From positions 8,003,678 to 8,067,677 of the forward strand of contig NZ_PTJS01000001.1 in NCBI RefSeq assembly GCF_002941025.1: a stretch of DNA of 64,000 nt, given 5' to 3'. A program made the translations under genes and the position numbers. Origin of the DNA: Streptomyces sp. QL37 (lineage in GTDB: Bacteria > Actinomycetota > Actinomycetes > Streptomycetales > Streptomycetaceae). Under the pieces are notes generated by a model that searched no databases, had not been told where the DNA came from, and was given only the letters and a program-made list of their open reading frames with translations. Within the stretch, counting starts at the first letter, position 1, and each line of letters begins with the position of its first letter. This document shows positions 1-64,000 of this stretch, piece by piece.

Positions 1-103
1 GCCGCCGGTTGTCCGTCACCTGATGACTCATGTCCCGCTCCCCGTGGATGGCTGATGCCTCCATCCTGCGCCGGGGGAGCCGTCGGTGCCTGAGTACGGC
101 TAC

Positions 104-1363
104 TCAACCGCTCAGGTGTTCGCTCACGTTGCGGGCGGCACCGCCCAGCACCGCCGCCGTGGCGGCGAGCAGCGTCACCGTGGTGAGGGCCACCGGGAGG
201 GAGATCCAGTCGGCGAGGAACCCGATCACCGGCGGCCCCAGGAGCATCCCGCCGTAGCCGAGGGTCGACGCGGCGGCCACCCCGCTGGGCCCCGCCAGCG
301 CGCCCGCCCGGCCGACCGCGACGGGAAATATGTTGGCCAGGCCCAGACCGGCCACGGCGAAGCCGAGCAGTACGAGCCAGACGGCCGGAGCCAGCGCGCC
401 GAGCAGCATCCCCGCCGCGGCCGTGGCCCCGCCCGTCACCAGGGTGCGGGTCTGCCCGAACCGTTCCAGGAGGGCGGTGCCGGTGAGCCTGCCGATGGCC
501 ATCGTCAGCGCGAACAAGGAGTATCCGGCGGCGGCGAGACCGGGACCGGCGTCCAGGTCCTGGCTGAGGTGCAGCGCGCCCCACTCGGCCAGCGCCCCTT
601 CGCCGTACGCCGTGCAGAGGGCGATGACGCCGAACAGGACGACGACCCGGCGCGCCTGGGGGCTCATCCCCTTCGGCCGCTCCGTCGCCCGCCGTTCCAC
701 CGGGGGCGCGGCGGTCCGGCCACGCAGGAGCGCCGGGCCGGTCACCGCGGTGACGAGGAGTCCGATGCCCGTCAGGGCGAAGAGATGGGCCGCGGGGGAG
801 AGACTGCCCGCGACCAGCCCTCCGAGACCCGCGCCCGCCATGCCGCCGAAGCTGAACGCGGCGTGGAAGCTCGGCATCACCGGGCGGCGCAACGCGGAGA
901 CCACTTCGACGGCCGCGCTGTTCATCGCCACGTTCAACCCGCCGTACGCGGCGCCGAAGAGCAGGAGTACGAGGCCGAGGGTGAGAGCCGAACCCATCTG
1001 TGCCGGAAGGGCGATGCTCAGTGACAGCAGCACACCGCAGCCCACGGTGACCGCGTGACTTCCGTAGCGCCGGCACAGCCGGCCGGTGAGCATCATCGTG
1101 ATCACAGCGCCGGCGGAGACACCGAGCAGGGCGAGTCCGAGGGTGGAGGCGCTGGCCCCTGTCTGGTGCTTGATGGCCGGGATGCGGACCACCCAGCCGG
1201 CGAAGAGGAAACCGTCGAGGGCGAAGAACACGGTCAGCGCGGTACGGAGGCGGGCCGGGGAAGGTGGAGCGGTGTCTCCGCCACGTCCCCCCGGCAGGGC
1301 CGTCCGCAGTTTGTTTACTTGCGGCACAAAGTGAGGATAGGGTCGCCCCGAGGGCGTGCGCAA
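104..1363 (-). CDS. MFS transporter (YbjJ/FucP-like)
   Basis: Predicted major facilitator carrier of the cytoplasmic membrane; substrate unknown, perhaps a sugar. Hydrophobic helices run from about residue 43 to the C terminus, and the first cytoplasmic loop reads GRLCRRYGSHA, a typical MFS loop 2-3 basic motif. It is divergent from the ROK regulator at 1449, a family that usually controls sugar genes, so local regulation is likely (inference). The first 40 or so codons have a poor, partly AT-rich composition and cover an inverted repeat at 1310-1330, so the true start may lie further in, for example GTG at 1231. Family call sure; subfamily and start not. Confidence 0.8.
   Translation of the reverse strand: MRTPSGRPYPHFVPQVNKLRTALPGGRGGDTAPPSPARLRTALTVFFALDGFLFAGWVVRIPAIKHQTGASASTLGLALLGVSAGAVITMMLTGRLCRRYGSHAVTVGCGVLLSLSIALPAQMGSALTLGLVLLLFGAAYGGLNVAMNSAAVEVVSALRRPVMPSFHAAFSFGGMAGAGLGGLVAGSLSPAAHLFALTGIGLLVTAVTGPALLRGRTAAPPVERRATERPKGMSPQARRVVVLFGVIALCTAYGEGALAEWGALHLSQDLDAGPGLAAAGYSLFALTMAIGRLTGTALLERFGQTRTLVTGGATAAAGMLLGALAPAVWLVLLGFAVAGLGLANIFPVAVGRAGALAGPSGVAAASTLGYGGMLLGPPVIGFLADWISLPVALTTVTLLAATAAVLGGAARNVSEHLSG
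1310..1330. promoter_or_regulatory. candidate operator between MFS and ROK genes
   Basis: TTTGT, 11 bases, ACAAA forms a short inverted repeat inside an unusually AT-rich patch upstream of the MFS core and of the divergent ROK regulator. It could be the regulator's site, or part of the MFS promoter. The repeat is short and the assignment is inference. Confidence 0.3.
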
Positions 1364-1448
1364 GGCCGCTGCGCCGGTGACCGTCCGGTGAACGGTGCGG
1401 GGCGCCGGAGCGTCGGCAACGGCTCCGGATCATGGGAGACTCGCCCCC

Positions 1449-2663
1449 ATGAACGGCAAGTCGACCACCACGCGGACGAAGCTGGAGAGGGGCCGCAGCG
1501 CGCTCGGGCCCGCCCTGGAGCTCGTGCACACCGGGCGTGCCCCCACCCGTGCCGTACTCACCTCCGAACTCGGCGTCACCCGTGCCACGGCGGGCGCGGT
1601 GGCCGCGGAGCTCGAGGCGCTCGGGCTCATCAGGGTCGACTCCAGCCCGGGCTCCGCCGCCGGCTCGCAGGGCCGCCCCTCGCACCGGCTGTCCATCCGT
1701 GACAGCGGGCCCGTGGCCCTCGCCGCCCAGGTGCACTCCGACGGCTTCCGTGCCGCGCTCGTGGGGCTCGGGGGCAGGATCGTGGCCACCGCGCCCGGCT
1801 GTGTCGCCGTCATGGCCGATCCCGCCCAGGTCCTCGGCGAGGTCGTGGAGGCCGGGGCCCGTCTCCTGCGTGAGACCGGGCTGCGCTGTGTCGGAGCCGG
1901 ACTCGCCGTGCCCTCCGCCGTGGCCGAACCCGAGGGCACGGCCCTCAACCCGCTGCACATCGCCTGGCCGGCCGGCGCGCCGGTCCGGGAGATCTTCTCC
2001 ACCTGCGTACGCGCCGCGGGCATCACCGGACCCGCGTTCACCGCCAACGACGTCAACCTCGCCGCCCTCGCCGAGCACCGGCACGGCGCGGGGCGTGGTG
2101 CCCAGCACCTGCTCTGCGTCGCCACGGGCCACCGGGGGGTGGGTGGTGCCCTCGTCCTGGACGGCCGCCTCCACAGCGGGAGTTCGGGACTCGCCCTGGA
2201 AGTGGGGCATCTGACCGTCAACCCCGAGGGCGGCCCCTGTCACTGCGGCGGACGAGGCTGCCTCGACGTGGAGACCGACCCCCTCGCCTTCCTCACGGCG
2301 GCCGGCCGGGAGCCCGGCCCCGAGGAGTCGCTGCTCAAGCAGTCCGGAGGCCTGCTGCGCACGGAGTACGGCGACCCCGATGTGCGGGCCGCGGCCGAGG
2401 AGCTGATCGACCGCCTCGGCCTGGGCCTCGCCGGGCTGGTCAACATCCTCAACCCGGACCGGATCATCCTGGGCGGCCTGCACCGCGACCTCCTGGAGGC
2501 CGACCCCGAACGCCTGCGGGCGGTCGTCGCCGACCGCAGCCTCTGGGGGCGCAGCGGAAGCGTGCCGATCCTGTCCTGCACGCTCGACCACAACAGTCTG
2601 GTGGGCGCGGCCGAACTGGCCTGGCAGCCCGTACTCGACGACCCGCTGGCCGCACTGGCCTGA
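1449..2663 (+). CDS. ROK-family transcriptional regulator
   Basis: A 404-residue repressor/sugar-kinase-like protein. Residues about 25-60 hold a winged helix-turn-helix (SELGVTRATAGAVAAELEAL), followed by the actin-like ROK fold. The zinc-binding ROK signature is visible as CHCGGRGCLD after EVGHLTVN, around residues 255-280. The family binds sugars or sugar phosphates and releases DNA. The start is set at ATG 1449, just before the HTH; GAGACT lies 7 bases upstream and resembles the TAnnnT -10 of leaderless genes, and no Shine-Dalgarno is seen. Divergent from the MFS gene, its probable target. Confidence 0.88.
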   Translation: MNGKSTTTRTKLERGRSALGPALELVHTGRAPTRAVLTSELGVTRATAGAVAAELEALGLIRVDSSPGSAAGSQGRPSHRLSIRDSGPVALAAQVHSDGFRAALVGLGGRIVATAPGCVAVMADPAQVLGEVVEAGARLLRETGLRCVGAGLAVPSAVAEPEGTALNPLHIAWPAGAPVREIFSTCVRAAGITGPAFTANDVNLAALAEHRHGAGRGAQHLLCVATGHRGVGGALVLDGRLHSGSSGLALEVGHLTVNPEGGPCHCGGRGCLDVETDPLAFLTAAGREPGPEESLLKQSGGLLRTEYGDPDVRAAAEELIDRLGLGLAGLVNILNPDRIILGGLHRDLLEADPERLRAVVADRSLWGRSGSVPILSCTLDHNSLVGAAELAWQPVLDDPLAALA

Positions 2664-2688
2664 CCGGCGGGCCCGGGCGCGGCCACAC

Positions 2689-3582
2689 TCAGCGCGCGGC
2701 CAGGGCGAACGCCCGCGCGGGGTTGGCCACGAACATCGCCCCCAGGAGCTCCTCGCCGAGCGACCGCGCCAGTCGTGGACGCAGCCGCCGCAACAGGTAC
2801 GGCATGCCGGGCGTCCCGGGCACCGTGGTGTCGCCGCCGAGCAGCAACTGCCCGCCGAACCCCGCCTCCGCGAGCCCGGCGAGCTGCTCCGGCAGCCGCC
2901 AGTCCGTGGCGTGACTCGCCCGGGAAGGGCCGTCGAACGCCAGGAACACACCCTCCCGGGCGGCATCGAGCTGCGCGACGCCGTCCGGGAACCGGCCCGG
3001 ATGGCCGAGGATCACCCGCCGCGGCTCCACCCCCAGCTCCCCGCACAGCAGATCCAGCACGTCCCCCGCGCCCGTACCCAGCTCCAGGTGGACGGCGACC
3101 GGAGCCCCCGTACGACGATGGGCGCCGGCGGCAGCCGTCATGGTGTGCCTGGCGTGGGCGTCGATGCCGTGGAACGCCCCGGCCACCTTGATCAGCCCGG
3201 CCCGTACCCCCGTGGTCCCGATCCCTTCCGTGATCTCCGAGACGAACAGCTCTTCCAGCTCCGGCATGATCCGGCCGAGCGGCCCGGGCGCGTAATGGGC
3301 GGCTCGGTGCAGCCCGGTCGCCGCGACGATCCGCGTCCCGCCCGCTCGGGAGAGCGCCGCCAGGTCCCCGGCCCGCCTGCCCATTCCGTACGGAGTCCAC
3401 TGGACGACGGTCCGCCCGCCCAGCTCGTGGAAACTCCTCAGCCGCTCACGTGCGTCCTCCGGGTCGTCGAGCTCCAGCCCGGGCAGCACCGGGCTGCGGA
3501 TGAAGAGGTGGTCGTGCGCGTCGCAGACTCCGAGCTCTTCCGCGGGCACGTCCCCGAGGACCGTGCGGACCAGTCTCACCAC
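2689..3582 (-). CDS. phosphotriesterase-family metal hydrolase
   Basis: Amidohydrolase-superfamily protein of the phosphotriesterase/PHP type, 297 residues. The N-terminal metal ligand pair appears as DAHDHLF (about residues 21-27). Further strand-end motifs HLELGTG, ILGHPGRF and LLGGDTT (last Asp) are in the order expected for a binuclear TIM barrel. The natural substrate may be a lactone or ester rather than an organophosphate (family knowledge). Its start overlaps the end of the DUF4865 gene by 7 bases, so it is the last gene of the TetR operon. The barrel call is firm, the substrate unknown. Confidence 0.8.
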   Translation of the reverse strand: MVRLVRTVLGDVPAEELGVCDAHDHLFIRSPVLPGLELDDPEDARERLRSFHELGGRTVVQWTPYGMGRRAGDLAALSRAGGTRIVAATGLHRAAHYAPGPLGRIMPELEELFVSEITEGIGTTGVRAGLIKVAGAFHGIDAHARHTMTAAAGAHRRTGAPVAVHLELGTGAGDVLDLLCGELGVEPRRVILGHPGRFPDGVAQLDAAREGVFLAFDGPSRASHATDWRLPEQLAGLAEAGFGGQLLLGGDTTVPGTPGMPYLLRRLRPRLARSLGEELLGAMFVANPARAFALAAR

Positions 3583-4148
3583 TGCTTCCCGCGCCTCAGC
3601 CGGTCACGCTCCGGCGACGACAGGTGCAGCACCTCGTAGCGGTCGCCCGGGTCACCCGACGGCTCGTCCTCCCAGAGCGTGAAGTGGAGCAGCTCCCAGT
3701 GGCGCGGGTCGACGGCAAGCGCGGTGGCGACGGCCCCGGGGGTGGCGGCGCGCCGGCGGCTCTCCTCCAGGGCGGCCTCCACCGCGACGGCCGGGGCCAC
3801 GGTGTCGGCGATCAGTTCGCGGCGGCGGACGGCGGTGCGGGGGAGCGCCTCCGAGGCCGCCCCCTCCTGGAAGAGGAGTCCGGTCCAGTGCCGCACCCCG
3901 GGGCGGCCGAAGTCGTCGACGATGCCCTGGAATCCGGGGCCCCAGAGGAAGGCGTTCATGCCCTCCGGTGCGGACCACAGATACAGCGGTGCGTACTGGT
4001 TGACCGGTGAGGTGTCACCGCGTTCGCGGAGCAGGTACGCCTTGAGGCCCAGCCCCGGAAAGCCGTCGAGGAGATGCCCCCTGGTCGCGACCCGCTGCCG
4101 GACGATCCCCATGTCGTAGTCGGAGGGCAGGGTGATCTCGTACTGCAT
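3576..4148 (-). CDS. DUF4865 family protein
   Basis: A 190-residue soluble protein starting MQYEITLPSDYDMGIVR, the usual beginning of DUF4865 proteins; an in-frame ATG six codons upstream (4166) is less likely. The middle has the family's aromatic blocks YAPLYLWSAPEGMNAF and WTGLLFQ. The family has no established activity and often sits beside TetR regulators. Here it lies between a TetR gene and a phosphotriesterase-like gene, tightly packed on one strand, suggesting a small inducible detoxification or catabolic unit (inference). Confidence 0.75.
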   Translation of the reverse strand: MQYEITLPSDYDMGIVRQRVATRGHLLDGFPGLGLKAYLLRERGDTSPVNQYAPLYLWSAPEGMNAFLWGPGFQGIVDDFGRPGVRHWTGLLFQEGAASEALPRTAVRRRELIADTVAPAVAVEAALEESRRRAATPGAVATALAVDPRHWELLHFTLWEDEPSGDPGDRYEVLHLSSPERDRLRRGKQW

Positions 4149-4167
4149 GACGTGCATCGCGTCCACC

Positions 4168-4746
4168 TCAGGCCTGGTGGTTCGGTGGGACGTGCGGGGC
4201 GAGCAGGGAGAGCAGCCCCTGGACGGCCGAGTCGAAGGCCGCCGGTGATCCGGACGCCCGGGCCAGGACGTAGCCCCCCTGGACCGTGGCCACGACGGCC
4301 GCCGCGACGTCCTGCGCTGCGAGGTCCGGGGAGAACTCGCCCGCGTCCAGGCCCTCCTGGAGGATCTCGGCGAGGCGGCCGCGCAGCCAGCCGATCGTTT
4401 CGTCCACCGGTGCCCTCAGCGCATCGCTGGCCACCACGTCGGGATCCATGGTCAGCCGCCCCACCGGACAGCCCCGCAGCACGTCACGCTCGCGCAGCAG
4501 ATAGGCCGAGATCCGCTCGTAGGCCGATCCGGGGCCGTCCAGCAGGCGGCCCGCCGTCTCGCGCATCTCCGCGGACGTGCGGAGCACGGCGGCGAGCGCC
4601 AGGTCGGGCTTGCCCGCGAAGTGGTGGTACATGCTGCCCTGGCCCGCCCCGGCCCGCTGCTGGATCGCCTTGGGGCTGGTGCCGACGTAGCCGCGCTCCC
4701 ACAGGAGCTCCTGGGTGGCTTCGACCAACCGGTCCGGAGTGCTCAT
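4168..4746 (-). CDS. TetR/AcrR-family regulator
   Basis: A 192-residue TetR repressor. The N-terminal HTH is clear: RLVEATQELLWERGYVGTSP, then KAIQQRAGAGQGSMYHHFAGK with the family's YHHF. The ligand-binding half is variable. The start is placed at ATG 4746 (MSTPDRL); another ATG five codons upstream at 4761 overlaps the operator-like palindrome. It probably represses its own operon, TetR - DUF4865 - phosphotriesterase; about 20 bases or less separate it from the next gene. Confidence 0.88.
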   Translation of the reverse strand: MSTPDRLVEATQELLWERGYVGTSPKAIQQRAGAGQGSMYHHFAGKPDLALAAVLRTSAEMRETAGRLLDGPGSAYERISAYLLRERDVLRGCPVGRLTMDPDVVASDALRAPVDETIGWLRGRLAEILQEGLDAGEFSPDLAAQDVAAAVVATVQGGYVLARASGSPAAFDSAVQGLLSLLAPHVPPNHQA

Positions 4747-4753
4747 GAGTTCA

Positions 4754-4775
4754 CTGTACATACCAGTAGGTACAG
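4754..4775. promoter_or_regulatory. candidate TetR operator
   Basis: Just upstream of the TetR start lies CTGTAC, 10 bases, GTACAG, a perfect 6-bp inverted repeat. Nested within it is a second dyad, TACC-AGTA-GGTA (4761-4772). Two overlapping dyads directly before a TetR gene are typical of an autoregulatory operator. Binding by this TetR is inference. Confidence 0.55.
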
Positions 4776-4935
4776 AATCTACGAGGCCCGGTGGAAGCAG
4801 ATGCCCGGCGCCGGCGTACTCCCACCGCCGTACGCGAACTGCCGCCGGCCGTACGACGCTCCGGCCGTCTCCCGGAGACAGGCTCGAAGGTGACAGGAAC
4901 GCACGGAGCCGCGGCTGACCGAGGAGCTGACCGAG

Positions 4936-5235
4936 ATGAACACGCTGGCGAACCACGGAGGGCCCGGCCCCTGGATCCTCTTCCTCCCCCTCGTCTGGGC
5001 GGCCGTCGCCGTCGGCGTCATCACGCTGCTGCGCCGCACCGTCCGGCGCGGCCGCCGCCCGGGGCCCCGGCAGCCGCACGGCGTCCGGCGGGGCGGGCCC
5101 ACGGGTGAGCACTCGCCGATCGATCTCCTGGGCCGGCGGTTCGCCGCGGGGGAGATCGACGAGGACGAGTACTGGCGGAGGCTCTCCGTCCTCGACGAGC
5201 CCTACGGCCGCTACGACAAGGACGGCCCGGCGTGA
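4936..5235 (+). CDS. small SHOCT-domain membrane protein
   Basis: A 99-residue protein with one transmembrane helix at about residues 11-31 (WILFLPLVWAAVAVGVI), a basic stretch RRTVRRGRR, and a C-terminal SHOCT motif LLGRRFAAGEIDEDEYWRRL. SHOCT is a short oligomerisation motif found at protein ends. ATG 4936 follows the GAGGAG-like stretch GAGGAGCTGACCGAG. It is divergent from the TetR operon and convergent with the RsbW-like gene, sharing a terminator. Function unknown. Confidence 0.75.
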   Translation: MNTLANHGGPGPWILFLPLVWAAVAVGVITLLRRTVRRGRRPGPRQPHGVRRGGPTGEHSPIDLLGRRFAAGEIDEDEYWRRLSVLDEPYGRYDKDGPA

Positions 5236-5273
5236 CCGCGGAAGGCGGGTGAGGCTCGGGGCGCGAACGGAGC

Positions 5274-5307
5274 GGAGCGCGTCGGTCCGGATGGACCGAC
5301 GCGCTCC
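5274..5307. terminator. bidirectional intrinsic terminator
   Basis: A perfect 15-bp stem begins GGAGCGCG and has a 4-base loop GGAT; it is followed by TGTGTGTG on the plus strand. It sits between the convergent SHOCT and anti-sigma-kinase genes and would end transcription from both sides. Confidence 0.85.
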
Positions 5308-5332
5308 TGTGTGTGCGGGGCCGCCTGCCCGG

Positions 5333-5857
5333 TCAGCCGACGACGGCCGACCGGGCCCGCGTCCGTACCGCTGTCGGCTCCATGAGCCCCGCGACGTCCG
5401 AGCCGAACGGGCCGTCGGTCGTCGACCCGTACACCGGGAGAGGGGGCAGAGCGGTGGTGAACGACGGTGCGGGCAGGGTGAACCAGATGACCTTCCCCGC
5501 GTCGTCACTCGGTCGTACGCCCCAGCTCTCGCTGACCGCGGCGATCATCGCCAGCCCGCGCCCGGAGGTGGCGGACTGATCGGCGTCGCACACGGTCGGC
5601 AGCCGGGGGTCGTGGTCGTGGACGGAGACCGTCAGCCGGTCGAGCAGCAGCTCGATCTCGACGGTGCATGATTTGTCCGGCTGTGCGTGCCGGTGGACGT
5701 TGGTCAGCAGTTCGGTGACACCGAGCGCTGCCGGGTCGATCAGAGGATCGAGATGCCAGTAGCGCAATTGCGCCGAAATGATTCTGCGGACCTGACCGAT
5801 CCGCGACGGCAGGGCTTGGAGCTCCACCGCGCAGTGCCTGCTTGGCTCGCTGATCAC
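5333..5857 (-). CDS. RsbW-like ATP-binding (HATPase_c) regulator
   Basis: A 174-residue GHKL ATPase domain of the anti-sigma-factor kinase type that is abundant in Streptomyces. The N box is ELLTNVHRHA (about residues 49-58), the G1 region VHDHDPRLP, and the G2 box SGRGLAMI; the C-terminal strand reads GKVIWFTLP. Such proteins bind sigma factors or anti-sigma antagonists and phosphorylate the latter. No partner gene is adjacent, so its target cannot be named. The PP2C phosphatase at 7817-9004 could act in the same kind of partner-switching circuit (inference). Confidence 0.82.
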   Translation of the reverse strand: MISEPSRHCAVELQALPSRIGQVRRIISAQLRYWHLDPLIDPAALGVTELLTNVHRHAQPDKSCTVEIELLLDRLTVSVHDHDPRLPTVCDADQSATSGRGLAMIAAVSESWGVRPSDDAGKVIWFTLPAPSFTTALPPLPVYGSTTDGPFGSDVAGLMEPTAVRTRARSAVVG

Positions 5858-6071
5858 GGCTGCGACTCCCCGAAATAGGTCCGGAAGAAGACGAAGGAAC
5901 GGATCCAGCAGATGGCTGACTGCTGTTTCTGGTCATGCGTGGTCCGCCCTGCGTGGCTCCCGGCGGGGGCGGCTTTCGCTGTCACCGCCGGTGCACCATC
6001 AGTGACGTGTGACCAGCGTGACTCAGGGGGTTGGGCTCCGCAACTCGCGGTGTCCGTACCCGGTCGTACAG

Positions 6072-6434
6072 TCAGACCCGCCGTCCCGCGGCGCTGCGCA
6101 GCGCCTCGAGGAATCTTCGGACCGGCGCGGCCCCGCCGGGCCTGCGGTTGCGCTGGCCCATGGTGAGCCGGTACCGCACGCCGTTGATCCGGGCGACCGC
6201 CGAATCAGCGGCCAGGAACCACGGCCTCCCGGCGCTCACCGCGGTCACGGGGGCGCTGGCGATCTCCCGCCCGTTGCTCGTCAGCAGCAGGATCCGGCCG
6301 TCCTCGACGATCACTTGGCCTGCCCTGGTCAGCGACCGCGCCCAACGGCGGATCCTGACGTCGCTCGCCCTGAACTCCACCGCGCCGAACTCCCGCGCGC
6401 CGAAATCCGCAGGGCTGAATTCTGTCTCGGCCAT
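6072..6434 (-). CDS. conserved hypothetical protein
   Basis: I do not recognise a named family. The reading frame is chosen from ATG 6434 (MAETEFSPADFGAREFGAVE), which follows a G-rich ribosome-binding stretch; the frame stays open upstream, but with poor composition. The 120-residue product has an acidic/aromatic N terminus, a beta-rich centre (GQVIVEDGRILLLTSNGREIA) and a basic C terminus. No signal peptide or helix is visible. It is divergent from the Cds1-like gene. Confidence 0.55.
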   Translation of the reverse strand: MAETEFSPADFGAREFGAVEFRASDVRIRRWARSLTRAGQVIVEDGRILLLTSNGREIASAPVTAVSAGRPWFLAADSAVARINGVRYRLTMGQRNRRPGGAAPVRRFLEALRSAAGRRV

Positions 6435-6669
6435 GGCGACTTCGCCCCCCTTGTACCGGCTTCTGCAATTCTGCCCGTGGACAGGGCCCGTATGCCAGGC
6501 CTCACCGCGATCCATTCCGGCCGCGGCCGGAATCGCGTACGCGTCCGGGCGTGCTCGCGGGACGCCCGGGCCAAGGGAGGCCTATGGGTCGCCAAAGTAA
6601 ACGTTTGCGCAGGTGGGGGGAATATCGTGGGTCCCACGGAGAACCGCCGTCACCCTGAGGAGACCGCTG

Positions 6670-7803
6670 ATGGACACCAGTGAGCACACACCTGGCGGTG
6701 GCGTCATGGAGACCGTCGACGTCGACCGGAGCGACCGGGACTACCGGGCCTGGCTCAAGGAAGCGGTGCGCAAGGTCCAGGCGGACGCCAACCGTTCGGC
6801 GGACACCCACCTCCTGCGCTTCCCGCTGCCGGAGCACTGGGGCATCGACCTCTACCTCAAGGACGAGTCGACGCACCCGACGGGCAGCCTCAAGCACCGG
6901 CTGGCCCGCTCCCTCTTCCTCTACGGACTCTGCAACGGCTGGATCCGCCGCGGCAAACCCGTCATCGAGGCCTCCAGCGGCTCGACGGCCGTCTCGGAGG
7001 CGTACTTCGCGAAGCTGATCGGTGTGCCGTTCGTCGCCGTCATGCCCCGGACCACCAGCCCGGAGAAGTGCCGCCTGATCGAATTCCACGGCGGGCAGTG
7101 CCACTTCGTCGACGACTCCCGCCGGCTGTACGAGGAGTCGGCGGCCCTCGCGGCCGAGACCGGCGGCCACTACATGGACCAGTTCACCTACGCCGAGCGC
7201 GCCACCGACTGGCGGGGCAACAACAACATTGCCGAGTCCATCTACCAGCAGCTGAGGCTGGAGCGGTATCCCGAACCCGCCTGGATCGTCGCCACCGCCG
7301 GCACCGGCGGGACCTCCGCGACCATCGGGCGCTACGTCCGCTACATGCAGCACGACACACGGATCTGCGTGCCGGACCCGGAGAACTCCTGCTTCTTCGA
7401 CGGATGGACCCGGCACGACCAGCTGGCGACCAGCGACTGCGGCTCACGCATCGAGGGCATCGGCAGACCCCGGATGGAGCCGAGCTTCGTGCCCGGAGCC
7501 ATCGACCGCATGATGAAGGTGCCCGACGCGGCCAGCGTCGCCGCCGTGCGGGTGCTGGAGCGCGCCATCGGCCGCAAGGCGGGCGGATCGACCGGCACCG
7601 GGCTGTGGAGTGCCTTCAAGCTGGTGGCCGAGATGGTGGAGAGGGGAAACACCGGCAGCGTCGTCACTCTCTTCTGCGACCCGGGCGACCGCTATCTCGA
7701 CAAGTACTACTCGGACGACTGGCTGAGCGGCCAGGGCCTGGACATCCGGCCGTACACGGAGACGATCGACCACTTCCTGGCCACCGGCACCTGGCCCGCC
7801 TGA
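6670..7803 (+). CDS. PLP-dependent cysteine synthase/desulfhydrase-like enzyme (Cds1 type)
   Basis: Fold-type II pyridoxal-phosphate enzyme, 377 residues. The Schiff-base lysine is K75 in TGSLKHRLA. The substrate loop EASSGSTA follows at about residue 104, and the phosphate-cup loop is TAGTGGTSA. Later parts ([17 protein letters not shown]) match actinobacterial Cds1-like proteins, which make H2S from cysteine; cysteine synthase activity cannot be excluded. ATG 6670 is preceded by GAGGAGA. It is a single gene with its own upstream region of about 230 bp. Confidence 0.85.
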
Positions 7804-7816
7804 GCCGGGCGGCCGC

Positions 7817-9004
7817 TCACCGCGAACCCGGAAGCCGCTCCACCGCGACGAGGGCCGCGTCGTCGCCCAGGCGACCGCCCGCGTGGCGCAGCAGATCGGC
7901 GCAGACCCGCTCCAGCAGAGTCTCGGGACCCACACCCGGCCATGAGGCCACCCGCTCGGCAAGCGGGTAGAAGACTCCCGAGCCGTTCCGCGCCTCCGTG
8001 ACCCCGTCCGTGTACAGCAGCAGCACGTCACCGGCCCGGAAGGCGAACACGTCCTCGGTGTGGCCCCCGGCGGTCAGCGGACCGACCCCGAGGGGCGGAG
8101 CGGGCTCCGTCGCGTCGAGGTTCTCCACCCGGCCCGCCCGCAGGAGCAGGGGCGGCGGATGACCGCAGCTGACGAGACGGAGCTCCTGCACCGCGTCCGG
8201 GAGGTCGAGCACGGCCGCGGTGACGAAAGCCTCGGCGACGTGCTGGTCATCGTCCGGATCCTCCGCCTCGGTCAGGGAGTCGATCTGCTGGGCGGCCACA
8301 CTCGACTCGAGCCGGGCGACCAGACCGGGCAGATGGTCCTCCTGGCGGGCCAGGGCACGGAAGGCGCCGAGCACGCCGGCGGCGCCGCTGATGGCGTCGA
8401 GGCCCTTGCCGCGGACGTCACCGATGATCACCCGGGTTCCCCGGTGCGTGCGCGCGGTCGCGTACAGATCACCGCCGAGCTGGGCGCCCTCCTCGGCCGC
8501 CAGATAGACCGAGGCGAGGCGCAGCGGGCCACTGCGGCCGGGCAGGGGCCGGAGCACACTCCGCTGGGCCGCCTCGGCCACGGTGCGCAACTGCACCATC
8601 TCCGCCGCGTGGCGCTCCCGCAGGTGGGCGAAGAACGTGACGATCGCCGAGATCAGGAAGAGAGCGGCGATCTGGTACATGTGGTTGAGATCGGTGATGC
8701 TGGTGCGCGCCAGGGCCACCACCGCCTGGGCCAGCACCGCCACCGCACCGACGAACGCGGTCAGGCGCGGACCGGCGAACGACGCGGTGAGCGCCGGGGC
8801 CGCCACGAGGAACGGCCCGAGGTGCACCTCGGGCGGAACGACGATGTCGACCACGGTCACGGTGGCGATCAGGGCGAAGGGCACCGCGACGAAGGCCCGG
8901 GTCCGCCCCGTACCGTGCCGGAGTCCGTGTATCGATTGCCGCACACCCATGAGTCCGGGATACCGCATCGCACTCCCCGGCGCCCCTCCTGCGCGAAGGC
9001 CCAT
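7817..9004 (-). CDS. membrane-bound PP2C/SpoIIE-type phosphatase
   Basis: A 395-residue protein with about five N-terminal hydrophobic helices (residues 38-145, e.g. AFVAVPFALIATVTVVDIVV), a short linker and a cytosolic SpoIIE-like PP2C domain. The metal-binding motifs are visible: GGDLYA, IGDVRGKGLDA, LLLYTDGVTEARNG and GDDAALV. The family dephosphorylates anti-sigma antagonists. The exact start is unsure because three ATG codons lie within 20 residues. It follows the SRPBCC gene on the same strand after 40 bases, so the two may be co-transcribed. Confidence 0.85.
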   Translation of the reverse strand: MGLRAGGAPGSAMRYPGLMGVRQSIHGLRHGTGRTRAFVAVPFALIATVTVVDIVVPPEVHLGPFLVAAPALTASFAGPRLTAFVGAVAVLAQAVVALARTSITDLNHMYQIAALFLISAIVTFFAHLRERHAAEMVQLRTVAEAAQRSVLRPLPGRSGPLRLASVYLAAEEGAQLGGDLYATARTHRGTRVIIGDVRGKGLDAISGAAGVLGAFRALARQEDHLPGLVARLESSVAAQQIDSLTEAEDPDDDQHVAEAFVTAAVLDLPDAVQELRLVSCGHPPPLLLRAGRVENLDATEPAPPLGVGPLTAGGHTEDVFAFRAGDVLLLYTDGVTEARNGSGVFYPLAERVASWPGVGPETLLERVCADLLRHAGGRLGDDAALVAVERLPGSR

Positions 9005-9044
9005 GAGAGACCGCTCCGCCGGGTCCGGGTCCCGCCGTCGGGCC

Positions 9045-9479
9045 TCAGTCGTCGAGCAGAGTGCCGAGCACCCGGCCGAAGACCCGCCGGCCCGCCCCGG
9101 CCAGCAGCGGATCCGTCCAGCGGGGCAGCAGCCTCACACGCAGCTCCTCGACCCAGATCACATGCGAGCCCGAACCGGTCGGGCATACGTCGATCGACGC
9201 CCGGCCGCGCACCAGCGAACCCCGCTTCTCCAGCCGGCACAGCCCCGCCCGGCCGGCGGCCGGCGGGGTCCACCGCACCACTTCCATCGGATCGTCGAAA
9301 CCCAGCGGCCCCACGCCGGTACGGGCCACGAAGACCGTCCCGGCCCCGGTGGGCACGCCCGCGGGGACGGTGACCGACGTGAACGGAACGGTCCCGCCGT
9401 GCCGCTCCCAGTCGGTCACCCGTCGCCACGCCTCGGCGGCGGGGAGGGGAGTGAAGCGCTCGATGCGGAATACGGCCAC
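9045..9479 (-). CDS. SRPBCC (START-like) family protein
   Basis: A 144-residue helix-grip protein: MAVFRIERFTPLPAAEAWRR at the N terminus, then beta strands and a C-terminal amphipathic helix (GRRVFGRVLGTLLDD). The family binds hydrophobic ligands; no ligand can be assigned. It starts at GTG 9479, with TAGGAT exactly 6 bases upstream and no Shine-Dalgarno, so a leaderless mRNA is likely. Confidence 0.75.
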   Translation of the reverse strand: MAVFRIERFTPLPAAEAWRRVTDWERHGGTVPFTSVTVPAGVPTGAGTVFVARTGVGPLGFDDPMEVVRWTPPAAGRAGLCRLEKRGSLVRGRASIDVCPTGSGSHVIWVEELRVRLLPRWTDPLLAGAGRRVFGRVLGTLLDD

Positions 9480-9485
9480 AGTCCG

Positions 9486-9491
9486 ATCCTA
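9486..9491 (-). promoter_or_regulatory. -10 hexamer of a leaderless promoter
   Basis: TAGGAT on the minus strand ends 6 bases before GTG 9479, placing +1 at the start codon. Confidence 0.5.
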
Positions 9492-9549
9492 GGACGTCCG
9501 CAGCCCGCGGGCACAGGAACGGAAGGCGTGGGCGGCACCCGCGGCCGGA

Positions 9550-10380
9550 CTACTCGTCCGCCGGTCCGCCCGCCACCACCAGGCCCGGCAGGTGCTCCTC
9601 GATCTCCTGCCTGACCGGGTCCGGCAGACCCGCGTCCGTGACGAAGGCATCGACCTCGTCGAGCGCCGCGAACGAACTCAGGCCCACCGTGCCCCACTTG
9701 GTGTGATCGGCGACCACGACGACACGCCTGGCCGCCCGCACGAAGCGGCGGTTCGTCTCGGCCTCCGCGAGATTGGGCGTGGAGAGACCGGCCTCGACCG
9801 AGATCCCGTGCACACCGAGGAACAGGACGTCGAAATGGAGCGAGCCGATCGCGCGGTCCGCGACCGGCCCGACGAGCGAGTCCGAAGGCGTGCGCACCCC
9901 GCCGGTCAGCACCACCGTGGCCGCACCGGCCCGCGCACCGCCCGCCGCCGTCGGCCGCTGCGCACCGTGGAACACATCGGCGACCCGCACCGAATTCGTC
10001 ACCACGGTCAGGCCCGGTACGTCCAGGAGATGCCTGGCCAGCGCGAACGTGGTCGTACCGCCGGAGAGTGCGATCGCGCTGCCGGGCGACGCCATCCCGG
10101 CCGCCGTGCGCGCGATGTCCTCCTTGGCGCTGAGCTCCAGGGTCGACTTGGCCTCGAAACCGGGCTCGTGCGTGCTCGCCTCGACGACCGGCACGGCTCC
10201 GCCGTGGACCTTCTCGATGACTCCCTGGCGCGCAAGCGCGTCCAGGTCCCGGCGGATGGTCATGTCGGAGACGCTCAGCTTGCGGGTCAGCTCGTTGACC
10301 CTGACCCCGCCGCGCTTGCGCACGTCGTCCAGAATGAGCGCACGCCGCTGCTCCGCGAGCAGGTTCTGATTCTCGCTCAA
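9550..10380 (-). CDS. DeoR-family sugar-metabolism regulator
   Basis: A 276-residue DeoR repressor. The HTH is at about residues 21-45 (VRVNELTRKLSVSDMTIRRD), followed by DALARQGVIEKVHGGA. The sugar-phosphate isomerase-like sensor domain has ALSGGTTT and VTNS. Related Streptomyces proteins begin SENQNLLAEQRR, and here that point is TTG 10380, a rare start. The reading frame continues upstream with non-coding character. Divergent from the 846-residue membrane protein; no sugar operon is beside it, so its targets may lie elsewhere. Confidence 0.87.
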   Translation of the reverse strand: MSENQNLLAEQRRALILDDVRKRGGVRVNELTRKLSVSDMTIRRDLDALARQGVIEKVHGGAVPVVEASTHEPGFEAKSTLELSAKEDIARTAAGMASPGSAIALSGGTTTFALARHLLDVPGLTVVTNSVRVADVFHGAQRPTAAGGARAGAATVVLTGGVRTPSDSLVGPVADRAIGSLHFDVLFLGVHGISVEAGLSTPNLAEAETNRRFVRAARRVVVVADHTKWGTVGLSSFAALDEVDAFVTDAGLPDPVRQEIEEHLPGLVVAGGPADE

Positions 10381-10486
10381 CGCCGGGCCCCGGTCCTTCG
10401 CTCTGTCCGCACGGTCCGGCAGCGGTCCTGCGGGACGCCCACATCCTCCCACGCACGCCTGCGAACCGTCCCACTGGGGAGATTCG

Positions 10487-13027
10487 GTGAGAGCCGTGCG
10501 GCGGGCGCCTCCCGTCGGGGATGGTGGTGACTGCGCATCAGCCCAGCACGATCCAGACGAAAGCCCCCAGCCGCCCCTCCCCACCGGCCGCGAGCCGGAC
10601 GGATCAGAGAGCGAGTCGACGACATTGCCCCCTGCCCACCAGGCCGAGGCCGCGCAGAGCAGCGGCGTCGCACTGGAACTGCTCGTCCACGGTGTCGGCG
10701 GAACCACTCCGCAGGAGATGCTCGGCGACCCGCGTACGACGAGGATCACCGGTGACGCCACGGCCGCCATCCACCGGCGTACCGAGGACGTCGGAGCCGA
10801 ACAGCACCCCGAGCGCCACCGGGACGGGCCCATCGCAGAGGCCTACTGCTGGTCCAACCTCACCTCGGGCAACGGCTCCCGAGCCCTGTGGCTGCTGCTG
10901 CTCCCCTTCATGGTGGTCAACCTCGCCCACTGGATGCGGCCCGCCGCACGGGGGCGTACGCGGACGGTCCGCCTCTACGGCGTGCTCGTGCGGCTCGTCG
11001 CGCTCAGCCTGACCGTGCTGCTGACCGCCGCGGTCTGCGAGGTCGCCCTCGACCTGGTGGCCTGGCAGTGCGCGGGGACGCCGGAGTGCTCCGTCCAGCG
11101 CTCCTGGCTGGGCTTCCTCTCCAGCCGGCAGGACGGCTGGTTCTCCCAGCCCGGACGCCGTCTCGCCGTCGCGGCGCTCGTGCCCGCCGCCCTGGTGGGA
11201 CTCCTCTGGTACCTGTCCAACCGCACCTGGACCGCCTACGAGTCGCAGCGCTCCCTCACCTGGGACGAACCGGACAGCGCGGAGACGGACGAGGAGGCGG
11301 ACACGGACGCGGCCGCGCGGTCCGGCGCCCCCGTCGTCCGCCCGGCCCTCGGCAGGCCCGGCTTCTGGTACGGACGCAGGCTGGTGGCCCGGCTGCGCGC
11401 GGCGCACACCGCTGCCGGATTCCTCACGGTCGCGACCGCGGTCGGCAGCACGGCGGCCCGCCACGACCGGACCGCCGAAAGCCCCGTGCCCGCGGTCACC
11501 GGCGTCCTCCTCGAGACCGTCCTCGCCCTGTGCGGACTCGTCGTCGTCGCGGTGGTCTGCCACCGGGGACGCAGCGAGCGGCGCCTCGACAACCGGATCG
11601 ACCGGGCCCTCACCACCTTCCTGCCCGGCACCGCCCTCGCCCTGCTGCTCTGCGCGGTGGTGTACGCCGGCTGGTCGCGTCCCGGCTGGGTGTCCTCGGG
11701 CGCCCTCTCCGGAGAGGCCGTCTTCCGCACCCTCGCGGTGAGCCAGGGCCTGCTCGTCGTCGTACTCGCCGTGGCGGCCCTGAGCCTGTACCGGCGCGCC
11801 CCCGAGCCGCGCACCACCCTCCACGGTCTCGGCGGCCCGGCGGTGGCCATGCTCGCCTGCGCGCTCGGCGGGGTGATGACCGGCGGGATCGCCCAGCGCG
11901 TGGCCGACTGGCTCGACGGCCCCGGAACGCCCGGCATGGGGGCGGGCGCGGACATAGAGGGGCCGCCCGTGCTCCTCAGCTGGCAGGCCTCCGTCATCCC
12001 GGTCCTGCTGCTGCTCCTGCTCCCGCCCGTCATCTGGCTGGCGGTCCGCACCGTGCGCCGTGCCCGTCGGATGGGACCCGCCATCGAGGCGGAGTACGAG
12101 GAGAAGCGCCCCGAGCCCGGACGCACCCGGCGGATCGCCCGCACCCGGGCCACCGCCGCGCTCACCGACTCCGCGCCCGGGATCCTCGGACTGCTCTCCG
12201 CCGCCACACTGCTGCTCGGCGCCGGAGCGGTGACCGGGTCCTGGCTCAGCGGCGAGGTTCCCGGCCTCGCGACGGACGGCACGGGTCCGTTCGTCGAGTC
12301 GGTCGCCGAGACCGCCCAGTCGACCGGCTCCTGGATGACCGGCTTCGGCGTGATACTGCTCGTCACCTGGGGACGCCGTGCCTACCGTGACGTCTCCGCC
12401 CGGCGCACCATCGGCATCCTCTGGGACGTGGGTACGTTCTGGCCGCGTGCCGCCCATCCGTTCGCACCGCCCTGCTACGCGGAGCGGGCCGTCCCGGACC
12501 TCTCGTCCCGGATGTGCGCCTGGACCGGGCGCACCCGCGGCAGGCTCGTCATCTCCGGCCACTCCCAGGGAAGCGTGCTCGCCGCGGCAGCGGTGTGGCA
12601 GCTCCCCGACTCAGCCCGGCGCCGGGTCGCGCTGCTCACGTACGGTTCCCCGATCGAGCGGCTGTACGGGCGCTGGTTCCCCGCCTACTTCGGCCGGGTC
12701 CCCCTCGAAGGGCTGCAACGTTCGGTCCACTGCTGGCGCAACCTCTGGCGTTCCACGGACCCGATCGGCGGCCCTGTCCGGATCGACGAGGGGCAGGGCC
12801 ACGAAGTGGACCGGGGCCCGCTCAAGGACCCGCTGGAGTACGGACGCACCGCCGAACACCCGCTGCCGGAGCCCATCCTCGGGCACTCGGACTACCAGGC
12901 CGACCCGGTCTTCGCCGTCGAGCGTGCCGCACTCCTGGAACGGCTCGAACCCGTCGTGCCCCAGCAGGCGGGTGCGGAAGGCCGGGACAGCACCGCTCAG
13001 GACAGCGCCGGAAGGTCCTCGGGGTAG
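10487..13027 (+). CDS. large multi-spanning membrane protein with GHSQG hydrolase elbow
   Basis: An 846-residue protein, at least eight hydrophobic segments (for example LWLLLLPFMVVNLAHW, LLETVLALCGLVVVAVV, VIPVLLLLLLPPVIWLAV), then a cytosolic C-terminal third. That part holds LVISGHSQGSVLAAAAV with Ser693 in the nucleophile elbow of an alpha/beta hydrolase, preceded by LLVHGVGGTTP near residue 65 as a possible oxyanion strand. GTG 10487 has GGGGAG 5 bases upstream; a TTG at 10625 is an alternative. Conserved in streptomycetes as far as I recall, but uncharacterised. Its 3' end overlaps the AAA+ gene by 31 bases, tail to tail. Confidence 0.75.
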   Translation: MRAVRRAPPVGDGGDCASAQHDPDESPQPPLPTGREPDGSESESTTLPPAHQAEAAQSSGVALELLVHGVGGTTPQEMLGDPRTTRITGDATAAIHRRTEDVGAEQHPERHRDGPIAEAYCWSNLTSGNGSRALWLLLLPFMVVNLAHWMRPAARGRTRTVRLYGVLVRLVALSLTVLLTAAVCEVALDLVAWQCAGTPECSVQRSWLGFLSSRQDGWFSQPGRRLAVAALVPAALVGLLWYLSNRTWTAYESQRSLTWDEPDSAETDEEADTDAAARSGAPVVRPALGRPGFWYGRRLVARLRAAHTAAGFLTVATAVGSTAARHDRTAESPVPAVTGVLLETVLALCGLVVVAVVCHRGRSERRLDNRIDRALTTFLPGTALALLLCAVVYAGWSRPGWVSSGALSGEAVFRTLAVSQGLLVVVLAVAALSLYRRAPEPRTTLHGLGGPAVAMLACALGGVMTGGIAQRVADWLDGPGTPGMGAGADIEGPPVLLSWQASVIPVLLLLLLPPVIWLAVRTVRRARRMGPAIEAEYEEKRPEPGRTRRIARTRATAALTDSAPGILGLLSAATLLLGAGAVTGSWLSGEVPGLATDGTGPFVESVAETAQSTGSWMTGFGVILLVTWGRRAYRDVSARRTIGILWDVGTFWPRAAHPFAPPCYAERAVPDLSSRMCAWTGRTRGRLVISGHSQGSVLAAAAVWQLPDSARRRVALLTYGSPIERLYGRWFPAYFGRVPLEGLQRSVHCWRNLWRSTDPIGGPVRIDEGQGHEVDRGPLKDPLEYGRTAEHPLPEPILGHSDYQADPVFAVERAALLERLEPVVPQQAGAEGRDSTAQDSAGRSSG

Positions 13028-15429
13028 AGCATGGTCAGGTCCTCGGTGGTCGGTTCGGGGAGCTGGGCGACCCGGCCCGCGTGCCGCTCCACCATCGACT
13101 CGAATGTCTGACGGGCCGTCCGGCCGTTGCCGAAGGCGGGGCCCTTGGGAAGCGCCGTGAAGTACTTGAGCAGCGCTTCCCCCGTCCCCTCCGCCAGGCT
13201 GTACTCGTGCTCGTCACTCTGCTGCTCGACGATCCGCAGCAGCTCCTCGGGCTCGTAGTCGCTGAAGGTGATGGTCCGTGAGAAACGGGACGCCACACCG
13301 GGGTTGACGGTGAGGAAGCGCTCCATCTCGTGTGTGTACCCGGCCACGATCACCACTACGGCGTCGCGGTGGTCCTCCATCAGCTTCACCAGCGTGTCGA
13401 TGGCCTCCCGGCCGAAGTCGCGGCCCGAGTCCTCGGGGGAGAGCGCGTACGCCTCGTCGACGAACAGGACGCCGCCGCGCGCCCGGTCGAACGCCTCCTG
13501 GGTGCGGATGGCCGTGGACCCGATGTGCTCGCCGACCAGATCGACGCGCGACACCTCCACGAGGTGGCCGTGTTCCAGGACACCGAGCGAGGCCAGGATC
13601 TCCCCGTACAGCCGGGCCACCGTCGTCTTGCCCGTGCCGGGGGAGCCGGTGAAGACCAGGTGCCGGCGCACCGACGCCGCCTTCAGGCCGGCCAGCCGGC
13701 GGCGCCGGCCCACCTCGATCATGTCGGTCAGCGCCCGCACCTCACGCTTGACGCTGTCGAGGCCCACCAGCGCGTCGAGCTCACCCAGCACGGCACCCGA
13801 GTCCCGGGCCGGCTCGGCGGGTGCCGCGGGCACGGCGGCGGGTTCGGCTGTGCGCTGTCCGGGCATCGCGCCCAGCAGCCCGGGCGTGGTCTGCGTCGCC
13901 GTCAGGACCGGCGGGGGCGGGGGAGTGGCGCTGCGCAGGCCGCTCTCGTCGCTGGTGCAGTCCCGCGCCACCGGACCGCCGGCGCTGCCGTCGCCCCCGG
14001 AGCCGTCGGCGAACTCGTATCCGCCGCGTGCGCACCGCTCGGTCCGGCACCGGGTCAGGGTCGAGCGGCAGCCGTCCATCACATGGAAGCCGTAGCCGTC
14101 GCTCCCCGTGACCCGGCAGCTGTCGAAGGTGCCCCGGCCCTCCGCGGAGACGTAGAAACCGGCCTCCGCGGGCGAGGTGACCGTGCACCTCTCGATGGTC
14201 GGGTCGGCGCCCTTGGTCACGATGACCCCGGTCTGCGCCGCGTCGATGGTGCAGTTGTTCAGTGTGCCGCCGCTGCCGTGGTCACGGAACCACGCTCCGG
14301 TGGAGGCCTCGCGGATACGGCAGTCGTCGAGCTGGGCGGTGGCGCCGTCGCTCACCGAGACCGCCGTGTTGCGGATCTGGGTCAGATCGCTGTCCACGAC
14401 ATCCGCGCGTGAGCCCCGGTCGAGGACGAAGAGGGCGTCGGGCACGTCGTGGACGCGGCACGAGTCGAGTATCACCGTGGCCCCGTCGCTGACCCACACG
14501 GCCGGATAGTCGCCCGTACTGTCGTGGATCTCGCACTGGTTGGCGTCCACGCGGGTACCGGGGTCCCAGACCGAGAGGCCGTTGCGGCCGAACCTGCGGA
14601 CGGTGGAGCGGGTCAGGGTGAGTACCGAACGGGAGCGCAGGTCGACCGCGTTCTCCGGGATGTCGTGGATGTCGCAGTCGGCGAGCGTGAGGACCGCGTC
14701 GGTGTCCAGGGTCACCCCGTCGGCGGACGTGCGGTGCACACTGCAGTCCGTGAGGTGCGCGGTCCCGCGGGCGGTGACCTGCACCCCGCTGCCCTTGATC
14801 TCGTACACCTCGCAGCCCACCGCCTCCAGGCCGCTTCCCTCCCCGGTCACGCTCAGCCCCGCGCCGGACGAATGGTGCACGCGGCAGCGATCGAGCCGGG
14901 GGTGCGCGCCGTCGCGGACCGAGACGCCGGACTGGCCCGCCGAGACGATCTCGCACTCCTCGAACACGCCGCCGGCGCCGTCGAGTACGGCGATGCCCAC
15001 CCCGGCCGGGTTGTCCACCGTGCAGCGGCGCACGGTCGGCCTGGCTGCGCCCCGCACCTCCATGCCGGCGGCCGACCTGGTCACGATGCGCAGATCCGAC
15101 AGCTCGGGGGCGCCCTCCTCGACGAGCAGCGCGGGCGCTGCCGAATCCTGGCCCTCGACGTGCAGGTCCTGGACGACGGCGGAGGCGCGGACGGTCAGGG
15201 GGACACCGTCGACCGGCGCGATCCGTACCGAACCCGCCGACCCTTCGGCGCCGCGCAGCGTCACCGCGCGGTGGACGACGAGATTCTCCCGGTAGGTGCC
15301 GGGGGCGATGGTGAGGACGTCACCGTCCGCTGCGGCCTCCAGGGCGGCGGTGAGGGATGCGTATTCGCCCGTACGGCGCCGCCATCGCGATGTGCCGGTG
15401 TGCGTCACCTGGACCGTGCCCTGTGCCAT
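12997..15429 (-). CDS. beta-helix repeat protein fused to CbxX/EccA-type AAA+ ATPase
   Basis: An 810-residue two-part protein. Residues about 25-490 are a run of right-handed parallel beta-helix repeats (PbH1), each about 22 residues long, such as GVSVRDGAHPRLDRCRVHH and AVWVSDGATVILDSCRVHD, opened by a pectate-lyase-like LTIAPGTYRENLVV. After a Pro/Ala linker, residues about 550-805 form a CbxX/CfqX AAA+ domain: LVGLDSVKREV, Walker A GSPGTGKTT (K601), Walker B VLFVDEAYAL (E659) and GYTHEMERFL. Related AAA+ domains remodel Rubisco or serve type VII secretion (EccA). No signal peptide. No secretion partner is adjacent. Confidence 0.88.
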   Translation of the reverse strand: MAQGTVQVTHTGTSRWRRRTGEYASLTAALEAAADGDVLTIAPGTYRENLVVHRAVTLRGAEGSAGSVRIAPVDGVPLTVRASAVVQDLHVEGQDSAAPALLVEEGAPELSDLRIVTRSAAGMEVRGAARPTVRRCTVDNPAGVGIAVLDGAGGVFEECEIVSAGQSGVSVRDGAHPRLDRCRVHHSSGAGLSVTGEGSGLEAVGCEVYEIKGSGVQVTARGTAHLTDCSVHRTSADGVTLDTDAVLTLADCDIHDIPENAVDLRSRSVLTLTRSTVRRFGRNGLSVWDPGTRVDANQCEIHDSTGDYPAVWVSDGATVILDSCRVHDVPDALFVLDRGSRADVVDSDLTQIRNTAVSVSDGATAQLDDCRIREASTGAWFRDHGSGGTLNNCTIDAAQTGVIVTKGADPTIERCTVTSPAEAGFYVSAEGRGTFDSCRVTGSDGYGFHVMDGCRSTLTRCRTERCARGGYEFADGSGGDGSAGGPVARDCTSDESGLRSATPPPPPVLTATQTTPGLLGAMPGQRTAEPAAVPAAPAEPARDSGAVLGELDALVGLDSVKREVRALTDMIEVGRRRRLAGLKAASVRRHLVFTGSPGTGKTTVARLYGEILASLGVLEHGHLVEVSRVDLVGEHIGSTAIRTQEAFDRARGGVLFVDEAYALSPEDSGRDFGREAIDTLVKLMEDHRDAVVVIVAGYTHEMERFLTVNPGVASRFSRTITFSDYEPEELLRIVEQQSDEHEYSLAEGTGEALLKYFTALPKGPAFGNGRTARQTFESMVERHAGRVAQLPEPTTEDLTMLYPEDLPALS

Positions 15430-15633
15430 GGTGCTGCTGTGCCCCCACCTCGTGCCGTGTGCGCTGCCTCGTGCCTGTCCGCGGTGCCGCCGGTAGCCGG
15501 CAGCCCTCTGGCCCGCCTGCCGAGGAGTCGGGCGGGCCGGTCCACCGTAGCGCGCGTGGCGGGCGCGAGTTGACGGGTCGGCCGCCGAAGGCCACTGGTC
15601 AGCCGGATACGAGGGGAACCTGCGCCCCCGGGT

Positions 15634-16251
15634 TCAGCTGCCCGTACCCGTTCTGCCCCAGTCGGGGCCGACTTCGGCCCAGGCACGGTCGAGCCGGGTG
15701 TACCGCCGTTGCATCATGCGCCATACGACGAGCCTGCGGGCGATTTCGGTCAGACCGCCCGCGACCAGCGCCGCACCGATGCCCGCGAGCACCGTGTGCG
15801 TGCGGGCCGTGGACATGTCCATGGGACGCATCGCGGGATGTCCCCGGTCGTCCGTCCAGATCCGGATCCGGGTGCCGGGCGCGGTCTGAGTGGACCCCGT
15901 CGACACGGTGCCCGTGCGTGCCGTACCGTCCGGGGCGAGCCAGTCGGCCACCACCGACGCGCGCATGGAGCCCTCGGCGACGGCCGCCTCGGGGTCCTGG
16001 GCGAAGCGGGACGTGCCCGCGGCCGCGCGGACCACGACGGCCGCGGTCGGATGGCGTTGCTCGTGCTGGGTCCGCACCGTCCGCCGGAGTGTGTCGTCCG
16101 TGAGCGCGCCGACCTTCCAGCCGATGGCCGGTGCCGCCAGCAGCATCAGGAGCAGCGCGGTCAGCGCCACCCATGCCTCATGCCGGTCGGTGGCCCGGCA
16201 CACCGGATTGTGCCGCCACCGCCGGATTCCCAGAACCGCTCGCACAGTCAT
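15634..16251 (-). CDS. Rv1733c-like membrane protein
   Basis: A 205-residue protein beginning MTVRAVLGIRRWRHNPVCRA, with helices at about 28-50 (WVALTALLLMLLAAPAIGW) and 150-172 (VLAGIGAALVAGGL) and an extracytoplasmic loop of about 100 residues between them. This is the layout of the actinobacterial Rv1733c family, a membrane protein family of unknown function. ATG 16251 follows AGGGGGTGC. It lies between the AAA+ and MOSC genes, all on the minus strand. Confidence 0.72.
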   Translation of the reverse strand: MTVRAVLGIRRWRHNPVCRATDRHEAWVALTALLLMLLAAPAIGWKVGALTDDTLRRTVRTQHEQRHPTAAVVVRAAAGTSRFAQDPEAAVAEGSMRASVVADWLAPDGTARTGTVSTGSTQTAPGTRIRIWTDDRGHPAMRPMDMSTARTHTVLAGIGAALVAGGLTEIARRLVVWRMMQRRYTRLDRAWAEVGPDWGRTGTGS

Positions 16252-16391
16252 GCACCCCCTTCCCTGTCCGTGATAACCCGGGAGGCGGTCGATTACGTCC
16301 TCCGACGGCGAAGAGAGAGCAACCTCACGCCGCCAACGGCCCCCACGCCCACCCGAGTTCCGATCCGCTCGGCTTCCGGCGCGCCCGGTGG

Positions 16392-17216
16392 TCAGCCGAG
16401 GCACCGCACCGGATCCCCGGCCCGGATCACACCGGTGCCCTCCGGGACCAGGAGCTGGCCGAAGAGGAGGAGCTTCCCGTCCCGGCGGTGCCGTCCGAGC
16501 GTCCGCAACGGCTCCTTGCCCCGCTCACCGGTCCGCTGGTCGGTGGTCGTGATGACACACCGTCCGCACGGCTTGGCGACGCGGAACGCGACCTCCCCGA
16601 TCGCGATCCGCTTCCAGTCGTCCTCGGCCCAGGGCTCGGTCCCGTCCACGACCACGTTCGGCCGGAACCGGTTCATCGGCAGCGGCCCCTCGTCCGCATG
16701 GTCCCCCTGGGCCACCAGCGAGTTGAGCGCGTCCAGCGAGGAACGCGTCGTGAGGAGCAGCGGAAACGTGTCGGCGAGCGACACCGTCTCGCCCGGCCGG
16801 CCGAACTCCGGATCGACGGGCCTGCGGTGCGACGGCTCGTCGAGATGGACGAGCCGGACCTCCGCACCGAGGTGCGCGCCGAACCATGCGTGGGCGGCGT
16901 CCGCGGCGGGAACCATCGTGACCTTGCTCCGGTGGAGCTCCGCGACGACCGTGCGGGCCGGGTCGGGCACCTCCACCGTCAGGGACGGGCTCCCGGGCGC
17001 CGACAGCACGAGTCCACCGCCCGGCACGGGCTCGGCGGACAGCCGCGCCATACGCGGCTGCTGACGCTGGGTGACAACCCTGCTCCCGCTGTCGATCAGC
17101 ATCCAGCGGCGGTCGCCGGCGAGTCCCCATGGCTCGACGACGGCCTCGTCGGCGGCGCGGGCAGCCAGCGACTTGACCGGGTGGATGTGTACAGCACTGA
17201 GCGCGGGCGAAAGCAT
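16392..17216 (-). CDS. MOSC domain protein
   Basis: A 274-residue protein with an N-terminal MOSC beta-barrel (LSAVHIHPVKSLAA, then WGLAGDRRWMLID) and a C-terminal MOSC domain. The conserved FRPNVVVDG and the cysteine motif KPCGRCVITT (the sulfur-carrying region) are present. The family handles molybdenum cofactor or sulfur-transfer chemistry, as in mARC/YcbX, which reduce N-hydroxylated bases. It begins at ATG 17216 with CAGGAT 6 bases upstream, again leaderless-like. Confidence 0.85.
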   Translation of the reverse strand: MLSPALSAVHIHPVKSLAARAADEAVVEPWGLAGDRRWMLIDSGSRVVTQRQQPRMARLSAEPVPGGGLVLSAPGSPSLTVEVPDPARTVVAELHRSKVTMVPAADAAHAWFGAHLGAEVRLVHLDEPSHRRPVDPEFGRPGETVSLADTFPLLLTTRSSLDALNSLVAQGDHADEGPLPMNRFRPNVVVDGTEPWAEDDWKRIAIGEVAFRVAKPCGRCVITTTDQRTGERGKEPLRTLGRHRRDGKLLLFGQLLVPEGTGVIRAGDPVRCLG

Positions 17217-17261
17217 GCGCTCATCCTGCCAGCCGTCACCGACAACGGCAGGCGGTGCCCG

Positions 17262-17753
17262 TCAGTACCCTCGGCTCTGGTACGGGCGGTTGTACGGATC
17301 CTCGTACGGCGACTGCGAGGGAGCGGGTACGGGCCGGGGCGACGCGGGACGCATCGCCTCGTACCCCGTGCCCGGCCGCTGCTGCTGCTGTTGCTGCTGG
17401 TAGCCGCGGGGCGCCGACGGCTGCTGCGGGATGTACGGCGCCGGTGCGTGCTGAAGCTGTGCGGGCTGCATCGCCGGCGCCTGCTGCATCCCGGCGTTCT
17501 GGTACTGCGGCTGCGGCGCCTGCTGCGGGTAGCCGTAGGACCCGGTGTGCTGCGACGGGGCCGCGGGCAGCGCCGGGAGAGCCGACGGCAGAGCCGGCAG
17601 ATAGCTGTTCCCGGTGTCGTAGGCGGCGGGAACCCGGATCGGCGCGATCTGAGGGGTCCCCCGCTCGGCGACGAGGGAGTCGTAGATCGGGGTGTCGGGG
17701 AACGACGGCGTGGCGTAGTAGCCGCTGCCGTAGGTGGAGCGGGGGGAGGTCAT
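17262..17753 (-). CDS. Pro/Gln/Tyr-rich protein (DUF6643-like)
   Basis: A 163-residue low-complexity protein: MTSPRSTYGSGYYATPSFPD at the start, then proline-, alanine- and glutamine-rich sequence with a run of seven Q (about residues 119-126) and a Tyr-rich tail ending PYQSRGY. It has no helix or signal peptide and is probably disordered. Streptomyces genomes carry a family with this start (I recall it as DUF6643). Function unknown. Confidence 0.6.
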   Translation of the reverse strand: MTSPRSTYGSGYYATPSFPDTPIYDSLVAERGTPQIAPIRVPAAYDTGNSYLPALPSALPALPAAPSQHTGSYGYPQQAPQPQYQNAGMQQAPAMQPAQLQHAPAPYIPQQPSAPRGYQQQQQQQRPGTGYEAMRPASPRPVPAPSQSPYEDPYNRPYQSRGY

Positions 17754-17952
17754 GACACATAAGTTAAGCCCACGATGTGCCGGTTGGGGAGCCCCAATCT
17801 TAGGGTTATCCGTTTTAAGCCGGTTCTGGTCGTCTGACCTGCCAAAACAATGCTCAAGCTTCCGTCAACAGCGAGGGCTTTTCCCATGGCCCGGGAGAAG
17901 CGGCGTGCGCGCCGCGGAGGGCGACACCCGCCGGGCCCTCGCCCGCGCCGGT

Positions 17953-18675
17953 TCAGGACGCCTCGTCCGTGGTGTCCGGTTCGGGGTTCCAGTCCAGGAG
18001 CCTCACCTTCGCGACGGTGCGGACATGGCGCCGCATCGCCGCGGCGGCGGCCTTGCCGCGCCGCTCCTCGATGGCGTCGAGGATCGCCTGGTGCTGGGTC
18101 AGGGAGCGGCCGGGCCGCCGCGGCTGGCGCAGGGACTCGTGCCTGCTCTCCGTGATCTGGTCGGCGATCGACCGCATGAACTCGGCCAGCAGCGCGCTGT
18201 GGGCGGCCGCGGTCACCGCGGCGTGGAAGCGCCGGTCGCCCTCGATGCCGTGGCCGCCGTCGGCGATCTCCGCGGCCATGTGGGCGAGCGATGCCCGCAG
18301 CGCGGTCAGATCCCGCTCGGTGCGCCGCTCCGCCGCGAGTTCGGCGAGTTTGGTCTCCAGCGCCTCGCGCGCCTCCAGCACGTCCGGCAGTCTGCGCCGG
18401 CGTTCGACGAGCCGCTCGACGGGTTCGGCGTCCAGCCCGTCCCCGAGGAGATAGGTGCCACCGCCGTGCCGTACCTCGACGAGCCCCTGCACCTCCAGGA
18501 CGACGATGGCCTGCTTCACCGAGGCCCGGGAGACTCTCAGGCGCTGAGCGAGGTCGCGCTCGGGCGGAAGCCGGTCGCCGGCCACCAGACCGCTCTCGGC
18601 GGCGAAGGTGCGCAGTCGGTCGAGCACTTGCTCGTACAGTCGTGTGCGCCCCATGGGCCGCAGTGCGTCGGACAT
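17953..18675 (-). CDS. FadR-type GntR regulator of malonate genes (MatR-like)
   Basis: A 240-residue GntR protein. Residues about 10-75 form the winged helix (LYEQVLDRLRTFAAESGLVAGDRLP, then QRLRVSRASVKQAIVVLEVQGLV). The C-terminal half is an all-helical FCD sensor with the metal-ligand pattern RRFHAAVTAAAHS and LTQHQAILDAIEER. It is divergent from the MatC/MatB genes, the usual place for the malonate-responsive repressor MatR; the ligand is inferred. Start ATG 18675, with an in-frame ATG 14 codons upstream. Confidence 0.83.
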   Translation of the reverse strand: MSDALRPMGRTRLYEQVLDRLRTFAAESGLVAGDRLPPERDLAQRLRVSRASVKQAIVVLEVQGLVEVRHGGGTYLLGDGLDAEPVERLVERRRRLPDVLEAREALETKLAELAAERRTERDLTALRASLAHMAAEIADGGHGIEGDRRFHAAVTAAAHSALLAEFMRSIADQITESRHESLRQPRRPGRSLTQHQAILDAIEERRGKAAAAAMRRHVRTVAKVRLLDWNPEPDTTDEAS

Positions 18676-18738
18676 CCCCTGCCCCTGTTCCGGAGGGCCC
18701 CCGCGCCCTCTTGGCACCGGCAGCGTAGCAGCGCCCAG

Positions 18739-18757
18739 TGGTCCGGAGGCTGGACCA
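18739..18757. promoter_or_regulatory. candidate GntR operator
   Basis: TGGTCC, 7 bases, GGACCA: a perfect 6-bp inverted repeat between the GntR gene and the malonate genes. TGGT...ACCA spacing of this kind is common for FadR-subfamily sites. The GACCAAT half recurs at 18838-18844. Confidence 0.45.
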
Positions 18758-18773
18758 ATTCATGCGCACCCCC

Positions 18774-18814
18774 TTGACGGCTGTTGCCGCTCCCCGGACT
18801 CTGAGTGCCGTCAA
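18774..18814. promoter_or_regulatory. TTGACGGC inverted repeat upstream of matC
   Basis: TTGACGGC (18774-18781) and GCCGTCAA (18807-18814) are perfect 8-bp complements, 25 bases apart. The left arm also looks like a -35 hexamer for matC. It could be an operator overlapping the promoter or a leader hairpin. Confidence 0.4.
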
Positions 18815-18872
18815 CAGGCGAAGTGGCTCATCCACCAGACCAATGAGGGTCGGCCCAGGACGGGAGCCCGCA

Positions 18873-20135
18873 ATGTCCGCGGAACTCATCTCAATCCTCG
18901 TACTCGTGGTGGTCTTCGTGATCGCCACCACCCGCTCCATCAACATGGGCGCGCTGGCCTTCGCCGCCGCGTTCGTGGTGGGGGAGCTGGTCGCCGACCT
19001 GGACGCGGACGGCATCTTCGCCGGGTTCCCCGGAGACCTCTTCGTCGTCCTGGTGGGCGTCACCTACCTGTTCGCGATCGCCCGGGCCAACGGCACCACG
19101 GACTGGCTGGTGCACGCGTCCATACGCCTGGTCGGCGGGCGCGTCGCGCTGATTCCCTGGGTGATGTTCGTGATCACCGGGGCGCTGACGGCGATCGGCG
19201 CGGTCAGTCCCGCCGCGGTGGCGATCGTCGCACCGATCGCTCTGAGCTTCGCCGCGCGTTACGGCATCAGCCCGCTCCTGATGGGCGCGATGGTGGTGCA
19301 CGGGGCGCAGGGCGGCGGCTTCTCCCCGATCAGCATCTACGGCTCGATCGTGAACGGCATCGTCGAGCGCGAGAACCTGCCGGGCAACGAGATCGCCCTG
19401 TTCCTCGCCTCGTTGGCCGCCAACCTGGTCATCGCCGGTGTGGTGTTCGTACTCTTCGGCGGCCTGAAGCTCGCCCGGCAGCGTCAAGCGGAGGGCGACG
19501 ACTCGCCCCGCCCTCCCGCGGACGAGGTGACCGCCCGGCTCGACACGCCCCGGGCGGCCACGCTGCTCGCGCTGATCGCCCTGGTCGTCGCCGTGCTCGG
19601 CTTCGATCTGGACGCGGGCCTGACCGCGATCACGCTGGCCGTGCTGATCAGCGCCGCTTGGCCGGACACCAGCCGCAAGGCGGTCGGCGCGATCGCCTGG
19701 CCCACCGTGCTGCTCATCTGCGGGGTGCTGACCTACGTCGGCGTGCTGGAGGAGATGGGCACGATCACCTGGGCCGGGGAGGGAGTCGGAGGCATCGGAG
19801 TACCGCTGCTCGCGGCGCTGCTGCTGTGCTACATCGGCGCGATCGTCTCGGCGTTCGCCTCCTCGGTCGGCATCATGGGCGCGCTGATCCCGCTGGCCGT
19901 GCCGTTCCTCGCCCAGGGAGAGATCGGGGCGGTCGGGATGATCGCCGCGCTGGCCGTGTCGGCGACCGTGGTGGACGTCAGCCCCTTCTCGACCAACGGC
20001 GCACTCGTGCTCGCCGCGGCGCCGGACGTCGACCGGGAACACTTCTTCAGGCAGCTGATGGTGTACGGCGGGGTCGTCGTCGCAGTGGTGCCCGCCGTGG
20101 CCTGGCTCGTCCTGGTGGTGCCTGGATTCGGATGA
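18873..20135 (+). CDS. matC: MatC-like malonate/dicarboxylate permease
   Basis: A 420-residue ion-transporter-superfamily permease with 10-12 hydrophobic helices (first SILVLVVVFVIATTRS). The re-entrant loop motifs are visible in both halves: GAVSPAAVAIVAPIA in the first and VDVSPFSTNGALVL in the second. It is predicted to import malonate or a related dicarboxylate for the synthetase encoded 64 bases downstream. ATG 18873 follows GGACGGGAG; the reading frame extends upstream without coding character. The name is based on fold plus context with matB. Confidence 0.82.
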   Translation: MSAELISILVLVVVFVIATTRSINMGALAFAAAFVVGELVADLDADGIFAGFPGDLFVVLVGVTYLFAIARANGTTDWLVHASIRLVGGRVALIPWVMFVITGALTAIGAVSPAAVAIVAPIALSFAARYGISPLLMGAMVVHGAQGGGFSPISIYGSIVNGIVERENLPGNEIALFLASLAANLVIAGVVFVLFGGLKLARQRQAEGDDSPRPPADEVTARLDTPRAATLLALIALVVAVLGFDLDAGLTAITLAVLISAAWPDTSRKAVGAIAWPTVLLICGVLTYVGVLEEMGTITWAGEGVGGIGVPLLAALLLCYIGAIVSAFASSVGIMGALIPLAVPFLAQGEIGAVGMIAALAVSATVVDVSPFSTNGALVLAAAPDVDREHFFRQLMVYGGVVVAVVPAVAWLVLVVPGFG

Positions 20136-20199
20136 TTCTCGGCATATCCCTGCCCGCGGCCTTCCTCCTGCCGCCGTTCCGTCGATCGGAGTACGACGC

Positions 20200-21657
20200 G
20201 TGAATGCCCCCACGGCCCTGTTCCCCGCACTCGCCGAGCGCAGTTCGCGGCCCGCCCTGCGGTTCGGGGACCGCACCCTGTCGTACGCGGAACTCGCGGC
20301 GTCGGCCGGCTCCCTCGCCGCGACCCTGGGTACGGCTCGACGGGTGGCGGTGTGGGCGACGCCCACGCTGGAGACCGCCGTCGCTGTGGTGGCGGCCCTG
20401 CTCGCCGGAGTGCCCGCGGTGCCGCTCAATCCACGGACCGGCGACCGGGAACTGGCCCATGTCGTGGCCGACAGCGCGCCGTCACTGGTCCTGGCCGCAG
20501 CGGGCGACGAACTCCCCGCCGCGCTGGACGGACTGCCTCGCGTCGACATCGACGCGACCGCGGGACCGGCGGGCGCGCCACCCGTCGAGCCCGGCCCCGG
20601 CCACCCGGCGCTGATCGTCTACACCTCCGGCACCACCGGTCCGCCCAAGGGCGCCGTCCTGCCGCGTCGTGCCCTGACCAGCACACTGGACGCCCTGCGG
20701 GACGCCTGGGAATGGGACGCCGACGACGTGCTGGTGCACGCGCTGCCGCTGTTCCACGTGCACGGGCTCATCCTCGGCATCATCGGACCCCTGCGGCGCG
20801 GGGGATCGGTGCGTCACCTGGGCCGGTTCAGCACCGAGGGGGTGGCACGGGAGCTGAACGCCGGGGCCACGATGCTGTTCGGGGTCCCGACCATGTACCA
20901 CCGCATCGCCGAGGCCCTCTCCGAGGGGCACGGTGACGCCGCCCTCGCCCGGGCGCTGTCCGGTGCGCGCCTGCTCGTGTCGGGCTCGGCCGCGCTTCCG
21001 GCGCGCGACCACGAGCGGATCGCGGAGGCGACGGGCCGGACCGTCATCGAGCGGTACGGGATGACGGAAACCCTGATGAACACCAGCGTGCGCGCGGACG
21101 GCGAACCTCGGGCCGGAACCGTCGGAGTGCCCTTGCACGGCGTCGAGTTGCGGGTCGTCGACGAGGAGGGCCGGCCGGTCGGCACGGGCCCGGACGCCGT
21201 GGGTGAGATCCAGGTGCGCGGTCCGAACCTCTTCACGGAGTACCTCAACCGTCCCGAAGCCACCGCCGAGGCGTTCTCCGAGGACGGCTGGTTCCGCACC
21301 GGGGACATGGCGGTGCGGGATCCGGACGGCTATGTCCGGATCGTCGGCCGCAAGGCAACCGACCTCATCAAGAGCGGCGGCTACAAGATCGGAGCGGGCG
21401 AGATCGAGAACGCGCTGATGGAGCACCCCGGTGTGAGGGACGCGGCGGTGACGGGCGAGCCGGACGCCGACCTCGGCCAGCGGATCGTGGCGTGGATCGT
21501 ACCGGAGGACGCGCAACACCGTCCTGACGTGACCGAGTTGGCCGATCACGTCGCTGCCCGGCTCGCCCCGCACAAGCGTCCGCGGACCGTGCGATACATG
21601 TCCGAACTTCCCCGTAACGACCTCGGCAAGATCATGAAACGGGCTCTCCGCGCCTGA
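20200..21657 (+). CDS. matB: malonyl-CoA synthetase MatB
   Basis: A 485-residue ANL-superfamily ligase that joins malonate (and methylmalonate in the S. coelicolor enzyme) to CoA using ATP. The P-loop is YTSGTTGPPKG (about residue 145), A5 is RYGMTET, the hinge region is GRKATDLIKSGGYKIGAGEIE, and the catalytic lysine is K477 in LGKIMKR. Long stretches agree with the S. coelicolor MatB that I remember, such as HVHGLILGIIGPLRRGG. It starts at GTG 20200 with GGAG 11 bases upstream. It forms an operon with matC and would feed malonyl-CoA to fatty acid or polyketide synthesis. Confidence 0.95.
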   Translation: MNAPTALFPALAERSSRPALRFGDRTLSYAELAASAGSLAATLGTARRVAVWATPTLETAVAVVAALLAGVPAVPLNPRTGDRELAHVVADSAPSLVLAAAGDELPAALDGLPRVDIDATAGPAGAPPVEPGPGHPALIVYTSGTTGPPKGAVLPRRALTSTLDALRDAWEWDADDVLVHALPLFHVHGLILGIIGPLRRGGSVRHLGRFSTEGVARELNAGATMLFGVPTMYHRIAEALSEGHGDAALARALSGARLLVSGSAALPARDHERIAEATGRTVIERYGMTETLMNTSVRADGEPRAGTVGVPLHGVELRVVDEEGRPVGTGPDAVGEIQVRGPNLFTEYLNRPEATAEAFSEDGWFRTGDMAVRDPDGYVRIVGRKATDLIKSGGYKIGAGEIENALMEHPGVRDAAVTGEPDADLGQRIVAWIVPEDAQHRPDVTELADHVAARLAPHKRPRTVRYMSELPRNDLGKIMKRALRA

Positions 21658-21765
21658 CGCGTCGGCACGGGCGGGCGTAGGCGACCGGGTCCCTGAACCC
21701 CCGTCGGAGCGCGGCCGGAGGCCCCGGCACGGAAACCCGTCCTCTCCCCACGGAAAGGCAAGCCG

Positions 21766-23094
21766 TTGATCCACTCCCTTCTCTCAGGAGCCCGGCGCCT
21801 CCGGGTGCCGCGGGCCGGACGCACCTCGATCGCGCTGGCCGCCACCACGTTGGCCGCAGCCCTCGCCGTCTCCGCACCGGCGACGAACGCCGCCGGGGAC
21901 ACCGCGTCCGGGCAACAAACCGGCTCGCGCGGCTGGTTCACCTCCTGGGCGAACTCGCAGCACGACCTCGCCCCCACTCCCTTGCGCGACCAGACCGTGC
22001 GCATGGTCAGCCACCTCAGCCAGGGGGGTGACGCGCTCCGCATCCGGATCCAGAACACATTCGGTACGACCCCCCTCACCGTGGACGCCGCCACCGTGGG
22101 ACTCACGGACGGCAGGAGCGCCGCCACGCAGGGGAGTCCCCGGCCCGTCACCTTCGACGGCCGGCCGGAGGCGGTCGTCCCGGCCGGCGGCGAACTCTGG
22201 AGTGACGCCACCACCCTGACGACCCGCGCCCGGACGGACGTCGCGGTCTCCCTGTCCGTCTCCGGCACCGTCCTCCCGGGCCGCCACGGGACGGCGTTCC
22301 GTACCAACTACCTGACCGCTCCCGGCACCGGGGACCACACCCGCGACACGAGCTCCGCCGCCTACACGGAGACGACGGAGTCCACCTACCTGGTCACCGC
22401 CGTGGACGTGCACAACCCGCGCCTGAAGGGTGGTCTCGTCGCCTACGGCAGCTCCGTGGTCGACGGGGTCGGATCCACCGACTGCGGCCCCGGCTGCACA
22501 CAACTCGGCGCCAACCGCCGATGGACCGACGACCTCGCACGGCGGATCACCACGGAGCTGCCCCCCGCACGACAGCTCGCGGTGGCGAACGCCGGCGTCA
22601 ACGGCACCACCAGCGCCCCCGACTGCCCGAAGCTCGCCGAACACCTGCGCGGTCTGGACGCGGGGGCGCGCCTGCGGAGGGACGTCCTGGCCCTCCACGG
22701 AGTCACCGGGGTCCTCTACTACTACGGCACCAACGACCTGCCCGCCGGATGCGACGCCCAGCAGGTGCTGGCGAGCTACCGCGACACCTTCCGGCGTCTG
22801 CACGCGGCCGGCATCAAGGTGTACGTCACTCCGGTGACCCCCCGTCCGGGCTACACCGACGAGCAGAACCGGGTCCGCCACACCGTGAACTCGTTCGTCT
22901 CGAAGTGGAACGACTGCGGTGGCACCTGCGACGGCATCATGGGCTTCGACCAGGTTCTCAAGGACCCGTTGAAGCCGAACGCCATCAACCCGCCCTACGA
23001 CACCGGTGACGGTGTCCACGTGAACATCTCCGGACAGCAGGCCCTGGCCGACACGCTCTCGCTGCCGATGCTCGCGTCCTCGGCCCGACGATGA
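21766..23094 (+). CDS. secreted SGNH/GDSL-family hydrolase
   Basis: A 442-residue exported esterase/lipase-like protein. A signal peptide spans about residues 1-42 (basic start, then SIALAATTLAAALAVSAPATNA). The catalytic blocks of the SGNH fold follow: block I as YGSSVVDG (Ser replacing the usual GDS context), block II glycine/block III as NAGVNG and YGTNDLP, and block V as DGVH. The N-terminal 190 residues form a beta-rich domain seen in related proteins. The start is TTG 21766 with GGAAAGG 8 bases upstream. Substrate unknown; probably carbohydrate esters or lipids. Confidence 0.85.
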   Translation: MIHSLLSGARRLRVPRAGRTSIALAATTLAAALAVSAPATNAAGDTASGQQTGSRGWFTSWANSQHDLAPTPLRDQTVRMVSHLSQGGDALRIRIQNTFGTTPLTVDAATVGLTDGRSAATQGSPRPVTFDGRPEAVVPAGGELWSDATTLTTRARTDVAVSLSVSGTVLPGRHGTAFRTNYLTAPGTGDHTRDTSSAAYTETTESTYLVTAVDVHNPRLKGGLVAYGSSVVDGVGSTDCGPGCTQLGANRRWTDDLARRITTELPPARQLAVANAGVNGTTSAPDCPKLAEHLRGLDAGARLRRDVLALHGVTGVLYYYGTNDLPAGCDAQQVLASYRDTFRRLHAAGIKVYVTPVTPRPGYTDEQNRVRHTVNSFVSKWNDCGGTCDGIMGFDQVLKDPLKPNAINPPYDTGDGVHVNISGQQALADTLSLPMLASSARR

Positions 23095-23108
23095 CGACAT
23101 CGGCGGAA

Positions 23109-23125
23109 GGGCCGCTCCGCGGCCC
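23109..23125 (+). terminator. short GC-rich hairpin after the SGNH gene
   Basis: GGGCCGC and GCGGCCC form a perfect 7-bp stem with a 3-base loop 15 bases after the stop. No T run follows, as is usual in Streptomyces. Confidence 0.55.
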
Positions 23126-23261
23126 GTGAGCGCACCTCGTGCGGGACGGCTCCCGGAGGATCGCCGGCAGCCGCCCCGTCGGGAGTGTGGGCTCCCCACG
23201 GAACCGGGGATTAGGTTGTCGGGAGACTCTCCGGGCAGCCGGACTCGTGATGGGGGCGAGC

Positions 23262-24536
23262 ATGACCATGCAAAAGGGAACCAATGTCGCGGTGCCGGCT
23301 CAGGCCGTGCGGGTCGAACTGGGCTGGCGTGCGTCACCCGGGACACCGGACGTGGATGCCTCGGCGCTCCTTCTGGTGTCCGGAAAGGTGCGCAGCGACG
23401 CGGACTTTGTCTTCTACAACCAGCCGGCGCACGGGTCCGGCGCGGTGCGCCACGAAGGCAAGCGGACGTCCGGGGGCGCTGTCACGGACAGCCTCGGTGT
23501 GGACTTCGCGCGGATGGAACCGGCGATCGACCGTGTCGTGATCGCGGCCTCGGCGGACGGCGGCACCTTCGGACGGGTGACCGGCCTCTTCGTGAGGGTC
23601 GTGAACCCGGCCGACGGCACCGAGATCGCACGCTTCGAGAGCGCGGACGCGACCGTCGAGACCGCGTTCATCCTCGGTGAGCTCTACCTGCGCCAGGGTG
23701 CCTGGAAGTTCAGGGCCGTAGGGCAGGGATACGACACCGGACTCGCGGGCCTCGCGACGGACTTCGGCATCTCCGTCGACGAACCGAAGCAGGCGACTCC
23801 GCCCCGGCAGCCGCAGACGGCTCCGCAGCCGTCCGCGCACCCGGCCGCACCTGCGACGGCCCCCACCCCGCCGCCCGCCCCGCCCGTCGTGCAGGCCGTG
23901 CGGCTGACCAAGGTCACGCTGACCAAGGAAGCCCCCACGGTGTCGCTGTCCAAGCAGGGCGGCACGTCCGGAGCGCTGCGCGTCAATCTCAACTGGGAAG
24001 TGCGCAAGCAGTTCAAGGGCTGGGGCGCGAAACTCGGCAGGGCCGTCGCCATGCACGCGGACCTCGACCTCGATCTCTGCGCGCTGTACGAGCTCACGGA
24101 CGGCAGCAAGGGAGTCGTGCAGGCGTTGGGAAACGCCTTCGGCTCTCTCCGGCAGCCGCCCTACATCCACCTCGACGGGGACGACCGCACGGGCGCCGTC
24201 TCGTCCGGCGAGAACCTCACGGTCAACCTCGACCACAAGGACCGGCTGCGCCGTGTCCTGATCTTCGTCACGATCTACGAAGGCGCCCGGAGCTTCGCCG
24301 ACCTGCACGCCACGGTCACGCTCCAGCCGCAGAACGGGGCGGCGATCGACTTCTCCCTCGATGAATGCACCGTGCCTTCCACGGTGTGCGCGCTCGCACT
24401 GATCACCAGCGACGGGGGAGACCTCACCGTGCAGCGCGAGGCCCGCTATCTCGTCCCCCAGCGCGGGGTCAGCCCCCAGCGGACCATCGACGCCGCCTAC
24501 GGGTGGGGCATGAACTGGACACCCGGACGCAAGTGA
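23262..24536 (+). CDS. TerD/TerA-like tellurium-resistance-family protein
   Basis: A 424-residue protein with two TerD-type beta-sandwich domains joined by a Pro/Ala linker (about residues 185-215). The first has the calcium-type acidic signatures DADFVFYNQPAHG and DFARMEPAIDRVVIAAS. The second (from VRLTKVTLTKEAPTVSLSKQ) resembles TerA, with HADLDLDLCALYELTDG. Family members bind Ca2+ and act in stress or phage-linked membrane functions. ATG 23262 follows GGGGGCGAG. It stands alone here, without the ter operon, and converges on the glycosyltransferase gene. Confidence 0.85.
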   Translation: MTMQKGTNVAVPAQAVRVELGWRASPGTPDVDASALLLVSGKVRSDADFVFYNQPAHGSGAVRHEGKRTSGGAVTDSLGVDFARMEPAIDRVVIAASADGGTFGRVTGLFVRVVNPADGTEIARFESADATVETAFILGELYLRQGAWKFRAVGQGYDTGLAGLATDFGISVDEPKQATPPRQPQTAPQPSAHPAAPATAPTPPPAPPVVQAVRLTKVTLTKEAPTVSLSKQGGTSGALRVNLNWEVRKQFKGWGAKLGRAVAMHADLDLDLCALYELTDGSKGVVQALGNAFGSLRQPPYIHLDGDDRTGAVSSGENLTVNLDHKDRLRRVLIFVTIYEGARSFADLHATVTLQPQNGAAIDFSLDECTVPSTVCALALITSDGGDLTVQREARYLVPQRGVSPQRTIDAAYGWGMNWTPGRK

Positions 24537-24555
24537 CCCGCGGCGCGCGCCGGGC

Positions 24556-25737
24556 TCAGGGCTCCGGTGCGGCCTCGGGACGGGCGTACGTACGCCCCTT
24601 CCAGGCCGCACCGAGCCCCCGGTAGTGCTGCACCGCGGAGTCCACCGTCATCAGGAGGTAGAGGACCGCGGTGAAGGGCAGCAGCGGTGCCAGCCACAGC
24701 GACTGCCGGTAGTACCCGAGCATGGGCATGTACGTCCCCGCCATCACCGCCCAGGCCGCCCCACCCGCCGCCGCTGCCACCGGATCGCCGGTCAGCAGCC
24801 CCGCTCCCAGCGTGACGGGCGGCGCGACGTAGACCAGGCCCAGGCCGAGGACCGTGCCCGCGAGCAGCGCGGGGCTGTGCCGCAGCTGGGCGTACGCGCT
24901 CCGCGCGATCATGTGCCACAGGTCCGCCAGCCGAGGGTAGGGCCGCACGCTGTCCACCCGGTCGGCGAGTCCAAGCCAGATGCGGCCGCCGCTGCGGCGC
25001 ACGGCGCGCGCCAGCGACACATCGTCGATCACCGCCGAACGGATGGACTCCGGGATCCGCGCCCGCTCGACAGCACCGGCCCGCAGCAGTACGCAGCCGC
25101 CCGCCGCCGCGGCCGTCCGCGACCTCCTGCCGTTCACCCGGCGGAACGGGTAGAGCTGTCCGAAGAAGTAGACGAAGGCCGGCACGACCAGCCGCTCCCA
25201 CGTGCTCGTCACCCGCAGCCTGGCCATCTGTGAGACCAGGTCGAACCCGTCCGCGCCCTCGCTCCCGGCCGCGGCGACGAGTTCGCGCAGGCTGTCGGGC
25301 TCATGAGCGATGTCGGCGTCCGTCAGGAGCAGGAATTCGGGCTTCCGCTGCCGGGCCAGCTCCATCCCGTGCCGCAGGGCCCAGAGTTTGCCCGTCCATC
25401 CCGGTGCCGGCTCGCCGGGCGTCACCACGGTCAGCGGCAGCCCGCCGTACCGCTCGGACAGCGTCCTGGCGAGCCGGCCCGTGCCGTCGCCGCTGCAGTC
25501 GTCGACCAGGAAGACCTCGGCGTCACCCGGATAGTCCTGGGCGAGCAGGGAGGGCAGACTCACCGGCAGGACCTCGGCCTCGTCCCTCGCGGGTACGACC
25601 ACGGCCACCGAGGGCCAGCGCGCCGGGTCCCCGCGCAAGGGCAGCCGCTGGTCGGTCCGCCAGAAGAAGCCCTGGCCGAGCAACAGCCACATCCACACGA
25701 TCAGCGAACCCACGGCGATCCAGGCAACGGCGCTCAT
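24556..25737 (-). CDS. HpnB-like family 2 glycosyltransferase
   Basis: A 393-residue membrane glycosyltransferase. One N-terminal helix (VGSLIVWMWLLLGQGFFW) precedes a GT2 catalytic domain with VVPARDEAEVLP, VDDCSGDGT and the metal-binding LLTDADI. Further down lie DDVSLARAVRR and three or four C-terminal helices. The pattern matches the hopanoid-associated HpnB glycosyltransferase, but no hopene genes are nearby, so its lipid substrate is not assured. Confidence 0.82.
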   Translation of the reverse strand: MSAVAWIAVGSLIVWMWLLLGQGFFWRTDQRLPLRGDPARWPSVAVVVPARDEAEVLPVSLPSLLAQDYPGDAEVFLVDDCSGDGTGRLARTLSERYGGLPLTVVTPGEPAPGWTGKLWALRHGMELARQRKPEFLLLTDADIAHEPDSLRELVAAAGSEGADGFDLVSQMARLRVTSTWERLVVPAFVYFFGQLYPFRRVNGRRSRTAAAAGGCVLLRAGAVERARIPESIRSAVIDDVSLARAVRRSGGRIWLGLADRVDSVRPYPRLADLWHMIARSAYAQLRHSPALLAGTVLGLGLVYVAPPVTLGAGLLTGDPVAAAAGGAAWAVMAGTYMPMLGYYRQSLWLAPLLPFTAVLYLLMTVDSAVQHYRGLGAAWKGRTYARPEAAPEP

Positions 25738-25783
25738 CCGTCGAAGTGTGCCCCACTCCGGCGGTGCCGCAAGGGCTGTCGAC

Positions 25784-25789
25784 TATGGT
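25784..25789 (+). promoter_or_regulatory. -10 hexamer of a leaderless promoter
   Basis: TATGGT ends 6 bases before GTG 25796, so +1 falls on the start codon. Confidence 0.5.
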
Positions 25790-25795
25790 GACCGG

Positions 25796-26587
25796 GTGAA
25801 GATCGCACTCATGGACTCGGGAATCGGCCTGCTCGCGGCAGCGGCCGCGGTACGCCGGCTGCGGCCCGACGCCGATCTGGTGGTGTCGTCGGATCCCGGG
25901 TCGATGCCCTGGGGGCCCCGTACGCCCGAGGACGTGACCCGGCGCGCGCTCGCCGTGGCCCGCGCGGCGGCGGCCCACCGGCCGGACGCCCTGATCGTCG
26001 CCTGCAACACCGCTTCCGTCCACGCCCTGCCCGCCCTGCGGGCCGAACTGGAGCCAGGACTGCCGGTCATCGGCACCGTGCCCGCGATCAAGCCGGCCGC
26101 CGCGGGCGGCGGACCCTTCGCGATCTGGGCCACGCCGGCGACCACCGGGAGCCCCTATCAGCGTGGGCTGATCAATGAATTCGCCCGCTCCGTGGACGTC
26201 ACCGAAGTGCCCTGCCCGGGTCTCGCCGACGCGGTGGAGCACGCCGACGAGGAGGCGATCGACCGCGCGGTGGCCGCTGCCGCCGCCCTCACCCCCGCCG
26301 GAGTGACGGACGTCGTCCTGGGCTGCACCCACTACGAACTGGTGGCCGAACGCATTCGCGCCGCCGTCGAGAGCAACCGGCCCAACCGCGCGCCGCTCGT
26401 GCTCCACGGCTCCGCCGACGCGGTCGCGGCGCAGGCGCTGCGCCGTGTCGGGGCGGTGCCCGCTCCGTCGGCCGAACCGGTCGGCACTCTCGCCGTCCTG
26501 CTCGCCGGACACGCCGGCGACCTGCCCGAACCCGCCCTGGCCTACGCCGAGGGCCTGCTGCTCAAGGCGGTCACCCCCGCGCTCTGA
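25796..26587 (+). CDS. glutamate racemase-like (Asp/Glu racemase superfamily) protein
   Basis: A 263-residue protein with the two-cysteine racemase layout. It opens MKIALMDSGIGLLAA, has the first cysteine in IVACNTASVHALPAL (about residue 75) and the second in LGCTHYELVAERI (about residue 178). MurI makes D-glutamate for peptidoglycan, but this copy lacks the usual DTARxPYG stretch (it has DPGSMPWGPRT), so it may be a paralogue with another substrate. The GTG start has no Shine-Dalgarno; see the -10 hexamer at 25784. Confidence 0.75.
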   Translation: MKIALMDSGIGLLAAAAAVRRLRPDADLVVSSDPGSMPWGPRTPEDVTRRALAVARAAAAHRPDALIVACNTASVHALPALRAELEPGLPVIGTVPAIKPAAAGGGPFAIWATPATTGSPYQRGLINEFARSVDVTEVPCPGLADAVEHADEEAIDRAVAAAAALTPAGVTDVVLGCTHYELVAERIRAAVESNRPNRAPLVLHGSADAVAAQALRRVGAVPAPSAEPVGTLAVLLAGHAGDLPEPALAYAEGLLLKAVTPAL

Positions 26588-26642
26588 GCGTATCCGGCGC
26601 CCCGCGGGGACGCACGGCCCTCCCCGCGGCGCGGAACGTGGG

Positions 26643-26648
26643 TACGCT
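26643..26648 (+). promoter_or_regulatory. -10 hexamer of a leaderless promoter
   Basis: TACGCT ends 7 bases before ATG 26656; no ribosome-binding site is present. Confidence 0.4.
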
Positions 26649-26655
26649 GCTTGGC

Positions 26656-27219
26656 ATGACGGACCACCCCGGTAACACGTGGCACGGTTCGAGCCAGGCC
26701 CCGAGCACGGTCTGGACGGGACGGGCCACCAACCGCTTCCAATGGCTGCTCGCGGCCATCGGCGCAGCGTGCCTGGCGCTCGGCATCGAACTCGCGGTCG
26801 ACTCGGCCTGGGGCGGCGGGTTCGCGCCGCTGCTCATGTCCGTCATCGGCTGCGTCGCCGCAGGGCTCCTGATCCTCTTCGGGACCCTCGCCTTCGTCCA
26901 CGTGGCCGTGAAGGTCGACGGTGACGCCCTCGAGGTGCGCTGCGGTCACGCCGGGCTGCCCCGGCGCCGGATCCTCCTCACCCATGTGGTGGGCGCGGAC
27001 TTCGCCCCCAAGGTCACTCCGCGCCAGTGGGGCGGCTGGGGCTACCGCTGGCGCCCCGAGCAGGGCACGGCCGTGGTCGTGCGCCGAGGGGAGGCACTGG
27101 TGCTCCGGCTGGGGGACGGCATGACCTTCACCGTCACGGTGGACGACGCGGAGGCCGCCGTACGATTCATCCGCGACCGCCTGCACCTCACGGCCCCGGG
27201 GAGGGCCCCGGGGAGCTGA
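26656..27219 (+). CDS. membrane protein with a C-terminal PH-like domain
   Basis: A 187-residue protein. Two helices lie at about residues 27-45 (WLLAAIGAACLALGIELAV) and 52-80 (FAPLLMSVIGCVAAGLLIL). They are followed by a soluble beta-rich part (VKVDGDALEVRCGHAGLPRR to TFTVTVDDAEAAVRFIRDRL) that reads like a bacterial PH-type or DUF3093-like domain. I cannot assign a function. It precedes lnt on the same strand by 69 bases. Confidence 0.65.
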   Translation: MTDHPGNTWHGSSQAPSTVWTGRATNRFQWLLAAIGAACLALGIELAVDSAWGGGFAPLLMSVIGCVAAGLLILFGTLAFVHVAVKVDGDALEVRCGHAGLPRRRILLTHVVGADFAPKVTPRQWGGWGYRWRPEQGTAVVVRRGEALVLRLGDGMTFTVTVDDAEAAVRFIRDRLHLTAPGRAPGS

Positions 27220-27275
27220 GCCCGGCCCGGACCCTGGACGGCAGGAGCGGCTGCCGCCCTCACAGCCGCCCACCG

Positions 27276-27281
27276 TAGACT
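27276..27281 (+). promoter_or_regulatory. -10 hexamer of a leaderless promoter
   Basis: TAGACT ends 7 bases before GTG 27289. Confidence 0.45.
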
Positions 27282-27288
27282 CCGGCAG

Positions 27289-28920
27289 GTGAGCGCCACC
27301 ATCACCACCGCCGAACCGCCGCCCGCCCCCGTGTCCCGCAGCAGGAAGCTGTGGCCGCGGCTCGTCCGGCCTGCCGCAGCCGTCCTGTCCGGTGTGCTGC
27401 TCTACGCGAGCTTTCCGCCCCGGCCGCTCTGGTGGCTGGTGCTGCCCGGCTTCGCCCTGCTGGGGTGGGTCCTGACCGCACGGCGGCTGCGCGCGGCACT
27501 GGGTCTCGGCCTCCTGGCGGGCCTCGGCTTCATGCTGCCCCTGCTGCACTGGACGGGGGAGGAGGTCGGCCCCGTACCCTGGCTCGCCCTCGCGCTGGCG
27601 GAGGCGCTGTTCATCGCCGTCGGCTGCGTCGGGATCGCCGCGGTCTCCCGGCTCCCGTACTGGCCCGTCTGGGCGGCGGGCGTGTGGACCCTGGACGAGG
27701 CGCTCCGCGCCCGTGTCCCGTTCGGCGGCTTCCCCTGGGGCAAGATCGCCTTCGGCCAGGCCGACAGCGCGTTCCTGCCGCTCGCCGCGCTGGGCGGGAC
27801 CCCCCTGCTCACGTTCGCCGTCGTGCTGTGCGGCTTCGGGCTCCTGGAGGCCGCCCGGCAGGTCCGCGACTACCGGGCCGGCGGCACCGTGCCCCGCTCC
27901 GCCGTCGTCGCCGCGGCAGTCACCCTGGCCGCTCCGGTCGCCGCCGCGCTGGCGGCCCTCCCGCTCGTGGACGACTCTCCCCAGGACGGCACCGCCACCG
28001 TCGCGGCGGTGCAGGGCAACGTGCCGCGCCTGGGGCTCGACTTCAACTCCCAGCGCCGGGCGGTCCTGGACAACCACGCGGAGCGCACGGAACAGCTCGC
28101 GCGGGACGTGCAGGCCGGGAAGGTGCCCCGGCCGGACTTCGTGCTGTGGCCGGAGAACTCGTCCGACCTCGACCCCTACCGCAACGCCGACGCCCGCGAG
28201 GCCATCGACCGTGCCGTGCGCGCCATCGGCGCACCCACCGTCATCGGTGCCGTCCTCACCCCCGACACCGGACCGCTCCGCAACACCCTGATCCAGTGGG
28301 ACCCGGAGAGCGGCCCCGTGGACACCTACGACAAGCGGCACATCCAGCCGTTCGGCGAATACATGCCGATGAGGTCGGTCGCACGGATCTTCAGCAAGGA
28401 CGTCGACCGGGTGCAGCGGGACTTCGGCCCCGGCAGCAAGGTAGGCGTGTTCGACCTGGCGGGCACGAAGGTCGGGCTCGTGACCTGTTACGAGGCCGCC
28501 TTCGACGACGCCGTACGCGACACGGTCAAGGACGGCGGACAGCTGATCGCCGTACCGAGCAACAACGCGACCTTCGGGCGGAGCGAGATGACCTACCAGC
28601 AGCTGGCGATGAGCCAGGTGCGGGCGGTCGAGCACGGGCGGTCCGTCGTCGTGCCCGTCACCAGCGGCGTCAGCGCGGTGATCCGGCCGGACGGGACGAT
28701 CGTGGAGAAGACGAGGATGTTCACCCCGGACGCCCTGGTCGACGAGGTGCCGCTGCGGTCCTCACTCACCCCCGCCACCCGTCTGGGGGCACTGCCCGAG
28801 GGCATCCTGGCGCTGCTCGCGGTGGCCGGTCTCGGCTGGGCGACCGCCCGTTCGGTGCGTGCGAGGAAGGTGCGGCAGGACGGGCCGGCCGGTCCGGAGG
28901 ACGTCCCGGCCGCCACGTAG
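27289..28920 (+). CDS. lnt: apolipoprotein N-acyltransferase
   Basis: A 543-residue membrane enzyme that adds the third acyl chain to the N-terminal cysteine of lipoproteins. About six helices fill residues 28-215 and one ends the protein. Between them is the nitrilase-like periplasmic domain with the catalytic triad E289 (LWPENSS), K349 (YDKRHIQPFGEYMP) and C400 (VTCYEAAFDD). The length is usual for the family. It starts at GTG 27289 and lies 10 bases before the NUDIX gene. Confidence 0.93.
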   Translation: MSATITTAEPPPAPVSRSRKLWPRLVRPAAAVLSGVLLYASFPPRPLWWLVLPGFALLGWVLTARRLRAALGLGLLAGLGFMLPLLHWTGEEVGPVPWLALALAEALFIAVGCVGIAAVSRLPYWPVWAAGVWTLDEALRARVPFGGFPWGKIAFGQADSAFLPLAALGGTPLLTFAVVLCGFGLLEAARQVRDYRAGGTVPRSAVVAAAVTLAAPVAAALAALPLVDDSPQDGTATVAAVQGNVPRLGLDFNSQRRAVLDNHAERTEQLARDVQAGKVPRPDFVLWPENSSDLDPYRNADAREAIDRAVRAIGAPTVIGAVLTPDTGPLRNTLIQWDPESGPVDTYDKRHIQPFGEYMPMRSVARIFSKDVDRVQRDFGPGSKVGVFDLAGTKVGLVTCYEAAFDDAVRDTVKDGGQLIAVPSNNATFGRSEMTYQQLAMSQVRAVEHGRSVVVPVTSGVSAVIRPDGTIVEKTRMFTPDALVDEVPLRSSLTPATRLGALPEGILALLAVAGLGWATARSVRARKVRQDGPAGPEDVPAAT

Positions 28921-28923
28921 GCT
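28918..28923 (+). promoter_or_regulatory. -10 hexamer of a leaderless promoter
   Basis: TAGGCT ends 7 bases before ATG 28931. It starts inside the lnt stop codon, so it would be an internal promoter for the NUDIX gene. Confidence 0.4.
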
Positions 28924-28930
28924 CGGTCGC

Positions 28931-29410
28931 ATGGCTACTCCAGACTTCATCCGCGACATCCGTGCCACCGCCGGCCACCAGCTGCTCCTGCTGCCGGGAG
29001 TCACCGCCGTCGTCTTCGACGACCAGGGAAGGGTGCTGCTCGGCCGGCGGTCGGACACCGGGAAGTGGTCGGTCATCGGCGGGATCGGCGAGCCGGGCGA
29101 GGAGCCCGCGGCGACGGCCGAGCGCGAGGTGTACGAGGAGACGGCGGTGCGCTGCGTCGCGGAGCGGGTCGTGCTGACCCAGGCGCTGAAGCCGGTGCAG
29201 TACGCCAACGGCGACCGCTGCCAGTACGTCGACATCACCTTCCGCTGCCGGGCCACCGGCGGCGAGGCACGGGTGAACGACGACGAGTCGCTGGAGGTCG
29301 CGTGGTTCGACGTCGACGCGCTGCCGCCGCTGAGCGAGTTCTCGGTCTTCCGGATCAAGCAGTCCCTCACGGACGGTCCCACCTGGTTCGAGCGGACTCC
29401 CGAGGCCTGA
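28931..29410 (+). CDS. NUDIX hydrolase
   Basis: A 159-residue pyrophosphohydrolase. The Nudix box is complete at about residues 46-68: GGIGEPGEEPAATAEREVYE followed by ETAV. It is preceded by VVFDDQGRVLLGRRSDTGKW, typical of the ADP-ribose or nucleotide-sugar group; the substrate is not predictable. It follows lnt and ends 1 base before a terminator arm that the IS30-type element has separated from its partner. Confidence 0.9.
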   Translation: MATPDFIRDIRATAGHQLLLLPGVTAVVFDDQGRVLLGRRSDTGKWSVIGGIGEPGEEPAATAEREVYEETAVRCVAERVVLTQALKPVQYANGDRCQYVDITFRCRATGGEARVNDDESLEVAWFDVDALPPLSEFSVFRIKQSLTDGPTWFERTPEA

Positions 29411-29411
29411 C

Positions 29412-29423
29412 GGGCCCGGCTCC
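29412..29423. terminator. left arm of a terminator split by the IS element
   Basis: GGGCCCGGCTCC is perfectly complementary to GGAGCCGGGCCC at 30732-30743, on the far side of the insertion sequence. Without the element the arms would be about 28 bases apart, forming a hairpin shared by the convergent NUDIX and MFS genes. Confidence 0.6.
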
Positions 29424-29439
29424 CCGGGGCGGTTTCTAG

Positions 29440-30715
29440 GGATCGTCGCAACACGTGGTCGTGTTGGTCAGGCCGCGAGTAGTTTATGCAGGCGCTCGGC
29501 TGGGGTTTCCCAGCCGAGCGTTTTGCGTGGGCGGCCGTTCAGCTCAGCAGCGACGGCGTCGAGGTGTTCGCGGGGGTGGACGGCGAGGTCGGTGCCTTTG
29601 GGGAAGTACTGGCGGAGCAGGCCGTTGGTGTTTTCGTTCGAGCCTCGTTGCCAGGGGCTGGCGGGGTCGCAGAAGTAGACCGGGACGGCGGTGGCGATGG
29701 TGAAGGCGCCGTGAGCGCCCATCTCGCTTCCCTGGTCCCAGGTCAGGGACCTTCGGAGGTGGGCGGGCAGGGTCTGGACCGTGGTGACCAGGGCGTCCCG
29801 GACGCTTTCGGCGCCGTGGTCGCCGGGCAGGTGCAGGAGCATGACGTAGCGGGTGGCGCGCTCGACCAGGGTGCCGATGGCGGACTTGCCGTCCTTGCCG
29901 ATGATGAGGTCGCCCTCCCAATGGCCGGGGACGGCCCGGTCCTCCGCCTCCGCCGGTCGTTCGCTGATCATGACCATCGGAGTGGCGAACCGCGGCTGGC
30001 GCTGCTGGGCCTGGCGGCGGGGTTTGCGCCGGGCACGGCCCGATCGCAGGGCGCGGGCCAGCTCGCGGCGCAGTTCGCCCCGCCCCTGGACGTAGAGGGC
30101 CTGGTAGACCGTCTCGTGGACCACGTGCATCTCCGGCTGCTGGGGGAACTGTGCCCGCAGAGCCTGGCAGATCTGCTCAGGGCTCCACCGAATGTCCAGG
30201 TGGTTTTGGATGAAGTCCCGCAGCTGTGGGTTCTGGCCGATCTTCCCGGGCTTCGGGCGGGGCCGGCGGGCATCGGCGCGGGCCTGGGCCGCGTGCGGCC
30301 GGTACTGGCCGTTGACCGGGTGACGGTTGCGGCGGATCTCCCGGCTGACCGTGGACGGGCTGCGGCCGAGCTCGGCGGCTATCGCGCGGACCGTTGCCTT
30401 CTCCCGCAGCCGGTCGGCGATGTGTATGCGGTCGCTCTCGCGCAGATACCGCGAGAGACCGGGCAAAGGCGCCACCGCGGTGATCGGTGACGCCCCGACG
30501 TGCCCGCCGGACGGAGCGCGGCCGTTACGCCAGCGCCGCCCGGTCTTCTCGTTGATGCCGACGATCCGGCATGCCTCTCTGTTGCTCACACCCTGCTGCA
30601 TGAGCTGAAGGTAGAGGCGCCGTTCCTCGGACAAGGGACGGCGCCCCTGGATAGCGGACCGGTCCCGGATCTTGAAGTCCATCGCATCCCCTGAACTGGG
30701 GTGTTGCGACAACCA
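29440..30715. mobile_element. IS30-family insertion sequence, about 1.28 kb
   Basis: A transposase gene is flanked by imperfect terminal inverted repeats: 29440-29454 (GGATCGTCGCAACAC) and the complement of 30701-30715 (TGGTTGTCGCAACAC), 12 of 15 identical, with the inner ten perfect. CTAG occurs directly outside both ends (29436-29439 and 30716-30719) and is the likely target duplication. The element appears complete and the transposase frame is intact, so it may be active. It has inserted in the loop of a terminator hairpin. Confidence 0.85.
29468..30682 (-). CDS. IS30-family transposase
   Basis: A 404-residue transposase. The N-terminal HTH region (RRLYLQLMQQGVSNREACRI) and a second HTH (VRAIAAELGRSPSTVSREIR) come first. 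The DDE catalytic core follows: GHWEGDLIIGKDGKSAIGTL (first Asp), LTWDQGSEMG (second Asp) and the IS30 hallmark PWQRGSNENTNGLLRQYFP (Glu). It ends GWETPAERLHKLLAA. ATG 30682 follows AGGGGATGCG; the frame is open 10 codons further up into the terminal repeat. Confidence 0.95.
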   Translation of the reverse strand: MDFKIRDRSAIQGRRPLSEERRLYLQLMQQGVSNREACRIVGINEKTGRRWRNGRAPSGGHVGASPITAVAPLPGLSRYLRESDRIHIADRLREKATVRAIAAELGRSPSTVSREIRRNRHPVNGQYRPHAAQARADARRPRPKPGKIGQNPQLRDFIQNHLDIRWSPEQICQALRAQFPQQPEMHVVHETVYQALYVQGRGELRRELARALRSGRARRKPRRQAQQRQPRFATPMVMISERPAEAEDRAVPGHWEGDLIIGKDGKSAIGTLVERATRYVMLLHLPGDHGAESVRDALVTTVQTLPAHLRRSLTWDQGSEMGAHGAFTIATAVPVYFCDPASPWQRGSNENTNGLLRQYFPKGTDLAVHPREHLDAVAAELNGRPRKTLGWETPAERLHKLLAA

Positions 30716-30731
30716 CTAGAACTCAAGCGGC

Positions 30732-30743
30732 GGAGCCGGGCCC
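30732..30743. terminator. right arm of the split terminator
   Basis: GGAGCCGGGCCC, the partner of 29412-29423, lies 14 bases after the end of the MHS transporter gene on the minus strand. Confidence 0.6.
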
Positions 30744-30757
30744 TTCGCACGGCCGGT

Positions 30758-32146
30758 TCAGACGCTACGGGCGTCGGCGGGCAGGGTCGCGGTGTCCGCG
30801 GCCTGCCGGCCGGTCTCCGGCTCGATGTCGGCGAGGTCCCGGCTCCTGGTCTCCTTCGCGCAGACGATCGCCAGCACGGTGATGAGCGAGGCGGCGATGA
30901 CGTACAACGAGATCGGCGTCGAGCTGCCGAAGTCGGCCAGCAGCGCCGTGGCGATGAGGGGCGCCGGGGCGCCCGCGGCGACCGACGAGAACTGGGCGCC
31001 GATCGACGCGCCCGAGTAGCGCATCCGCGTCGCGAACATCTCCGCGAAGAATGCCGCCTGCGGCGCGTACATGGCGCCGTGGAAGACCAGTCCGACGGTG
31101 ACGGCCAGCAGCAGACTCCCGAAGCTCCTGCTGTCGATCAGCGCGAAGAACGGGAACATCCAGAGCGCCACCCCGATGGCGCCGACCAGATAGACCGGCC
31201 TGCGTCCCACCCGGTCGGACAGCGCCCCCCACAGCGGGATCACCGCGAAGTGCACGGCGGACGCGACGAGTACGGCGTTGAGCGCCGTCTGCTTGCTCAG
31301 GTCCGCGGACGTCGTCGCGTACACGAGGATGAACGCGGTGATCACGTAGTAGCTGATGTTCTCCGCCATCCGCGCACCCATGGCGATCAGCACATCGCGC
31401 CAGTGATGCCGCAGGACCGCGACCAGAGGCATCTTCTCGGCGGGGGCGGCCGCGGCCTTCCGCTGCTCGGCCTGGGCCAGGGCAGCCTTGAAGACAGGCG
31501 ATTCATCGACAGAGAGACGAATCCACAGACCCAGGATCACGAGCAGTCCGGAGAGGAGGAAGGGTATCCGCCAGCCCCAAGCCTCGAACGCGGACTCGGA
31601 CATGAGCGCCGTGAGTGCGGAGAGCACCGCGGTCGCGAGCAACTGGCCTGCGGGCGCCCCCGTCTGGGGCCACGACGCCCAGAACCCACGCCGTTTCGCA
31701 TCGCCGTGCTCCGACACGAGCAGCACGGCACCACCCCACTCGCCGCCGAGCGCGAACCCCTGCACCAGCCGCAGGACGGTGAGCAGGACGGGCGCGGCGG
31801 AGCCGATGGTGGCGTGCGTCGGCAGGAGCCCTATCGCGAAGGTCGCGCCGCCCATCATCAGCAGGCTCAGCACCAGCAGTTTCTTGCGCCCGAGACGGTC
31901 GCCGTAGTGCCCGAAGACCAAGGCCCCGATCGGGCGTGCGGCGAAGCCCACAGCGTAGGTGAGGAAGGAGAGGAGAGTGCCGACGAGCGGGTCGGACTCG
32001 GGGAAGAACAGCTTGTTGAAGACCAGTGCGGCAGCGGAGCCGTAGAGGAAGAAGTCGTACCACTCCACCGTGGTCCCGACGAGGCTCGCGGCGACGATGC
32101 GGCGGAGGTTGGACGGGGGTGGGGGAGCGGTTGCTGGGGCGGCCAT
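30758..32146 (-). CDS. MHS-family metabolite:H+ symporter
   Basis: A 462-residue, 12-helix MFS protein of the metabolite:H+ symporter group (shikimate, proline/betaine or dicarboxylate carriers). It starts with the group's LRRIVAASLVGTTVEWYDFFLYG. The loop 2-3 signature is FGHYGDRLGRKK, and the loop 8-9 signature LSDRVGRRPVYL. A partly conserved FALGGEWGGAVLL is also present. Substrate unknown. About 85 bases upstream on this strand is a 26-base sequence that recurs near 61.4 kb and may be its promoter. Confidence 0.88.
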   Translation of the reverse strand: MAAPATAPPPPSNLRRIVAASLVGTTVEWYDFFLYGSAAALVFNKLFFPESDPLVGTLLSFLTYAVGFAARPIGALVFGHYGDRLGRKKLLVLSLLMMGGATFAIGLLPTHATIGSAAPVLLTVLRLVQGFALGGEWGGAVLLVSEHGDAKRRGFWASWPQTGAPAGQLLATAVLSALTALMSESAFEAWGWRIPFLLSGLLVILGLWIRLSVDESPVFKAALAQAEQRKAAAAPAEKMPLVAVLRHHWRDVLIAMGARMAENISYYVITAFILVYATTSADLSKQTALNAVLVASAVHFAVIPLWGALSDRVGRRPVYLVGAIGVALWMFPFFALIDSRSFGSLLLAVTVGLVFHGAMYAPQAAFFAEMFATRMRYSGASIGAQFSSVAAGAPAPLIATALLADFGSSTPISLYVIAASLITVLAIVCAKETRSRDLADIEPETGRQAADTATLPADARSV

Positions 32147-32232
32147 GGGATACCACTTCCGGACAGTTGGCGGGGACGTTTCCGTGTCGCCATACCGTAG
32201 GAAGGGGCAGGTCAGGGGCGTATGTGGCGGGA

Positions 32233-32258
32233 CACCATAGTTCGGGTGAGCGGTGTGC
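32233..32258 (-). repeat. 26-base repeat with TATGGT core, copy 1
   Basis: 24 of 26 bases match 61387-61412. Read on the minus strand both copies contain CGAACTATGGTG, with TATGGT fitting a TAnnnT -10. Here it lies about 90 bases upstream of the MHS transporter start. Confidence 0.6.
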
Positions 32259-32298
32259 GGGCGGGCGCTACGCCGGCCACGTGCTCACCGCTCGGCAC

Positions 32299-33252
32299 TC
32301 ACCACGGGAACCTCTCCTCCTGGAACGGTGCGCACACGGCCACGGAGCGGTCGTCCGGCAGCACCTTGCGGGCGCTCGATGCCAGGCTGCCGCTGGTGTC
32401 GAGGTCGAGGACGACGTCCGGCCGGTGCCGCATGCCGCGGTCCAGAACGCTGGGCAGCTCGACCTTCGTGACCAGGTTGTCCGAGATCTGGCGCGCGATG
32501 TCGCCCCGGAAGGAGTAACGGCGTGCTCCCGCAGCGGAGTAGACGGGGATGCGTGCCGGCATGGGTTCGAACTGCCTGATCGCCTCGTAGCCCTCCTCCG
32601 CGTACTTGCCCAGTTCGGGGTGGTGGGAGCCGAAGGGAACGGGCACCAGCGCCGCGGGAACGTCCTGCACGGCTGCCGCAGCCTGGATCGCGTCGACCCC
32701 GCTCCGGGGCGCGGTTATCACGATCGACCGGTCGTCGTTGACGAGAGCCGGAGCGGCGTTCCGTACCCCGGAGCGGTCGATGATCTCGTCCGCCACGCGC
32801 GTGGAACAGGCGAGGTGGACCATCCGGCCCGGGCACGACCGCTGGATGGGCGCGGCGGCGAGTGTCATCCGGGCCCCGTCGGACACGGTGAAGGCGCCGG
32901 CGGCGGTGAGGGCGGGGAGATCCCCCAGACTGACCCCCACCACGGCTGTAGGGGGCCCGTACACCTGGCTCAGGGCTCGGTGGGCCGCCATGGCGGAAGT
33001 GAACATGGCCAGCTCGACCCGGCCCGCGCGAGCCAGATCGGTCGTCGACGGCGGAGTCGGTCCCGTCAGTTCGGGACCCAGCGGTTCCTGGTCATGTGCG
33101 ACGGCCACCGGGTCGGTCTGACCGGCGATCTCGTCGAACGCCTCCCGCAGGAGGCGGCTACGGTTCAGAGCGGCGGTCAGTGAGGACACGGAGAACGTGC
33201 CCTGACCGGGAAACAGGTGCATGTTCGAGTGGTTTCCCTGGTGGTGGTTCAT
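32299..33252 (-). CDS. discrete malonyltransferase-like acyltransferase (AT) protein
   Basis: A 317-residue stand-alone AT of the FabD/polyketide type. It shows HLFPGQGTF at the start, the nucleophile elbow as GVSLGDLPAL with Ser108 (the usual GHSxGE has V for H and D for E), a candidate substrate arginine in GARMTLAA, and the catalytic His in FGSHHPEL (H210/H211). The family moves malonyl or other acyl groups from CoA to a carrier protein. Its ATG overlaps the TGA of the CMD gene by 4 bases, so the two are coupled. No ketosynthase or carrier protein is adjacent; the target is unknown. Confidence 0.75.
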   Translation of the reverse strand: MNHHQGNHSNMHLFPGQGTFSVSSLTAALNRSRLLREAFDEIAGQTDPVAVAHDQEPLGPELTGPTPPSTTDLARAGRVELAMFTSAMAAHRALSQVYGPPTAVVGVSLGDLPALTAAGAFTVSDGARMTLAAAPIQRSCPGRMVHLACSTRVADEIIDRSGVRNAAPALVNDDRSIVITAPRSGVDAIQAAAAVQDVPAALVPVPFGSHHPELGKYAEEGYEAIRQFEPMPARIPVYSAAGARRYSFRGDIARQISDNLVTKVELPSVLDRGMRHRPDVVLDLDTSGSLASSARKVLPDDRSVAVCAPFQEERFPW

Positions 33253-33866
33253 GAGGTCTCCCTGGCGTTCGGCGGCCCGGAAGGGCCGGGTGCGATGGTG
33301 GGGCTCGGATCGTGCTGGTTGACCAACGGGGTCAGAAGGTCACCGGCGGGGTCCACGTCCACGTCCAGGCCGTTGGCCAGCCCGGCCAGCATCGTGTAGT
33401 ACCCGGTCAGAGCGATGAGTTCGACGATTTCCCGACCGCTGTACCGCTCCTGGAGGGATTTCAGCGTCGCCGGCTCCAGTGTGTGGCCGGTCAGCAGTTC
33501 CGTCACCGCGGTCAGAGCGGTCCGATGCCGCTCGGTGAAGAGGTCTTCGGTGACTTCTCCCGAGGCGAGGTCGTCGACCTGATCGCCGGTCACTCCGACG
33601 GCCAGGGCGATCGGTGCGTGCTGGCTGTGTTCGTACCGACAGCCGGTGCGTGCGGCGACCGTCAGGATGGCCATCTCGCGCAATCGTGGGCTCAGTGTCG
33701 TGGAAGCGAGAATCGCTTTCCCGAGGTGCACGGCTGGCCCGGTCAGCGGGGGTGCGTGATTGAGCATGCGGAACACGTTCAACGGTGTCGGCAGCTCCTC
33801 CAGATTCTCGTCCGCCTGGGGTGACGGGGGGTAGGGAATTCCTGCCACGAGGACACCTTCCTTCAT
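33249..33866 (-). CDS. carboxymuconolactone decarboxylase/AhpD-like protein
   Basis: A 205-residue all-helical protein of the CMD/AhpD superfamily. The signature helix is TVAARTGCRYEHSQHAPIA, with C, E and two H at the usual sites but without the second Cys of AhpD peroxidases. A second typical stretch is REIVELIALTGYYTMLAGLANGL. Such proteins are gamma-lactone decarboxylases or catalyse other ring reactions. The start is tentative (ATG 33866 or 33911). Translationally coupled to the AT-like gene and divergent from a TPR regulator. Confidence 0.78.
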   Translation of the reverse strand: MKEGVLVAGIPYPPSPQADENLEELPTPLNVFRMLNHAPPLTGPAVHLGKAILASTTLSPRLREMAILTVAARTGCRYEHSQHAPIALAVGVTGDQVDDLASGEVTEDLFTERHRTALTAVTELLTGHTLEPATLKSLQERYSGREIVELIALTGYYTMLAGLANGLDVDVDPAGDLLTPLVNQHDPSPTIAPGPSGPPNARETS

Positions 33867-34112
33867 CGAGGGGCAGCCGCCCTTCCGTGGAGATACGTCT
33901 GCCTCCGTCACGGGAAGGTGCCCCCGAGCCGGTGTACTACCGGGCCTCGCGGCGACCGATGTGTGAACGCGTTGAACGCCCGACCCGGACGGGGCCGTGA
34001 TTTGCCGGTAACTTCCCGTCGATCAGGGGAAGCTAGGGCTGAAGCAGGGCGTCGGCTCCTCGTGTGGGAACCCCAGGGCGGGGGCGACGTGCGTAGGAGA
34101 GGAAGCGCACGG

Positions 34113-35468
34113 ATGGCGAACACGCGCGGCCCCAACAGAGACCTCCGGACACTTCTGACCGAGGCGGCCTGGACCGCTTCGGCGCTTGCGCGCGCGGTGA
34201 ACGCGGCGGGCGCGGAGGTCGGGATCGAACTGTCCTACGACCGGACATCCGTGGCCCACTGGCTTTCCGGAACCCGCCCGCGCCACCCGGTGCCTCAGCT
34301 CGTCGGGGAAGTGCTCTCCCGCAGGCTGGGCCGGAGCGTCACGGCGACCACTGCCGGATTCCCGGAACAGAGGAACGCGGCGGGGAGTTCGCCCGCCGGA
34401 CCGCCCGCCAAGGACGGCGCGATCGCGCATCTCGCCGAACTGGCCGGACTGGACGCGCACCCGCTGCAACGTGCTCCGCTCCACCGGACGCCGTACAAGT
34501 CGGCCTTGCGCCACATACCCGAGTGGCGTGATCCCGCAGCCGGCGGCACAGGCCCCCCGTCGGGGGCGAGGGTCGGCCGGCCGGAGGTCGACACGCTGAA
34601 ACTGGCGGTCCGCGGGTTCACCACCGGGCTGGACCGGCACGGTGGCGGCCATGCCCGTACGGCACTCTGTGTCTACCTGGCGGACGACGTCGCCCCGTGG
34701 CTCCGGAGCCCGGCAAGCGACTCGGTCCACCGTGAACTGCTGACGGAGTCCGCCCATCTGGTGTTCCTGCTCGCCCGCAAGTACGCGGACAGTGCCCTCC
34801 ACGGAATCGCACAGCGCTACTTCGTCGCCGCGCTCGGGCTTGCGAACGAAGCTGACGACCGGACCACTTGGGCCATAGTGCACCGGGGGATGAGCTGTCA
34901 GGCTCTCGTCCTGGACCACCGCCGGGCCGCGCTCGCCTACGGGGAGAGGGCCTCTCTGGCCCTGCCACGGACAGCACCGGCACCCGCCCGGGCCTTCGTC
35001 ACCGCCCAGCTCGCGGTCGCCCAGGCCGCAGTGGGAAACAGGCGGGCGGCCTTGCGGGCCATGGGCGAAGCCGAGCAGGCAGCGGACGCAGACGAATCCG
35101 ACACGGGCCCCTTCGCGAGCTACCCCGTCGCCGCGCTCAAGTACCAGCAGGCACAGACACTGCACCGGCTGGGGGACCTCCCGGGCGCAGTCGCGGCTCT
35201 GGACTCCTGCGTACTTCACCGGCCGCCGGACGACCGGCGCGGGTGCGCACTCACGCACGGGGCCAGGACGAGTCTGCTGATGAGCCAGGGGCATGTGGAA
35301 GAGGCGAGTGCGAGCTGGCGCGAATTCCTGCTGGCCAGGTCCGGCCTTCGGTCCGCCCAGGTGAGCCACATCGACCGTGAGCTGCGGGGCCTGTTCCTCG
35401 CCTACCGCGCGCAACCTGCCGTACGCGCACTGCTCGACGAAGTACGCACAGGCCTGGGCAACTCCTGA
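34113..35468 (+). CDS. TPR-containing transcriptional regulator-like protein
   Basis: A 451-residue protein. Residues about 8-70 (LRTLLTEAAWTASALARAVN, then SYDRTSVAHWLSGTRPRHP) look like an Xre-type HTH. The rest is a row of alpha-helical TPR-like repeats (YFVAALGLANEADDRTTWAI and others) up to the C terminus. Streptomyces carries many such orphan regulators. ATG 34113 follows GGAGAGGAAG; the frame upstream runs over the 200-base divergent promoter region. It may regulate the divergent CMD - AT pair (inference). Confidence 0.72.
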   Translation: MANTRGPNRDLRTLLTEAAWTASALARAVNAAGAEVGIELSYDRTSVAHWLSGTRPRHPVPQLVGEVLSRRLGRSVTATTAGFPEQRNAAGSSPAGPPAKDGAIAHLAELAGLDAHPLQRAPLHRTPYKSALRHIPEWRDPAAGGTGPPSGARVGRPEVDTLKLAVRGFTTGLDRHGGGHARTALCVYLADDVAPWLRSPASDSVHRELLTESAHLVFLLARKYADSALHGIAQRYFVAALGLANEADDRTTWAIVHRGMSCQALVLDHRRAALAYGERASLALPRTAPAPARAFVTAQLAVAQAAVGNRRAALRAMGEAEQAADADESDTGPFASYPVAALKYQQAQTLHRLGDLPGAVAALDSCVLHRPPDDRRGCALTHGARTSLLMSQGHVEEASASWREFLLARSGLRSAQVSHIDRELRGLFLAYRAQPAVRALLDEVRTGLGNS

Positions 35469-35691
35469 CCGCCGGGTCTCCGCCGAGCAGGGGACGGGCC
35501 GGACAGGTCTTCAACACATTCACGTATTCAGCGGTGCCCGTCGTGTTCCGTCTCAGGCGGGCGGGTAACTCAGGAGTGAATGAGGGCATCGTCGCGCACC
35601 TGGGGTGACCGGTGCCGACGGGGCTGATGCCCGGTACCGGGTGGAGCAGGTAAAAAGGCGCAACCGGGTGGATCGAGCTGATGATGGGCCC

Positions 35692-35910
35692 ATGAACGAT
35701 CCCTTCGTACTGGCGGAAATCATCAGCGCGTACAGAACCGAGGCGTTCATGGTGGCGGGTGGAGAGAGTGAGCTCACTCATCGTGCGGCGTTCATGGAAG
35801 AGCCGTCCGAGATCTCGTTCCCGTCCGTCAGGGATCCGCTCGATGGCTCTCCTCAACGGGGTTCGGCAACCGGAACGGCCCGCGGGGACGACGCGTCAGG
35901 CAGGAAATAG
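35692..35910 (+). CDS. possible small hypothetical protein
   Basis: 72 codons from ATG 35692 (MNDPFVLAEIISAYRTEAFM). The ribosome-binding site is weak and the last third is low-complexity, so it may be a remnant rather than a gene. Not recognised. Confidence 0.2.
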   Translation: MNDPFVLAEIISAYRTEAFMVAGGESELTHRAAFMEEPSEISFPSVRDPLDGSPQRGSATGTARGDDASGRK

Positions 35911-36022
35911 ACCGCGTGCAGAACGAGCGGAACCGCTGCCGGATTCACTCCCCACATGTGCGTTTCTCCGGGCCTTGTGACTCCACGAAGCAGGAGCCGG
36001 CGCCGACGGTGCTCCGGTCGGC

Positions 36023-36211
36023 ATATGTGTGAGTGAGGGTCGGAAAGGAGCCGAGGACGACGAACAACGGTAATTCGAGGCGGAGTTGACGACCGCCCTG
36101 AGCACCTCCGCCGGCCCGGCTGTGATCGACGTGCGCGTCGACGCGTCCGAGGTGCCGTGGACCCCGCAGGGCAGGATCGCCGCCCTGAGGGACGGCACCG
36201 AAACGCGGTGA
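36023..36211 (+). pseudogene. C-terminal remnant of a TPP-dependent (acetolactate-synthase-like) enzyme
   Basis: In one frame the sequence ends ALSTSAGPAVIDVRVDASEV, then PWTP and about 13 more codons to TGA 36209. GPAVIDVRVD followed by PWTP is the typical tail of thiamine-pyrophosphate enzymes. The same frame upstream has a TAA at 36071 between EDDEQR and FEAEL, where a real gene would read through. No start or catalytic core is nearby, so this is a decayed fragment. Confidence 0.4.
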
Positions 36212-36408
36212 GCCGAGGCGCCACCGAGGTCTCCATGCGCCGGGATGCCACAGAGATCCTTTGAGCGTCTGCCCCCGCTGGGGCGCGACGGGCAGCCCCA
36301 TGCCGTCGCCCCCACGGAGCCGGCGCCCGGTCGGGGCGGGTCGAACGCCCGCGGCCGGACACCGGCCCCGCCCTTGTGGGCCGGACGGGCGGTCCGACCG
36401 GGGCGGTG

Positions 36409-36840
36409 TCACTCGCAGAAGATCTGTACCTTGGCGTCGGGGTCGTCGACATCGATGCTGACGTCGTCGAGATGCTCGACGAGGTCCTCCAGGTGCTGAG
36501 GCTTCAGCTCGCCGAGGTCGATCGGCACCCCTGCCTTGCCCAGCTCCGCGTTGACCTTGGTCAGTGCCTGCGGCGGGAGGAGACTGGTGAGCCGGACCCC
36601 GGCGCGCAGCAGTTGCAGCGGGACCCGGATATTGACCCGGCTCCCTCCCTCCTTGCCGGACTCGTCTGCCGCGTTCACCACCACGCGCAGGTACTTGGGC
36701 CGGGACTTCGAGCGGGGTGCGGTTCCCGTCGGCGACTCGGGCTGCTCGCGGTCGAGGGCGCCGATCAGGCGCTCGGCCTCGTCCGCGGTGATCTTTCCCT
36801 CGGCCAGCATCTCCAGGATCTGGCGGCGTTGCTCGTTCAT
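36409..36840 (-). CDS. SHOCT-like/DUF2089-associated protein
   Basis: A 143-residue soluble protein. The N terminus (RRQILEMLAEGKITADEAERLIGAL) is the short helical repeat seen in YvlB/LiaX-like and DUF2089 proteins. The rest (KYLRVVVNAADES to VDDPDAKVQIFCE) is a beta-rich domain. It is the last gene of a three-gene operon 17 bases after the small membrane protein. Function unknown; related genes act in envelope-stress circuits in Firmicutes (family knowledge, not shown here). Confidence 0.7.
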   Translation of the reverse strand: MNEQRRQILEMLAEGKITADEAERLIGALDREQPESPTGTAPRSKSRPKYLRVVVNAADESGKEGGSRVNIRVPLQLLRAGVRLTSLLPPQALTKVNAELGKAGVPIDLGELKPQHLEDLVEHLDDVSIDVDDPDAKVQIFCE

Positions 36841-36856
36841 CTACTGCTCCTCCGAC

Positions 36857-37117
36857 TCATCTGACGCTTACCGTTACGGCCGTTCCGTCGTACTCGAGCT
36901 CGAACCGGGTGCCGGGCAGAGCCCGCACGATCTGTCCCGCGCCACGCAGCGCGCCTCCCGGGCTCACGCCGGTGGCGCGACAGGCGATCAGCCCGGCCGC
37001 CACGGCGAGCAGCAGCAACGGGAACAACACCAGCAGGACCGGCAGGACCGGGATGTGCAGCCGCCGCCACCGGCCGTCCCGACGGCGGCGGCGTACCGAC
37101 ACCAACTGCGGGATCAC
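36857..37117 (-). CDS. small membrane protein
   Basis: 86 residues: a basic N-terminal tail (SVRRRRRDGRWRRLHIP), one strong helix at about 24-48 (VLPVLLVLFPLLLLAVAAGLIA), then a short beta-hairpin-like domain ending YDGTAVTVSVR. It overlaps the DUF2089 gene stop by 4 bases (ATGA), so expression is coupled. Confidence 0.75.
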   Translation of the reverse strand: MIPQLVSVRRRRRDGRWRRLHIPVLPVLLVLFPLLLLAVAAGLIACRATGVSPGGALRGAGQIVRALPGTRFELEYDGTAVTVSVR

Positions 37118-37482
37118 CGGGGCTTCTCCAGCTCGGCCAGCGCTTCCTGGGCGTTGATCTCCCCGCGCCGGAGCCGGTCGACGACGTCGGCGGCGCCGGT
37201 GGGCGCCGGGTCGGTGTCGACGAAGTCGAGGTGCTCGGCGATGCGCTTCAGCCGGGACTTGATCGTCGGGTAGCTCACCCCGAAGATCCGCTCCATCTCC
37301 TTGATCGAACCGTGCGACCGTACGAACGCGGCGACGAACACCTGGTCGTCGATGCCCAGCTGAGCAAGCTGCGGCGGCTCGAACTGCCCCTCGACAGCCA
37401 CGCCACTGTCCGTGAGGCGGACCCGCTCGACCACGAACGGCTGTCCACGCGTCAGGTCCGTCAGTTCCTGCCAGTCCATCAT
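37114..37482 (-). CDS. DUF2089 family (HTH) protein
   Basis: A 122-residue protein. The family's HTH is clear at about residues 52-75 (FVRSHGSIKEMERIFGVSYP, then TIKSRLKRI). A C-terminal helix pair (VVDRLRRGEINAQEALAELE) matches the N terminus of the third gene product. Probably a DNA-binding regulator of this operon. First gene after a good housekeeping-type promoter. Confidence 0.82.
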   Translation of the reverse strand: MMDWQELTDLTRGQPFVVERVRLTDSGVAVEGQFEPPQLAQLGIDDQVFVAAFVRSHGSIKEMERIFGVSYPTIKSRLKRIAEHLDFVDTDPAPTGAADVVDRLRRGEINAQEALAELEKPR

Positions 37483-37513
37483 CGGCCCCTCACTCCCGCG
37501 ACTCTCGCTCTTA

Positions 37514-37542
37514 TTTGTATCTTGAGTTTTTTAAGGCGTCAA
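37514..37542 (-). promoter_or_regulatory. sigma-70-type promoter of the DUF2089 operon
   Basis: On the minus strand TTGACG (-35, 37542-37537) and TACAAA (-10, 37519-37514) are separated by exactly 17 bases in an AT-rich patch, 32 bases from the ATG. This fits HrdB-type promoters. Confidence 0.6.
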
Positions 37543-37553
37543 TGCGAAAAAGT

Positions 37554-38816
37554 TTAATTTTCTGATCTGGATCTCAAAATTCTGGCTCCGAGTCCCCGGC
37601 GGGGGAGCAGCAGAGGAGTCGCCAGCAGGAGCACGCCGGCCAGGCCGATGGCCGTACGAGGGCCGAGCAGACTGCCCAGTACGCCCCAGAGGGCTGTCAG
37701 GAGGGCGGTCGAAGCCTTGGCCGTCACCGCCCAGGCGGTCAGGGTGCGGGTGACCCGGTCGGTGGCGGTGAGCTCCAGGCGGCAGGTGGCGTGCACCGGG
37801 TTGAAGACGGCGCAGCAGAGGATGAGCCCGAGTTCGACCCCCACCACCAGCAGCAGCCCGCCGGTGCCCGGCCCCAGGAAGGCCAGGCCGACCGGCCAGA
37901 CCGCGCGCAGCGTCCCGGCCACGACCAGGACCTGATGCTGCCCGAACCGGGTCGTCAGCGGACGGGCCAGCCGTGAACCGAGCAGCCCGCCGACCGCGGG
38001 AGCGGCGAAGGCGAGGCCGTACTGCCACGGCGCGAACCCGAGCCGGCCGAGCATGAGAACGGCCAGCAGCGGCTGGGTGGCCATCACCAGGCCGTTGAAC
38101 AGGGCGGTGTTGAAGAACAGTGCGCGCAGAGTCGCGTCGGCGAGGATGTACCGCCAGCCGTCGAGCAGGTCCCCGGCCCGCATGCGACCGGCCCCCCGTC
38201 GCGCGGGCGGCGGCTCGTGGCCGCCCGTCGCACGGATGCCCAGGGCCGAGAGCAGATAGCTGACCGCGTCGGCCACCAGCGTGGCCATCGGGCCGAGGAG
38301 CCCGATCGCCGCGCCGCCCAGCGGTGGTCCGATGATCGTGGTCGTCCAGTTCGTGGCCTCGAACCGGGCGTTGGCGACGAGCAGGTCCTCGGGCGGCAGC
38401 AGTGTCTTCAGGAAGGCGCCGGAGGCGGCGCGGAAGGTGATGTCGGCTGCCGAGACGACGACCGTGACCAGCAGGAGCTGAAGGAAGGTGAGCTCACCGA
38501 GCGCGAAGGCCACGGGGACCGTGAGCAGCGCCGCGAACCGCACCAGGTCCATCGTGATCAGCACCGGCCGCTTGCGGCGGAACTCCACCCACGGGCCGAG
38601 CGGCACCGCGACGGCCGCGCCCACCGCCGCCCCCACGGAGGACAGCGCCGCGACCTCGGCCGGTCCGGCGCGCAGCACCTGGACGGCGATCAGCGGGAAC
38701 GCGCCGAAGGCGAGCCACGTGCCGAGCGCGCTGGTTCCGTACGCTCCCCAGAGCCACCCGAACCGCCGACCCAGCCGGTGCCCGGGCAGCCGCCCCGGCC
38801 GCTGCCCGCTCTTCAT
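37554..38816 (-). CDS. MFS transporter (MFS_3/enterobactin exporter-like)
   Basis: A 420-residue, 12-helix MFS protein. The first helix is FGWLWGAYGTSALGTWLAF, and loop 2-3 reads GPWVEFRRKRPVLI. It has the FEATNWTTTIIGPPLGG stretch common to the MFS_3 group of drug and siderophore exporters. ATG 38816 follows GAGGGG. It is divergent from a LysR regulator, the probable controller. Substrate unknown; a link to the siderophore cluster 3 kb away is possible but unsupported. Confidence 0.85.
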   Translation of the reverse strand: MKSGQRPGRLPGHRLGRRFGWLWGAYGTSALGTWLAFGAFPLIAVQVLRAGPAEVAALSSVGAAVGAAVAVPLGPWVEFRRKRPVLITMDLVRFAALLTVPVAFALGELTFLQLLLVTVVVSAADITFRAASGAFLKTLLPPEDLLVANARFEATNWTTTIIGPPLGGAAIGLLGPMATLVADAVSYLLSALGIRATGGHEPPPARRGAGRMRAGDLLDGWRYILADATLRALFFNTALFNGLVMATQPLLAVLMLGRLGFAPWQYGLAFAAPAVGGLLGSRLARPLTTRFGQHQVLVVAGTLRAVWPVGLAFLGPGTGGLLLVVGVELGLILCCAVFNPVHATCRLELTATDRVTRTLTAWAVTAKASTALLTALWGVLGSLLGPRTAIGLAGVLLLATPLLLPRRGLGARILRSRSEN

Positions 38817-38915
38817 GCCCGACCCCTCGCCACTCACCCGTACAACCGATCCGCGATCGGTGTCATCCAAGCGAGCCCCGTGACCGGGGGTCAAACAACC
38901 GCAGGACCGAGAGCA

Positions 38916-38930
38916 ACAACCAGCAGTTGT
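38916..38930. promoter_or_regulatory. candidate LysR binding site
   Basis: ACAAC-CAGCA-GTTGT, a perfect 5-bp dyad with a 5-base spacer between the divergent MFS and LysR genes. It lacks the strict T-N11-A form, so the assignment is tentative. Confidence 0.35.
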
Positions 38931-38935
38931 GGCCG

Positions 38936-38941
38936 TAAGGT
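38936..38941 (+). promoter_or_regulatory. -10 hexamer of a leaderless promoter
   Basis: TAAGGT ends exactly 6 bases before ATG 38948, which has no Shine-Dalgarno. Confidence 0.5.
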
Positions 38942-38947
38942 GTCGGC

Positions 38948-39883
38948 ATGGACCTCGACGCCGTCCGGACCTTCGTCGCCGCCGCGGAGGCGGGGCAGTT
39001 CCGGGAGGCCGCCACCCAGCTGGCGGTCACCCAGCAGGCCGTCTCCAAGCGCATCGCCGCGCTGGAGCGAACCCTCGGAGTACGGCTGTTCACCCGCACC
39101 GTGCGCGGCGCAGGGCTCACGATCGACGGTCAGGCGTTCCTGCCCCATGCCCGCGAGTTGCTGCGCGTGGCCGAGCGCGCGGTCGCTTCCGTGCACACCG
39201 GCAGCCGTCCGCTGCGCGTGGACGTGATCGCCTCCCGCGGCGCGGCCTCGGGCCTGATGCGCGGCTTCCACCGGGCGCACCCCCGGATCGACCTCGACGT
39301 GGTGATGCTGCTCGAGATCGAGGCGGCCGTAGCCGCCATCCGGTCCGGCGCGATCGACGCGACTTTCCGCGCCGTCGCCGTGCCCGGCCGGCCACTCCCG
39401 GAGGACATCGAGTCCGTCCGGGTGCTCGACGAGCCGCTCGAACTTCTGACGGGCCCCGCCCACGCGCTGGCGGACGCCCGGTCGGTGACCGTCGCCCAGC
39501 TCGCCGGGCACCGCATCTGGATGCCCGGCATCGTGCCCGGCAGCGAGTGGGCCGCCTACTACGACGACCTCGTCGCCGAGTTCGGCCTCACCATTGAGGC
39601 GACCGGCCCCAACTTCGGCTCCGACGCCCTCCTGGACACCGTCGCCGACACACCGGCCCTGGCCACCTTCATGGGCGGGCTGACCCGCCTCGTCTGGCCC
39701 GCCGGCCACGGCCTGCGCCGCATCCCGGTGACCGGCCCCACACCCGTCTACCCGCACTCGCTCCTCTGGCACCGCGACAATCCCCACCCGGCACTCGCAG
39801 CCCTCCGCGCCCACCTCGCCGCCACCGCCGCCGGCCACGGTGCCGCCGGGACCTGGACCCCTGGCTGGGTGCTTCCCCGCTGA
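38948..39883 (+). CDS. LysR-family transcriptional regulator
   Basis: A 311-residue LysR protein. The winged HTH at residues 1-60 is standard: LDAVRTFVAAAEAGQFREAA, then TQQAVSKRIAALERTLGVRLFTR. A periplasmic-binding-like sensor domain follows (RVDVIASRGAASGLMRGFHR). Transcribed divergently from the MFS exporter 131 bases away, the classical LysR arrangement. Its mRNA is probably leaderless. Confidence 0.9.
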   Translation: MDLDAVRTFVAAAEAGQFREAATQLAVTQQAVSKRIAALERTLGVRLFTRTVRGAGLTIDGQAFLPHARELLRVAERAVASVHTGSRPLRVDVIASRGAASGLMRGFHRAHPRIDLDVVMLLEIEAAVAAIRSGAIDATFRAVAVPGRPLPEDIESVRVLDEPLELLTGPAHALADARSVTVAQLAGHRIWMPGIVPGSEWAAYYDDLVAEFGLTIEATGPNFGSDALLDTVADTPALATFMGGLTRLVWPAGHGLRRIPVTGPTPVYPHSLLWHRDNPHPALAALRAHLAATAAGHGAAGTWTPGWVLPR

Positions 39884-40078
39884 ACTCCGGCTCCGGAGAC
39901 CGTCAAGGCCCCCTCCTCCCGCTCATCGAGGGCACGCACGCGGGAGCTCTCCAGGTCCCGGCCCCGTCTCCCACTCCCCGGGGATCCACCGCGCGGGAGC
40001 CCCGGCAGGGCGTCGCCGCACGGCCGAGGCCGCGACCCCGCCCGGGTCACGGCCTCGCTCACACGGCTCGCCCATGTG

Positions 40079-40549
40079 TCAGGCGTACGGGGATCCCTTC
40101 GAGGGCTGCTCCGGGACCGGTCCGCCGGGCCGGAACCGCTCGACCCCGACGATGTGCCGCACCTTGAGCGGGCGCACGATCACGGCGACCCGCTGCTCCT
40201 CGGGCATGAGCCACTCGAACCGCTCGCTGCCCAGGTACTTCTGAGCCAGCCGGTCCATCCGCGCGTGCGCCTCCTCGCCCTCGACGAAACGGGCCACCTC
40301 ACCGCTGATCTGTACGCGGTCGAAGGGATCGGCCGCGTCCGCGTGGGAGAGGTAGACACGCGGATCGCGACGCAGGTTCTCCTCCTTCACCCGGCCCACC
40401 GAGGTGTTGAACGTCAGCTCGCCCTCACCCTCCAGGTCCACCCACATCGGGCTGACCTGCGGTGCACCGTCGGCGGACACGGTGCCGACGTACCAGATGT
40501 GGGCAGCCTGCAGCCGGGCACGGACGGCTTCGTCAAAGATCGCAGTCAT
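40079..40549 (-). CDS. pyridoxamine-5-phosphate-oxidase-fold (FMN/F420) protein
   Basis: A 156-residue split-barrel flavin-binding protein: HIWYVGTVSADGAPQVSPMWVD, LTFNTSVGRVKEENLRRDPR and VQISGEVARFVEG are the usual PPOX-class blocks. Actinobacterial members often use F420 or heme; the cofactor cannot be told here. ATG 40549 has TAGCCT 6 bases upstream and no ribosome-binding site. Confidence 0.83.
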   Translation of the reverse strand: MTAIFDEAVRARLQAAHIWYVGTVSADGAPQVSPMWVDLEGEGELTFNTSVGRVKEENLRRDPRVYLSHADAADPFDRVQISGEVARFVEGEEAHARMDRLAQKYLGSERFEWLMPEEQRVAVIVRPLKVRHIVGVERFRPGGPVPEQPSKGSPYA

Positions 40550-40555
40550 CCGTCG

Positions 40556-40561
40556 AGGCTA
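40556..40561 (-). promoter_or_regulatory. -10 hexamer of a leaderless promoter
   Basis: TAGCCT on the minus strand ends 6 bases before ATG 40549. Confidence 0.5.
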
Positions 40562-40786
40562 CCAACCATGATCACCAGGACGGTTCCGGGTAACCGTCGC
40601 CCGCACGAGGGGCCGGCCCACGGCTCTCCGCCGGAGGGGAGGACTTGCGCCGGTCGCCGGTCACCCGAGATCGATGGGCTCGACCGGAGGGGGCTCTGAT
40701 GGCAGGTCAAACCGGATGGAATCACGTGGTGGGAGGGCCGGATCACATCGATCCGCACTGTGTATTCTGCCCCAAGAAGTGCGAAG

Positions 40787-40805
40787 TTAGGTTAGCCTCG
40801 CCTAG
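40787..40805. promoter_or_regulatory. iron box (DmdR/IdeR site) 1
   Basis: TTAGGTTAGCCTCGCCTAG fits the 19-bp actinobacterial iron-box consensus (TTAGGTTAG-x-CTxxCCTAA form) closely. It lies about 125 bases before the carrier-protein gene, so the carrier and reductase genes should be switched on when iron is short. Confidence 0.8.
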
Positions 40806-40928
40806 GTTCGGACGGGGCTGCGTGTCCCGGCCGGGCGTGCGCGTACGTCGCACCCGTGACGGGACGTCGTGACCACCATCGCCGGCGCTGACCCCGCAGC
40901 CGGTGTCCATCCCCTCAGGAGCCATTCC

Positions 40929-41171
40929 ATGAACCAGCAGACCTTGACGCCCGAGCGTGTACGCGCCGACGTCGCGGAACTGATCGGCTGCGACCCGGCC
41001 GAGATCGAGCTCGACGACAACCTGAACGATCTGGGGCTCGACTCGGTGCGGACCATGGTCCTGATCGAGCGCTGGCGCGGGGCGGGGGCGGACGCGCTGG
41101 AGTACCCCGACCTGGCCGAGCAGCCCGAACTGGGCCACTGGACGGAGCTTCTGACGGGTGGCCCCGCATGA
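40929..41171 (+). CDS. free-standing aryl carrier protein
   Basis: An 80-residue carrier domain with the phosphopantetheine site DLGLDSVRTM (Ser39). Its surroundings (LDDNLNDLGLDSVR, then LIERWRGAG) resemble the EntB/DhbB aryl carrier more than ordinary PCPs. It would hold 2,3-dihydroxybenzoate or salicylate for the first condensation domain of the NRPS. ATG 40929 follows AGGAG. It overlaps the next gene by ATGA. No isochorismatase part is attached and no aryl-AMP ligase is in the window. Confidence 0.82.
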   Translation: MNQQTLTPERVRADVAELIGCDPAEIELDDNLNDLGLDSVRTMVLIERWRGAGADALEYPDLAEQPELGHWTELLTGGPA

Positions 41172-42019
41172 GCCTCGCCGACCACCGGGCCCGTCACCTG
41201 GACCGGATCGCGGAAGTCCGTGAGGGTCTCCACGCCGAGAAGGTGGGCTACCCGATCGGTGTCCGGGAGACCGAGGTCGTACGGACCGCCATGGTCGGGG
41301 CCGGTCTGCTGCGGGTGACCCTCGGCGGGAAGGGGACCGAGGGCTTCGAGGCCCATGCGCCGGACGAACACGTGAAAATGCTCTTCCCGGATACGGACGG
41401 CACCCTGAGGCTGCCGGAGCCGAACGGGACGATGCTGCGCTGGGCGGGGTCGGTGCTCCGTTCGCGTCAGTACACGGTGCGGCGTTACGACCCGGTCTCC
41501 GGCGAGATCGACATCGACATCGCCCTCCACGACGGCGGTCTCGCCTCCGACTGGGCGCGTGAAGCCCGGCCCGGCGCGGTGATGCACCTCGCGGGTCCGC
41601 CCGGCGGGCTCATCGTCCCGGACTCCTACGACCGGTACCTGCTCGCGGGCGACATCACGGCGCTGCCGGCGATCGCGCGCCGGCTGGAGGAGCTGCCCAG
41701 GAGTGCGAAGGGCTGGGCGTTCGTCGAAGTCCCCGACGCCGCACAGGAGATCGAACTCTCCGCGCCCGAGGGCGTCGAGGTGAGCTGGCTGCACCGCGGC
41801 GACCGGTCGACGGCGGCCGACGAGGCCTTCGTACGGGCCGTGACCTCGGTGACCGTACCCGAGGGTGAGCGGGTGTACGTGTGGGTCGCGGGCGAGGCGG
41901 GGCAGATCAAGCCTCTGCGCCGCTGGGTCCGCGACGAGCTGGGTCTGGGCAAGGCCGATCACGACATCACCGGTTACTGGAAGCGCGGGGTCGCGGACTT
42001 CGACGAGGACGACCACTGA
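41168..42019 (+). CDS. siderophore-interacting protein (FAD ferric-siderophore reductase)
   Basis: A 283-residue SIP-family flavoprotein that reduces ferric siderophore in the cytoplasm. The FAD-binding barrel contains RSRQYTVRRYDP (about residues 98-109) and HLAGPPGGLIVP. The NADPH-binding half ends with the family hallmark WVAGEAGQIKPLRRWVRDEL, then HDITGYWKRG. It is coupled to the carrier-protein gene by a 4-base overlap under iron box 1. Confidence 0.93.
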   Translation: MSLADHRARHLDRIAEVREGLHAEKVGYPIGVRETEVVRTAMVGAGLLRVTLGGKGTEGFEAHAPDEHVKMLFPDTDGTLRLPEPNGTMLRWAGSVLRSRQYTVRRYDPVSGEIDIDIALHDGGLASDWAREARPGAVMHLAGPPGGLIVPDSYDRYLLAGDITALPAIARRLEELPRSAKGWAFVEVPDAAQEIELSAPEGVEVSWLHRGDRSTAADEAFVRAVTSVTVPEGERVYVWVAGEAGQIKPLRRWVRDELGLGKADHDITGYWKRGVADFDEDDH

Positions 42020-42083
42020 CCGACGGGCAGGTCGGGAAGCGGACTTGATGCCGCCCCGGGTGTCTTGATGAGAATTTTTGAAC

Positions 42084-42102
42084 TAAGGTAAGCCTTACCT
42101 AA
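42084..42102. promoter_or_regulatory. iron box (DmdR/IdeR site) 2
   Basis: TAAGGTAAGCCTTACCTAA is a near-perfect palindrome (inner AGGTAAG-C-CTTACCT exact) matching the iron-box consensus. It sits 18 bases before the lipoprotein ATG, with GAGGAG in between, and would control the whole uptake - NRPS - exporter run. Confidence 0.9.
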
Positions 42103-42120
42103 ATTTTCGAGGAGCATCGC

Positions 42121-43125
42121 ATGTCCATACGCAGAACCTCCGGCCTCGTCGGCGCCGTGTCGCTGGCCTTGATCCTGGCCGGGTGCGGGTCCTCGTCGGA
42201 GGGCGAGAGCGGGTCGGACGCGTCGGGGGAGGCCAAGACCCGGGTGTTCGCCGCGGACAACGGGAAGATCACCATTCCCGCGGACCCGAAGCGTGTGGTG
42301 GCCACCGGGTATGCCGTACCCGCCCTGATCGAGGCCGACGCGCCGCTCGTCGGGATCTCCTCGTGGAAGCGCGGCGAGCCGATGATGAGCAAGGAGGACC
42401 TCGCCGAGTACAAGAAGCTCACCAAGGTGGCGGGTGAGCAGGCGGCCGAGACCAACTACGAGGCCATCGCCGAGGCCGAGCCCGACCTGATCGTCATCGG
42501 TGTACCCGCCCCCGTGCTCGGCGACATCGACGTCAAGCGGCTGGAGACCATCGCCCCCGTCGTGGCCATCGGCCCGACCCTGCCGTCCGCCTGGCGTGAC
42601 CTCTCCCGCAAGCAGGCGGACGCCGCCGGCGCCCTCGAGAAGTTCGACGCGGGCCAGAAGGCGTACGAGGCCAAGGCCGCCGAGCTGGCCACGAAGTACA
42701 AGGACGTGCTGCCCCAGCTCAAGCTGGGTCACGTCGGTGCGTACGGCGAGGTCGCCAAGGGCAACTTCCACCGCGAGTTCGACGGCTCGTGGGGAACCAA
42801 CATCGCCCAGGACATCGGCGCGAAGTACTACGGCAAGGTCAAGAAGCCCGGCAAGGGATCGAGCGCGGTCAGCGAGTACCCCTCCCTCGAGGAGCTCCCG
42901 GCATCGCTCGCCGAGGCCGACGCCATCACGTACTCCGTCAACGCCGACGGCTCCGTCTCCGAAGCCGTCCAATACGTCCTCGACTCCAAGCTGTGGAAGA
43001 ACCTCCCCGCGGTCAAGGCCGGCAAGACCTTCCCTCTCCGCTACACCGAGGCCGCGACCTACGGGTCGGCCATGAACACCCTGGACGCGATCGACACGTC
43101 GTTCGCTCCGCTGCTGAAGTCGTGA
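42121..43125 (+). CDS. ferric-siderophore-binding lipoprotein
   Basis: A 334-residue solute-binding protein of the FepB/FecB class. The lipobox is LILAGC with Cys22. The mature protein has two Rossmann-like lobes (RVVATGYAVPALIEADAPLV; YEAIAEAEPDLIVIG) joined by a long helix. It delivers ferric siderophore to the two permeases next to it. Its stop overlaps the first permease start (GTGA). Confidence 0.93.
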   Translation: MSIRRTSGLVGAVSLALILAGCGSSSEGESGSDASGEAKTRVFAADNGKITIPADPKRVVATGYAVPALIEADAPLVGISSWKRGEPMMSKEDLAEYKKLTKVAGEQAAETNYEAIAEAEPDLIVIGVPAPVLGDIDVKRLETIAPVVAIGPTLPSAWRDLSRKQADAAGALEKFDAGQKAYEAKAAELATKYKDVLPQLKLGHVGAYGEVAKGNFHREFDGSWGTNIAQDIGAKYYGKVKKPGKGSSAVSEYPSLEELPASLAEADAITYSVNADGSVSEAVQYVLDSKLWKNLPAVKAGKTFPLRYTEAATYGSAMNTLDAIDTSFAPLLKS

Positions 43126-44147
43126 CCGTCGCGGGTCGCGCGTCGGGACCGGCGGTGAAGAAGCGGGCCGCCGTACCGCAGATCGGCCTGCTGGTCGGGG
43201 GACTGGTGCTGTTGGCGGTGGCCGCCGTGCTCAGCATGGGCATCGGAGCCCGTCCGGTCCCGCCGGCCGAGGTCGTACGCGCGTTGCTGGACTACCAGGG
43301 CACCGACGACCACGTGATCGTGCGTGACGTCCGGGGGCCCCGCTCGCTGCTCGCCGTCGCGGTGGGCGCCGCCCTCGCGGTGTCGGGCGCGCTGATCCAG
43401 ACGCTGGCCCGCAACCCGCTGGCCGAGCCGGGCATCCTCGGGGTCACCGCGGGTGCCGGGTTCGCCATCACCGTCGGCTCGGCGCTCGGGCTGGCCGCCG
43501 GGCAGACGGGCCAGCTCGGCTTCGCCGTCATCGGATCCGTTCTCGCGGCGCTGCTGGTGGCCGCCGTGGGGCGCCGCTCCCCGCTCCGTCTGGTGCTCAC
43601 CGGAGTCGCCCTGACGGCGGTGCTGAGCGGTGTCGCGCTCGGTCTGCGGCTGATGCTCCCGGACGTCTTCGACATGTACCGGTTCTGGTCGGTCGGATCG
43701 CTGGCGGCACGTGAACAGGCCCCGCTGGCACTTCCGTTGACCGCGATCGTGGTCTGTCTGTGCGGCGCGCTCCTGCTGAGCAGGGCGCTCAACGCCCTGG
43801 CCCTGGGCGAGAGCGTGGCGCACACGCTGGGCGCGGGAGTCGGCCGGGTGCGGGTGGCCGCGCTCGTGCTGATCACCGTGCTCTGCGCGGCGGCGACGGC
43901 GGTGGCCGGACCGATCCTGTTCGTCGGCCTGATCGTGCCGCACCTGGTACGCAAGCCGGCGGCGGGCTCGGTGCCCTGGCTCATCGTCTACTCGATGGTG
44001 CTGGGTCCCGTCCTGCTGCTGGTCGCCGACATCGGCTCCCGGCTGCTGCTGCCGACCGGTGAGGTGCCGGTGGGCATCGTGACCGCGTTCCTCGGCGGCC
44101 CCATGCTGATCTGGGCCGTCCGGCGCTACGGGGCGGGGTCGCTGTGA
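43122..44147 (+). CDS. iron-siderophore ABC permease (FecCD family, FepD-like)
   Basis: A 341-residue FecCD permease with 9-10 helices. Family motifs are ALIQTLARNPLAEPGILGVT and AGPILFVGLIVPHLVRKPA. The start is GTG 43122, overlapping the lipoprotein stop by 4 bases. It pairs with the next permease to form the membrane channel. Confidence 0.92.
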   Translation: MTVAGRASGPAVKKRAAVPQIGLLVGGLVLLAVAAVLSMGIGARPVPPAEVVRALLDYQGTDDHVIVRDVRGPRSLLAVAVGAALAVSGALIQTLARNPLAEPGILGVTAGAGFAITVGSALGLAAGQTGQLGFAVIGSVLAALLVAAVGRRSPLRLVLTGVALTAVLSGVALGLRLMLPDVFDMYRFWSVGSLAAREQAPLALPLTAIVVCLCGALLLSRALNALALGESVAHTLGAGVGRVRVAALVLITVLCAAATAVAGPILFVGLIVPHLVRKPAAGSVPWLIVYSMVLGPVLLLVADIGSRLLLPTGEVPVGIVTAFLGGPMLIWAVRRYGAGSL

Positions 44148-45139
44148 ACATACTCGGACTGAGAATCGAACGCCGTACGACCGTACTTGTGGCGGTCATG
44201 GCCGCCCTGATGCTGGGCCTCGGGCTGCTCGGGCTCTGCTACGGCGCCTCCTGGGCCTCCCCGGGCAAGGTGTTCGCCGTGCTGACCGGGGCGGAACGCT
44301 CCGTGGTGATCTCGGACTGGCGGCTCCCGCGCGTGCTGGCCGGGCTCGTCTTCGGCGCCGCACTCGGTGTGGCGGGGGCGATCTTCCAGAACCTCACCCG
44401 CAACCCGATGGGCAGCCCGGACGTGATCGGCCTCGACGCCGGCGCCTACACCGGTGCCCTCGTCGCCATCACCGTCCTCACGGGAACGTCCTTGCAGCTG
44501 GCCGCCGGCTCCGTGCTCGGCGGACTGCTCGTCGCGGCGGCGATCTACCTGCTGGCCTACCAACGGGGATTCTCCGGACTGCGGCTGGTGGTCATCGGCA
44601 TCGCGGTCAACGCGATGGTGACGGCGATCAACTCGTGGATCGTGCTGCGTGCCGAGCTGGAGGTGGCCATCGCCGCCGTCGGCTGGAGCGCGGGCTCACT
44701 CAACGGCGTCGGATGGGGCGACGTGCAGCTCCCGTTCGCGGTGATCGCCGTACTGCTCGTCCTGATGACCACGCGGGCGCACGCCATGCACCAGGCATCG
44801 CTCGGCGACGCGGTCGCGGCGACCACCGGGGTCGGACTCAACCGGCTGCGGCTGCTGATGGTGCTGGTCGGCGTCGGCTGCACGGCCACGGTCACCGCGG
44901 TGGCCGGACCGATCGCGTTCATCGCCCTGGCCGCCCCGCAGATCGGCCGCAGGCTCGCCGGCGCGGCCGGCGTGCCGCTGCTCCCGGCCGCGCTGACCGG
45001 GGCGGTTCTGCTCCAAGGCGCCGATCTGCTCGCCCAGATGCTGCTGGCGCCCGTCGCGCTGCCCGTGGGAGTGGTGAGCACCGCGATCGGCGGTTGCTAT
45101 CTGATCTGGCTGCTGACCAAGGAGGTGAGGCGCGCGTGA
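44144..45139 (+). CDS. iron-siderophore ABC permease (FecCD family, FepG-like)
   Basis: A 331-residue second FecCD subunit: AGAIFQNLTRNPMGSPDVIG and AGPIAFIALAAPQIGRRLAG are the family signatures. It starts at GTG 44144, overlapping the previous gene by 4 bases, and itself overlaps the ATPase gene start. Confidence 0.92.
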   Translation: MNILGLRIERRTTVLVAVMAALMLGLGLLGLCYGASWASPGKVFAVLTGAERSVVISDWRLPRVLAGLVFGAALGVAGAIFQNLTRNPMGSPDVIGLDAGAYTGALVAITVLTGTSLQLAAGSVLGGLLVAAAIYLLAYQRGFSGLRLVVIGIAVNAMVTAINSWIVLRAELEVAIAAVGWSAGSLNGVGWGDVQLPFAVIAVLLVLMTTRAHAMHQASLGDAVAATTGVGLNRLRLLMVLVGVGCTATVTAVAGPIAFIALAAPQIGRRLAGAAGVPLLPAALTGAVLLQGADLLAQMLLAPVALPVGVVSTAIGGCYLIWLLTKEVRRA

Positions 45140-45921
45140 CCGCACGCCTGACCGCGCGGGACATCACCCTGCGCTACGGAGACCGGGTCGTGTCCACACG
45201 GCTGAGCCTCGACGTCCCCGACGGCGCGTTCACCGCCGTCGTGGGCCCCAACGCCTGTGGCAAATCGACCCTGCTGCGCGCCCTGGTGCGGCTGCTGCGC
45301 CCGGAGGCCGGGCACGTGGAACTCGACGGCCGGGAGGTCGGCGGGTACGCGCCCAAGGCACTGGCCAGACAACTCGGCTTCCTGCCGCAGGACCCGCTCG
45401 CTCCCGACGACATCAGGGTCCGGCAGCTCGTGAGCCGGGGACGCTTCCCGCACCAGTCCCTGCTGGCGCTGTGGTCGCCGGACGACGAGGACGCCGTCAC
45501 CGAGGCGATGGCCGCCGCCGGGGTCGGGGACCTCGCCGACCGGCCTGTGCAGGAGCTGTCCGGCGGGCAGCGGCAACGCGTGTGGATCGCCATGGTGCTG
45601 GCCCAGCGGACGTCCTACCTGCTGCTCGACGAACCGACGTCCTTCCTGGACATCACCCACCAGTACCAGTTGCTCGGGCTGCTGGCCCGGCTGCGCGACG
45701 AGGGCCGCACGGTCATCGCCGTCCTGCACGACATCAACCAGGCGTGCCGCTTCGCCGACCACCTCGTCGCCATGAGGGACGGCAGGGTGGTCGCCGAGGG
45801 CGTCCCCGGAGACATCGTCGACGCCGCCCTCATGAAGGACGTCTTCGACCTGCCGAGCGTCATCGTCCCCGACCCCGTGACGGGCACACCGATGGTCGTC
45901 CCCACACTTCAAGGAGAGTAA
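45136..45921 (+). CDS. iron-siderophore ABC ATPase (FepC-like)
   Basis: A 261-residue ATP-binding subunit. Walker A is GPNACGKST, the signature LSGGQRQRVWIAMVLAQ, Walker B LLLDEPTSFLD, and the switch His lies in VLHDINQACRFADH, all typical of FepC. GTG 45136 overlaps the permease stop. The NRPS TTG begins 2 bases after its stop, with the ribosome-binding site AAGGAGAG inside this gene's last codons. Confidence 0.94.
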   Translation: MTARLTARDITLRYGDRVVSTRLSLDVPDGAFTAVVGPNACGKSTLLRALVRLLRPEAGHVELDGREVGGYAPKALARQLGFLPQDPLAPDDIRVRQLVSRGRFPHQSLLALWSPDDEDAVTEAMAAAGVGDLADRPVQELSGGQRQRVWIAMVLAQRTSYLLLDEPTSFLDITHQYQLLGLLARLRDEGRTVIAVLHDINQACRFADHLVAMRDGRVVAEGVPGDIVDAALMKDVFDLPSVIVPDPVTGTPMVVPTLQGE

Positions 45922-45922
45922 G

Positions 45923-48900
45923 TTGAGCACCGCAAGCGTCTCCTCCGGCGGCCTCCTGCCCCTGACCCGGGCCCAGTTGGGCATCTGGAACGCGCAGCGT
46001 CTGGAGCCGGACTCGCCGTACTACGTGGTCGGCGACGTCGTGGAGATATCCGGCGACGAGCCGGTCGACGTCCAGGCGCTGGTCGAGGCGGTCCGGGCGA
46101 CCACCGAGGAGGCCGAGACGCTGCGGTTGCGGGTGTACGACACCCCCGAGGGGCCGCGCCAGGCGGTCAGCGAGGAACCGGTCGAGCCCCCCGAGGTGAT
46201 CGACGTCAGGGGAGCGGCCGATCCCGTGGCCGCCGCCCAGGCACTGGTCGACGCCGAGCGGACGCGGGCCGCCGAGCGGTGCCGGGGGATGGTCGACCGG
46301 CCGCTCTGCTCGCGCACGGTCATCCGGCTCTCCGACCGGGAGGTCTGGTACACCCAGCTCGGCCACCACCTGGTGTTCGACGGCTACACCGCGGCGATGC
46401 TCGCCCGCCGCACCGGCGCCCGCTACACCGCCCTGGTGCGGGGGAGCGAGCCTGCCAGGTCGACGTTCGGCAGCTTCGCCGCCCTCGTCGCCGCCGACCA
46501 GGCCTACCGGGACAGCGACCGGTTCGCCGAGGACCGGGCGTACTGGGTCGAGCGGTTCACCCCGCTGCCCGAACTCGGTTCCCTCGACGGTCCCGACGCC
46601 GCGGTCGGCGCCCCCGACCGCACCCTCACCGCCCGTACCGTCCTCACACCCGAGGAGACGGCCCGGCTGCGCGCGTTCGCCGACACCGAAGGCGTCACCT
46701 GGGGTGAGGCGCTGATCGCCGGGTACGCCGCCTTCCTGCACCGCATGCTGGCACGCACGGACGTCGTGTTCGCGCTGCCGCTGATGTGCCGGGCCGGCTC
46801 CGTCGAGCTGCGCACACCCGCCATGGCCGTCAACGTGCTGCCGCTGCGGGTCGGCGTGCGCGGCGGTGACGGGCTCGGCGACCTGAGCCGGCGGGTGGCC
46901 TCCGCGATGCGTGAGATGCGCGACCACCAGCGGTACCGGGGCGAGGACCTTCCGCAGGACCTCGGCGTGCCCGGCGCCGGCGCTCTGCTGCACGGACGCG
47001 GGATCAACCTCAAGGCGTTCGACCTGGCGATCGACTTCGCCGGGTCCGGCGGTGTGATGCGCAACGTCGCGGGAGGTCCGCCGGAGGACATGGGCCTGAG
47101 CGTCCTGCCGACCCGGGACGGCGGGCTGCTGCTCGGCTTCGAGGTCGACGCGCGGACCAACGACCAGGCATCGGTGGACAGTCTGCTCTCCGGTCTGCGC
47201 ACCCTGCTGACCGGGCTCGTCGACGGCCTGGCCGTCGGGCGGATCGCCATGGCAGGTGACGTGGACCGGCTGATGGAGGCCTGGTGCCCGCCGCCACTGC
47301 CCGGTACCCCCGTGGACGTGCCCACCGCGTTCGACGCGATCGCCGCCGCCGGACCCGGTCGTACGGCCCTGGTCTGCGGTGAGGATCGGCTGACCGCGGC
47401 GGACCTCGCGGACCGGGTGCACCGGCTGGCCCGCGCACTGCGGGCCCGCGGGATCGGGGCCGACGACGTCGTGGCGCTCGCGCTGCCCCGCTCCGCCGAC
47501 TCGGTCGTCGCCCTGCTGGCCGTGCTGGACGCGGGCGCCGCGTTCCTGCCCCTGGACGCCGCGTACCCGCCCGAGCGGCTGCGCGAGCTGATCGACGACA
47601 CCCGCCCCGCGCTGGTGGTGACCTCCGGCGCGATCGACGGTCTGCCGTGGGACACCCTGCTCGCGGAGGCCGCCGGCCTCTCGGGCGCGCCCCTGGAAGC
47701 CGGTGAACTGGCCGCGCCCCGGCACCCCGAGCACCTGGCCTACGTGATCCACACCTCCGGGTCGACCGGACGGCCCAAGGGCGTGCTCGGCCGCGTCGGT
47801 GGTCTGGCCCAGCTGCTGCACCACCAGCGGTCCACGGTCGTCGCGGAGGCCGAGCAGGCCGCCGGCAGGCGGCTGCGCGCCGCTCACACCTACTCGTTCG
47901 CCTTCGACTCCGCGTTCGACCACCTGGTGTGGCTGCTGTGCGGCCACGAACTGCACGTCTACGACGCCGAGACGATCCGCGACGCCGACGCCCTGCTCGC
48001 GGCGTACGCCCGGGACGGCATCGACGTCGTCGACACCACGCCGTCGATGGCCGCGCCGCTGATCGAGGGCGGTCTGCTCGACCTGCGTCCGACGCTGCTG
48101 GTCCTCGGCGGTGAAGCCACCCCGCCCGCGCTGTGGCGGAAGGTCGCCGGGTCGGGGACGAACGCGCGCAACATCTACGGCCCGACCGAGGCCACCGTCG
48201 ACAGCACCACCGCCCGGATCGACGACGGGGAGCCGACGATCGGCCACCCGCTCGCCGGCACCCGGACCTACGTGCTGGACAGCGCGCTGCAACCCGTGCC
48301 CCACGGCACGACGGGCGAGCTGTACCTCGCAGGGCCGCACCTGGCCCGCGGCTATCTCGGCCGGCCGGGGGCCACCGCCGACCGCTTCGTCGCCGACCCG
48401 TACGGCGCGCCGGGAGAGCGGATGTACCGTACCGGCGACCTGGCCCGATGGGTGCCCGGCCGGGGCCTCGAATACGGAGGCCGGGGCGACGGACAGGTGA
48501 AGATCCGCGGACACCGGGTGGAGACCGGCGAGGTCGAAGCGGCCCTCGCGGCCGTGCCCGGGGTCACGGCCGCCGCCGCCAGGGTGCTCTCGTCCCGGCT
48601 GGTCGGTTACGTGGTGTCCGCCTCGGTCACCGGCGACACGGTGCGTTCGTACCTCGCCGAGCGCCTGCCCGACCACATGGTGCCCGCGGCGGTGGTGGTG
48701 CTCGCCGAACTGCCCGTCACGCCCAACGGCAAACTCGACCGCGCCGCCCTGCCCGCGCCCGCCGCCGCGGGCGGCGGCCGGGAGCCGAGCACCGAGCAGG
48801 AGCGCCTGCTCTGCGCCGTACTCGCCGAAGCCCTGGACGTCGAACGGGTCGGTGTGGACGACGACTTCTTCGCCCTCGGCGGGGACAGCATCACCGCGAT

Positions 48901-51900
48901 CACCGTCAGCAGCAGGCTGCGGGCCGTGGGCCTCGGCCTGCGGCCACGAGACCTGCTGGCGCGCCGCAGCTTCGCCGCCCTGGCCGCCTCGGCCGAGCTG
49001 CTTCAGGACGTCCCCGAGCCGGTGGACGACCCCACCGGAGCCGTGCCCGCGCCGCCGATCGTGCGTGGCCTGCTCGACCCGCATCCCGATGTGGACGTGG
49101 TCGCCGGCTACGCCCAGTGGACCGCCCTGAGCGTCGACGAACTGGACCGCGACGCCCTGGTCACCGGCGTCCAGGCCGTGCTCGACCACCACGACGCCCT
49201 GCGGCTGCGGGTGGCCGACGGCCTGGAGGTCCTGCCCCGGGGCACGGTACGGGCCGTCGTGGACGAGGTGCGCGGCGAGGACACGACCGCCCTGGCACGG
49301 CGGCTGGCGGGAGAACTGGACCCGAGGACGGGCGACCTGCTGCGAGCGGCCCTGCTCCGCACCGGCGACGACACCGCGGACCGCCTGGTCGTCGTCGTGC
49401 ACCACCTCGCCATGGACGGCGTGTCCTGGCGCGTCCTGCTGCCCGACCTGCACACGGCGTGCACGGGCGGCGCCCTCGCCCCGGTCGGTGCGTCCTGGCG
49501 GCGGCACTCGCTGCTGCTCGCCGAACAGGGGGCGACCGGCGCGCGACGTGGTGAACTGGACCACTGGCGCGACGCGCTCGCCACCTCGTCCCGGCTCGGC
49601 ACCCGGCCGCTGGACCCGGCGCGTGACACGGTCTCGACCGCCCACCGTTCGGTCACCGTGGCCTCGCCGGAGGCCACCGAGGCACTGCTGACGACGCTGC
49701 CCGCCGCCTACCGCGCCGGAGTGGACGAGGTGCTGCTCGCGGCGCTCGTGCTCGCCCTTCGGAGCTGGGGCCTCTCCGGCGACGACGTGACCGTCTCGAT
49801 GGAGGGCCACGGCCGCGAACACCTCGACCTCTCCCGTACGGTCGGCTGGTTCACCAGCGAGTACCCGGTCCGCGTCCCCGCGTCCGACGACGCGGGCCGT
49901 GCGCTGCGCGCCGCCAAGGAGGCCAGGCGCCACGTCCCCGACGCCGGCATCGGATACGGCGTCCTGCGCCACCTCGACCCGGAGGCCGGTGCCGAGCTCT
50001 CGGCCACCCCGCCCCCGGACGTGCTGCTCAACTACCTGGGCCGGTTCGCCCCGTTGGCCGCGACCGGATGGCGTCTGCCGGAACACGACGCCTTCTCGGT
50101 GACCGAGCCCGGTGCCAAGGCCCTGGAACAGGTCCTGGCCCTCAACTGCTTCGTCCACGAGGGCGATTCGCCCCGGCTCGCCGTCGAGTGGACCGCGGCG
50201 ACCGAGGTGCTCGGCACCGACGTCGTGACGGCCCTGCAGACGGCCTGGGCCGGAGCCCTGGACACCCTGACCGAGCACGCGCTCCACACCCGGGGCGGGC
50301 TCACCCCGTCCGACCTCCCGCTGGTCCACCTCGACCAGGCGGCCATCGACGCCCTCGAACGCACCGGCCGCATCGCCGACGTACTGCCCGCCACACCGCT
50401 CCAGGTCGGGCTGTCCTTCCACACCCTGGTCCGCGACGAGGACGAGACCGACGTCTACGTCGTCCAGGCCGTGACCACCCTGGCCGGCGAGCTGATCCCG
50501 GACCGCATGGCGGAGGCCGCGCGCGAACTGCTGCGCCGGCACCCCGCTCTGCGCGTGTACCTGGGCACGGCCGGCGACGACGTGGTGCAGGTGATCCCCG
50601 CCGACGTCACCCTGGACTGGCGGCAGGACGACCGGTTCCCCGAGGCCGCGCGCGCCGATCTGGAGCGCCCGTTCGACCCGAGCAGGCCGCCGCTCATCCG
50701 CTTCCTGCTGTCCCGGGTCGGGCCCGCCGAGCACAAGCTGGTGATCACGAACCACCATTCCCTGCTCGACGGCTGGTCGATGCCCCTGGTCGGCCGGGGC
50801 CTCCTCGCCATCTACGCCGAGCTGAGCGGCGGGCCCGCGGCCCCGGCCGCCCAGCCGCTGTCGGAGTACTTCCGGTGGCTGTCGGGCCGGGACCGGGACG
50901 CCTCGCTCGCCGCGTGGCGCGACGCGCTGGCAGGCGTCGACGACGCGACCAGGCTGGCACCCGCGCGCACCGGGACCGGCATCGAGCGGCCGGGCCGCGA
51001 AACCATCGGACTGGGAAGCGAGTTCAGCGACCGGCTGCGCGCGTTCGCCCGGGACGAGGGCGTCACCCTGACCACGGTCCTCCAGACCGCGTGGGGACTG
51101 CTGCTGGGCAGGCTCACCGGCCGCCTCGACGTCGTGTTCGGCTGCCCGGTCTCCGGGCGGCCCGCCGAGGTCGACGGAGTCGAGTCGATGATCGGCCAGC
51201 TCGGCACCACGATCCCCGTACGCGTCCGGCACGGCCGGGACATGACAGCCCGTCAGCTCATGGCCCAGGTGCACGCCGAGAGCGTCGCCCTGGCCGAGCA
51301 CCACCACGTCGGTCTGCCCGAGATCCAGCGGGCCACGGGCATCGGCGAACTGTTCGACACGATGCTCGTGATGGAGAACTTCCCGCTGTCCAGCCGGAAG
51401 CGCACCCCGCTCGCCCCCGGACTCGACCTGGCCGGGGTGGACATCACCGACGCCACCCACTACGCGCTGACCGTCATCGTGATTCCCGACGACGAGATCA
51501 CGATCGGCCTCGGCTACCAGCCACGCGCCTTCGACGCCTCGGCCGTACGCGACTACGGCCGCTGGCTGCACAACCTCCTGAGGGAGATCGTCGACGACCC
51601 GGCACGGCCCGCCGTCCGGCTGCCCGCGCTCGACGCCGGCGAGCGCGAGCGGATGCTGCGCACCGGCACGGAGATCGTCGCCGCCAGGCGCCGGGGCCAC
51701 TGGCTGGAGGAGTTCGCCGCCTGGGTGGACCGCAAGCCCGATGCCGAGGCCCTGGTCTGCCGCGACCGCAGCCTGAGCTACGCCGAACTGGACGCGCGGG
51801 CCAACCGGCTCGCCCACGCGCTGATCGCACGCGGAGTCCGGCCCCAGGACCCGGTCGCGGTCCTGCTCGGGCGCGACATCGAGATGACCGTGGCGCTGTT

Positions 51901-54900
51901 CGGCGTGGCCAAGGCCGGCGCCGTGTACGTACCGATGGACGCGAGCTACCCGCGAGAGCGGCTGGCCTACATGTTCGACGACATCGCACCGGCCGCCGTC
52001 GTGACGACCGGCGCCGAGCTGCCCGTCTCACGCGAGATCCCGGTGCTGCGGCTGGACGACCCGGCCGCGCTCGCGTCCGCGCCGGCAACCGACCCGGCCG
52101 ACGCACGCGCCGCGCTCACCGACGACGCGCTCGCCTACGTCATCTACACCTCCGGCACCACCGGGCGCCCCAAGGGCGTCGGAGTGACCCACCGGGGTGT
52201 GCCCGATCTGATCGCGCTCCAGGAGGAGGTCGTCGGCGTCACCGAGCACGACCGGTACCTGCACTTCGCGTCGACCAGCTTCGACGTCGCGTTCTGGCAG
52301 ACCATGGTGCCCCTGCTCTCGGGCGGCACCTCCGTGATCGCGCCCGAGGAGGTGCGCGTTCCCGGCGACGAACTCCTCGACTACATCATCGAGCACCGGG
52401 TGACGGGAGTGAACCTGCTCCCCTCGTTCCTCGCCGCGATGCCCGACGACCGCACCGTCGATCCCGACGTGTTCTTCGTCGTCGGCGCCGAGCGCCTCGA
52501 CCCCGAGCTGGCGCGGCGCTGGGGCGAGGGCCGCAGGGCACTGTTCAACGCCTACGGCCCGACCGAGGTCACCATCAACTCCACGACGTGGCGCTACGAC
52601 CCGGAGGACACCGGACCGCTGCCGATCGGACGCCCGGACCCCGACGTCCGCGCCTACGTCCTCGACGGCGGGCTCCAGCCGGTCGGCGTCGGCGTGACGG
52701 GTGAGCTGTACCTCGGCGGGCCGAGCCTGGCGCGCGGCTACCTCGGCCGTCCCGGCCTGACCGCCGCGACGTTCGTGGCCTCTCCGTTCGGCCCCCCGGG
52801 GGAGCGGATCTACCGCACGGGCGACCTGGTGCGGTGGCGGCCGGACGGGCAGCTGGTGTTCCTCGGCCGCGCCGACCACCAGGTCAAGATCCGCGGCTTC
52901 CGCGTCGAACTCGGAGAGATCGAGTCCACTCTCACCAGCCATCCCGATGTCCGCGCCTGTGCCGTGATCATGCGGGAGGGCAGGCTCGTCGGCTACGTCA
53001 TCCCGACCGACGACGCCGACCTCGACACCGCGCGGCTGCGGGAGTACCTGGCCGGGGAACTGCCCGACCACATGGTGCCGACGGCGCTCGTGCCGATCAG
53101 CCGGCTGCCGCTCAGCCCCAGCGGCAAGCTCGACACCTCGGCACTGCCGGCCCCCGAGACCACGGCCGCGGCACGGCGTGAACCCGCCACCGAGGCCGAG
53201 GCGTTGCTCCTCGCGGTGTTCCGGGACATCCTGGGCAGCGACGAGGTCGGCCTCGACGACGACTTCTTCGCCGTCGGCGGAGACAGCATCGTGGCCCTGC
53301 AAGTGGTCTCGCGGGCCCGGCGCCAAGGGCTCGGACTCGCCGCACGGGACGTGTTCGAAGGAGAGACCGTCGCCGGGATCGCGGCGCGGGCCCGGGATCT
53401 CGACGCCGGCGACGCCCCCGCGGTCGGCGATGCCCCGCTGACCCCGGTCATGCGGGACCTGCTGCGCCGTGCCGGGGCCGCCGCTGACGGGTTCTGCCAG
53501 TGGGTGGAGATCTGTGTCCCGCCCGGGGGCGACGAGAGAGCCTGGCAGGGCGTGCTCGACGCGCTCCTGGCCCGGCACGACGTGCTCCGCGCCCGGCTGG
53601 CCGGGGACGTGCTGCGCATCCCGCCCGTCGGCTCGGTCACCGGAGCCGACGTACTGACCCGCGTACCGGCGACGGACGACCTGAGGGCCGCGTCCGACTC
53701 CGGGACCGAGGCGGCCCGGGGGGCGATGGACCCGCGCACCGGTCCGCTGCTGCGCGCGGTATGGGTGGACGCCGGCCCGGCCCGGCCGGGCCGGCTCGTC
53801 CTGATCGCCCATCACCTGGTCGTCGACGGTGTGTCCTGGCGCGTGCTGCTGGACGACGTGGAACACGCCCACTCCGGTGGAACACTGGCCCGGCACGGCG
53901 AGTCGTTCCTCGGCTGGGCACGTTCACTGCACGACGCCGACCGGCGCGCCGAACTGCCGCACTGGCAGCGGATGAGCGCCACCCAGGCACTCACCCGACC
54001 GCTCGACCCCGCCCGGGACACCGTGGCCACGGCGAAGCACCACGAGATCCGGCTCGACGCCGGATCGACCCGCGCCCTGATCACGACCCTGCCCGCCGCC
54101 TACCGCACCACCCCGGACGCCGTGCTGCTGACGGCGCTCGCCCAAGCGGTACGGGACTGGCGCGGGACTCAGAGGCTCCTGGTCGCGCTGGAGAGCCATG
54201 GACGCCCCCGGCAGGTCGACCTGTCCCAGACCGTCGGCTGGTTCACGGCCGTCCACCCCGTGCTGCTCGACGCGGACGACGACATCAAGACCGTCAGGGA
54301 GCGGCTGCGCGCGCAGGGCGACGGCCTCGGCCACGGCATCCTGACCGCGGCGGGCCTGCTGGACCCCGTGGAACCGGAGGTCGCCTGGAACTACCTCGGC
54401 CAGTACCCCGGCGCCCCGGCGGACGAGACGCCGTGGCAGGCACCCCCGGACGCCGACCCGCTCGGCTCGGGGGGCTCCGAGGCCATGCCCCTTCCGCACA
54501 GCCTGATGGTCAACGCCCTCGTACGCGACGACGCGCTCGGGGTACGCATCACCTGGCCGTCCGCGCTGTTCACCGCCGCCGAGATCGAGGACCTGGGCCA
54601 GCACGTGCGGACAGCGCTCCTGCGCACCGCGGCCGCGCCGGAGATCAGCGCGCTCGGCCCCGGCCGTACGGTCGCCGGCATACAGCCGCTCACACCCTTG
54701 CAGGAGGTGATGCTGCGGCACTCCCGCACCGAGCGACCCGACCCGTACACCGTGCAGTCGGCGTTCTCCCTCGCCGGCCCGCTCGACACCGACGCCCTGC
54801 GCGCCGCGGGCGACGAACTGCTGGCCCGCCACCCGAACCTGGGCGCCGTGTTCCCCGCCTCACTGGCAGTGATCCCCGTGTCGCCCAGGCCGGACTTCCG

Positions 54901-55897
54901 GGTGACCGACGCACCGGCCGAAGAGGTGCTGGCCGCGGACCTGGCCGAGCCCTTCGACCTCACGGCAGGCCCGCTGGTGCGCCTCACCGTGATCAGGCGC
55001 GGAGCCGAGCGCTCCGACCTGGTCCTGACCACCCATCACGTCCTCTCCGACGGCTGGTCGGCACCCCGGATCCTCATCGAACTGTTCGCCCTCTACACGG
55101 CCCGGGTCCGAGGCGTGGCCCCGGAGCTGCCCGCCCCCGTGCCGTTCGCCGACTACCTGAGCTGGTGCGCCGACCACGAGCCCGACCTCGGGGCGTGGAA
55201 GGCCGAGCTCGACGGCCTGCCCGAGGGCGACCACCTGGGCGGCGGCGTGCCGGGCCCGGCATGGCAGGAACCCGAGGTCATCGACTTCGACGCGGCCCTG
55301 GTGGCAGACCTCAGCCGCCTCGCCGCGGGGCGCGGTCTGACCCGCAACACGCTGGTCCAGGGCGTGTGGTCGGTGCTGCTCGCCAGGCGTTCCGGCCGGA
55401 CGGACGTCTGCTTCGGGGCCATGGTCGCCTGCCGTCCCCCGGAGCTGGACGGTGTCGAGGAGATCATCGGACTGCTGGCCAACACCGTCCCCGTGCGGGC
55501 ACGGCTCGCCGGAACACTCGCCGGCACACTGGCCGACATCCAGACCCGGCAGCGGGCCCTGGTGGAGCACCAGCACGTCGCCCTGTCCGACCTGGAACGG
55601 CTGACCGGGCGGAACCGGCTGTTCGACAGCATGGTGGTGTTCGAGAACTACCCCGTCGACCCGGAACGCCTGCGCGAACCCGCCCCGGGGCTCACCGTCG
55701 TCGGGACCCGCTTCCGCGAGGCCACGCACCACCCGGCGACCCTGACGGTCATGCCGGACGGCGACGGCTGGACCGGCGTGCTCGCCCACCGGGCGGGGGT
55801 GGACGTAGACGGACTCGCCGAGGAGCTGCTCGAACTGCTCCGCAACCTGGACAAGCACCTCGACGCCGACGTGCTCGATCTCCTGGAGGGCCGATGA
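45923..55897 (+). CDS. siderophore NRPS, C-A-PCP-E-C-A-PCP-E-C
   Basis: A 3,324-residue two-module synthetase. Domains: C1 about 12-440 (HHLVFDG at 148-154; EntF-like, starter type), A1 467-960 (HTSGSTGRPKG), PCP1 (LGGDSIT, Ser989), E1 1020-1475 (HHLAMDG at 1160, EGHGRE, NYLGR), C2 1487-1920 (HHSLLDG at 1611), A2 1930-2425 (YTSGTTGRPKG), PCP2 (VGGDSIV, Ser2455), E2 2475-2915 (HHLVVDG at 2630, ESHGRP, NYLGQ) and C3 2920-3324 (HHVLSDG at 3038). All C and E active-site HHxxxDG motifs are intact. By eye the A1 pocket reads D-S-D-D-L-L-I-V-D and A2 D-V-W-N-V-G-A-I-N; A1 may take a basic or polar residue and A2 a Thr-like one (weak inference). No thioesterase or reductase follows. Start TTG 45923 after AAGGAGAG. 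Confidence 0.95.
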   Translation: MSTASVSSGGLLPLTRAQLGIWNAQRLEPDSPYYVVGDVVEISGDEPVDVQALVEAVRATTEEAETLRLRVYDTPEGPRQAVSEEPVEPPEVIDVRGAADPVAAAQALVDAERTRAAERCRGMVDRPLCSRTVIRLSDREVWYTQLGHHLVFDGYTAAMLARRTGARYTALVRGSEPARSTFGSFAALVAADQAYRDSDRFAEDRAYWVERFTPLPELGSLDGPDAAVGAPDRTLTARTVLTPEETARLRAFADTEGVTWGEALIAGYAAFLHRMLARTDVVFALPLMCRAGSVELRTPAMAVNVLPLRVGVRGGDGLGDLSRRVASAMREMRDHQRYRGEDLPQDLGVPGAGALLHGRGINLKAFDLAIDFAGSGGVMRNVAGGPPEDMGLSVLPTRDGGLLLGFEVDARTNDQASVDSLLSGLRTLLTGLVDGLAVGRIAMAGDVDRLMEAWCPPPLPGTPVDVPTAFDAIAAAGPGRTALVCGEDRLTAADLADRVHRLARALRARGIGADDVVALALPRSADSVVALLAVLDAGAAFLPLDAAYPPERLRELIDDTRPALVVTSGAIDGLPWDTLLAEAAGLSGAPLEAGELAAPRHPEHLAYVIHTSGSTGRPKGVLGRVGGLAQLLHHQRSTVVAEAEQAAGRRLRAAHTYSFAFDSAFDHLVWLLCGHELHVYDAETIRDADALLAAYARDGIDVVDTTPSMAAPLIEGGLLDLRPTLLVLGGEATPPALWRKVAGSGTNARNIYGPTEATVDSTTARIDDGEPTIGHPLAGTRTYVLDSALQPVPHGTTGELYLAGPHLARGYLGRPGATADRFVADPYGAPGERMYRTGDLARWVPGRGLEYGGRGDGQVKIRGHRVETGEVEAALAAVPGVTAAAARVLSSRLVGYVVSASVTGDTVRSYLAERLPDHMVPAAVVVLAELPVTPNGKLDRAALPAPAAAGGGREPSTEQERLLCAVLAEALDVERVGVDDDFFALGGDSITAITVSSRLRAVGLGLRPRDLLARRSFAALAASAELLQDVPEPVDDPTGAVPAPPIVRGLLDPHPDVDVVAGYAQWTALSVDELDRDALVTGVQAVLDHHDALRLRVADGLEVLPRGTVRAVVDEVRGEDTTALARRLAGELDPRTGDLLRAALLRTGDDTADRLVVVVHHLAMDGVSWRVLLPDLHTACTGGALAPVGASWRRHSLLLAEQGATGARRGELDHWRDALATSSRLGTRPLDPARDTVSTAHRSVTVASPEATEALLTTLPAAYRAGVDEVLLAALVLALRSWGLSGDDVTVSMEGHGREHLDLSRTVGWFTSEYPVRVPASDDAGRALRAAKEARRHVPDAGIGYGVLRHLDPEAGAELSATPPPDVLLNYLGRFAPLAATGWRLPEHDAFSVTEPGAKALEQVLALNCFVHEGDSPRLAVEWTAATEVLGTDVVTALQTAWAGALDTLTEHALHTRGGLTPSDLPLVHLDQAAIDALERTGRIADVLPATPLQVGLSFHTLVRDEDETDVYVVQAVTTLAGELIPDRMAEAARELLRRHPALRVYLGTAGDDVVQVIPADVTLDWRQDDRFPEAARADLERPFDPSRPPLIRFLLSRVGPAEHKLVITNHHSLLDGWSMPLVGRGLLAIYAELSGGPAAPAAQPLSEYFRWLSGRDRDASLAAWRDALAGVDDATRLAPARTGTGIERPGRETIGLGSEFSDRLRAFARDEGVTLTTVLQTAWGLLLGRLTGRLDVVFGCPVSGRPAEVDGVESMIGQLGTTIPVRVRHGRDMTARQLMAQVHAESVALAEHHHVGLPEIQRATGIGELFDTMLVMENFPLSSRKRTPLAPGLDLAGVDITDATHYALTVIVIPDDEITIGLGYQPRAFDASAVRDYGRWLHNLLREIVDDPARPAVRLPALDAGERERMLRTGTEIVAARRRGHWLEEFAAWVDRKPDAEALVCRDRSLSYAELDARANRLAHALIARGVRPQDPVAVLLGRDIEMTVALFGVAKAGAVYVPMDASYPRERLAYMFDDIAPAAVVTTGAELPVSREIPVLRLDDPAALASAPATDPADARAALTDDALAYVIYTSGTTGRPKGVGVTHRGVPDLIALQEEVVGVTEHDRYLHFASTSFDVAFWQTMVPLLSGGTSVIAPEEVRVPGDELLDYIIEHRVTGVNLLPSFLAAMPDDRTVDPDVFFVVGAERLDPELARRWGEGRRALFNAYGPTEVTINSTTWRYDPEDTGPLPIGRPDPDVRAYVLDGGLQPVGVGVTGELYLGGPSLARGYLGRPGLTAATFVASPFGPPGERIYRTGDLVRWRPDGQLVFLGRADHQVKIRGFRVELGEIESTLTSHPDVRACAVIMREGRLVGYVIPTDDADLDTARLREYLAGELPDHMVPTALVPISRLPLSPSGKLDTSALPAPETTAAARREPATEAEALLLAVFRDILGSDEVGLDDDFFAVGGDSIVALQVVSRARRQGLGLAARDVFEGETVAGIAARARDLDAGDAPAVGDAPLTPVMRDLLRRAGAAADGFCQWVEICVPPGGDERAWQGVLDALLARHDVLRARLAGDVLRIPPVGSVTGADVLTRVPATDDLRAASDSGTEAARGAMDPRTGPLLRAVWVDAGPARPGRLVLIAHHLVVDGVSWRVLLDDVEHAHSGGTLARHGESFLGWARSLHDADRRAELPHWQRMSATQALTRPLDPARDTVATAKHHEIRLDAGSTRALITTLPAAYRTTPDAVLLTALAQAVRDWRGTQRLLVALESHGRPRQVDLSQTVGWFTAVHPVLLDADDDIKTVRERLRAQGDGLGHGILTAAGLLDPVEPEVAWNYLGQYPGAPADETPWQAPPDADPLGSGGSEAMPLPHSLMVNALVRDDALGVRITWPSALFTAAEIEDLGQHVRTALLRTAAAPEISALGPGRTVAGIQPLTPLQEVMLRHSRTERPDPYTVQSAFSLAGPLDTDALRAAGDELLARHPNLGAVFPASLAVIPVSPRPDFRVTDAPAEEVLAADLAEPFDLTAGPLVRLTVIRRGAERSDLVLTTHHVLSDGWSAPRILIELFALYTARVRGVAPELPAPVPFADYLSWCADHEPDLGAWKAELDGLPEGDHLGGGVPGPAWQEPEVIDFDAALVADLSRLAAGRGLTRNTLVQGVWSVLLARRSGRTDVCFGAMVACRPPELDGVEEIIGLLANTVPVRARLAGTLAGTLADIQTRQRALVEHQHVALSDLERLTGRNRLFDSMVVFENYPVDPERLREPAPGLTVVGTRFREATHHPATLTVMPDGDGWTGVLAHRAGVDVDGLAEELLELLRNLDKHLDADVLDLLEGR

Positions 55898-57294
55898 GCA
55901 AGGAGGCGGCGCCTCCCGTGGGGCGGGTGGACCGAGAGCTGCTGCGGGTCGCGTTCATCCTGGTGCTCGGCACCTTCATGGCCACGCTGGACGCCACGAT
56001 CGTCAGCGTCGGAATCGACGCCCTGACCGCCGAGTTCGGCGCCTCCGTCGCGGAGATCCAGTGGGTCAGCACGGCCTACCTGCTGGCCGTGGTCGCCGCG
56101 GTGCCCGCGTCGGGCTGGCTGGCCGACCGCTTCGGCGGCAAACGGACATGGCTCGCCGCCGTGGGCGTCTTCCTGCTCGGCTCGCTTCTGTGCGCGCTGG
56201 CCTGGTCGGCGACCAGCCTGATCGTCTTCCGGGTGATCCAGGGCCTCGGTGGCGGGCTGCTGCCCGCCACCGGGCAGGCGTTGCTGGCCCGCGTCGCGGG
56301 ACCGAACCGCACCGGCCGGGTGATCAGCGTCGTCGCGGTCGTCCCGCTGCTCTCACCGGTCTTCGGCCCGCTCGTCGGCGGCTCCATCCTCGGCGTCGCG
56401 CCCTGGCCGTGGCTGTTCCTGGTCAACCTGCCGATCGGGGTGGCCGCCGCCCTGCTCGCCCGCCGACACGTGCCCACGGTGCCGCCGTCGCCGCGTCGGA
56501 CGCCGTTCGACCTGCGGGGCGCCGCGATGCTCTCGCCCGGCCTGGCCGTGCTGGTCTACGGGCTGACCGAGGTGGCCGACGGCCGAACCCTCCCGGCCAC
56601 GGTCGGAGTGACGGCGGGCCTCGCGATGCTGGCCTGTTTCACCGTGCACGGGCTACGCACCCGCGCCACACCGCTGGTCGACCCGCGGCTCTTCACCCGG
56701 CCGCCCTTCGGTGCGGCCGCCCTCGCGCTGGTGGTACTGGGCGCCTCGGTGTTCGGCACGATGTTCCTGCTCCCGCTGTACTTCCAGACCGGCCGCGGCC
56801 TCTCGGCGTGGGAGGCCGGACTGCTCCTGGCCCCCCAGGGGCTGGGCGCGGCCGCCGGTTCGGTCCTGGTCAACCGCACCATCGACAAGGTCGCGCCGCG
56901 GACCCTGGTGGTGACCGGAATCGTGCTGATCCTCGTGGGCACCGTCCCGTTCACCCAGCTCGGCCACGGCATCCCGGACGCCGTGATCGCCACGGCGCTC
57001 GCGGTCCGCGGCCTCGGGATGGCGATGGTCGGTGCGCCGGTGATGAACATCGTCTACAGCCGGATCGAGCCGGAGCAGCTGCCCCGCGCGTCCGGAGCGC
57101 TCAACCTGCTCAACACCGTGGGCGGTTCGGTGGGCACCGCCGCTCTCGCCGTGGTCCTGCAGAGCCGGCTCTCCGCCCGTGGCCACGACATCGCCTCGGC
57201 GTTCGCCGACACCTTCTGGTGGGTGCTCGGCTTCTGCCTGCTCGCCGCGGCAGGTGCCACGAGACTGCCCCGTACCCAGGTCAGGACGCCATGA
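55894..57294 (+). CDS. DHA2/EmrB-type MFS exporter
   Basis: A 466-residue drug:H+ antiporter-2 family protein, probably 14 helices. It opens ILVLGTFMATLDATIVSVGI, with motif A in loop 2-3 (GWLADRFGGKRTW) and the antiporter motif C region VVPLLSPVFGPLVGG. The ATG overlaps the NRPS stop (ATGA), so the two are co-translated; the likely role is export of the siderophore made by that enzyme. Last gene of the unit. Confidence 0.93.
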   Translation: MSKEAAPPVGRVDRELLRVAFILVLGTFMATLDATIVSVGIDALTAEFGASVAEIQWVSTAYLLAVVAAVPASGWLADRFGGKRTWLAAVGVFLLGSLLCALAWSATSLIVFRVIQGLGGGLLPATGQALLARVAGPNRTGRVISVVAVVPLLSPVFGPLVGGSILGVAPWPWLFLVNLPIGVAAALLARRHVPTVPPSPRRTPFDLRGAAMLSPGLAVLVYGLTEVADGRTLPATVGVTAGLAMLACFTVHGLRTRATPLVDPRLFTRPPFGAAALALVVLGASVFGTMFLLPLYFQTGRGLSAWEAGLLLAPQGLGAAAGSVLVNRTIDKVAPRTLVVTGIVLILVGTVPFTQLGHGIPDAVIATALAVRGLGMAMVGAPVMNIVYSRIEPEQLPRASGALNLLNTVGGSVGTAALAVVLQSRLSARGHDIASAFADTFWWVLGFCLLAAAGATRLPRTQVRTP

Positions 57295-57390
57295 CGGCTT
57301 CCTGAAAAGGGCTTTGACGCCTCGTCAGGATCGGCCCCCCGAGGACGCAGGGGTGCGGGCAGAACTTTGAACTCGCAGATGACAAAGTAT

Positions 57391-57411
57391 GGACTTCTTC
57401 GGCAGAAGTCC
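57391..57411 (+). terminator. hairpin after the siderophore operon
   Basis: GGACTTCT, loop of 5, AGAAGTCC: a perfect 8-bp stem about 95 bases after the exporter. It has no T run, and could instead belong to the control region of the next gene. An ACTTTG/CAAAGT dyad (57364-57388) lies just upstream. Confidence 0.4.
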
Positions 57412-57498
57412 CCTAGCGTGGCGGCGCCACCGTAGGCGTAGTGCTAATTCGCGGATCAGTACAGCCCGACCGGAGTGCCACCCCCTGCTGGAGGACCG

Positions 57499-60400
57499 AT
57501 GCATCCACGGCTGTTGTCACGTGCCCGAAAACGGCTCACCACCCTGCTCGTCGGTGCCTTCCTCGCGGGAGGCGTCTGGGCCGGCCACCCGGCCGCCGCC
57601 GCGCCCGACGACATCCCGCCCCAGGAACCCGGCGTCACCCTGCGTGTCTTCGACACCCAGGTGCCACTCAGCAAGCTGTGCACGCTCAAGCCGGGCCAGA
57701 CGCCCAACCACGACAAGCTGATGCCCACCGTGGACTGGTCCACGGTCGACGACTTCGGCGGCTACGCCGACAACTTCGTGGCGGAGGTCTCCGGCTACCT
57801 GGTCGTACCGGCAGACGGGACGTACTCCTTCCGGCTCAACAGCGACGACGGCTCCCGGCTGACCATCGACGACCGGGAGGTCATCGACCACGACGGTCTG
57901 CACGGTGCCGACCCCAAGGACGGGTCCGCCCAACTCACGGCGGGTTCGCACCCGTTCCGTGTCGACTACTTCGAGCGCGGGGGCGATCAGCAGCTGACCC
58001 TGGCGTGGAGGCCGCCGGGTGCGGACGACTTCGGCGTCATTCCGAGCGAGTCCCTGAGCACCGACGCCGGGGTCGTCCGGGTCACCGCGCCGGGCCGCAA
58101 GGAGTGCGAATCGGGCGCCGACAGCCCCGGTGACGGACTGCCCCTCGCCGATGTGCGACCCGACCTCGACCTCACCGATCTGCGCCCGGACGGCTTCGAA
58201 CCGCAGGTCACCGGCATGGACTGGCTGCCCGACGGCCGCCTGGCGCTCTCCACCTGGGGCGGCTCCGAGAACGTGACCGGCGAGGTGTACCTCCTCGACC
58301 ATGTCACCGGTGACACCACCCGCGAGAAGGTGACGGCGACGAAGGTCGCCGAGGGTCTGCGCGAGCCGATGGGCATCAAGTACGTCGACGGTTCGCTGTA
58401 CGTCTCGCAGAAGCACGAGCTGACGCAACTCGTCGACACCGACAAGGACTTCGTCACCGACGAGTACCGCACGGTCGCCACCTGGCCGTACGGCGGGAAC
58501 TTCCACGAGTTCGCGTTCGGACTGCTCTACCGCGACGGCTACTTCTACGTGAACCTCTCCGTCGCCATCGACTACGGCGGTGCGACCACCACTCCGCAGC
58601 CGGCGCAGGGCCGCGGCACGACGTACAAGGTCAGCAAGAAGACGGGCAAGATCCATGCGATCGCGGGCGGGCTGCGGACCCCGAACGGCATCGGCTGGGG
58701 CCCCGGCAACTCCATCTTCACCACCGACAACCAGGGCGGCTGGCTGCCCGCGTCGAAGCTCGTCCAGATCAAGCAGGACCGCTTCTTCAACCATTACACC
58801 CAGCCGACGGGCACGTTCGACAACCGGCCCGTCACACAGCCGGTGCTCTGGCTGCCGCAGAACGAGATCGCCAACTCTCCCAGTACACCGCTGTATCTGA
58901 CGGAGGGCCGCTTCGCCGGCCAGATGCTGTTCGGCGACGTCACCTACGGCGGGCTCCAGCGCGGCTACCTGGAGAAGGTGAAGGGGCAGTACCAGGGCGC
59001 CGTGTTCCGCTACACGCAGGGCCTCGAAGCGGGCGTCAACCGCATCACCATGGGGCCCGACGGCGCCATATACGCGGGCGGTCTCGGCGCCGACGGCAAC
59101 TGGGGCCAGGAAGGAAAGCTGAAGTTCGGCCTGCAGAAGCTCACACCGAACGGCGGCAACACCTTCGACATCAAGGAGATGCGCGCCGTTCCCGGCGGCT
59201 TCGACCTGGAATACACGCAGCCCCTCTCCGAGGCCACCGCGGCGGAGCTGACGTCCCGCTACCAGGCGGAGCAGTGGCGCTACACGCCCACGTCCGACTA
59301 CGGCGGCCCGAAGATCGCCGAGGAACAGCTCGCCGTGAGCTCGGCGACCCTCTCCGAGGACGGCCGCACCGTCCGGCTGCGTCTCGACGGACTCAAGCCG
59401 GACCGCGTCGTACACCTCCGCTCACCGCGCCCCTTCGCCTCCGAGTCCGGCGAGACCCTGTGGAGCACGGAGGCCTGGTACACGCTCAACGCCCTGCCGG
59501 GGAAGCAGCCGCCGCCGGCCACGCTGTACGAGGCCGAGGAGGCGCGGATCACCGGCACGGCAGGCATCCACACCGACCACACCGGCTACTCGGGCAGCGG
59601 CTTCGTCGACCGCTACGACACCGAGGACCAGGCCGCCACGACCTTCGACGTGACGGCCCCCAAGGCCGGCGACTACGACGTGAACCTGCGCTACTCCAAC
59701 GGCCCCAACCCCTTCCAGGGCACCAAGTCCCTGTCCCTCCACGTCAACGGGAAGAAACTGCGACAGACGAAACTCCCGTCGACCGGTACCTGGGACGCCT
59801 GGTCGACGCGGACCGAGCGGGTACGCCTGCACGCGGGGCCGAACACCGTCTCGTACCGCTTCGACCCGGGTGACACCGGCCATGTCAACCTCGACCTGAT
59901 CACCGTGCGCCCTCACGGAGCCCCCGTCGCCCTCTTCGACGGGACCACCGCCTCCCAGGCGCAGTGGCAGCACACGGACGGCCGGACGGTCGAATGGCCG
60001 CAGGCCGCCGAGCAGTCCATGGAGGTGTGCTGCGGTGACATCCGTACCAAGGACGCCTACCAGGACTTCAGGCTGAGGCTTGAGTTCCGGGTGCCACTCC
60101 TGCCGGACGACGTGACGGGCCAGGACCGGGGCAACAGCGGGATCTACCTCCAGGACCGGTACGAGCTGCAGATCCTCGATTCGTTCGGTGACACCACCCT
60201 CGACACGAACGAGGCCGGTGCGATCTACGAGAAGAGGGCGCCCGACGTCAACGCGGCCACGGCCCCGGAGACCTGGCAGAAGTACGACATCACCTTCCGC
60301 GCCGCGCGTTTCGACGACAGCGGCCGTAAGACCGCCGACGCGCGAGTGACGGTGGTGTGGAACGGCAAGAAGGTCCACGACGACGTCGCGATCGACGGAC

Positions 60401-60507
60401 CGACCGGCGCGGGTGCGCCGGAGGGCCCCTCGGCCGGAGCGATCCGTCTCCAGGACCACGGCAACAAGGTGCGGTTCCGTGACATCCGGATCGAACCGCT
60501 GAGCTGA
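57499..60507 (+). CDS. secreted PA14 / beta-propeller / CBM6 / DUF1080 multidomain protein
   Basis: A 1,002-residue exported protein. A signal peptide ends near residue 35 (LTTLLVGAFLAGGVWAGHPAAAA). A PA14 domain follows (about 85-185; YSFRLNSDDGSRLTIDD), then a sugar-dehydrogenase-like NHL propeller (about 215-560; GMDWLPDGRLALSTWGG, AFGLLYRDGYFYVNLS, TPNGIGWGPGNSIFTTDNQG). Next is a CBM6-type domain (about 675-800; YEAEEARITG) and a C-terminal DUF1080/3-keto-disaccharide-hydrolase domain (about 815-1000; GNSGIYLQDRYELQILDSFG). It probably acts on extracellular sugars. ATG 57499 follows GGAGGA. Ends at a strong shared terminator. Confidence 0.85.
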   Translation: MHPRLLSRARKRLTTLLVGAFLAGGVWAGHPAAAAPDDIPPQEPGVTLRVFDTQVPLSKLCTLKPGQTPNHDKLMPTVDWSTVDDFGGYADNFVAEVSGYLVVPADGTYSFRLNSDDGSRLTIDDREVIDHDGLHGADPKDGSAQLTAGSHPFRVDYFERGGDQQLTLAWRPPGADDFGVIPSESLSTDAGVVRVTAPGRKECESGADSPGDGLPLADVRPDLDLTDLRPDGFEPQVTGMDWLPDGRLALSTWGGSENVTGEVYLLDHVTGDTTREKVTATKVAEGLREPMGIKYVDGSLYVSQKHELTQLVDTDKDFVTDEYRTVATWPYGGNFHEFAFGLLYRDGYFYVNLSVAIDYGGATTTPQPAQGRGTTYKVSKKTGKIHAIAGGLRTPNGIGWGPGNSIFTTDNQGGWLPASKLVQIKQDRFFNHYTQPTGTFDNRPVTQPVLWLPQNEIANSPSTPLYLTEGRFAGQMLFGDVTYGGLQRGYLEKVKGQYQGAVFRYTQGLEAGVNRITMGPDGAIYAGGLGADGNWGQEGKLKFGLQKLTPNGGNTFDIKEMRAVPGGFDLEYTQPLSEATAAELTSRYQAEQWRYTPTSDYGGPKIAEEQLAVSSATLSEDGRTVRLRLDGLKPDRVVHLRSPRPFASESGETLWSTEAWYTLNALPGKQPPPATLYEAEEARITGTAGIHTDHTGYSGSGFVDRYDTEDQAATTFDVTAPKAGDYDVNLRYSNGPNPFQGTKSLSLHVNGKKLRQTKLPSTGTWDAWSTRTERVRLHAGPNTVSYRFDPGDTGHVNLDLITVRPHGAPVALFDGTTASQAQWQHTDGRTVEWPQAAEQSMEVCCGDIRTKDAYQDFRLRLEFRVPLLPDDVTGQDRGNSGIYLQDRYELQILDSFGDTTLDTNEAGAIYEKRAPDVNAATAPETWQKYDITFRAARFDDSGRKTADARVTVVWNGKKVHDDVAIDGPTGAGAPEGPSAGAIRLQDHGNKVRFRDIRIEPLS

Positions 60508-60524
60508 CCACCCGGCGCGACCGC

Positions 60525-60563
60525 CGATGCGGGGCACCTGCGAACGGCAGGTGCCCCGCATCG
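60525..60563. terminator. bidirectional intrinsic terminator
   Basis: A perfect 16-bp stem (CGATGCGGGGCACCTG and its complement) with a 7-base loop, 18 bases after the multidomain gene and 44 bases before the end of the convergent gene. Confidence 0.88.
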
Positions 60564-60606
60564 CGCGTCCCCGGTCCGGACGGACGGCCCGGACCCGGGG
60601 CGCGTG

Positions 60607-61392
60607 TCAGTCCTGCGGCGTCTCCGACGCCTGCCAGGCGATCGAGAGCCCTTCCAGCCACGCCGGCGGGAGCTCCGCGTGCTCCCATTCCGCCCGGAGC
60701 GCCGCCGGTGAGCCGGTGAGACGTTCGAGTACGGCGATGCTCGTGGGGGAGTGGAGAAGGGAGTAACGGCCGTGGACGGCGATGGGGCTGCCCGGTCCGT
60801 ACCGCGCGTACAACCGGTCCAGCCGCTGCCGGTGGGCCTCGGTGAACCGCTCCAGCTGTCCGGCGTACCCCACCCGTCCCACGACGCTCATCGTGCCGAG
60901 CACAGCGGTGAGGACCTCGTCCGACACCTCGGGATCGAGGTCCGAGGTGGTACTGAAGGCGAGGTGGAGCGGTGTCACGGCCACCTTGGCACGCTCCACG
61001 TCCACCCTCCCCACGGGGTGATGGACTCGTGCACCGCCCATCGGGCCGGACACGGCCGGACCGATGGCACGCTCGAGGGCGCGCTCGGCGACGCGGGCGA
61101 ACTCCTCACCGACGGCCCGGGCGCCGTCGTGCCAGCCGGTGACGTACAGCTCCGCGTGCCCGGCCGGGGCCCCAGCCGCCTTGCCGGCCTCGCTGTGCGC
61201 GTCAGCGACCGCGCCGGCCTCCACGAGCGCGACCAGCTCTTCGGCCTCGCCCCGGAACACTCCCACGCGGCCGAGGAGCTCGAAGAGCGTCTTCTTCGCG
61301 TTGAGGACGCTGGCGGAGTCCAGCGGGTGCCGGCCCGTCTCTGCGGTGTCGATGGCGTCCCCCTCGTCGTCCTTGGTCCGATGCTTCACCAT
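60607..61392 (-). CDS. conserved hypothetical protein
   Basis: A 261-residue soluble protein that I do not recognise. It is helix-rich in the first half (KKTLFELLGRVGVFRGEAEE, ARVAERALERAIG) and ends PPAWLEGLSIAWQASETPQD. The ATG at 61392 has no ribosome-binding site and lies inside the 26-base TATGGT repeat, which may be a promoter; a downstream start cannot be ruled out. Confidence 0.6.
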   Translation of the reverse strand: MVKHRTKDDEGDAIDTAETGRHPLDSASVLNAKKTLFELLGRVGVFRGEAEELVALVEAGAVADAHSEAGKAAGAPAGHAELYVTGWHDGARAVGEEFARVAERALERAIGPAVSGPMGGARVHHPVGRVDVERAKVAVTPLHLAFSTTSDLDPEVSDEVLTAVLGTMSVVGRVGYAGQLERFTEAHRQRLDRLYARYGPGSPIAVHGRYSLLHSPTSIAVLERLTGSPAALRAEWEHAELPPAWLEGLSIAWQASETPQD

Positions 61393-61412
61393 AGTTCGAG
61401 TGTGCGGTGTGC
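61387..61412 (-). repeat. 26-base repeat with TATGGT core, copy 2
   Basis: Matches 32233-32258 at 24 of 26 bases, in the same orientation relative to a minus-strand gene. Here it spans the apparent start codon of the hypothetical gene. Confidence 0.6.
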
Positions 61413-61499
61413 CGCGGCGGCGTCGCCGCGCCGACGCTGACGCCTGCTCCTTGTGGCGCAGCCTCGACGCGGGCACCTCCGGCAGGAGATCATCGGACC

Positions 61500-62051
61500 A
61501 TGGAGTTCCTCTGCTACCACCGCGACCGGCCCGGCTCCTCGACGCTGCGCGACGAACTGCTGGAAGAGCACTGGTCCTACATGGACGGGTACGCCAAGGA
61601 GATGATCGCCCGGGGCCCGACTCTCGCCGACGACGGCGACACACCCACCGGAAGCGTGCACGTCGTCGACCTGCCCGATCCCGCCGCCGCCCGCGCGTTC
61701 GCCTTCGACGAACCGAACTACCAGGCAGGCGTCTACCGGGACGTGCTGCTACGACGCTGGAGCAACACACTGGGACGCACGATGTGGGAGTACCCCGGCG
61801 GGCCGTCCGGCGGCAACCGGTACCTGGTGCTCGGGCTCGGCACGGGGCAGGCCGCGGACCTCGCGGTGCCGCCCTGCCGGGACGAGCTGATCGCCTACGG
61901 GCCGCTGCTGTCCGACGACGGCGACACCTGGCTGGGCACGGCGGCCCTGGTCCGGGCGCCGGACCCGGAGGCGGCACGCGCCGTCCTGACCCCGGACCGG
62001 TACGCAGGCGTCGAGGTGCACAACTGGCAGTTCGGCGGGCGGGACTCCTGA
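61500..62051 (+). CDS. double YCII-domain protein
   Basis: A 183-residue protein of two tandem YciI-like ferredoxin-fold halves: LLEEHWSYMDGYAKEMIARGPTL trimmed at about residues 20-42 with GSVHVVDLPDPAAARAF, then CRDELIAYGPLLSDDGDTWL with AALVRAPDPEAARAVL. Each half keeps the G-P-L/T-L and D-G-D-T pattern. YciI proteins are small enzymes or enzyme modules of mostly unknown reaction. ATG 61500 has AGGAGAT upstream. Divergent from the hypothetical gene. Confidence 0.8.
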   Translation: MEFLCYHRDRPGSSTLRDELLEEHWSYMDGYAKEMIARGPTLADDGDTPTGSVHVVDLPDPAAARAFAFDEPNYQAGVYRDVLLRRWSNTLGRTMWEYPGGPSGGNRYLVLGLGTGQAADLAVPPCRDELIAYGPLLSDDGDTWLGTAALVRAPDPEAARAVLTPDRYAGVEVHNWQFGGRDS

Positions 62052-62087
62052 CACGGGGCACTGCCGCGGTCCCGCCCCCCTCCGGCG

Positions 62088-63911
62088 TCAGTGGCCGCCC
62101 TGCTCCTCGATGGCGGCGGGGCGTGACTGGGCGGCCCGGATGCGCTCCACGTCCAGTTTGGCGGAGCGGTCGAAGCGGTAGACGCCGTTCTCCTCCTGGA
62201 AGACGTCGGTCAGCTGCGTGTAGCAGTAGCCGAACATCGCGGGGTCCCGGAGCAGCACGCCCGTGAGGCCCGAGAAGCGCTCGTGGAACTCCTCCTCGTT
62301 GCGCACCCGCTCGCCGTAACCCCAGGAAACGGTGCGGTCCTCACCCGACAGCTCGGCCGCGGCCTCGGGGTTCCACCAGATGCCGCCGAACTCGCTGACG
62401 AAGTACGGCTGCCCCCGGTAGGGCTGGGAGTAGGCCGCCCCGTTCTCGTAGGCGTTGACGAACGGCTCGCCCTTGGCCAGGCCGGCCATCAGCTGCCGGA
62501 AGGTCTCAGGGTCCTGCTCGTAGTTGTGGGCGTCGTAGATGTCGGTCTCCGCGACCCGGTGGGCGTAGCCGGACGCGTCGATCACGGGTCGTGTGGTGTC
62601 CAGCGCCTTGGTGGCGAGGAACATGGCCCGGGTGACGTCGTCGAGCCCGGTGATGCGGTCGTGCAGCTTCTGGTACGTCTCGTTGAGCGGGCACCATCCG
62701 ACGATCGAGGGGTGCGAGTAGTCGCGTTCCACGGCCTCCAGCCACTGGCTGACGTAGGAGGCGTCGGGCTGCTGGTTGTTCCCCGACGAACCGCCCGTCT
62801 CGCAGCCCCAGTCGCCGAACTCGCCCCACACCAGGTATCCGAGACGGTCCGCGTGGTACAGGAAGCGCTCCTCGAAGACCTTCTGGTGGAGCCGGGCCCC
62901 GTTGAAGCCCGCGTCCATCGCGAGCTCGATGTCGCGGACCAGCGCCTCGTCGGTCGGCGCGGTCATCAGCCCGTCCGGATACCAGCCCTGGTCGAGGACG
63001 AGCCGCTGGAAGAGCGGGCGCCCGTTGAGAGTGACCGCCCTGCCCCGTACGCCGACGGCGCGCAGCCCGGCGTAACTCTCCACCGAGTCGAGCACCTCTC
63101 CCCGCTCGTCGGTGAGTTCGAGCCGGAGGCCGTACAGGTGCGGGTCCTCCGGACCCCATTCGCGCCGCCGCTCCTTGGGGACCGGGAGGTGGAGGCGGGG
63201 CGCGAGGTCGAGGTCGGCGCGTGCCTCGGCCCGGCACACCTCTCCGTCCCCGTCGCTCAGGACGGCCCTCACCCGGTGGCCCGGCAGGTTGCCGGACAGC
63301 GGGAGTTCCAGGTGGAAGGCGGAACCGGCCAGGTCCGGGGTGATGCGCGAGCGCCTCAGATGCACCTCGTGGACGGGCTCCAGCCAGACGGTCTGCCAGA
63401 TGCCGGTCACACGCGTGTAGTTGCAGTCGTGGTTGGCGTACTTGATCGCCTGCTTGCCACGGGCCTGCGGGCCCGAGCGGGGGTCGCGGGCCCGGACGGT
63501 GACGACCACGTCCTCCCCGGAGCCCGCGATGTCGCCGAGATCGGCGGAGAACGGGGTGAAGCCGCCGCGATGACGTGCGACCTCGGTGCCGTTCGCCCAG
63601 ACGGTCGTGTCGTGGTCGACGGCCCCGAAGTGCAGCAGGACCCGGCGTCCCGCCCACTCGGGGGGCAACGAGAGCACCCGCCGGTACCAGACGGCCTCCA
63701 GGAAGTCGGTGTCGCCGATCCCTGACAGCTCGGACTCCGGCGGGAAGGGGACGAGGATCTCCCCGTCCAGCTCACGGGTGAGGAGACCGCGCTCGAGACC
63801 GCTGTCGCCTCTGTCGGTCTCGAACTGCCAGAGGCCGTTCAGGTTGAGCCAGTCGCGACGGACGAACTGCGGTCGCGGGTACTCCGGGCGGGGTACGGAA
63901 TGAGTGGGCAC
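62088..63911 (-). CDS. glycoside hydrolase family 2 protein
   Basis: A 607-residue beta-glycosidase of the beta-galactosidase/glucuronidase clan, without signal peptide. It has an N-terminal sugar-binding jelly roll (YPRPQFVRRDWLNLNGLWQF to WYRRVLSLPPEW), an Ig-like middle, and a TIM barrel with the acid/base E411 in WCPLNETY and nucleophile E507 in FVSEFGGIWW. The length is that of short GH2 enzymes. It starts at GTG 63911 with GGAG upstream. Substrate uncertain. Confidence 0.9.
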   Translation of the reverse strand: MPTHSVPRPEYPRPQFVRRDWLNLNGLWQFETDRGDSGLERGLLTRELDGEILVPFPPESELSGIGDTDFLEAVWYRRVLSLPPEWAGRRVLLHFGAVDHDTTVWANGTEVARHRGGFTPFSADLGDIAGSGEDVVVTVRARDPRSGPQARGKQAIKYANHDCNYTRVTGIWQTVWLEPVHEVHLRRSRITPDLAGSAFHLELPLSGNLPGHRVRAVLSDGDGEVCRAEARADLDLAPRLHLPVPKERRREWGPEDPHLYGLRLELTDERGEVLDSVESYAGLRAVGVRGRAVTLNGRPLFQRLVLDQGWYPDGLMTAPTDEALVRDIELAMDAGFNGARLHQKVFEERFLYHADRLGYLVWGEFGDWGCETGGSSGNNQQPDASYVSQWLEAVERDYSHPSIVGWCPLNETYQKLHDRITGLDDVTRAMFLATKALDTTRPVIDASGYAHRVAETDIYDAHNYEQDPETFRQLMAGLAKGEPFVNAYENGAAYSQPYRGQPYFVSEFGGIWWNPEAAAELSGEDRTVSWGYGERVRNEEEFHERFSGLTGVLLRDPAMFGYCYTQLTDVFQEENGVYRFDRSAKLDVERIRAAQSRPAAIEEQGGH

Positions 63912-64000
63912 ACATGCTCCAGTGAGTCGTCGGACCGGCGGCGGACCGCCGGCCCCGGGGTGGTACGGAGGAAGGGGAGTGCGGGGCGGATCAGGATCCG

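Follow-up and report, generated by a model that had tools for sequence, protein, structure and literature searches.

The family of mirubactin-type siderophores is known. The first paper on mirubactin reportedly proposed a hydroxamate ester, and the structure is said to have been revised later to an acylguanidine. Titles on the ester and on the structure revision appear in the reference list of PMC9609785. According to that paper, Streptomyces MDA8-470, a strain near S. drozdowiczii, produces mirubactin A, with ions at 605.2 and 658.1. In this strain the mirubactin-like cluster adjoins that for coelichelin, and the 2,3-dihydroxybenzoate (DHB) operon lies about 130 kb upstream; both ornithine-type residues, which are seen in mirubactin C, are given as D (PMC9609785). 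Mirubactin is listed elsewhere as C26H32N6O11, 605.2207 (PMC12630106). Clusters of this kind have been predicted in Streptomyces SM18 (PMC6676996) and listed at 50% in S. alfalfae XN-04 (PMC8493286), and another strain of that species, S. alfalfae XY25, provides one of the orthologous loci described below (L179). The accessible part of PMC6011815 does no more than mention the related chlorocatechelins. For Actinosynnema mirum the domains are listed as C-A-PCP-E, C-A-PCP-E, E, A, KR (PMC9120177), and the third E of that list may be a terminal C domain under another label. DCL and starter classes of C domains were defined in PMC1894796. In IvoA of Aspergillus nidulans, a terminal DCL-class C domain behind an E domain hydrolyses a D-aminoacyl thioester (PMC12751119; reviewed in PMC11546977); the two accounts disagree about the product, which is D-Trp in one and D-Tyr in the other, and CT is the name that the review gives to the terminal domain. 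A search of titles and abstract openings, with most subscription papers outside its range, found no published test of the terminal C domain in the mirubactin-type family, and the accessible part of a paper on catecholate siderophores (PMC13251462) has no bearing on the role of that domain.

The operon described here is very probably a further member of this family, with scattered precursor genes. It lies in a window, that is, the whole stretch of DNA analysed, of 64,000 nucleotides from Streptomyces sp. QL37 (contig NZ_PTJS01000001.1, positions 8,003,678 to 8,067,677, forward strand), and positions are those of the window unless a contig position is given. The NRPS frame (45923..55897, plus strand; 3,324 aa) starts with TTG, with AAGGAGAG upstream, and has the domain order C-A-PCP-E-C-A-PCP-E-C, the stop codon standing directly behind the last C domain (Table 1). 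Pfam recognised five Condensation stretches (C and E domains together), two AMP-binding and two PP-binding domains in the NRPS, and no thioesterase. The HHxxxDG motif is intact at residues 148, 1160, 1611, 2630 and 3038, and reads HHVLSDG in the last C domain (C3). An earlier note on this DNA had described the same domain order without a thioesterase, the last motif at residues 3038-3044 and an exporter gene that overlaps the NRPS stop; Pfam and the motif positions agree with it throughout, the motif coordinates being exact and the exporter being the MFS gene of Table 1. Upstream of the NRPS, the genes for ArCP, a SIP reductase, a binding protein, two FecCD permeases and an ATPase run head to tail. 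When the plus strand of the window was scanned for 19-base sites at most five mismatches away from the iron box, only two came up, both of them in the NRPS operon; the consensus used for scoring is what we take to be that of DmdR/IdeR.

Table 1. Features of the NRPS operon of Streptomyces sp. QL37 (positions in the window).
Feature	Position	Strand	Basis or remark
Iron-box-like palindrome, upstream of operon	40787..40805	+	15/19 match to the consensus presumed for DmdR/IdeR
Stand-alone aryl carrier protein (ArCP), 80 aa	40929..41171	+	PP-binding E 2.6e-8 in longer ORF 40869-41171
Siderophore-interacting protein (SIP), ferric reductase type	41168..42019	+	SIP and FAD_binding_9
Second iron-box-like palindrome	42084..42102	+	Consensus scan
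Ferric-siderophore binding protein	42121..43125	+	Peripla_BP_2; Fe-enterobactin SBP model below cut-off
FecCD permease 1	43110..44147 (start approximate)	+	Longest ORF 42789-44147
FecCD permease 2	44144..45139	+	Profile match
ABC ATPase	45136..45921	+	ABC_tran within ORF 44635-45921
NRPS, 3324 aa	45923..55897	+	ORF and Pfam
C1, starter C domain	45956..47242	+	Tree with EntF-like C; EntF, CDA starter and VibH matches; DHB from ArCP presumed
A1, code DSDDVGIVDK	47315..48742	+	Probably Arg, from acidic pocket and product family
PCP1	48785..49012	+	Pfam, sequence
E1	49040..50317	+	Domain tree
C2, DCL class	50369..51667	+	Domain tree
A2, code DVWNVGAINK	51710..53137	+	Probably formylhydroxyornithine
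PCP2	53186..53398	+	Pfam, sequence
E2	53420..54562	+	Domain tree
C3, terminal DCL-class C domain	54674..55894	+	PDB search, alignment, tree, pN/pS
MFS exporter, DHA2/EmrB type	55894..57294	+	Overlaps NRPS stop

The features of a DHB starter are all present, namely an ArCP, a starter-type C1 and DHB genes in the genome. C1 groups with the EntF-like C domain (SH-aLRT 85; 100 with two further first-position C domains), and its PDB matches include EntF, the CDA starter domain and VibH, the last at E 1.2e-24. Among 295 genomes of the genus, C3 was found at E <= 1e-85 in 12, the QL37 genome and 11 others at 78-84% identity, and all of these 11 carry an ArCP orthologue (68-77% identity). A DHB-AMP ligase (E <= 1e-190) occurs in 77 of the 295, with 11 of the 12 genomes that have C3 set against 66 of the 283 that lack it (Fisher p 2e-6, with genomes counted as independent despite their relatedness); in C3-bearing G081, a draft assembly of about 700 contigs, no DHB ligase was found at E <= 1e-90. 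The DHB genes of relatives may stand next to the operon or far from it. The dhbA-C-E-B genes are divergent to the ArCP gene in one genome (G075) and run into it in another (G073), and in L108 and L110 the ArCP gene is adjoined by dhbC without dhbA and dhbB, L108 having a partial dhbE as well. In G171, whose NRPS is 83% identical to that of the window, the DHB ligase lies 129 kb before the ArCP gene and a coelichelin-like NRPS (70-81% identical to that of QL37) adjoins the operon, a geometry that matches the published mirubactin A producer, with coelichelin alongside and DHB genes some 130 kb off. QL37 itself has dhbA-C-E-B at contig C1:732-737 kb, outside the window, in a locus with its own ArCP, an EntF-like C-A-PCP-TE protein and an enterochelin-esterase-like gene. 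That locus looks like a second, enterobactin-like system, which could share DHB with the NRPS operon.

The code of A1 (DSDDVGIVDK) is acidic at positions 239 and 331, and we infer arginine as its substrate. That of A2 (DVWNVGAINK) is identical in 41 of the 48 named orthologues in which it is readable; the remaining seven depart from it at one or two of nine positions, and in L160 it could not be read. It shares N278, G301, I330 and N331 with the module-3 code DMENLGLINK of the coelichelin-like NRPS of QL37, and A2 would be expected to select formylhydroxyornithine (fhOrn). To our knowledge DVWNVGAINK is not among the codes assigned to fhOrn, and the module-1 code of the same coelichelin-like NRPS is what we take to be an fhOrn code. 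The substrate meanings attached to all these codes are presumed, and the third code position was set by hand for A2, the EntF-like domain and coelichelin A1 and A2, which are domains of the longer kind.

Genes for the second ligand are also found near the orthologous operons. A formyltransferase stands downstream of the exporter in at least 20 of 49 named loci, 15 with and 5 without an ornithine N-monooxygenase (recognised by a Pfam match); up to 10 kb of downstream DNA was examined, and the 20 are a lower bound because some loci have less. The QL37 genome has a divergent formyltransferase/hydroxylase pair at contig C1:8135285-8137829, which is outside the window, some 76 kb beyond the NRPS on its downstream side. 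The two proteins share 86% and 79% identity with their L106 counterparts, and the QL37 hydroxylase was confirmed by Pfam. Since a coelichelin-like NRPS gene (70-81% identical to that of QL37) follows the pair in L104 and L106, the pair may there serve the adjoining coelichelin-like cluster; no such gene was found downstream in L109 and L116 in the DNA covered. The coelichelin-like cluster of QL37, at 262-281 kb, contains a hydroxylase and no formyltransferase, and the only other formyltransferase match in the genome has 30% identity and lies at 7.35 Mb. The suggestion that the line uses parts encoded elsewhere is supported, in that neither the DHB genes nor those for hydroxyornithine and its formylation are found within the window.

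The product probably resembles mirubactin and is predicted to be a DHB-D-Arg-D-formylhydroxyornithine chain with a second DHB. By arithmetic only, two DHB, one Arg and one fhOrn less three H2O give [M+H]+ 605.220 and an Fe form of 658.13, and a linear chain of this formula would leave one carboxyl group free. The NRPS has two modules, each with an E domain, as expected of a mirubactin-type line; no halogenase, which would be a chlorocatechelin-like feature, was seen among the annotated operon genes. On gene content and domain order the operon very probably encodes a mirubactin-type assembly line. The earlier note had found no siderophore assembly line to match it exactly, a claim that is unsupported because the operon, the neighbours of its relatives and the calculated mass all fit mirubactin, and because a Streptomyces producer with a similarly scattered layout has been published (PMC9609785).

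The ending of the NRPS is shared by its relatives. A scan of species genomes, which may omit records close to that of the window and which has several genomes in common with the 295-genome set, gave the 49 named orthologous loci, mostly from Streptomyces and also from Actinacidiphila, Actinomadura, Tamaricihabitans and one MAG. In 48 of them the frame stops 430-555 aa from where the C3 match starts, and the remaining one (L173) runs off its contig, which rules out the frameshift at the 3' end of the NRPS that had been considered. Frames exceed 3,300 aa in 39 loci. In six shorter ones (L142, L151, L154, L155, L164 and L178) the frame starts at a contig edge, and an in-frame stop interrupts the recorded sequence further upstream in L158, L160 and L162, that of L158 lying fewer than 600 bases from the contig end. 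The MFS gene follows the NRPS in 48 of the 49 loci, there being no DNA at that place in L173, and the order ArCP-SIP-SBP-FecCD-FecCD-ATPase-NRPS-MFS is identical in the six genomes in which the whole operon was compared (NRPS identity 79-88%). Of 11 other genomes, 10 had candidate iron-box sites with up to five mismatches in the roughly 3 kb scanned on either side of and including the ArCP gene, as a raw count; L064 had none. A terminal C domain without a release enzyme is a fixed feature of this family of NRPS.

A phylogeny of C domains, proposed in the earlier note as a means of classing C3, was made from 66 of 91 cut C and E domains (those of 8 out of 13 orthologue sets, together with 26 from the QL37 genome, where one of 27 intended domains was left out). 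The tree was built by a quick method without bootstrap, with some long branches flagged, and it joins C2, C3, five QL37 C domains that follow an E domain and one of undetermined context in a DCL group (SH-aLRT 98), apart from the starter and LCL groups. Both the class of C3 and its place directly after an E domain are IvoA-like features. The best PDB matches of C3 were McyB and the second C-type domains of PvdL and bacitracin synthase 3, and in the alignments with PvdL and bacitracin synthase 3 an E-like stretch precedes the matching region. Over 39 orthologues of more than 3,300 aa, pN/pS was 0.280 for C3, 0.334 for C1, 0.304 for C2 and 0.214 for A2, values that are compared only with each other because synonymous change is high, and by this measure C3 is under purifying selection like its sister domains. 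The HHxxxDG motif is kept in all 13 sampled C3 sequences and in all 12 of the C3 alignment. Compared with C2, the NRPS chain stops at the point where a C-A linker would start. A structure predicted for C3 with 12 close orthologues as input reached a mean pLDDT of 43 and was left unused.

On these findings a route could be proposed in which DHB made by dhbA-C-E-B would be loaded on the ArCP of the operon, C1 would join it to arginine on PCP1, and E1 would invert the arginine. C2 would then add formyl-hydroxyornithine supplied by the hydroxylase/formyltransferase pair some 76 kb downstream, and E2 would invert this residue. C3, which would accept a D-configured donor, would most likely use water as the acceptor, so that the D-configured chain is released as the free acid. 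A second DHB would be placed on the arginine guanidine, the MFS protein would export the product, and the ABC importer and the reductase would bring the iron complex back. Hydrolytic release is favoured because the donor on PCP2, behind E2, would be in the D configuration, because C3 has no tethered acceptor, because the product would keep a free carboxyl group and because IvoA offers a precedent. Taken as a whole, with a mirubactin-type line, scattered precursor genes and a C3 that frees the chain by hydrolysis, this statement is about evenly poised between right and wrong. A hydrolytic C3 leaves the enzyme that adds the second DHB unexplained.

That gap is where the strongest alternative begins. 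In this alternative the product family would be the same, and C3 would move the second DHB from the ArCP to the arginine guanidine of the chain on PCP2, with release by another enzyme or spontaneously. A second (chloro)DHB is a feature of the mirubactin/chlorocatechelin family, and PMC9609785 gives an acylguanidine in chlorocatechelin A. The motif of C3 is intact and selection on the domain is purifying. Annotation of the operon genes showed no other acyltransferase, and the acceptor side of C3, having no tethered carrier, would leave room for a diffusing ArCP to dock. On the other hand, C3 groups with the DCL domains and not with C1 and the EntF-like starter C domain, which would be expected to take DHB-ArCP, and an upstream PCP as carrier of the nucleophile would be an unusual geometry. 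A role of this sort is possible, and is held with clearly less confidence than hydrolysis. More doubtful is a fuller form of it, in which C3 would place the second DHB from the free ArCP on the arginine of the PCP-bound chain and perhaps release the chain in the same visit; we know of no precedent for one C domain that both makes an acylguanidine and ends the chain.

It had also been supposed that C3 might condense the chain with an amino acid held on an A-PCP(-TE) partner encoded elsewhere, which would make this an ordinary split NRPS. The genome does have several NRPS loci, the EntF-like C-A-PCP-TE protein of the dhb locus among them, and a stand-alone A and a stand-alone PCP stand side by side at contig C1:1.754-1.756 Mb. 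That pair, however, adjoins a PLP-decarboxylase gene and large multi-carrier ORFs, a putative polyketide line, and probably feeds those. With AMP-binding, PP-binding and Condensation hits taken at E <= 0.001, 0.001 and 0.01, respectively, the sole protein with A and PCP and no C hit was L037 at 6.25 Mb, an indigoidine-synthetase-like A-PCP-TE protein. It makes an unconvincing partner, its A domain being interrupted by an insert, presumably a trait of indigoidine synthetases, although none of the 25 family models listed names it as such. The EntF-like protein was rejected as a third module: its code, DVWHFSLVDK, is what we take to be a serine code, and co-occurrence is weak, an EntF-like TE (>= 64% identity) being present in 3 of the 12 C3 genomes vs 24 of the 283 others (p 0.09). 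Nor does C3 end in a C-A linker, and no docking or linker sequence stands behind it. A partner module is unlikely, and a split assembly line is improbable.

Capture of the chain by a soluble amine or alcohol, in the manner of VibH, would give an amide or ester end, and the lack of a thioesterase and the free acceptor side of C3 are consistent with it. The chain itself, an aryl group followed by two D-configured residues, agrees with the ArCP, the starter C1 and the two E domains. The capture is not supported: VibH is matched by C1 and is absent from the 37 PDB hits of C3 at E <= 1e-5, C3 falls in the DCL group, and no amine-making gene was seen among the annotated neighbours, many of the flanking ORFs being unannotated. 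It is rated as improbable as a split line. Least probable of all is the reading of C3 as a defunct leftover from a coelichelin-like third module (A-PCP) that was lost, since the low pN/pS, the kept motif and the occurrence of C3 across Streptomycetaceae, Actinomadura and Tamaricihabitans speak against decay, even though coelichelin-type lines have a third module after E-C and the copies in the 12-sequence alignment are a few residues short before the last helix, where copies of Actinomadura and Tamaricihabitans have no such gap.

A seemingly orphan assembly line can be filed under a known siderophore type. The arrangement suggests how one Streptomyces could feed enterobactin-like, coelichelin-like and mirubactin-like systems from shared, scattered precursor genes. 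The NRPS ending becomes a testable question, namely whether a bacterial DCL-class C domain releases its chain with water or builds an acylguanidine, and a test of the role of C3 can now draw on about 50 orthologues.

Among described systems, the closest is mirubactin (mrb; Actinosynnema mirum and Streptomyces MDA8-470), which resembles the QL37 line in its two-module NRPS, two E domains and supply of DHB and fhOrn. A. mirum mrb is likened by description, its NRPS not being among the 49 orthologous loci. MDA8-470 has its DHB genes away from the cluster, as does QL37; in contrast to that producer, the QL37 cluster is not beside the coelichelin cluster, and the genes for DHB and those for fhOrn each have a separate location elsewhere in the genome. 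Within the wider family, mirubactin A relates to mirubactin C as chlorocatechelin A does to B, and mirubactin C and chlorocatechelin B differ by one chlorine, according to PMC9609785. VibH is like C3 in being a C domain without its own downstream carrier, but C3 has no match to it at E <= 1e-5. The coelichelin-like NRPS of QL37 itself (contig C1:261962-272917) has an E domain followed by a C domain that groups as DCL; unlike the mirubactin-type NRPS, it goes on to a third A-PCP and lacks a C domain at its end. IvoA shares with the QL37 NRPS the PCP-E-C end, the DCL class of the last C domain and the free-acid product to be expected from it, but it is a fungal enzyme of a single module, and for QL37 hydrolysis is a proposal only.

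Just one close formyltransferase is encoded in the genome. It sits with a second ornithine hydroxylase, outside the coelichelin-like cluster; because it is the only close one and is not part of that cluster, two siderophore systems, the mirubactin-type and the coelichelin-like, may both depend on it. Coordinates of the features discussed here are collected in the table below.

Features in the window, elsewhere in its genome and in two other genomes with the terminal condensation domain (C3)
Location	Chromosome position	Feature
Window 18738-21654		AMP-binding ligase and MatC-type carrier
Window 32299-33252		Acyltransferase-domain gene
Window 57475-60507		1,010-aa protein
L198:17286-19830	C1:8.135 Mb	Formyltransferase, ornithine hydroxylase
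L036:6919-11961	C1:7.51 Mb	NRPS
L037:6729-10793	C1:6.25 Mb	A-PCP-TE protein
L038:6790-11444	C1:1.752-1.756 Mb	A, PCP and decarboxylase genes
L106:11489-19501 (G171)		Coelichelin-like NRPS
L108:2545-3204 (G133)		Partial DHB-AMP ligase

Among the relatives, the partial ligase for 2,3-dihydroxybenzoate (DHB) of G133 adjoins the aryl carrier protein gene, and longer DHB-AMP ligase matches are found at other sites of that genome; the partial copy is perhaps the trace of a shift from a linked DHB supply to a shared one. The coelichelin-like NRPS of G171 matches piecewise, with the pieces in differing frames, which may reflect sequencing error or decay. The orthologous NRPS frames at three loci (L158, L160 and L162), as recorded, are broken by an in-frame stop well before C3 ends; sequencing error, a contig edge or decay may be the cause.

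Within the window, the adjoining ligase and carrier and, beyond them, the lone acyltransferase-domain gene perhaps serve malonate use. The protein adjoining the siderophore operon carries PA14, CBM35 and 3-keto-disaccharide hydrolase domains.

A small contig of the window's genome (L042; G000:C2, 8.9 kb) holds NRPS fragments on both strands and may result from the assembly folding a repetitive NRPS. The stand-alone A and PCP genes at L038 and the Orn/Arg-type PLP decarboxylase grouped with them, adjoined by large multi-carrier ORFs, perhaps form a starter-unit set. The L036 NRPS has the order A-PCP-C-PCP-C-PCP (one A domain, three PCPs), and both of its C domains read HHIVTDD as against the standard HHxxxDG. 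The A-PCP-TE protein, with a long insert interrupting its A domain and a C-terminal extension, resembles indigoidine synthetase.
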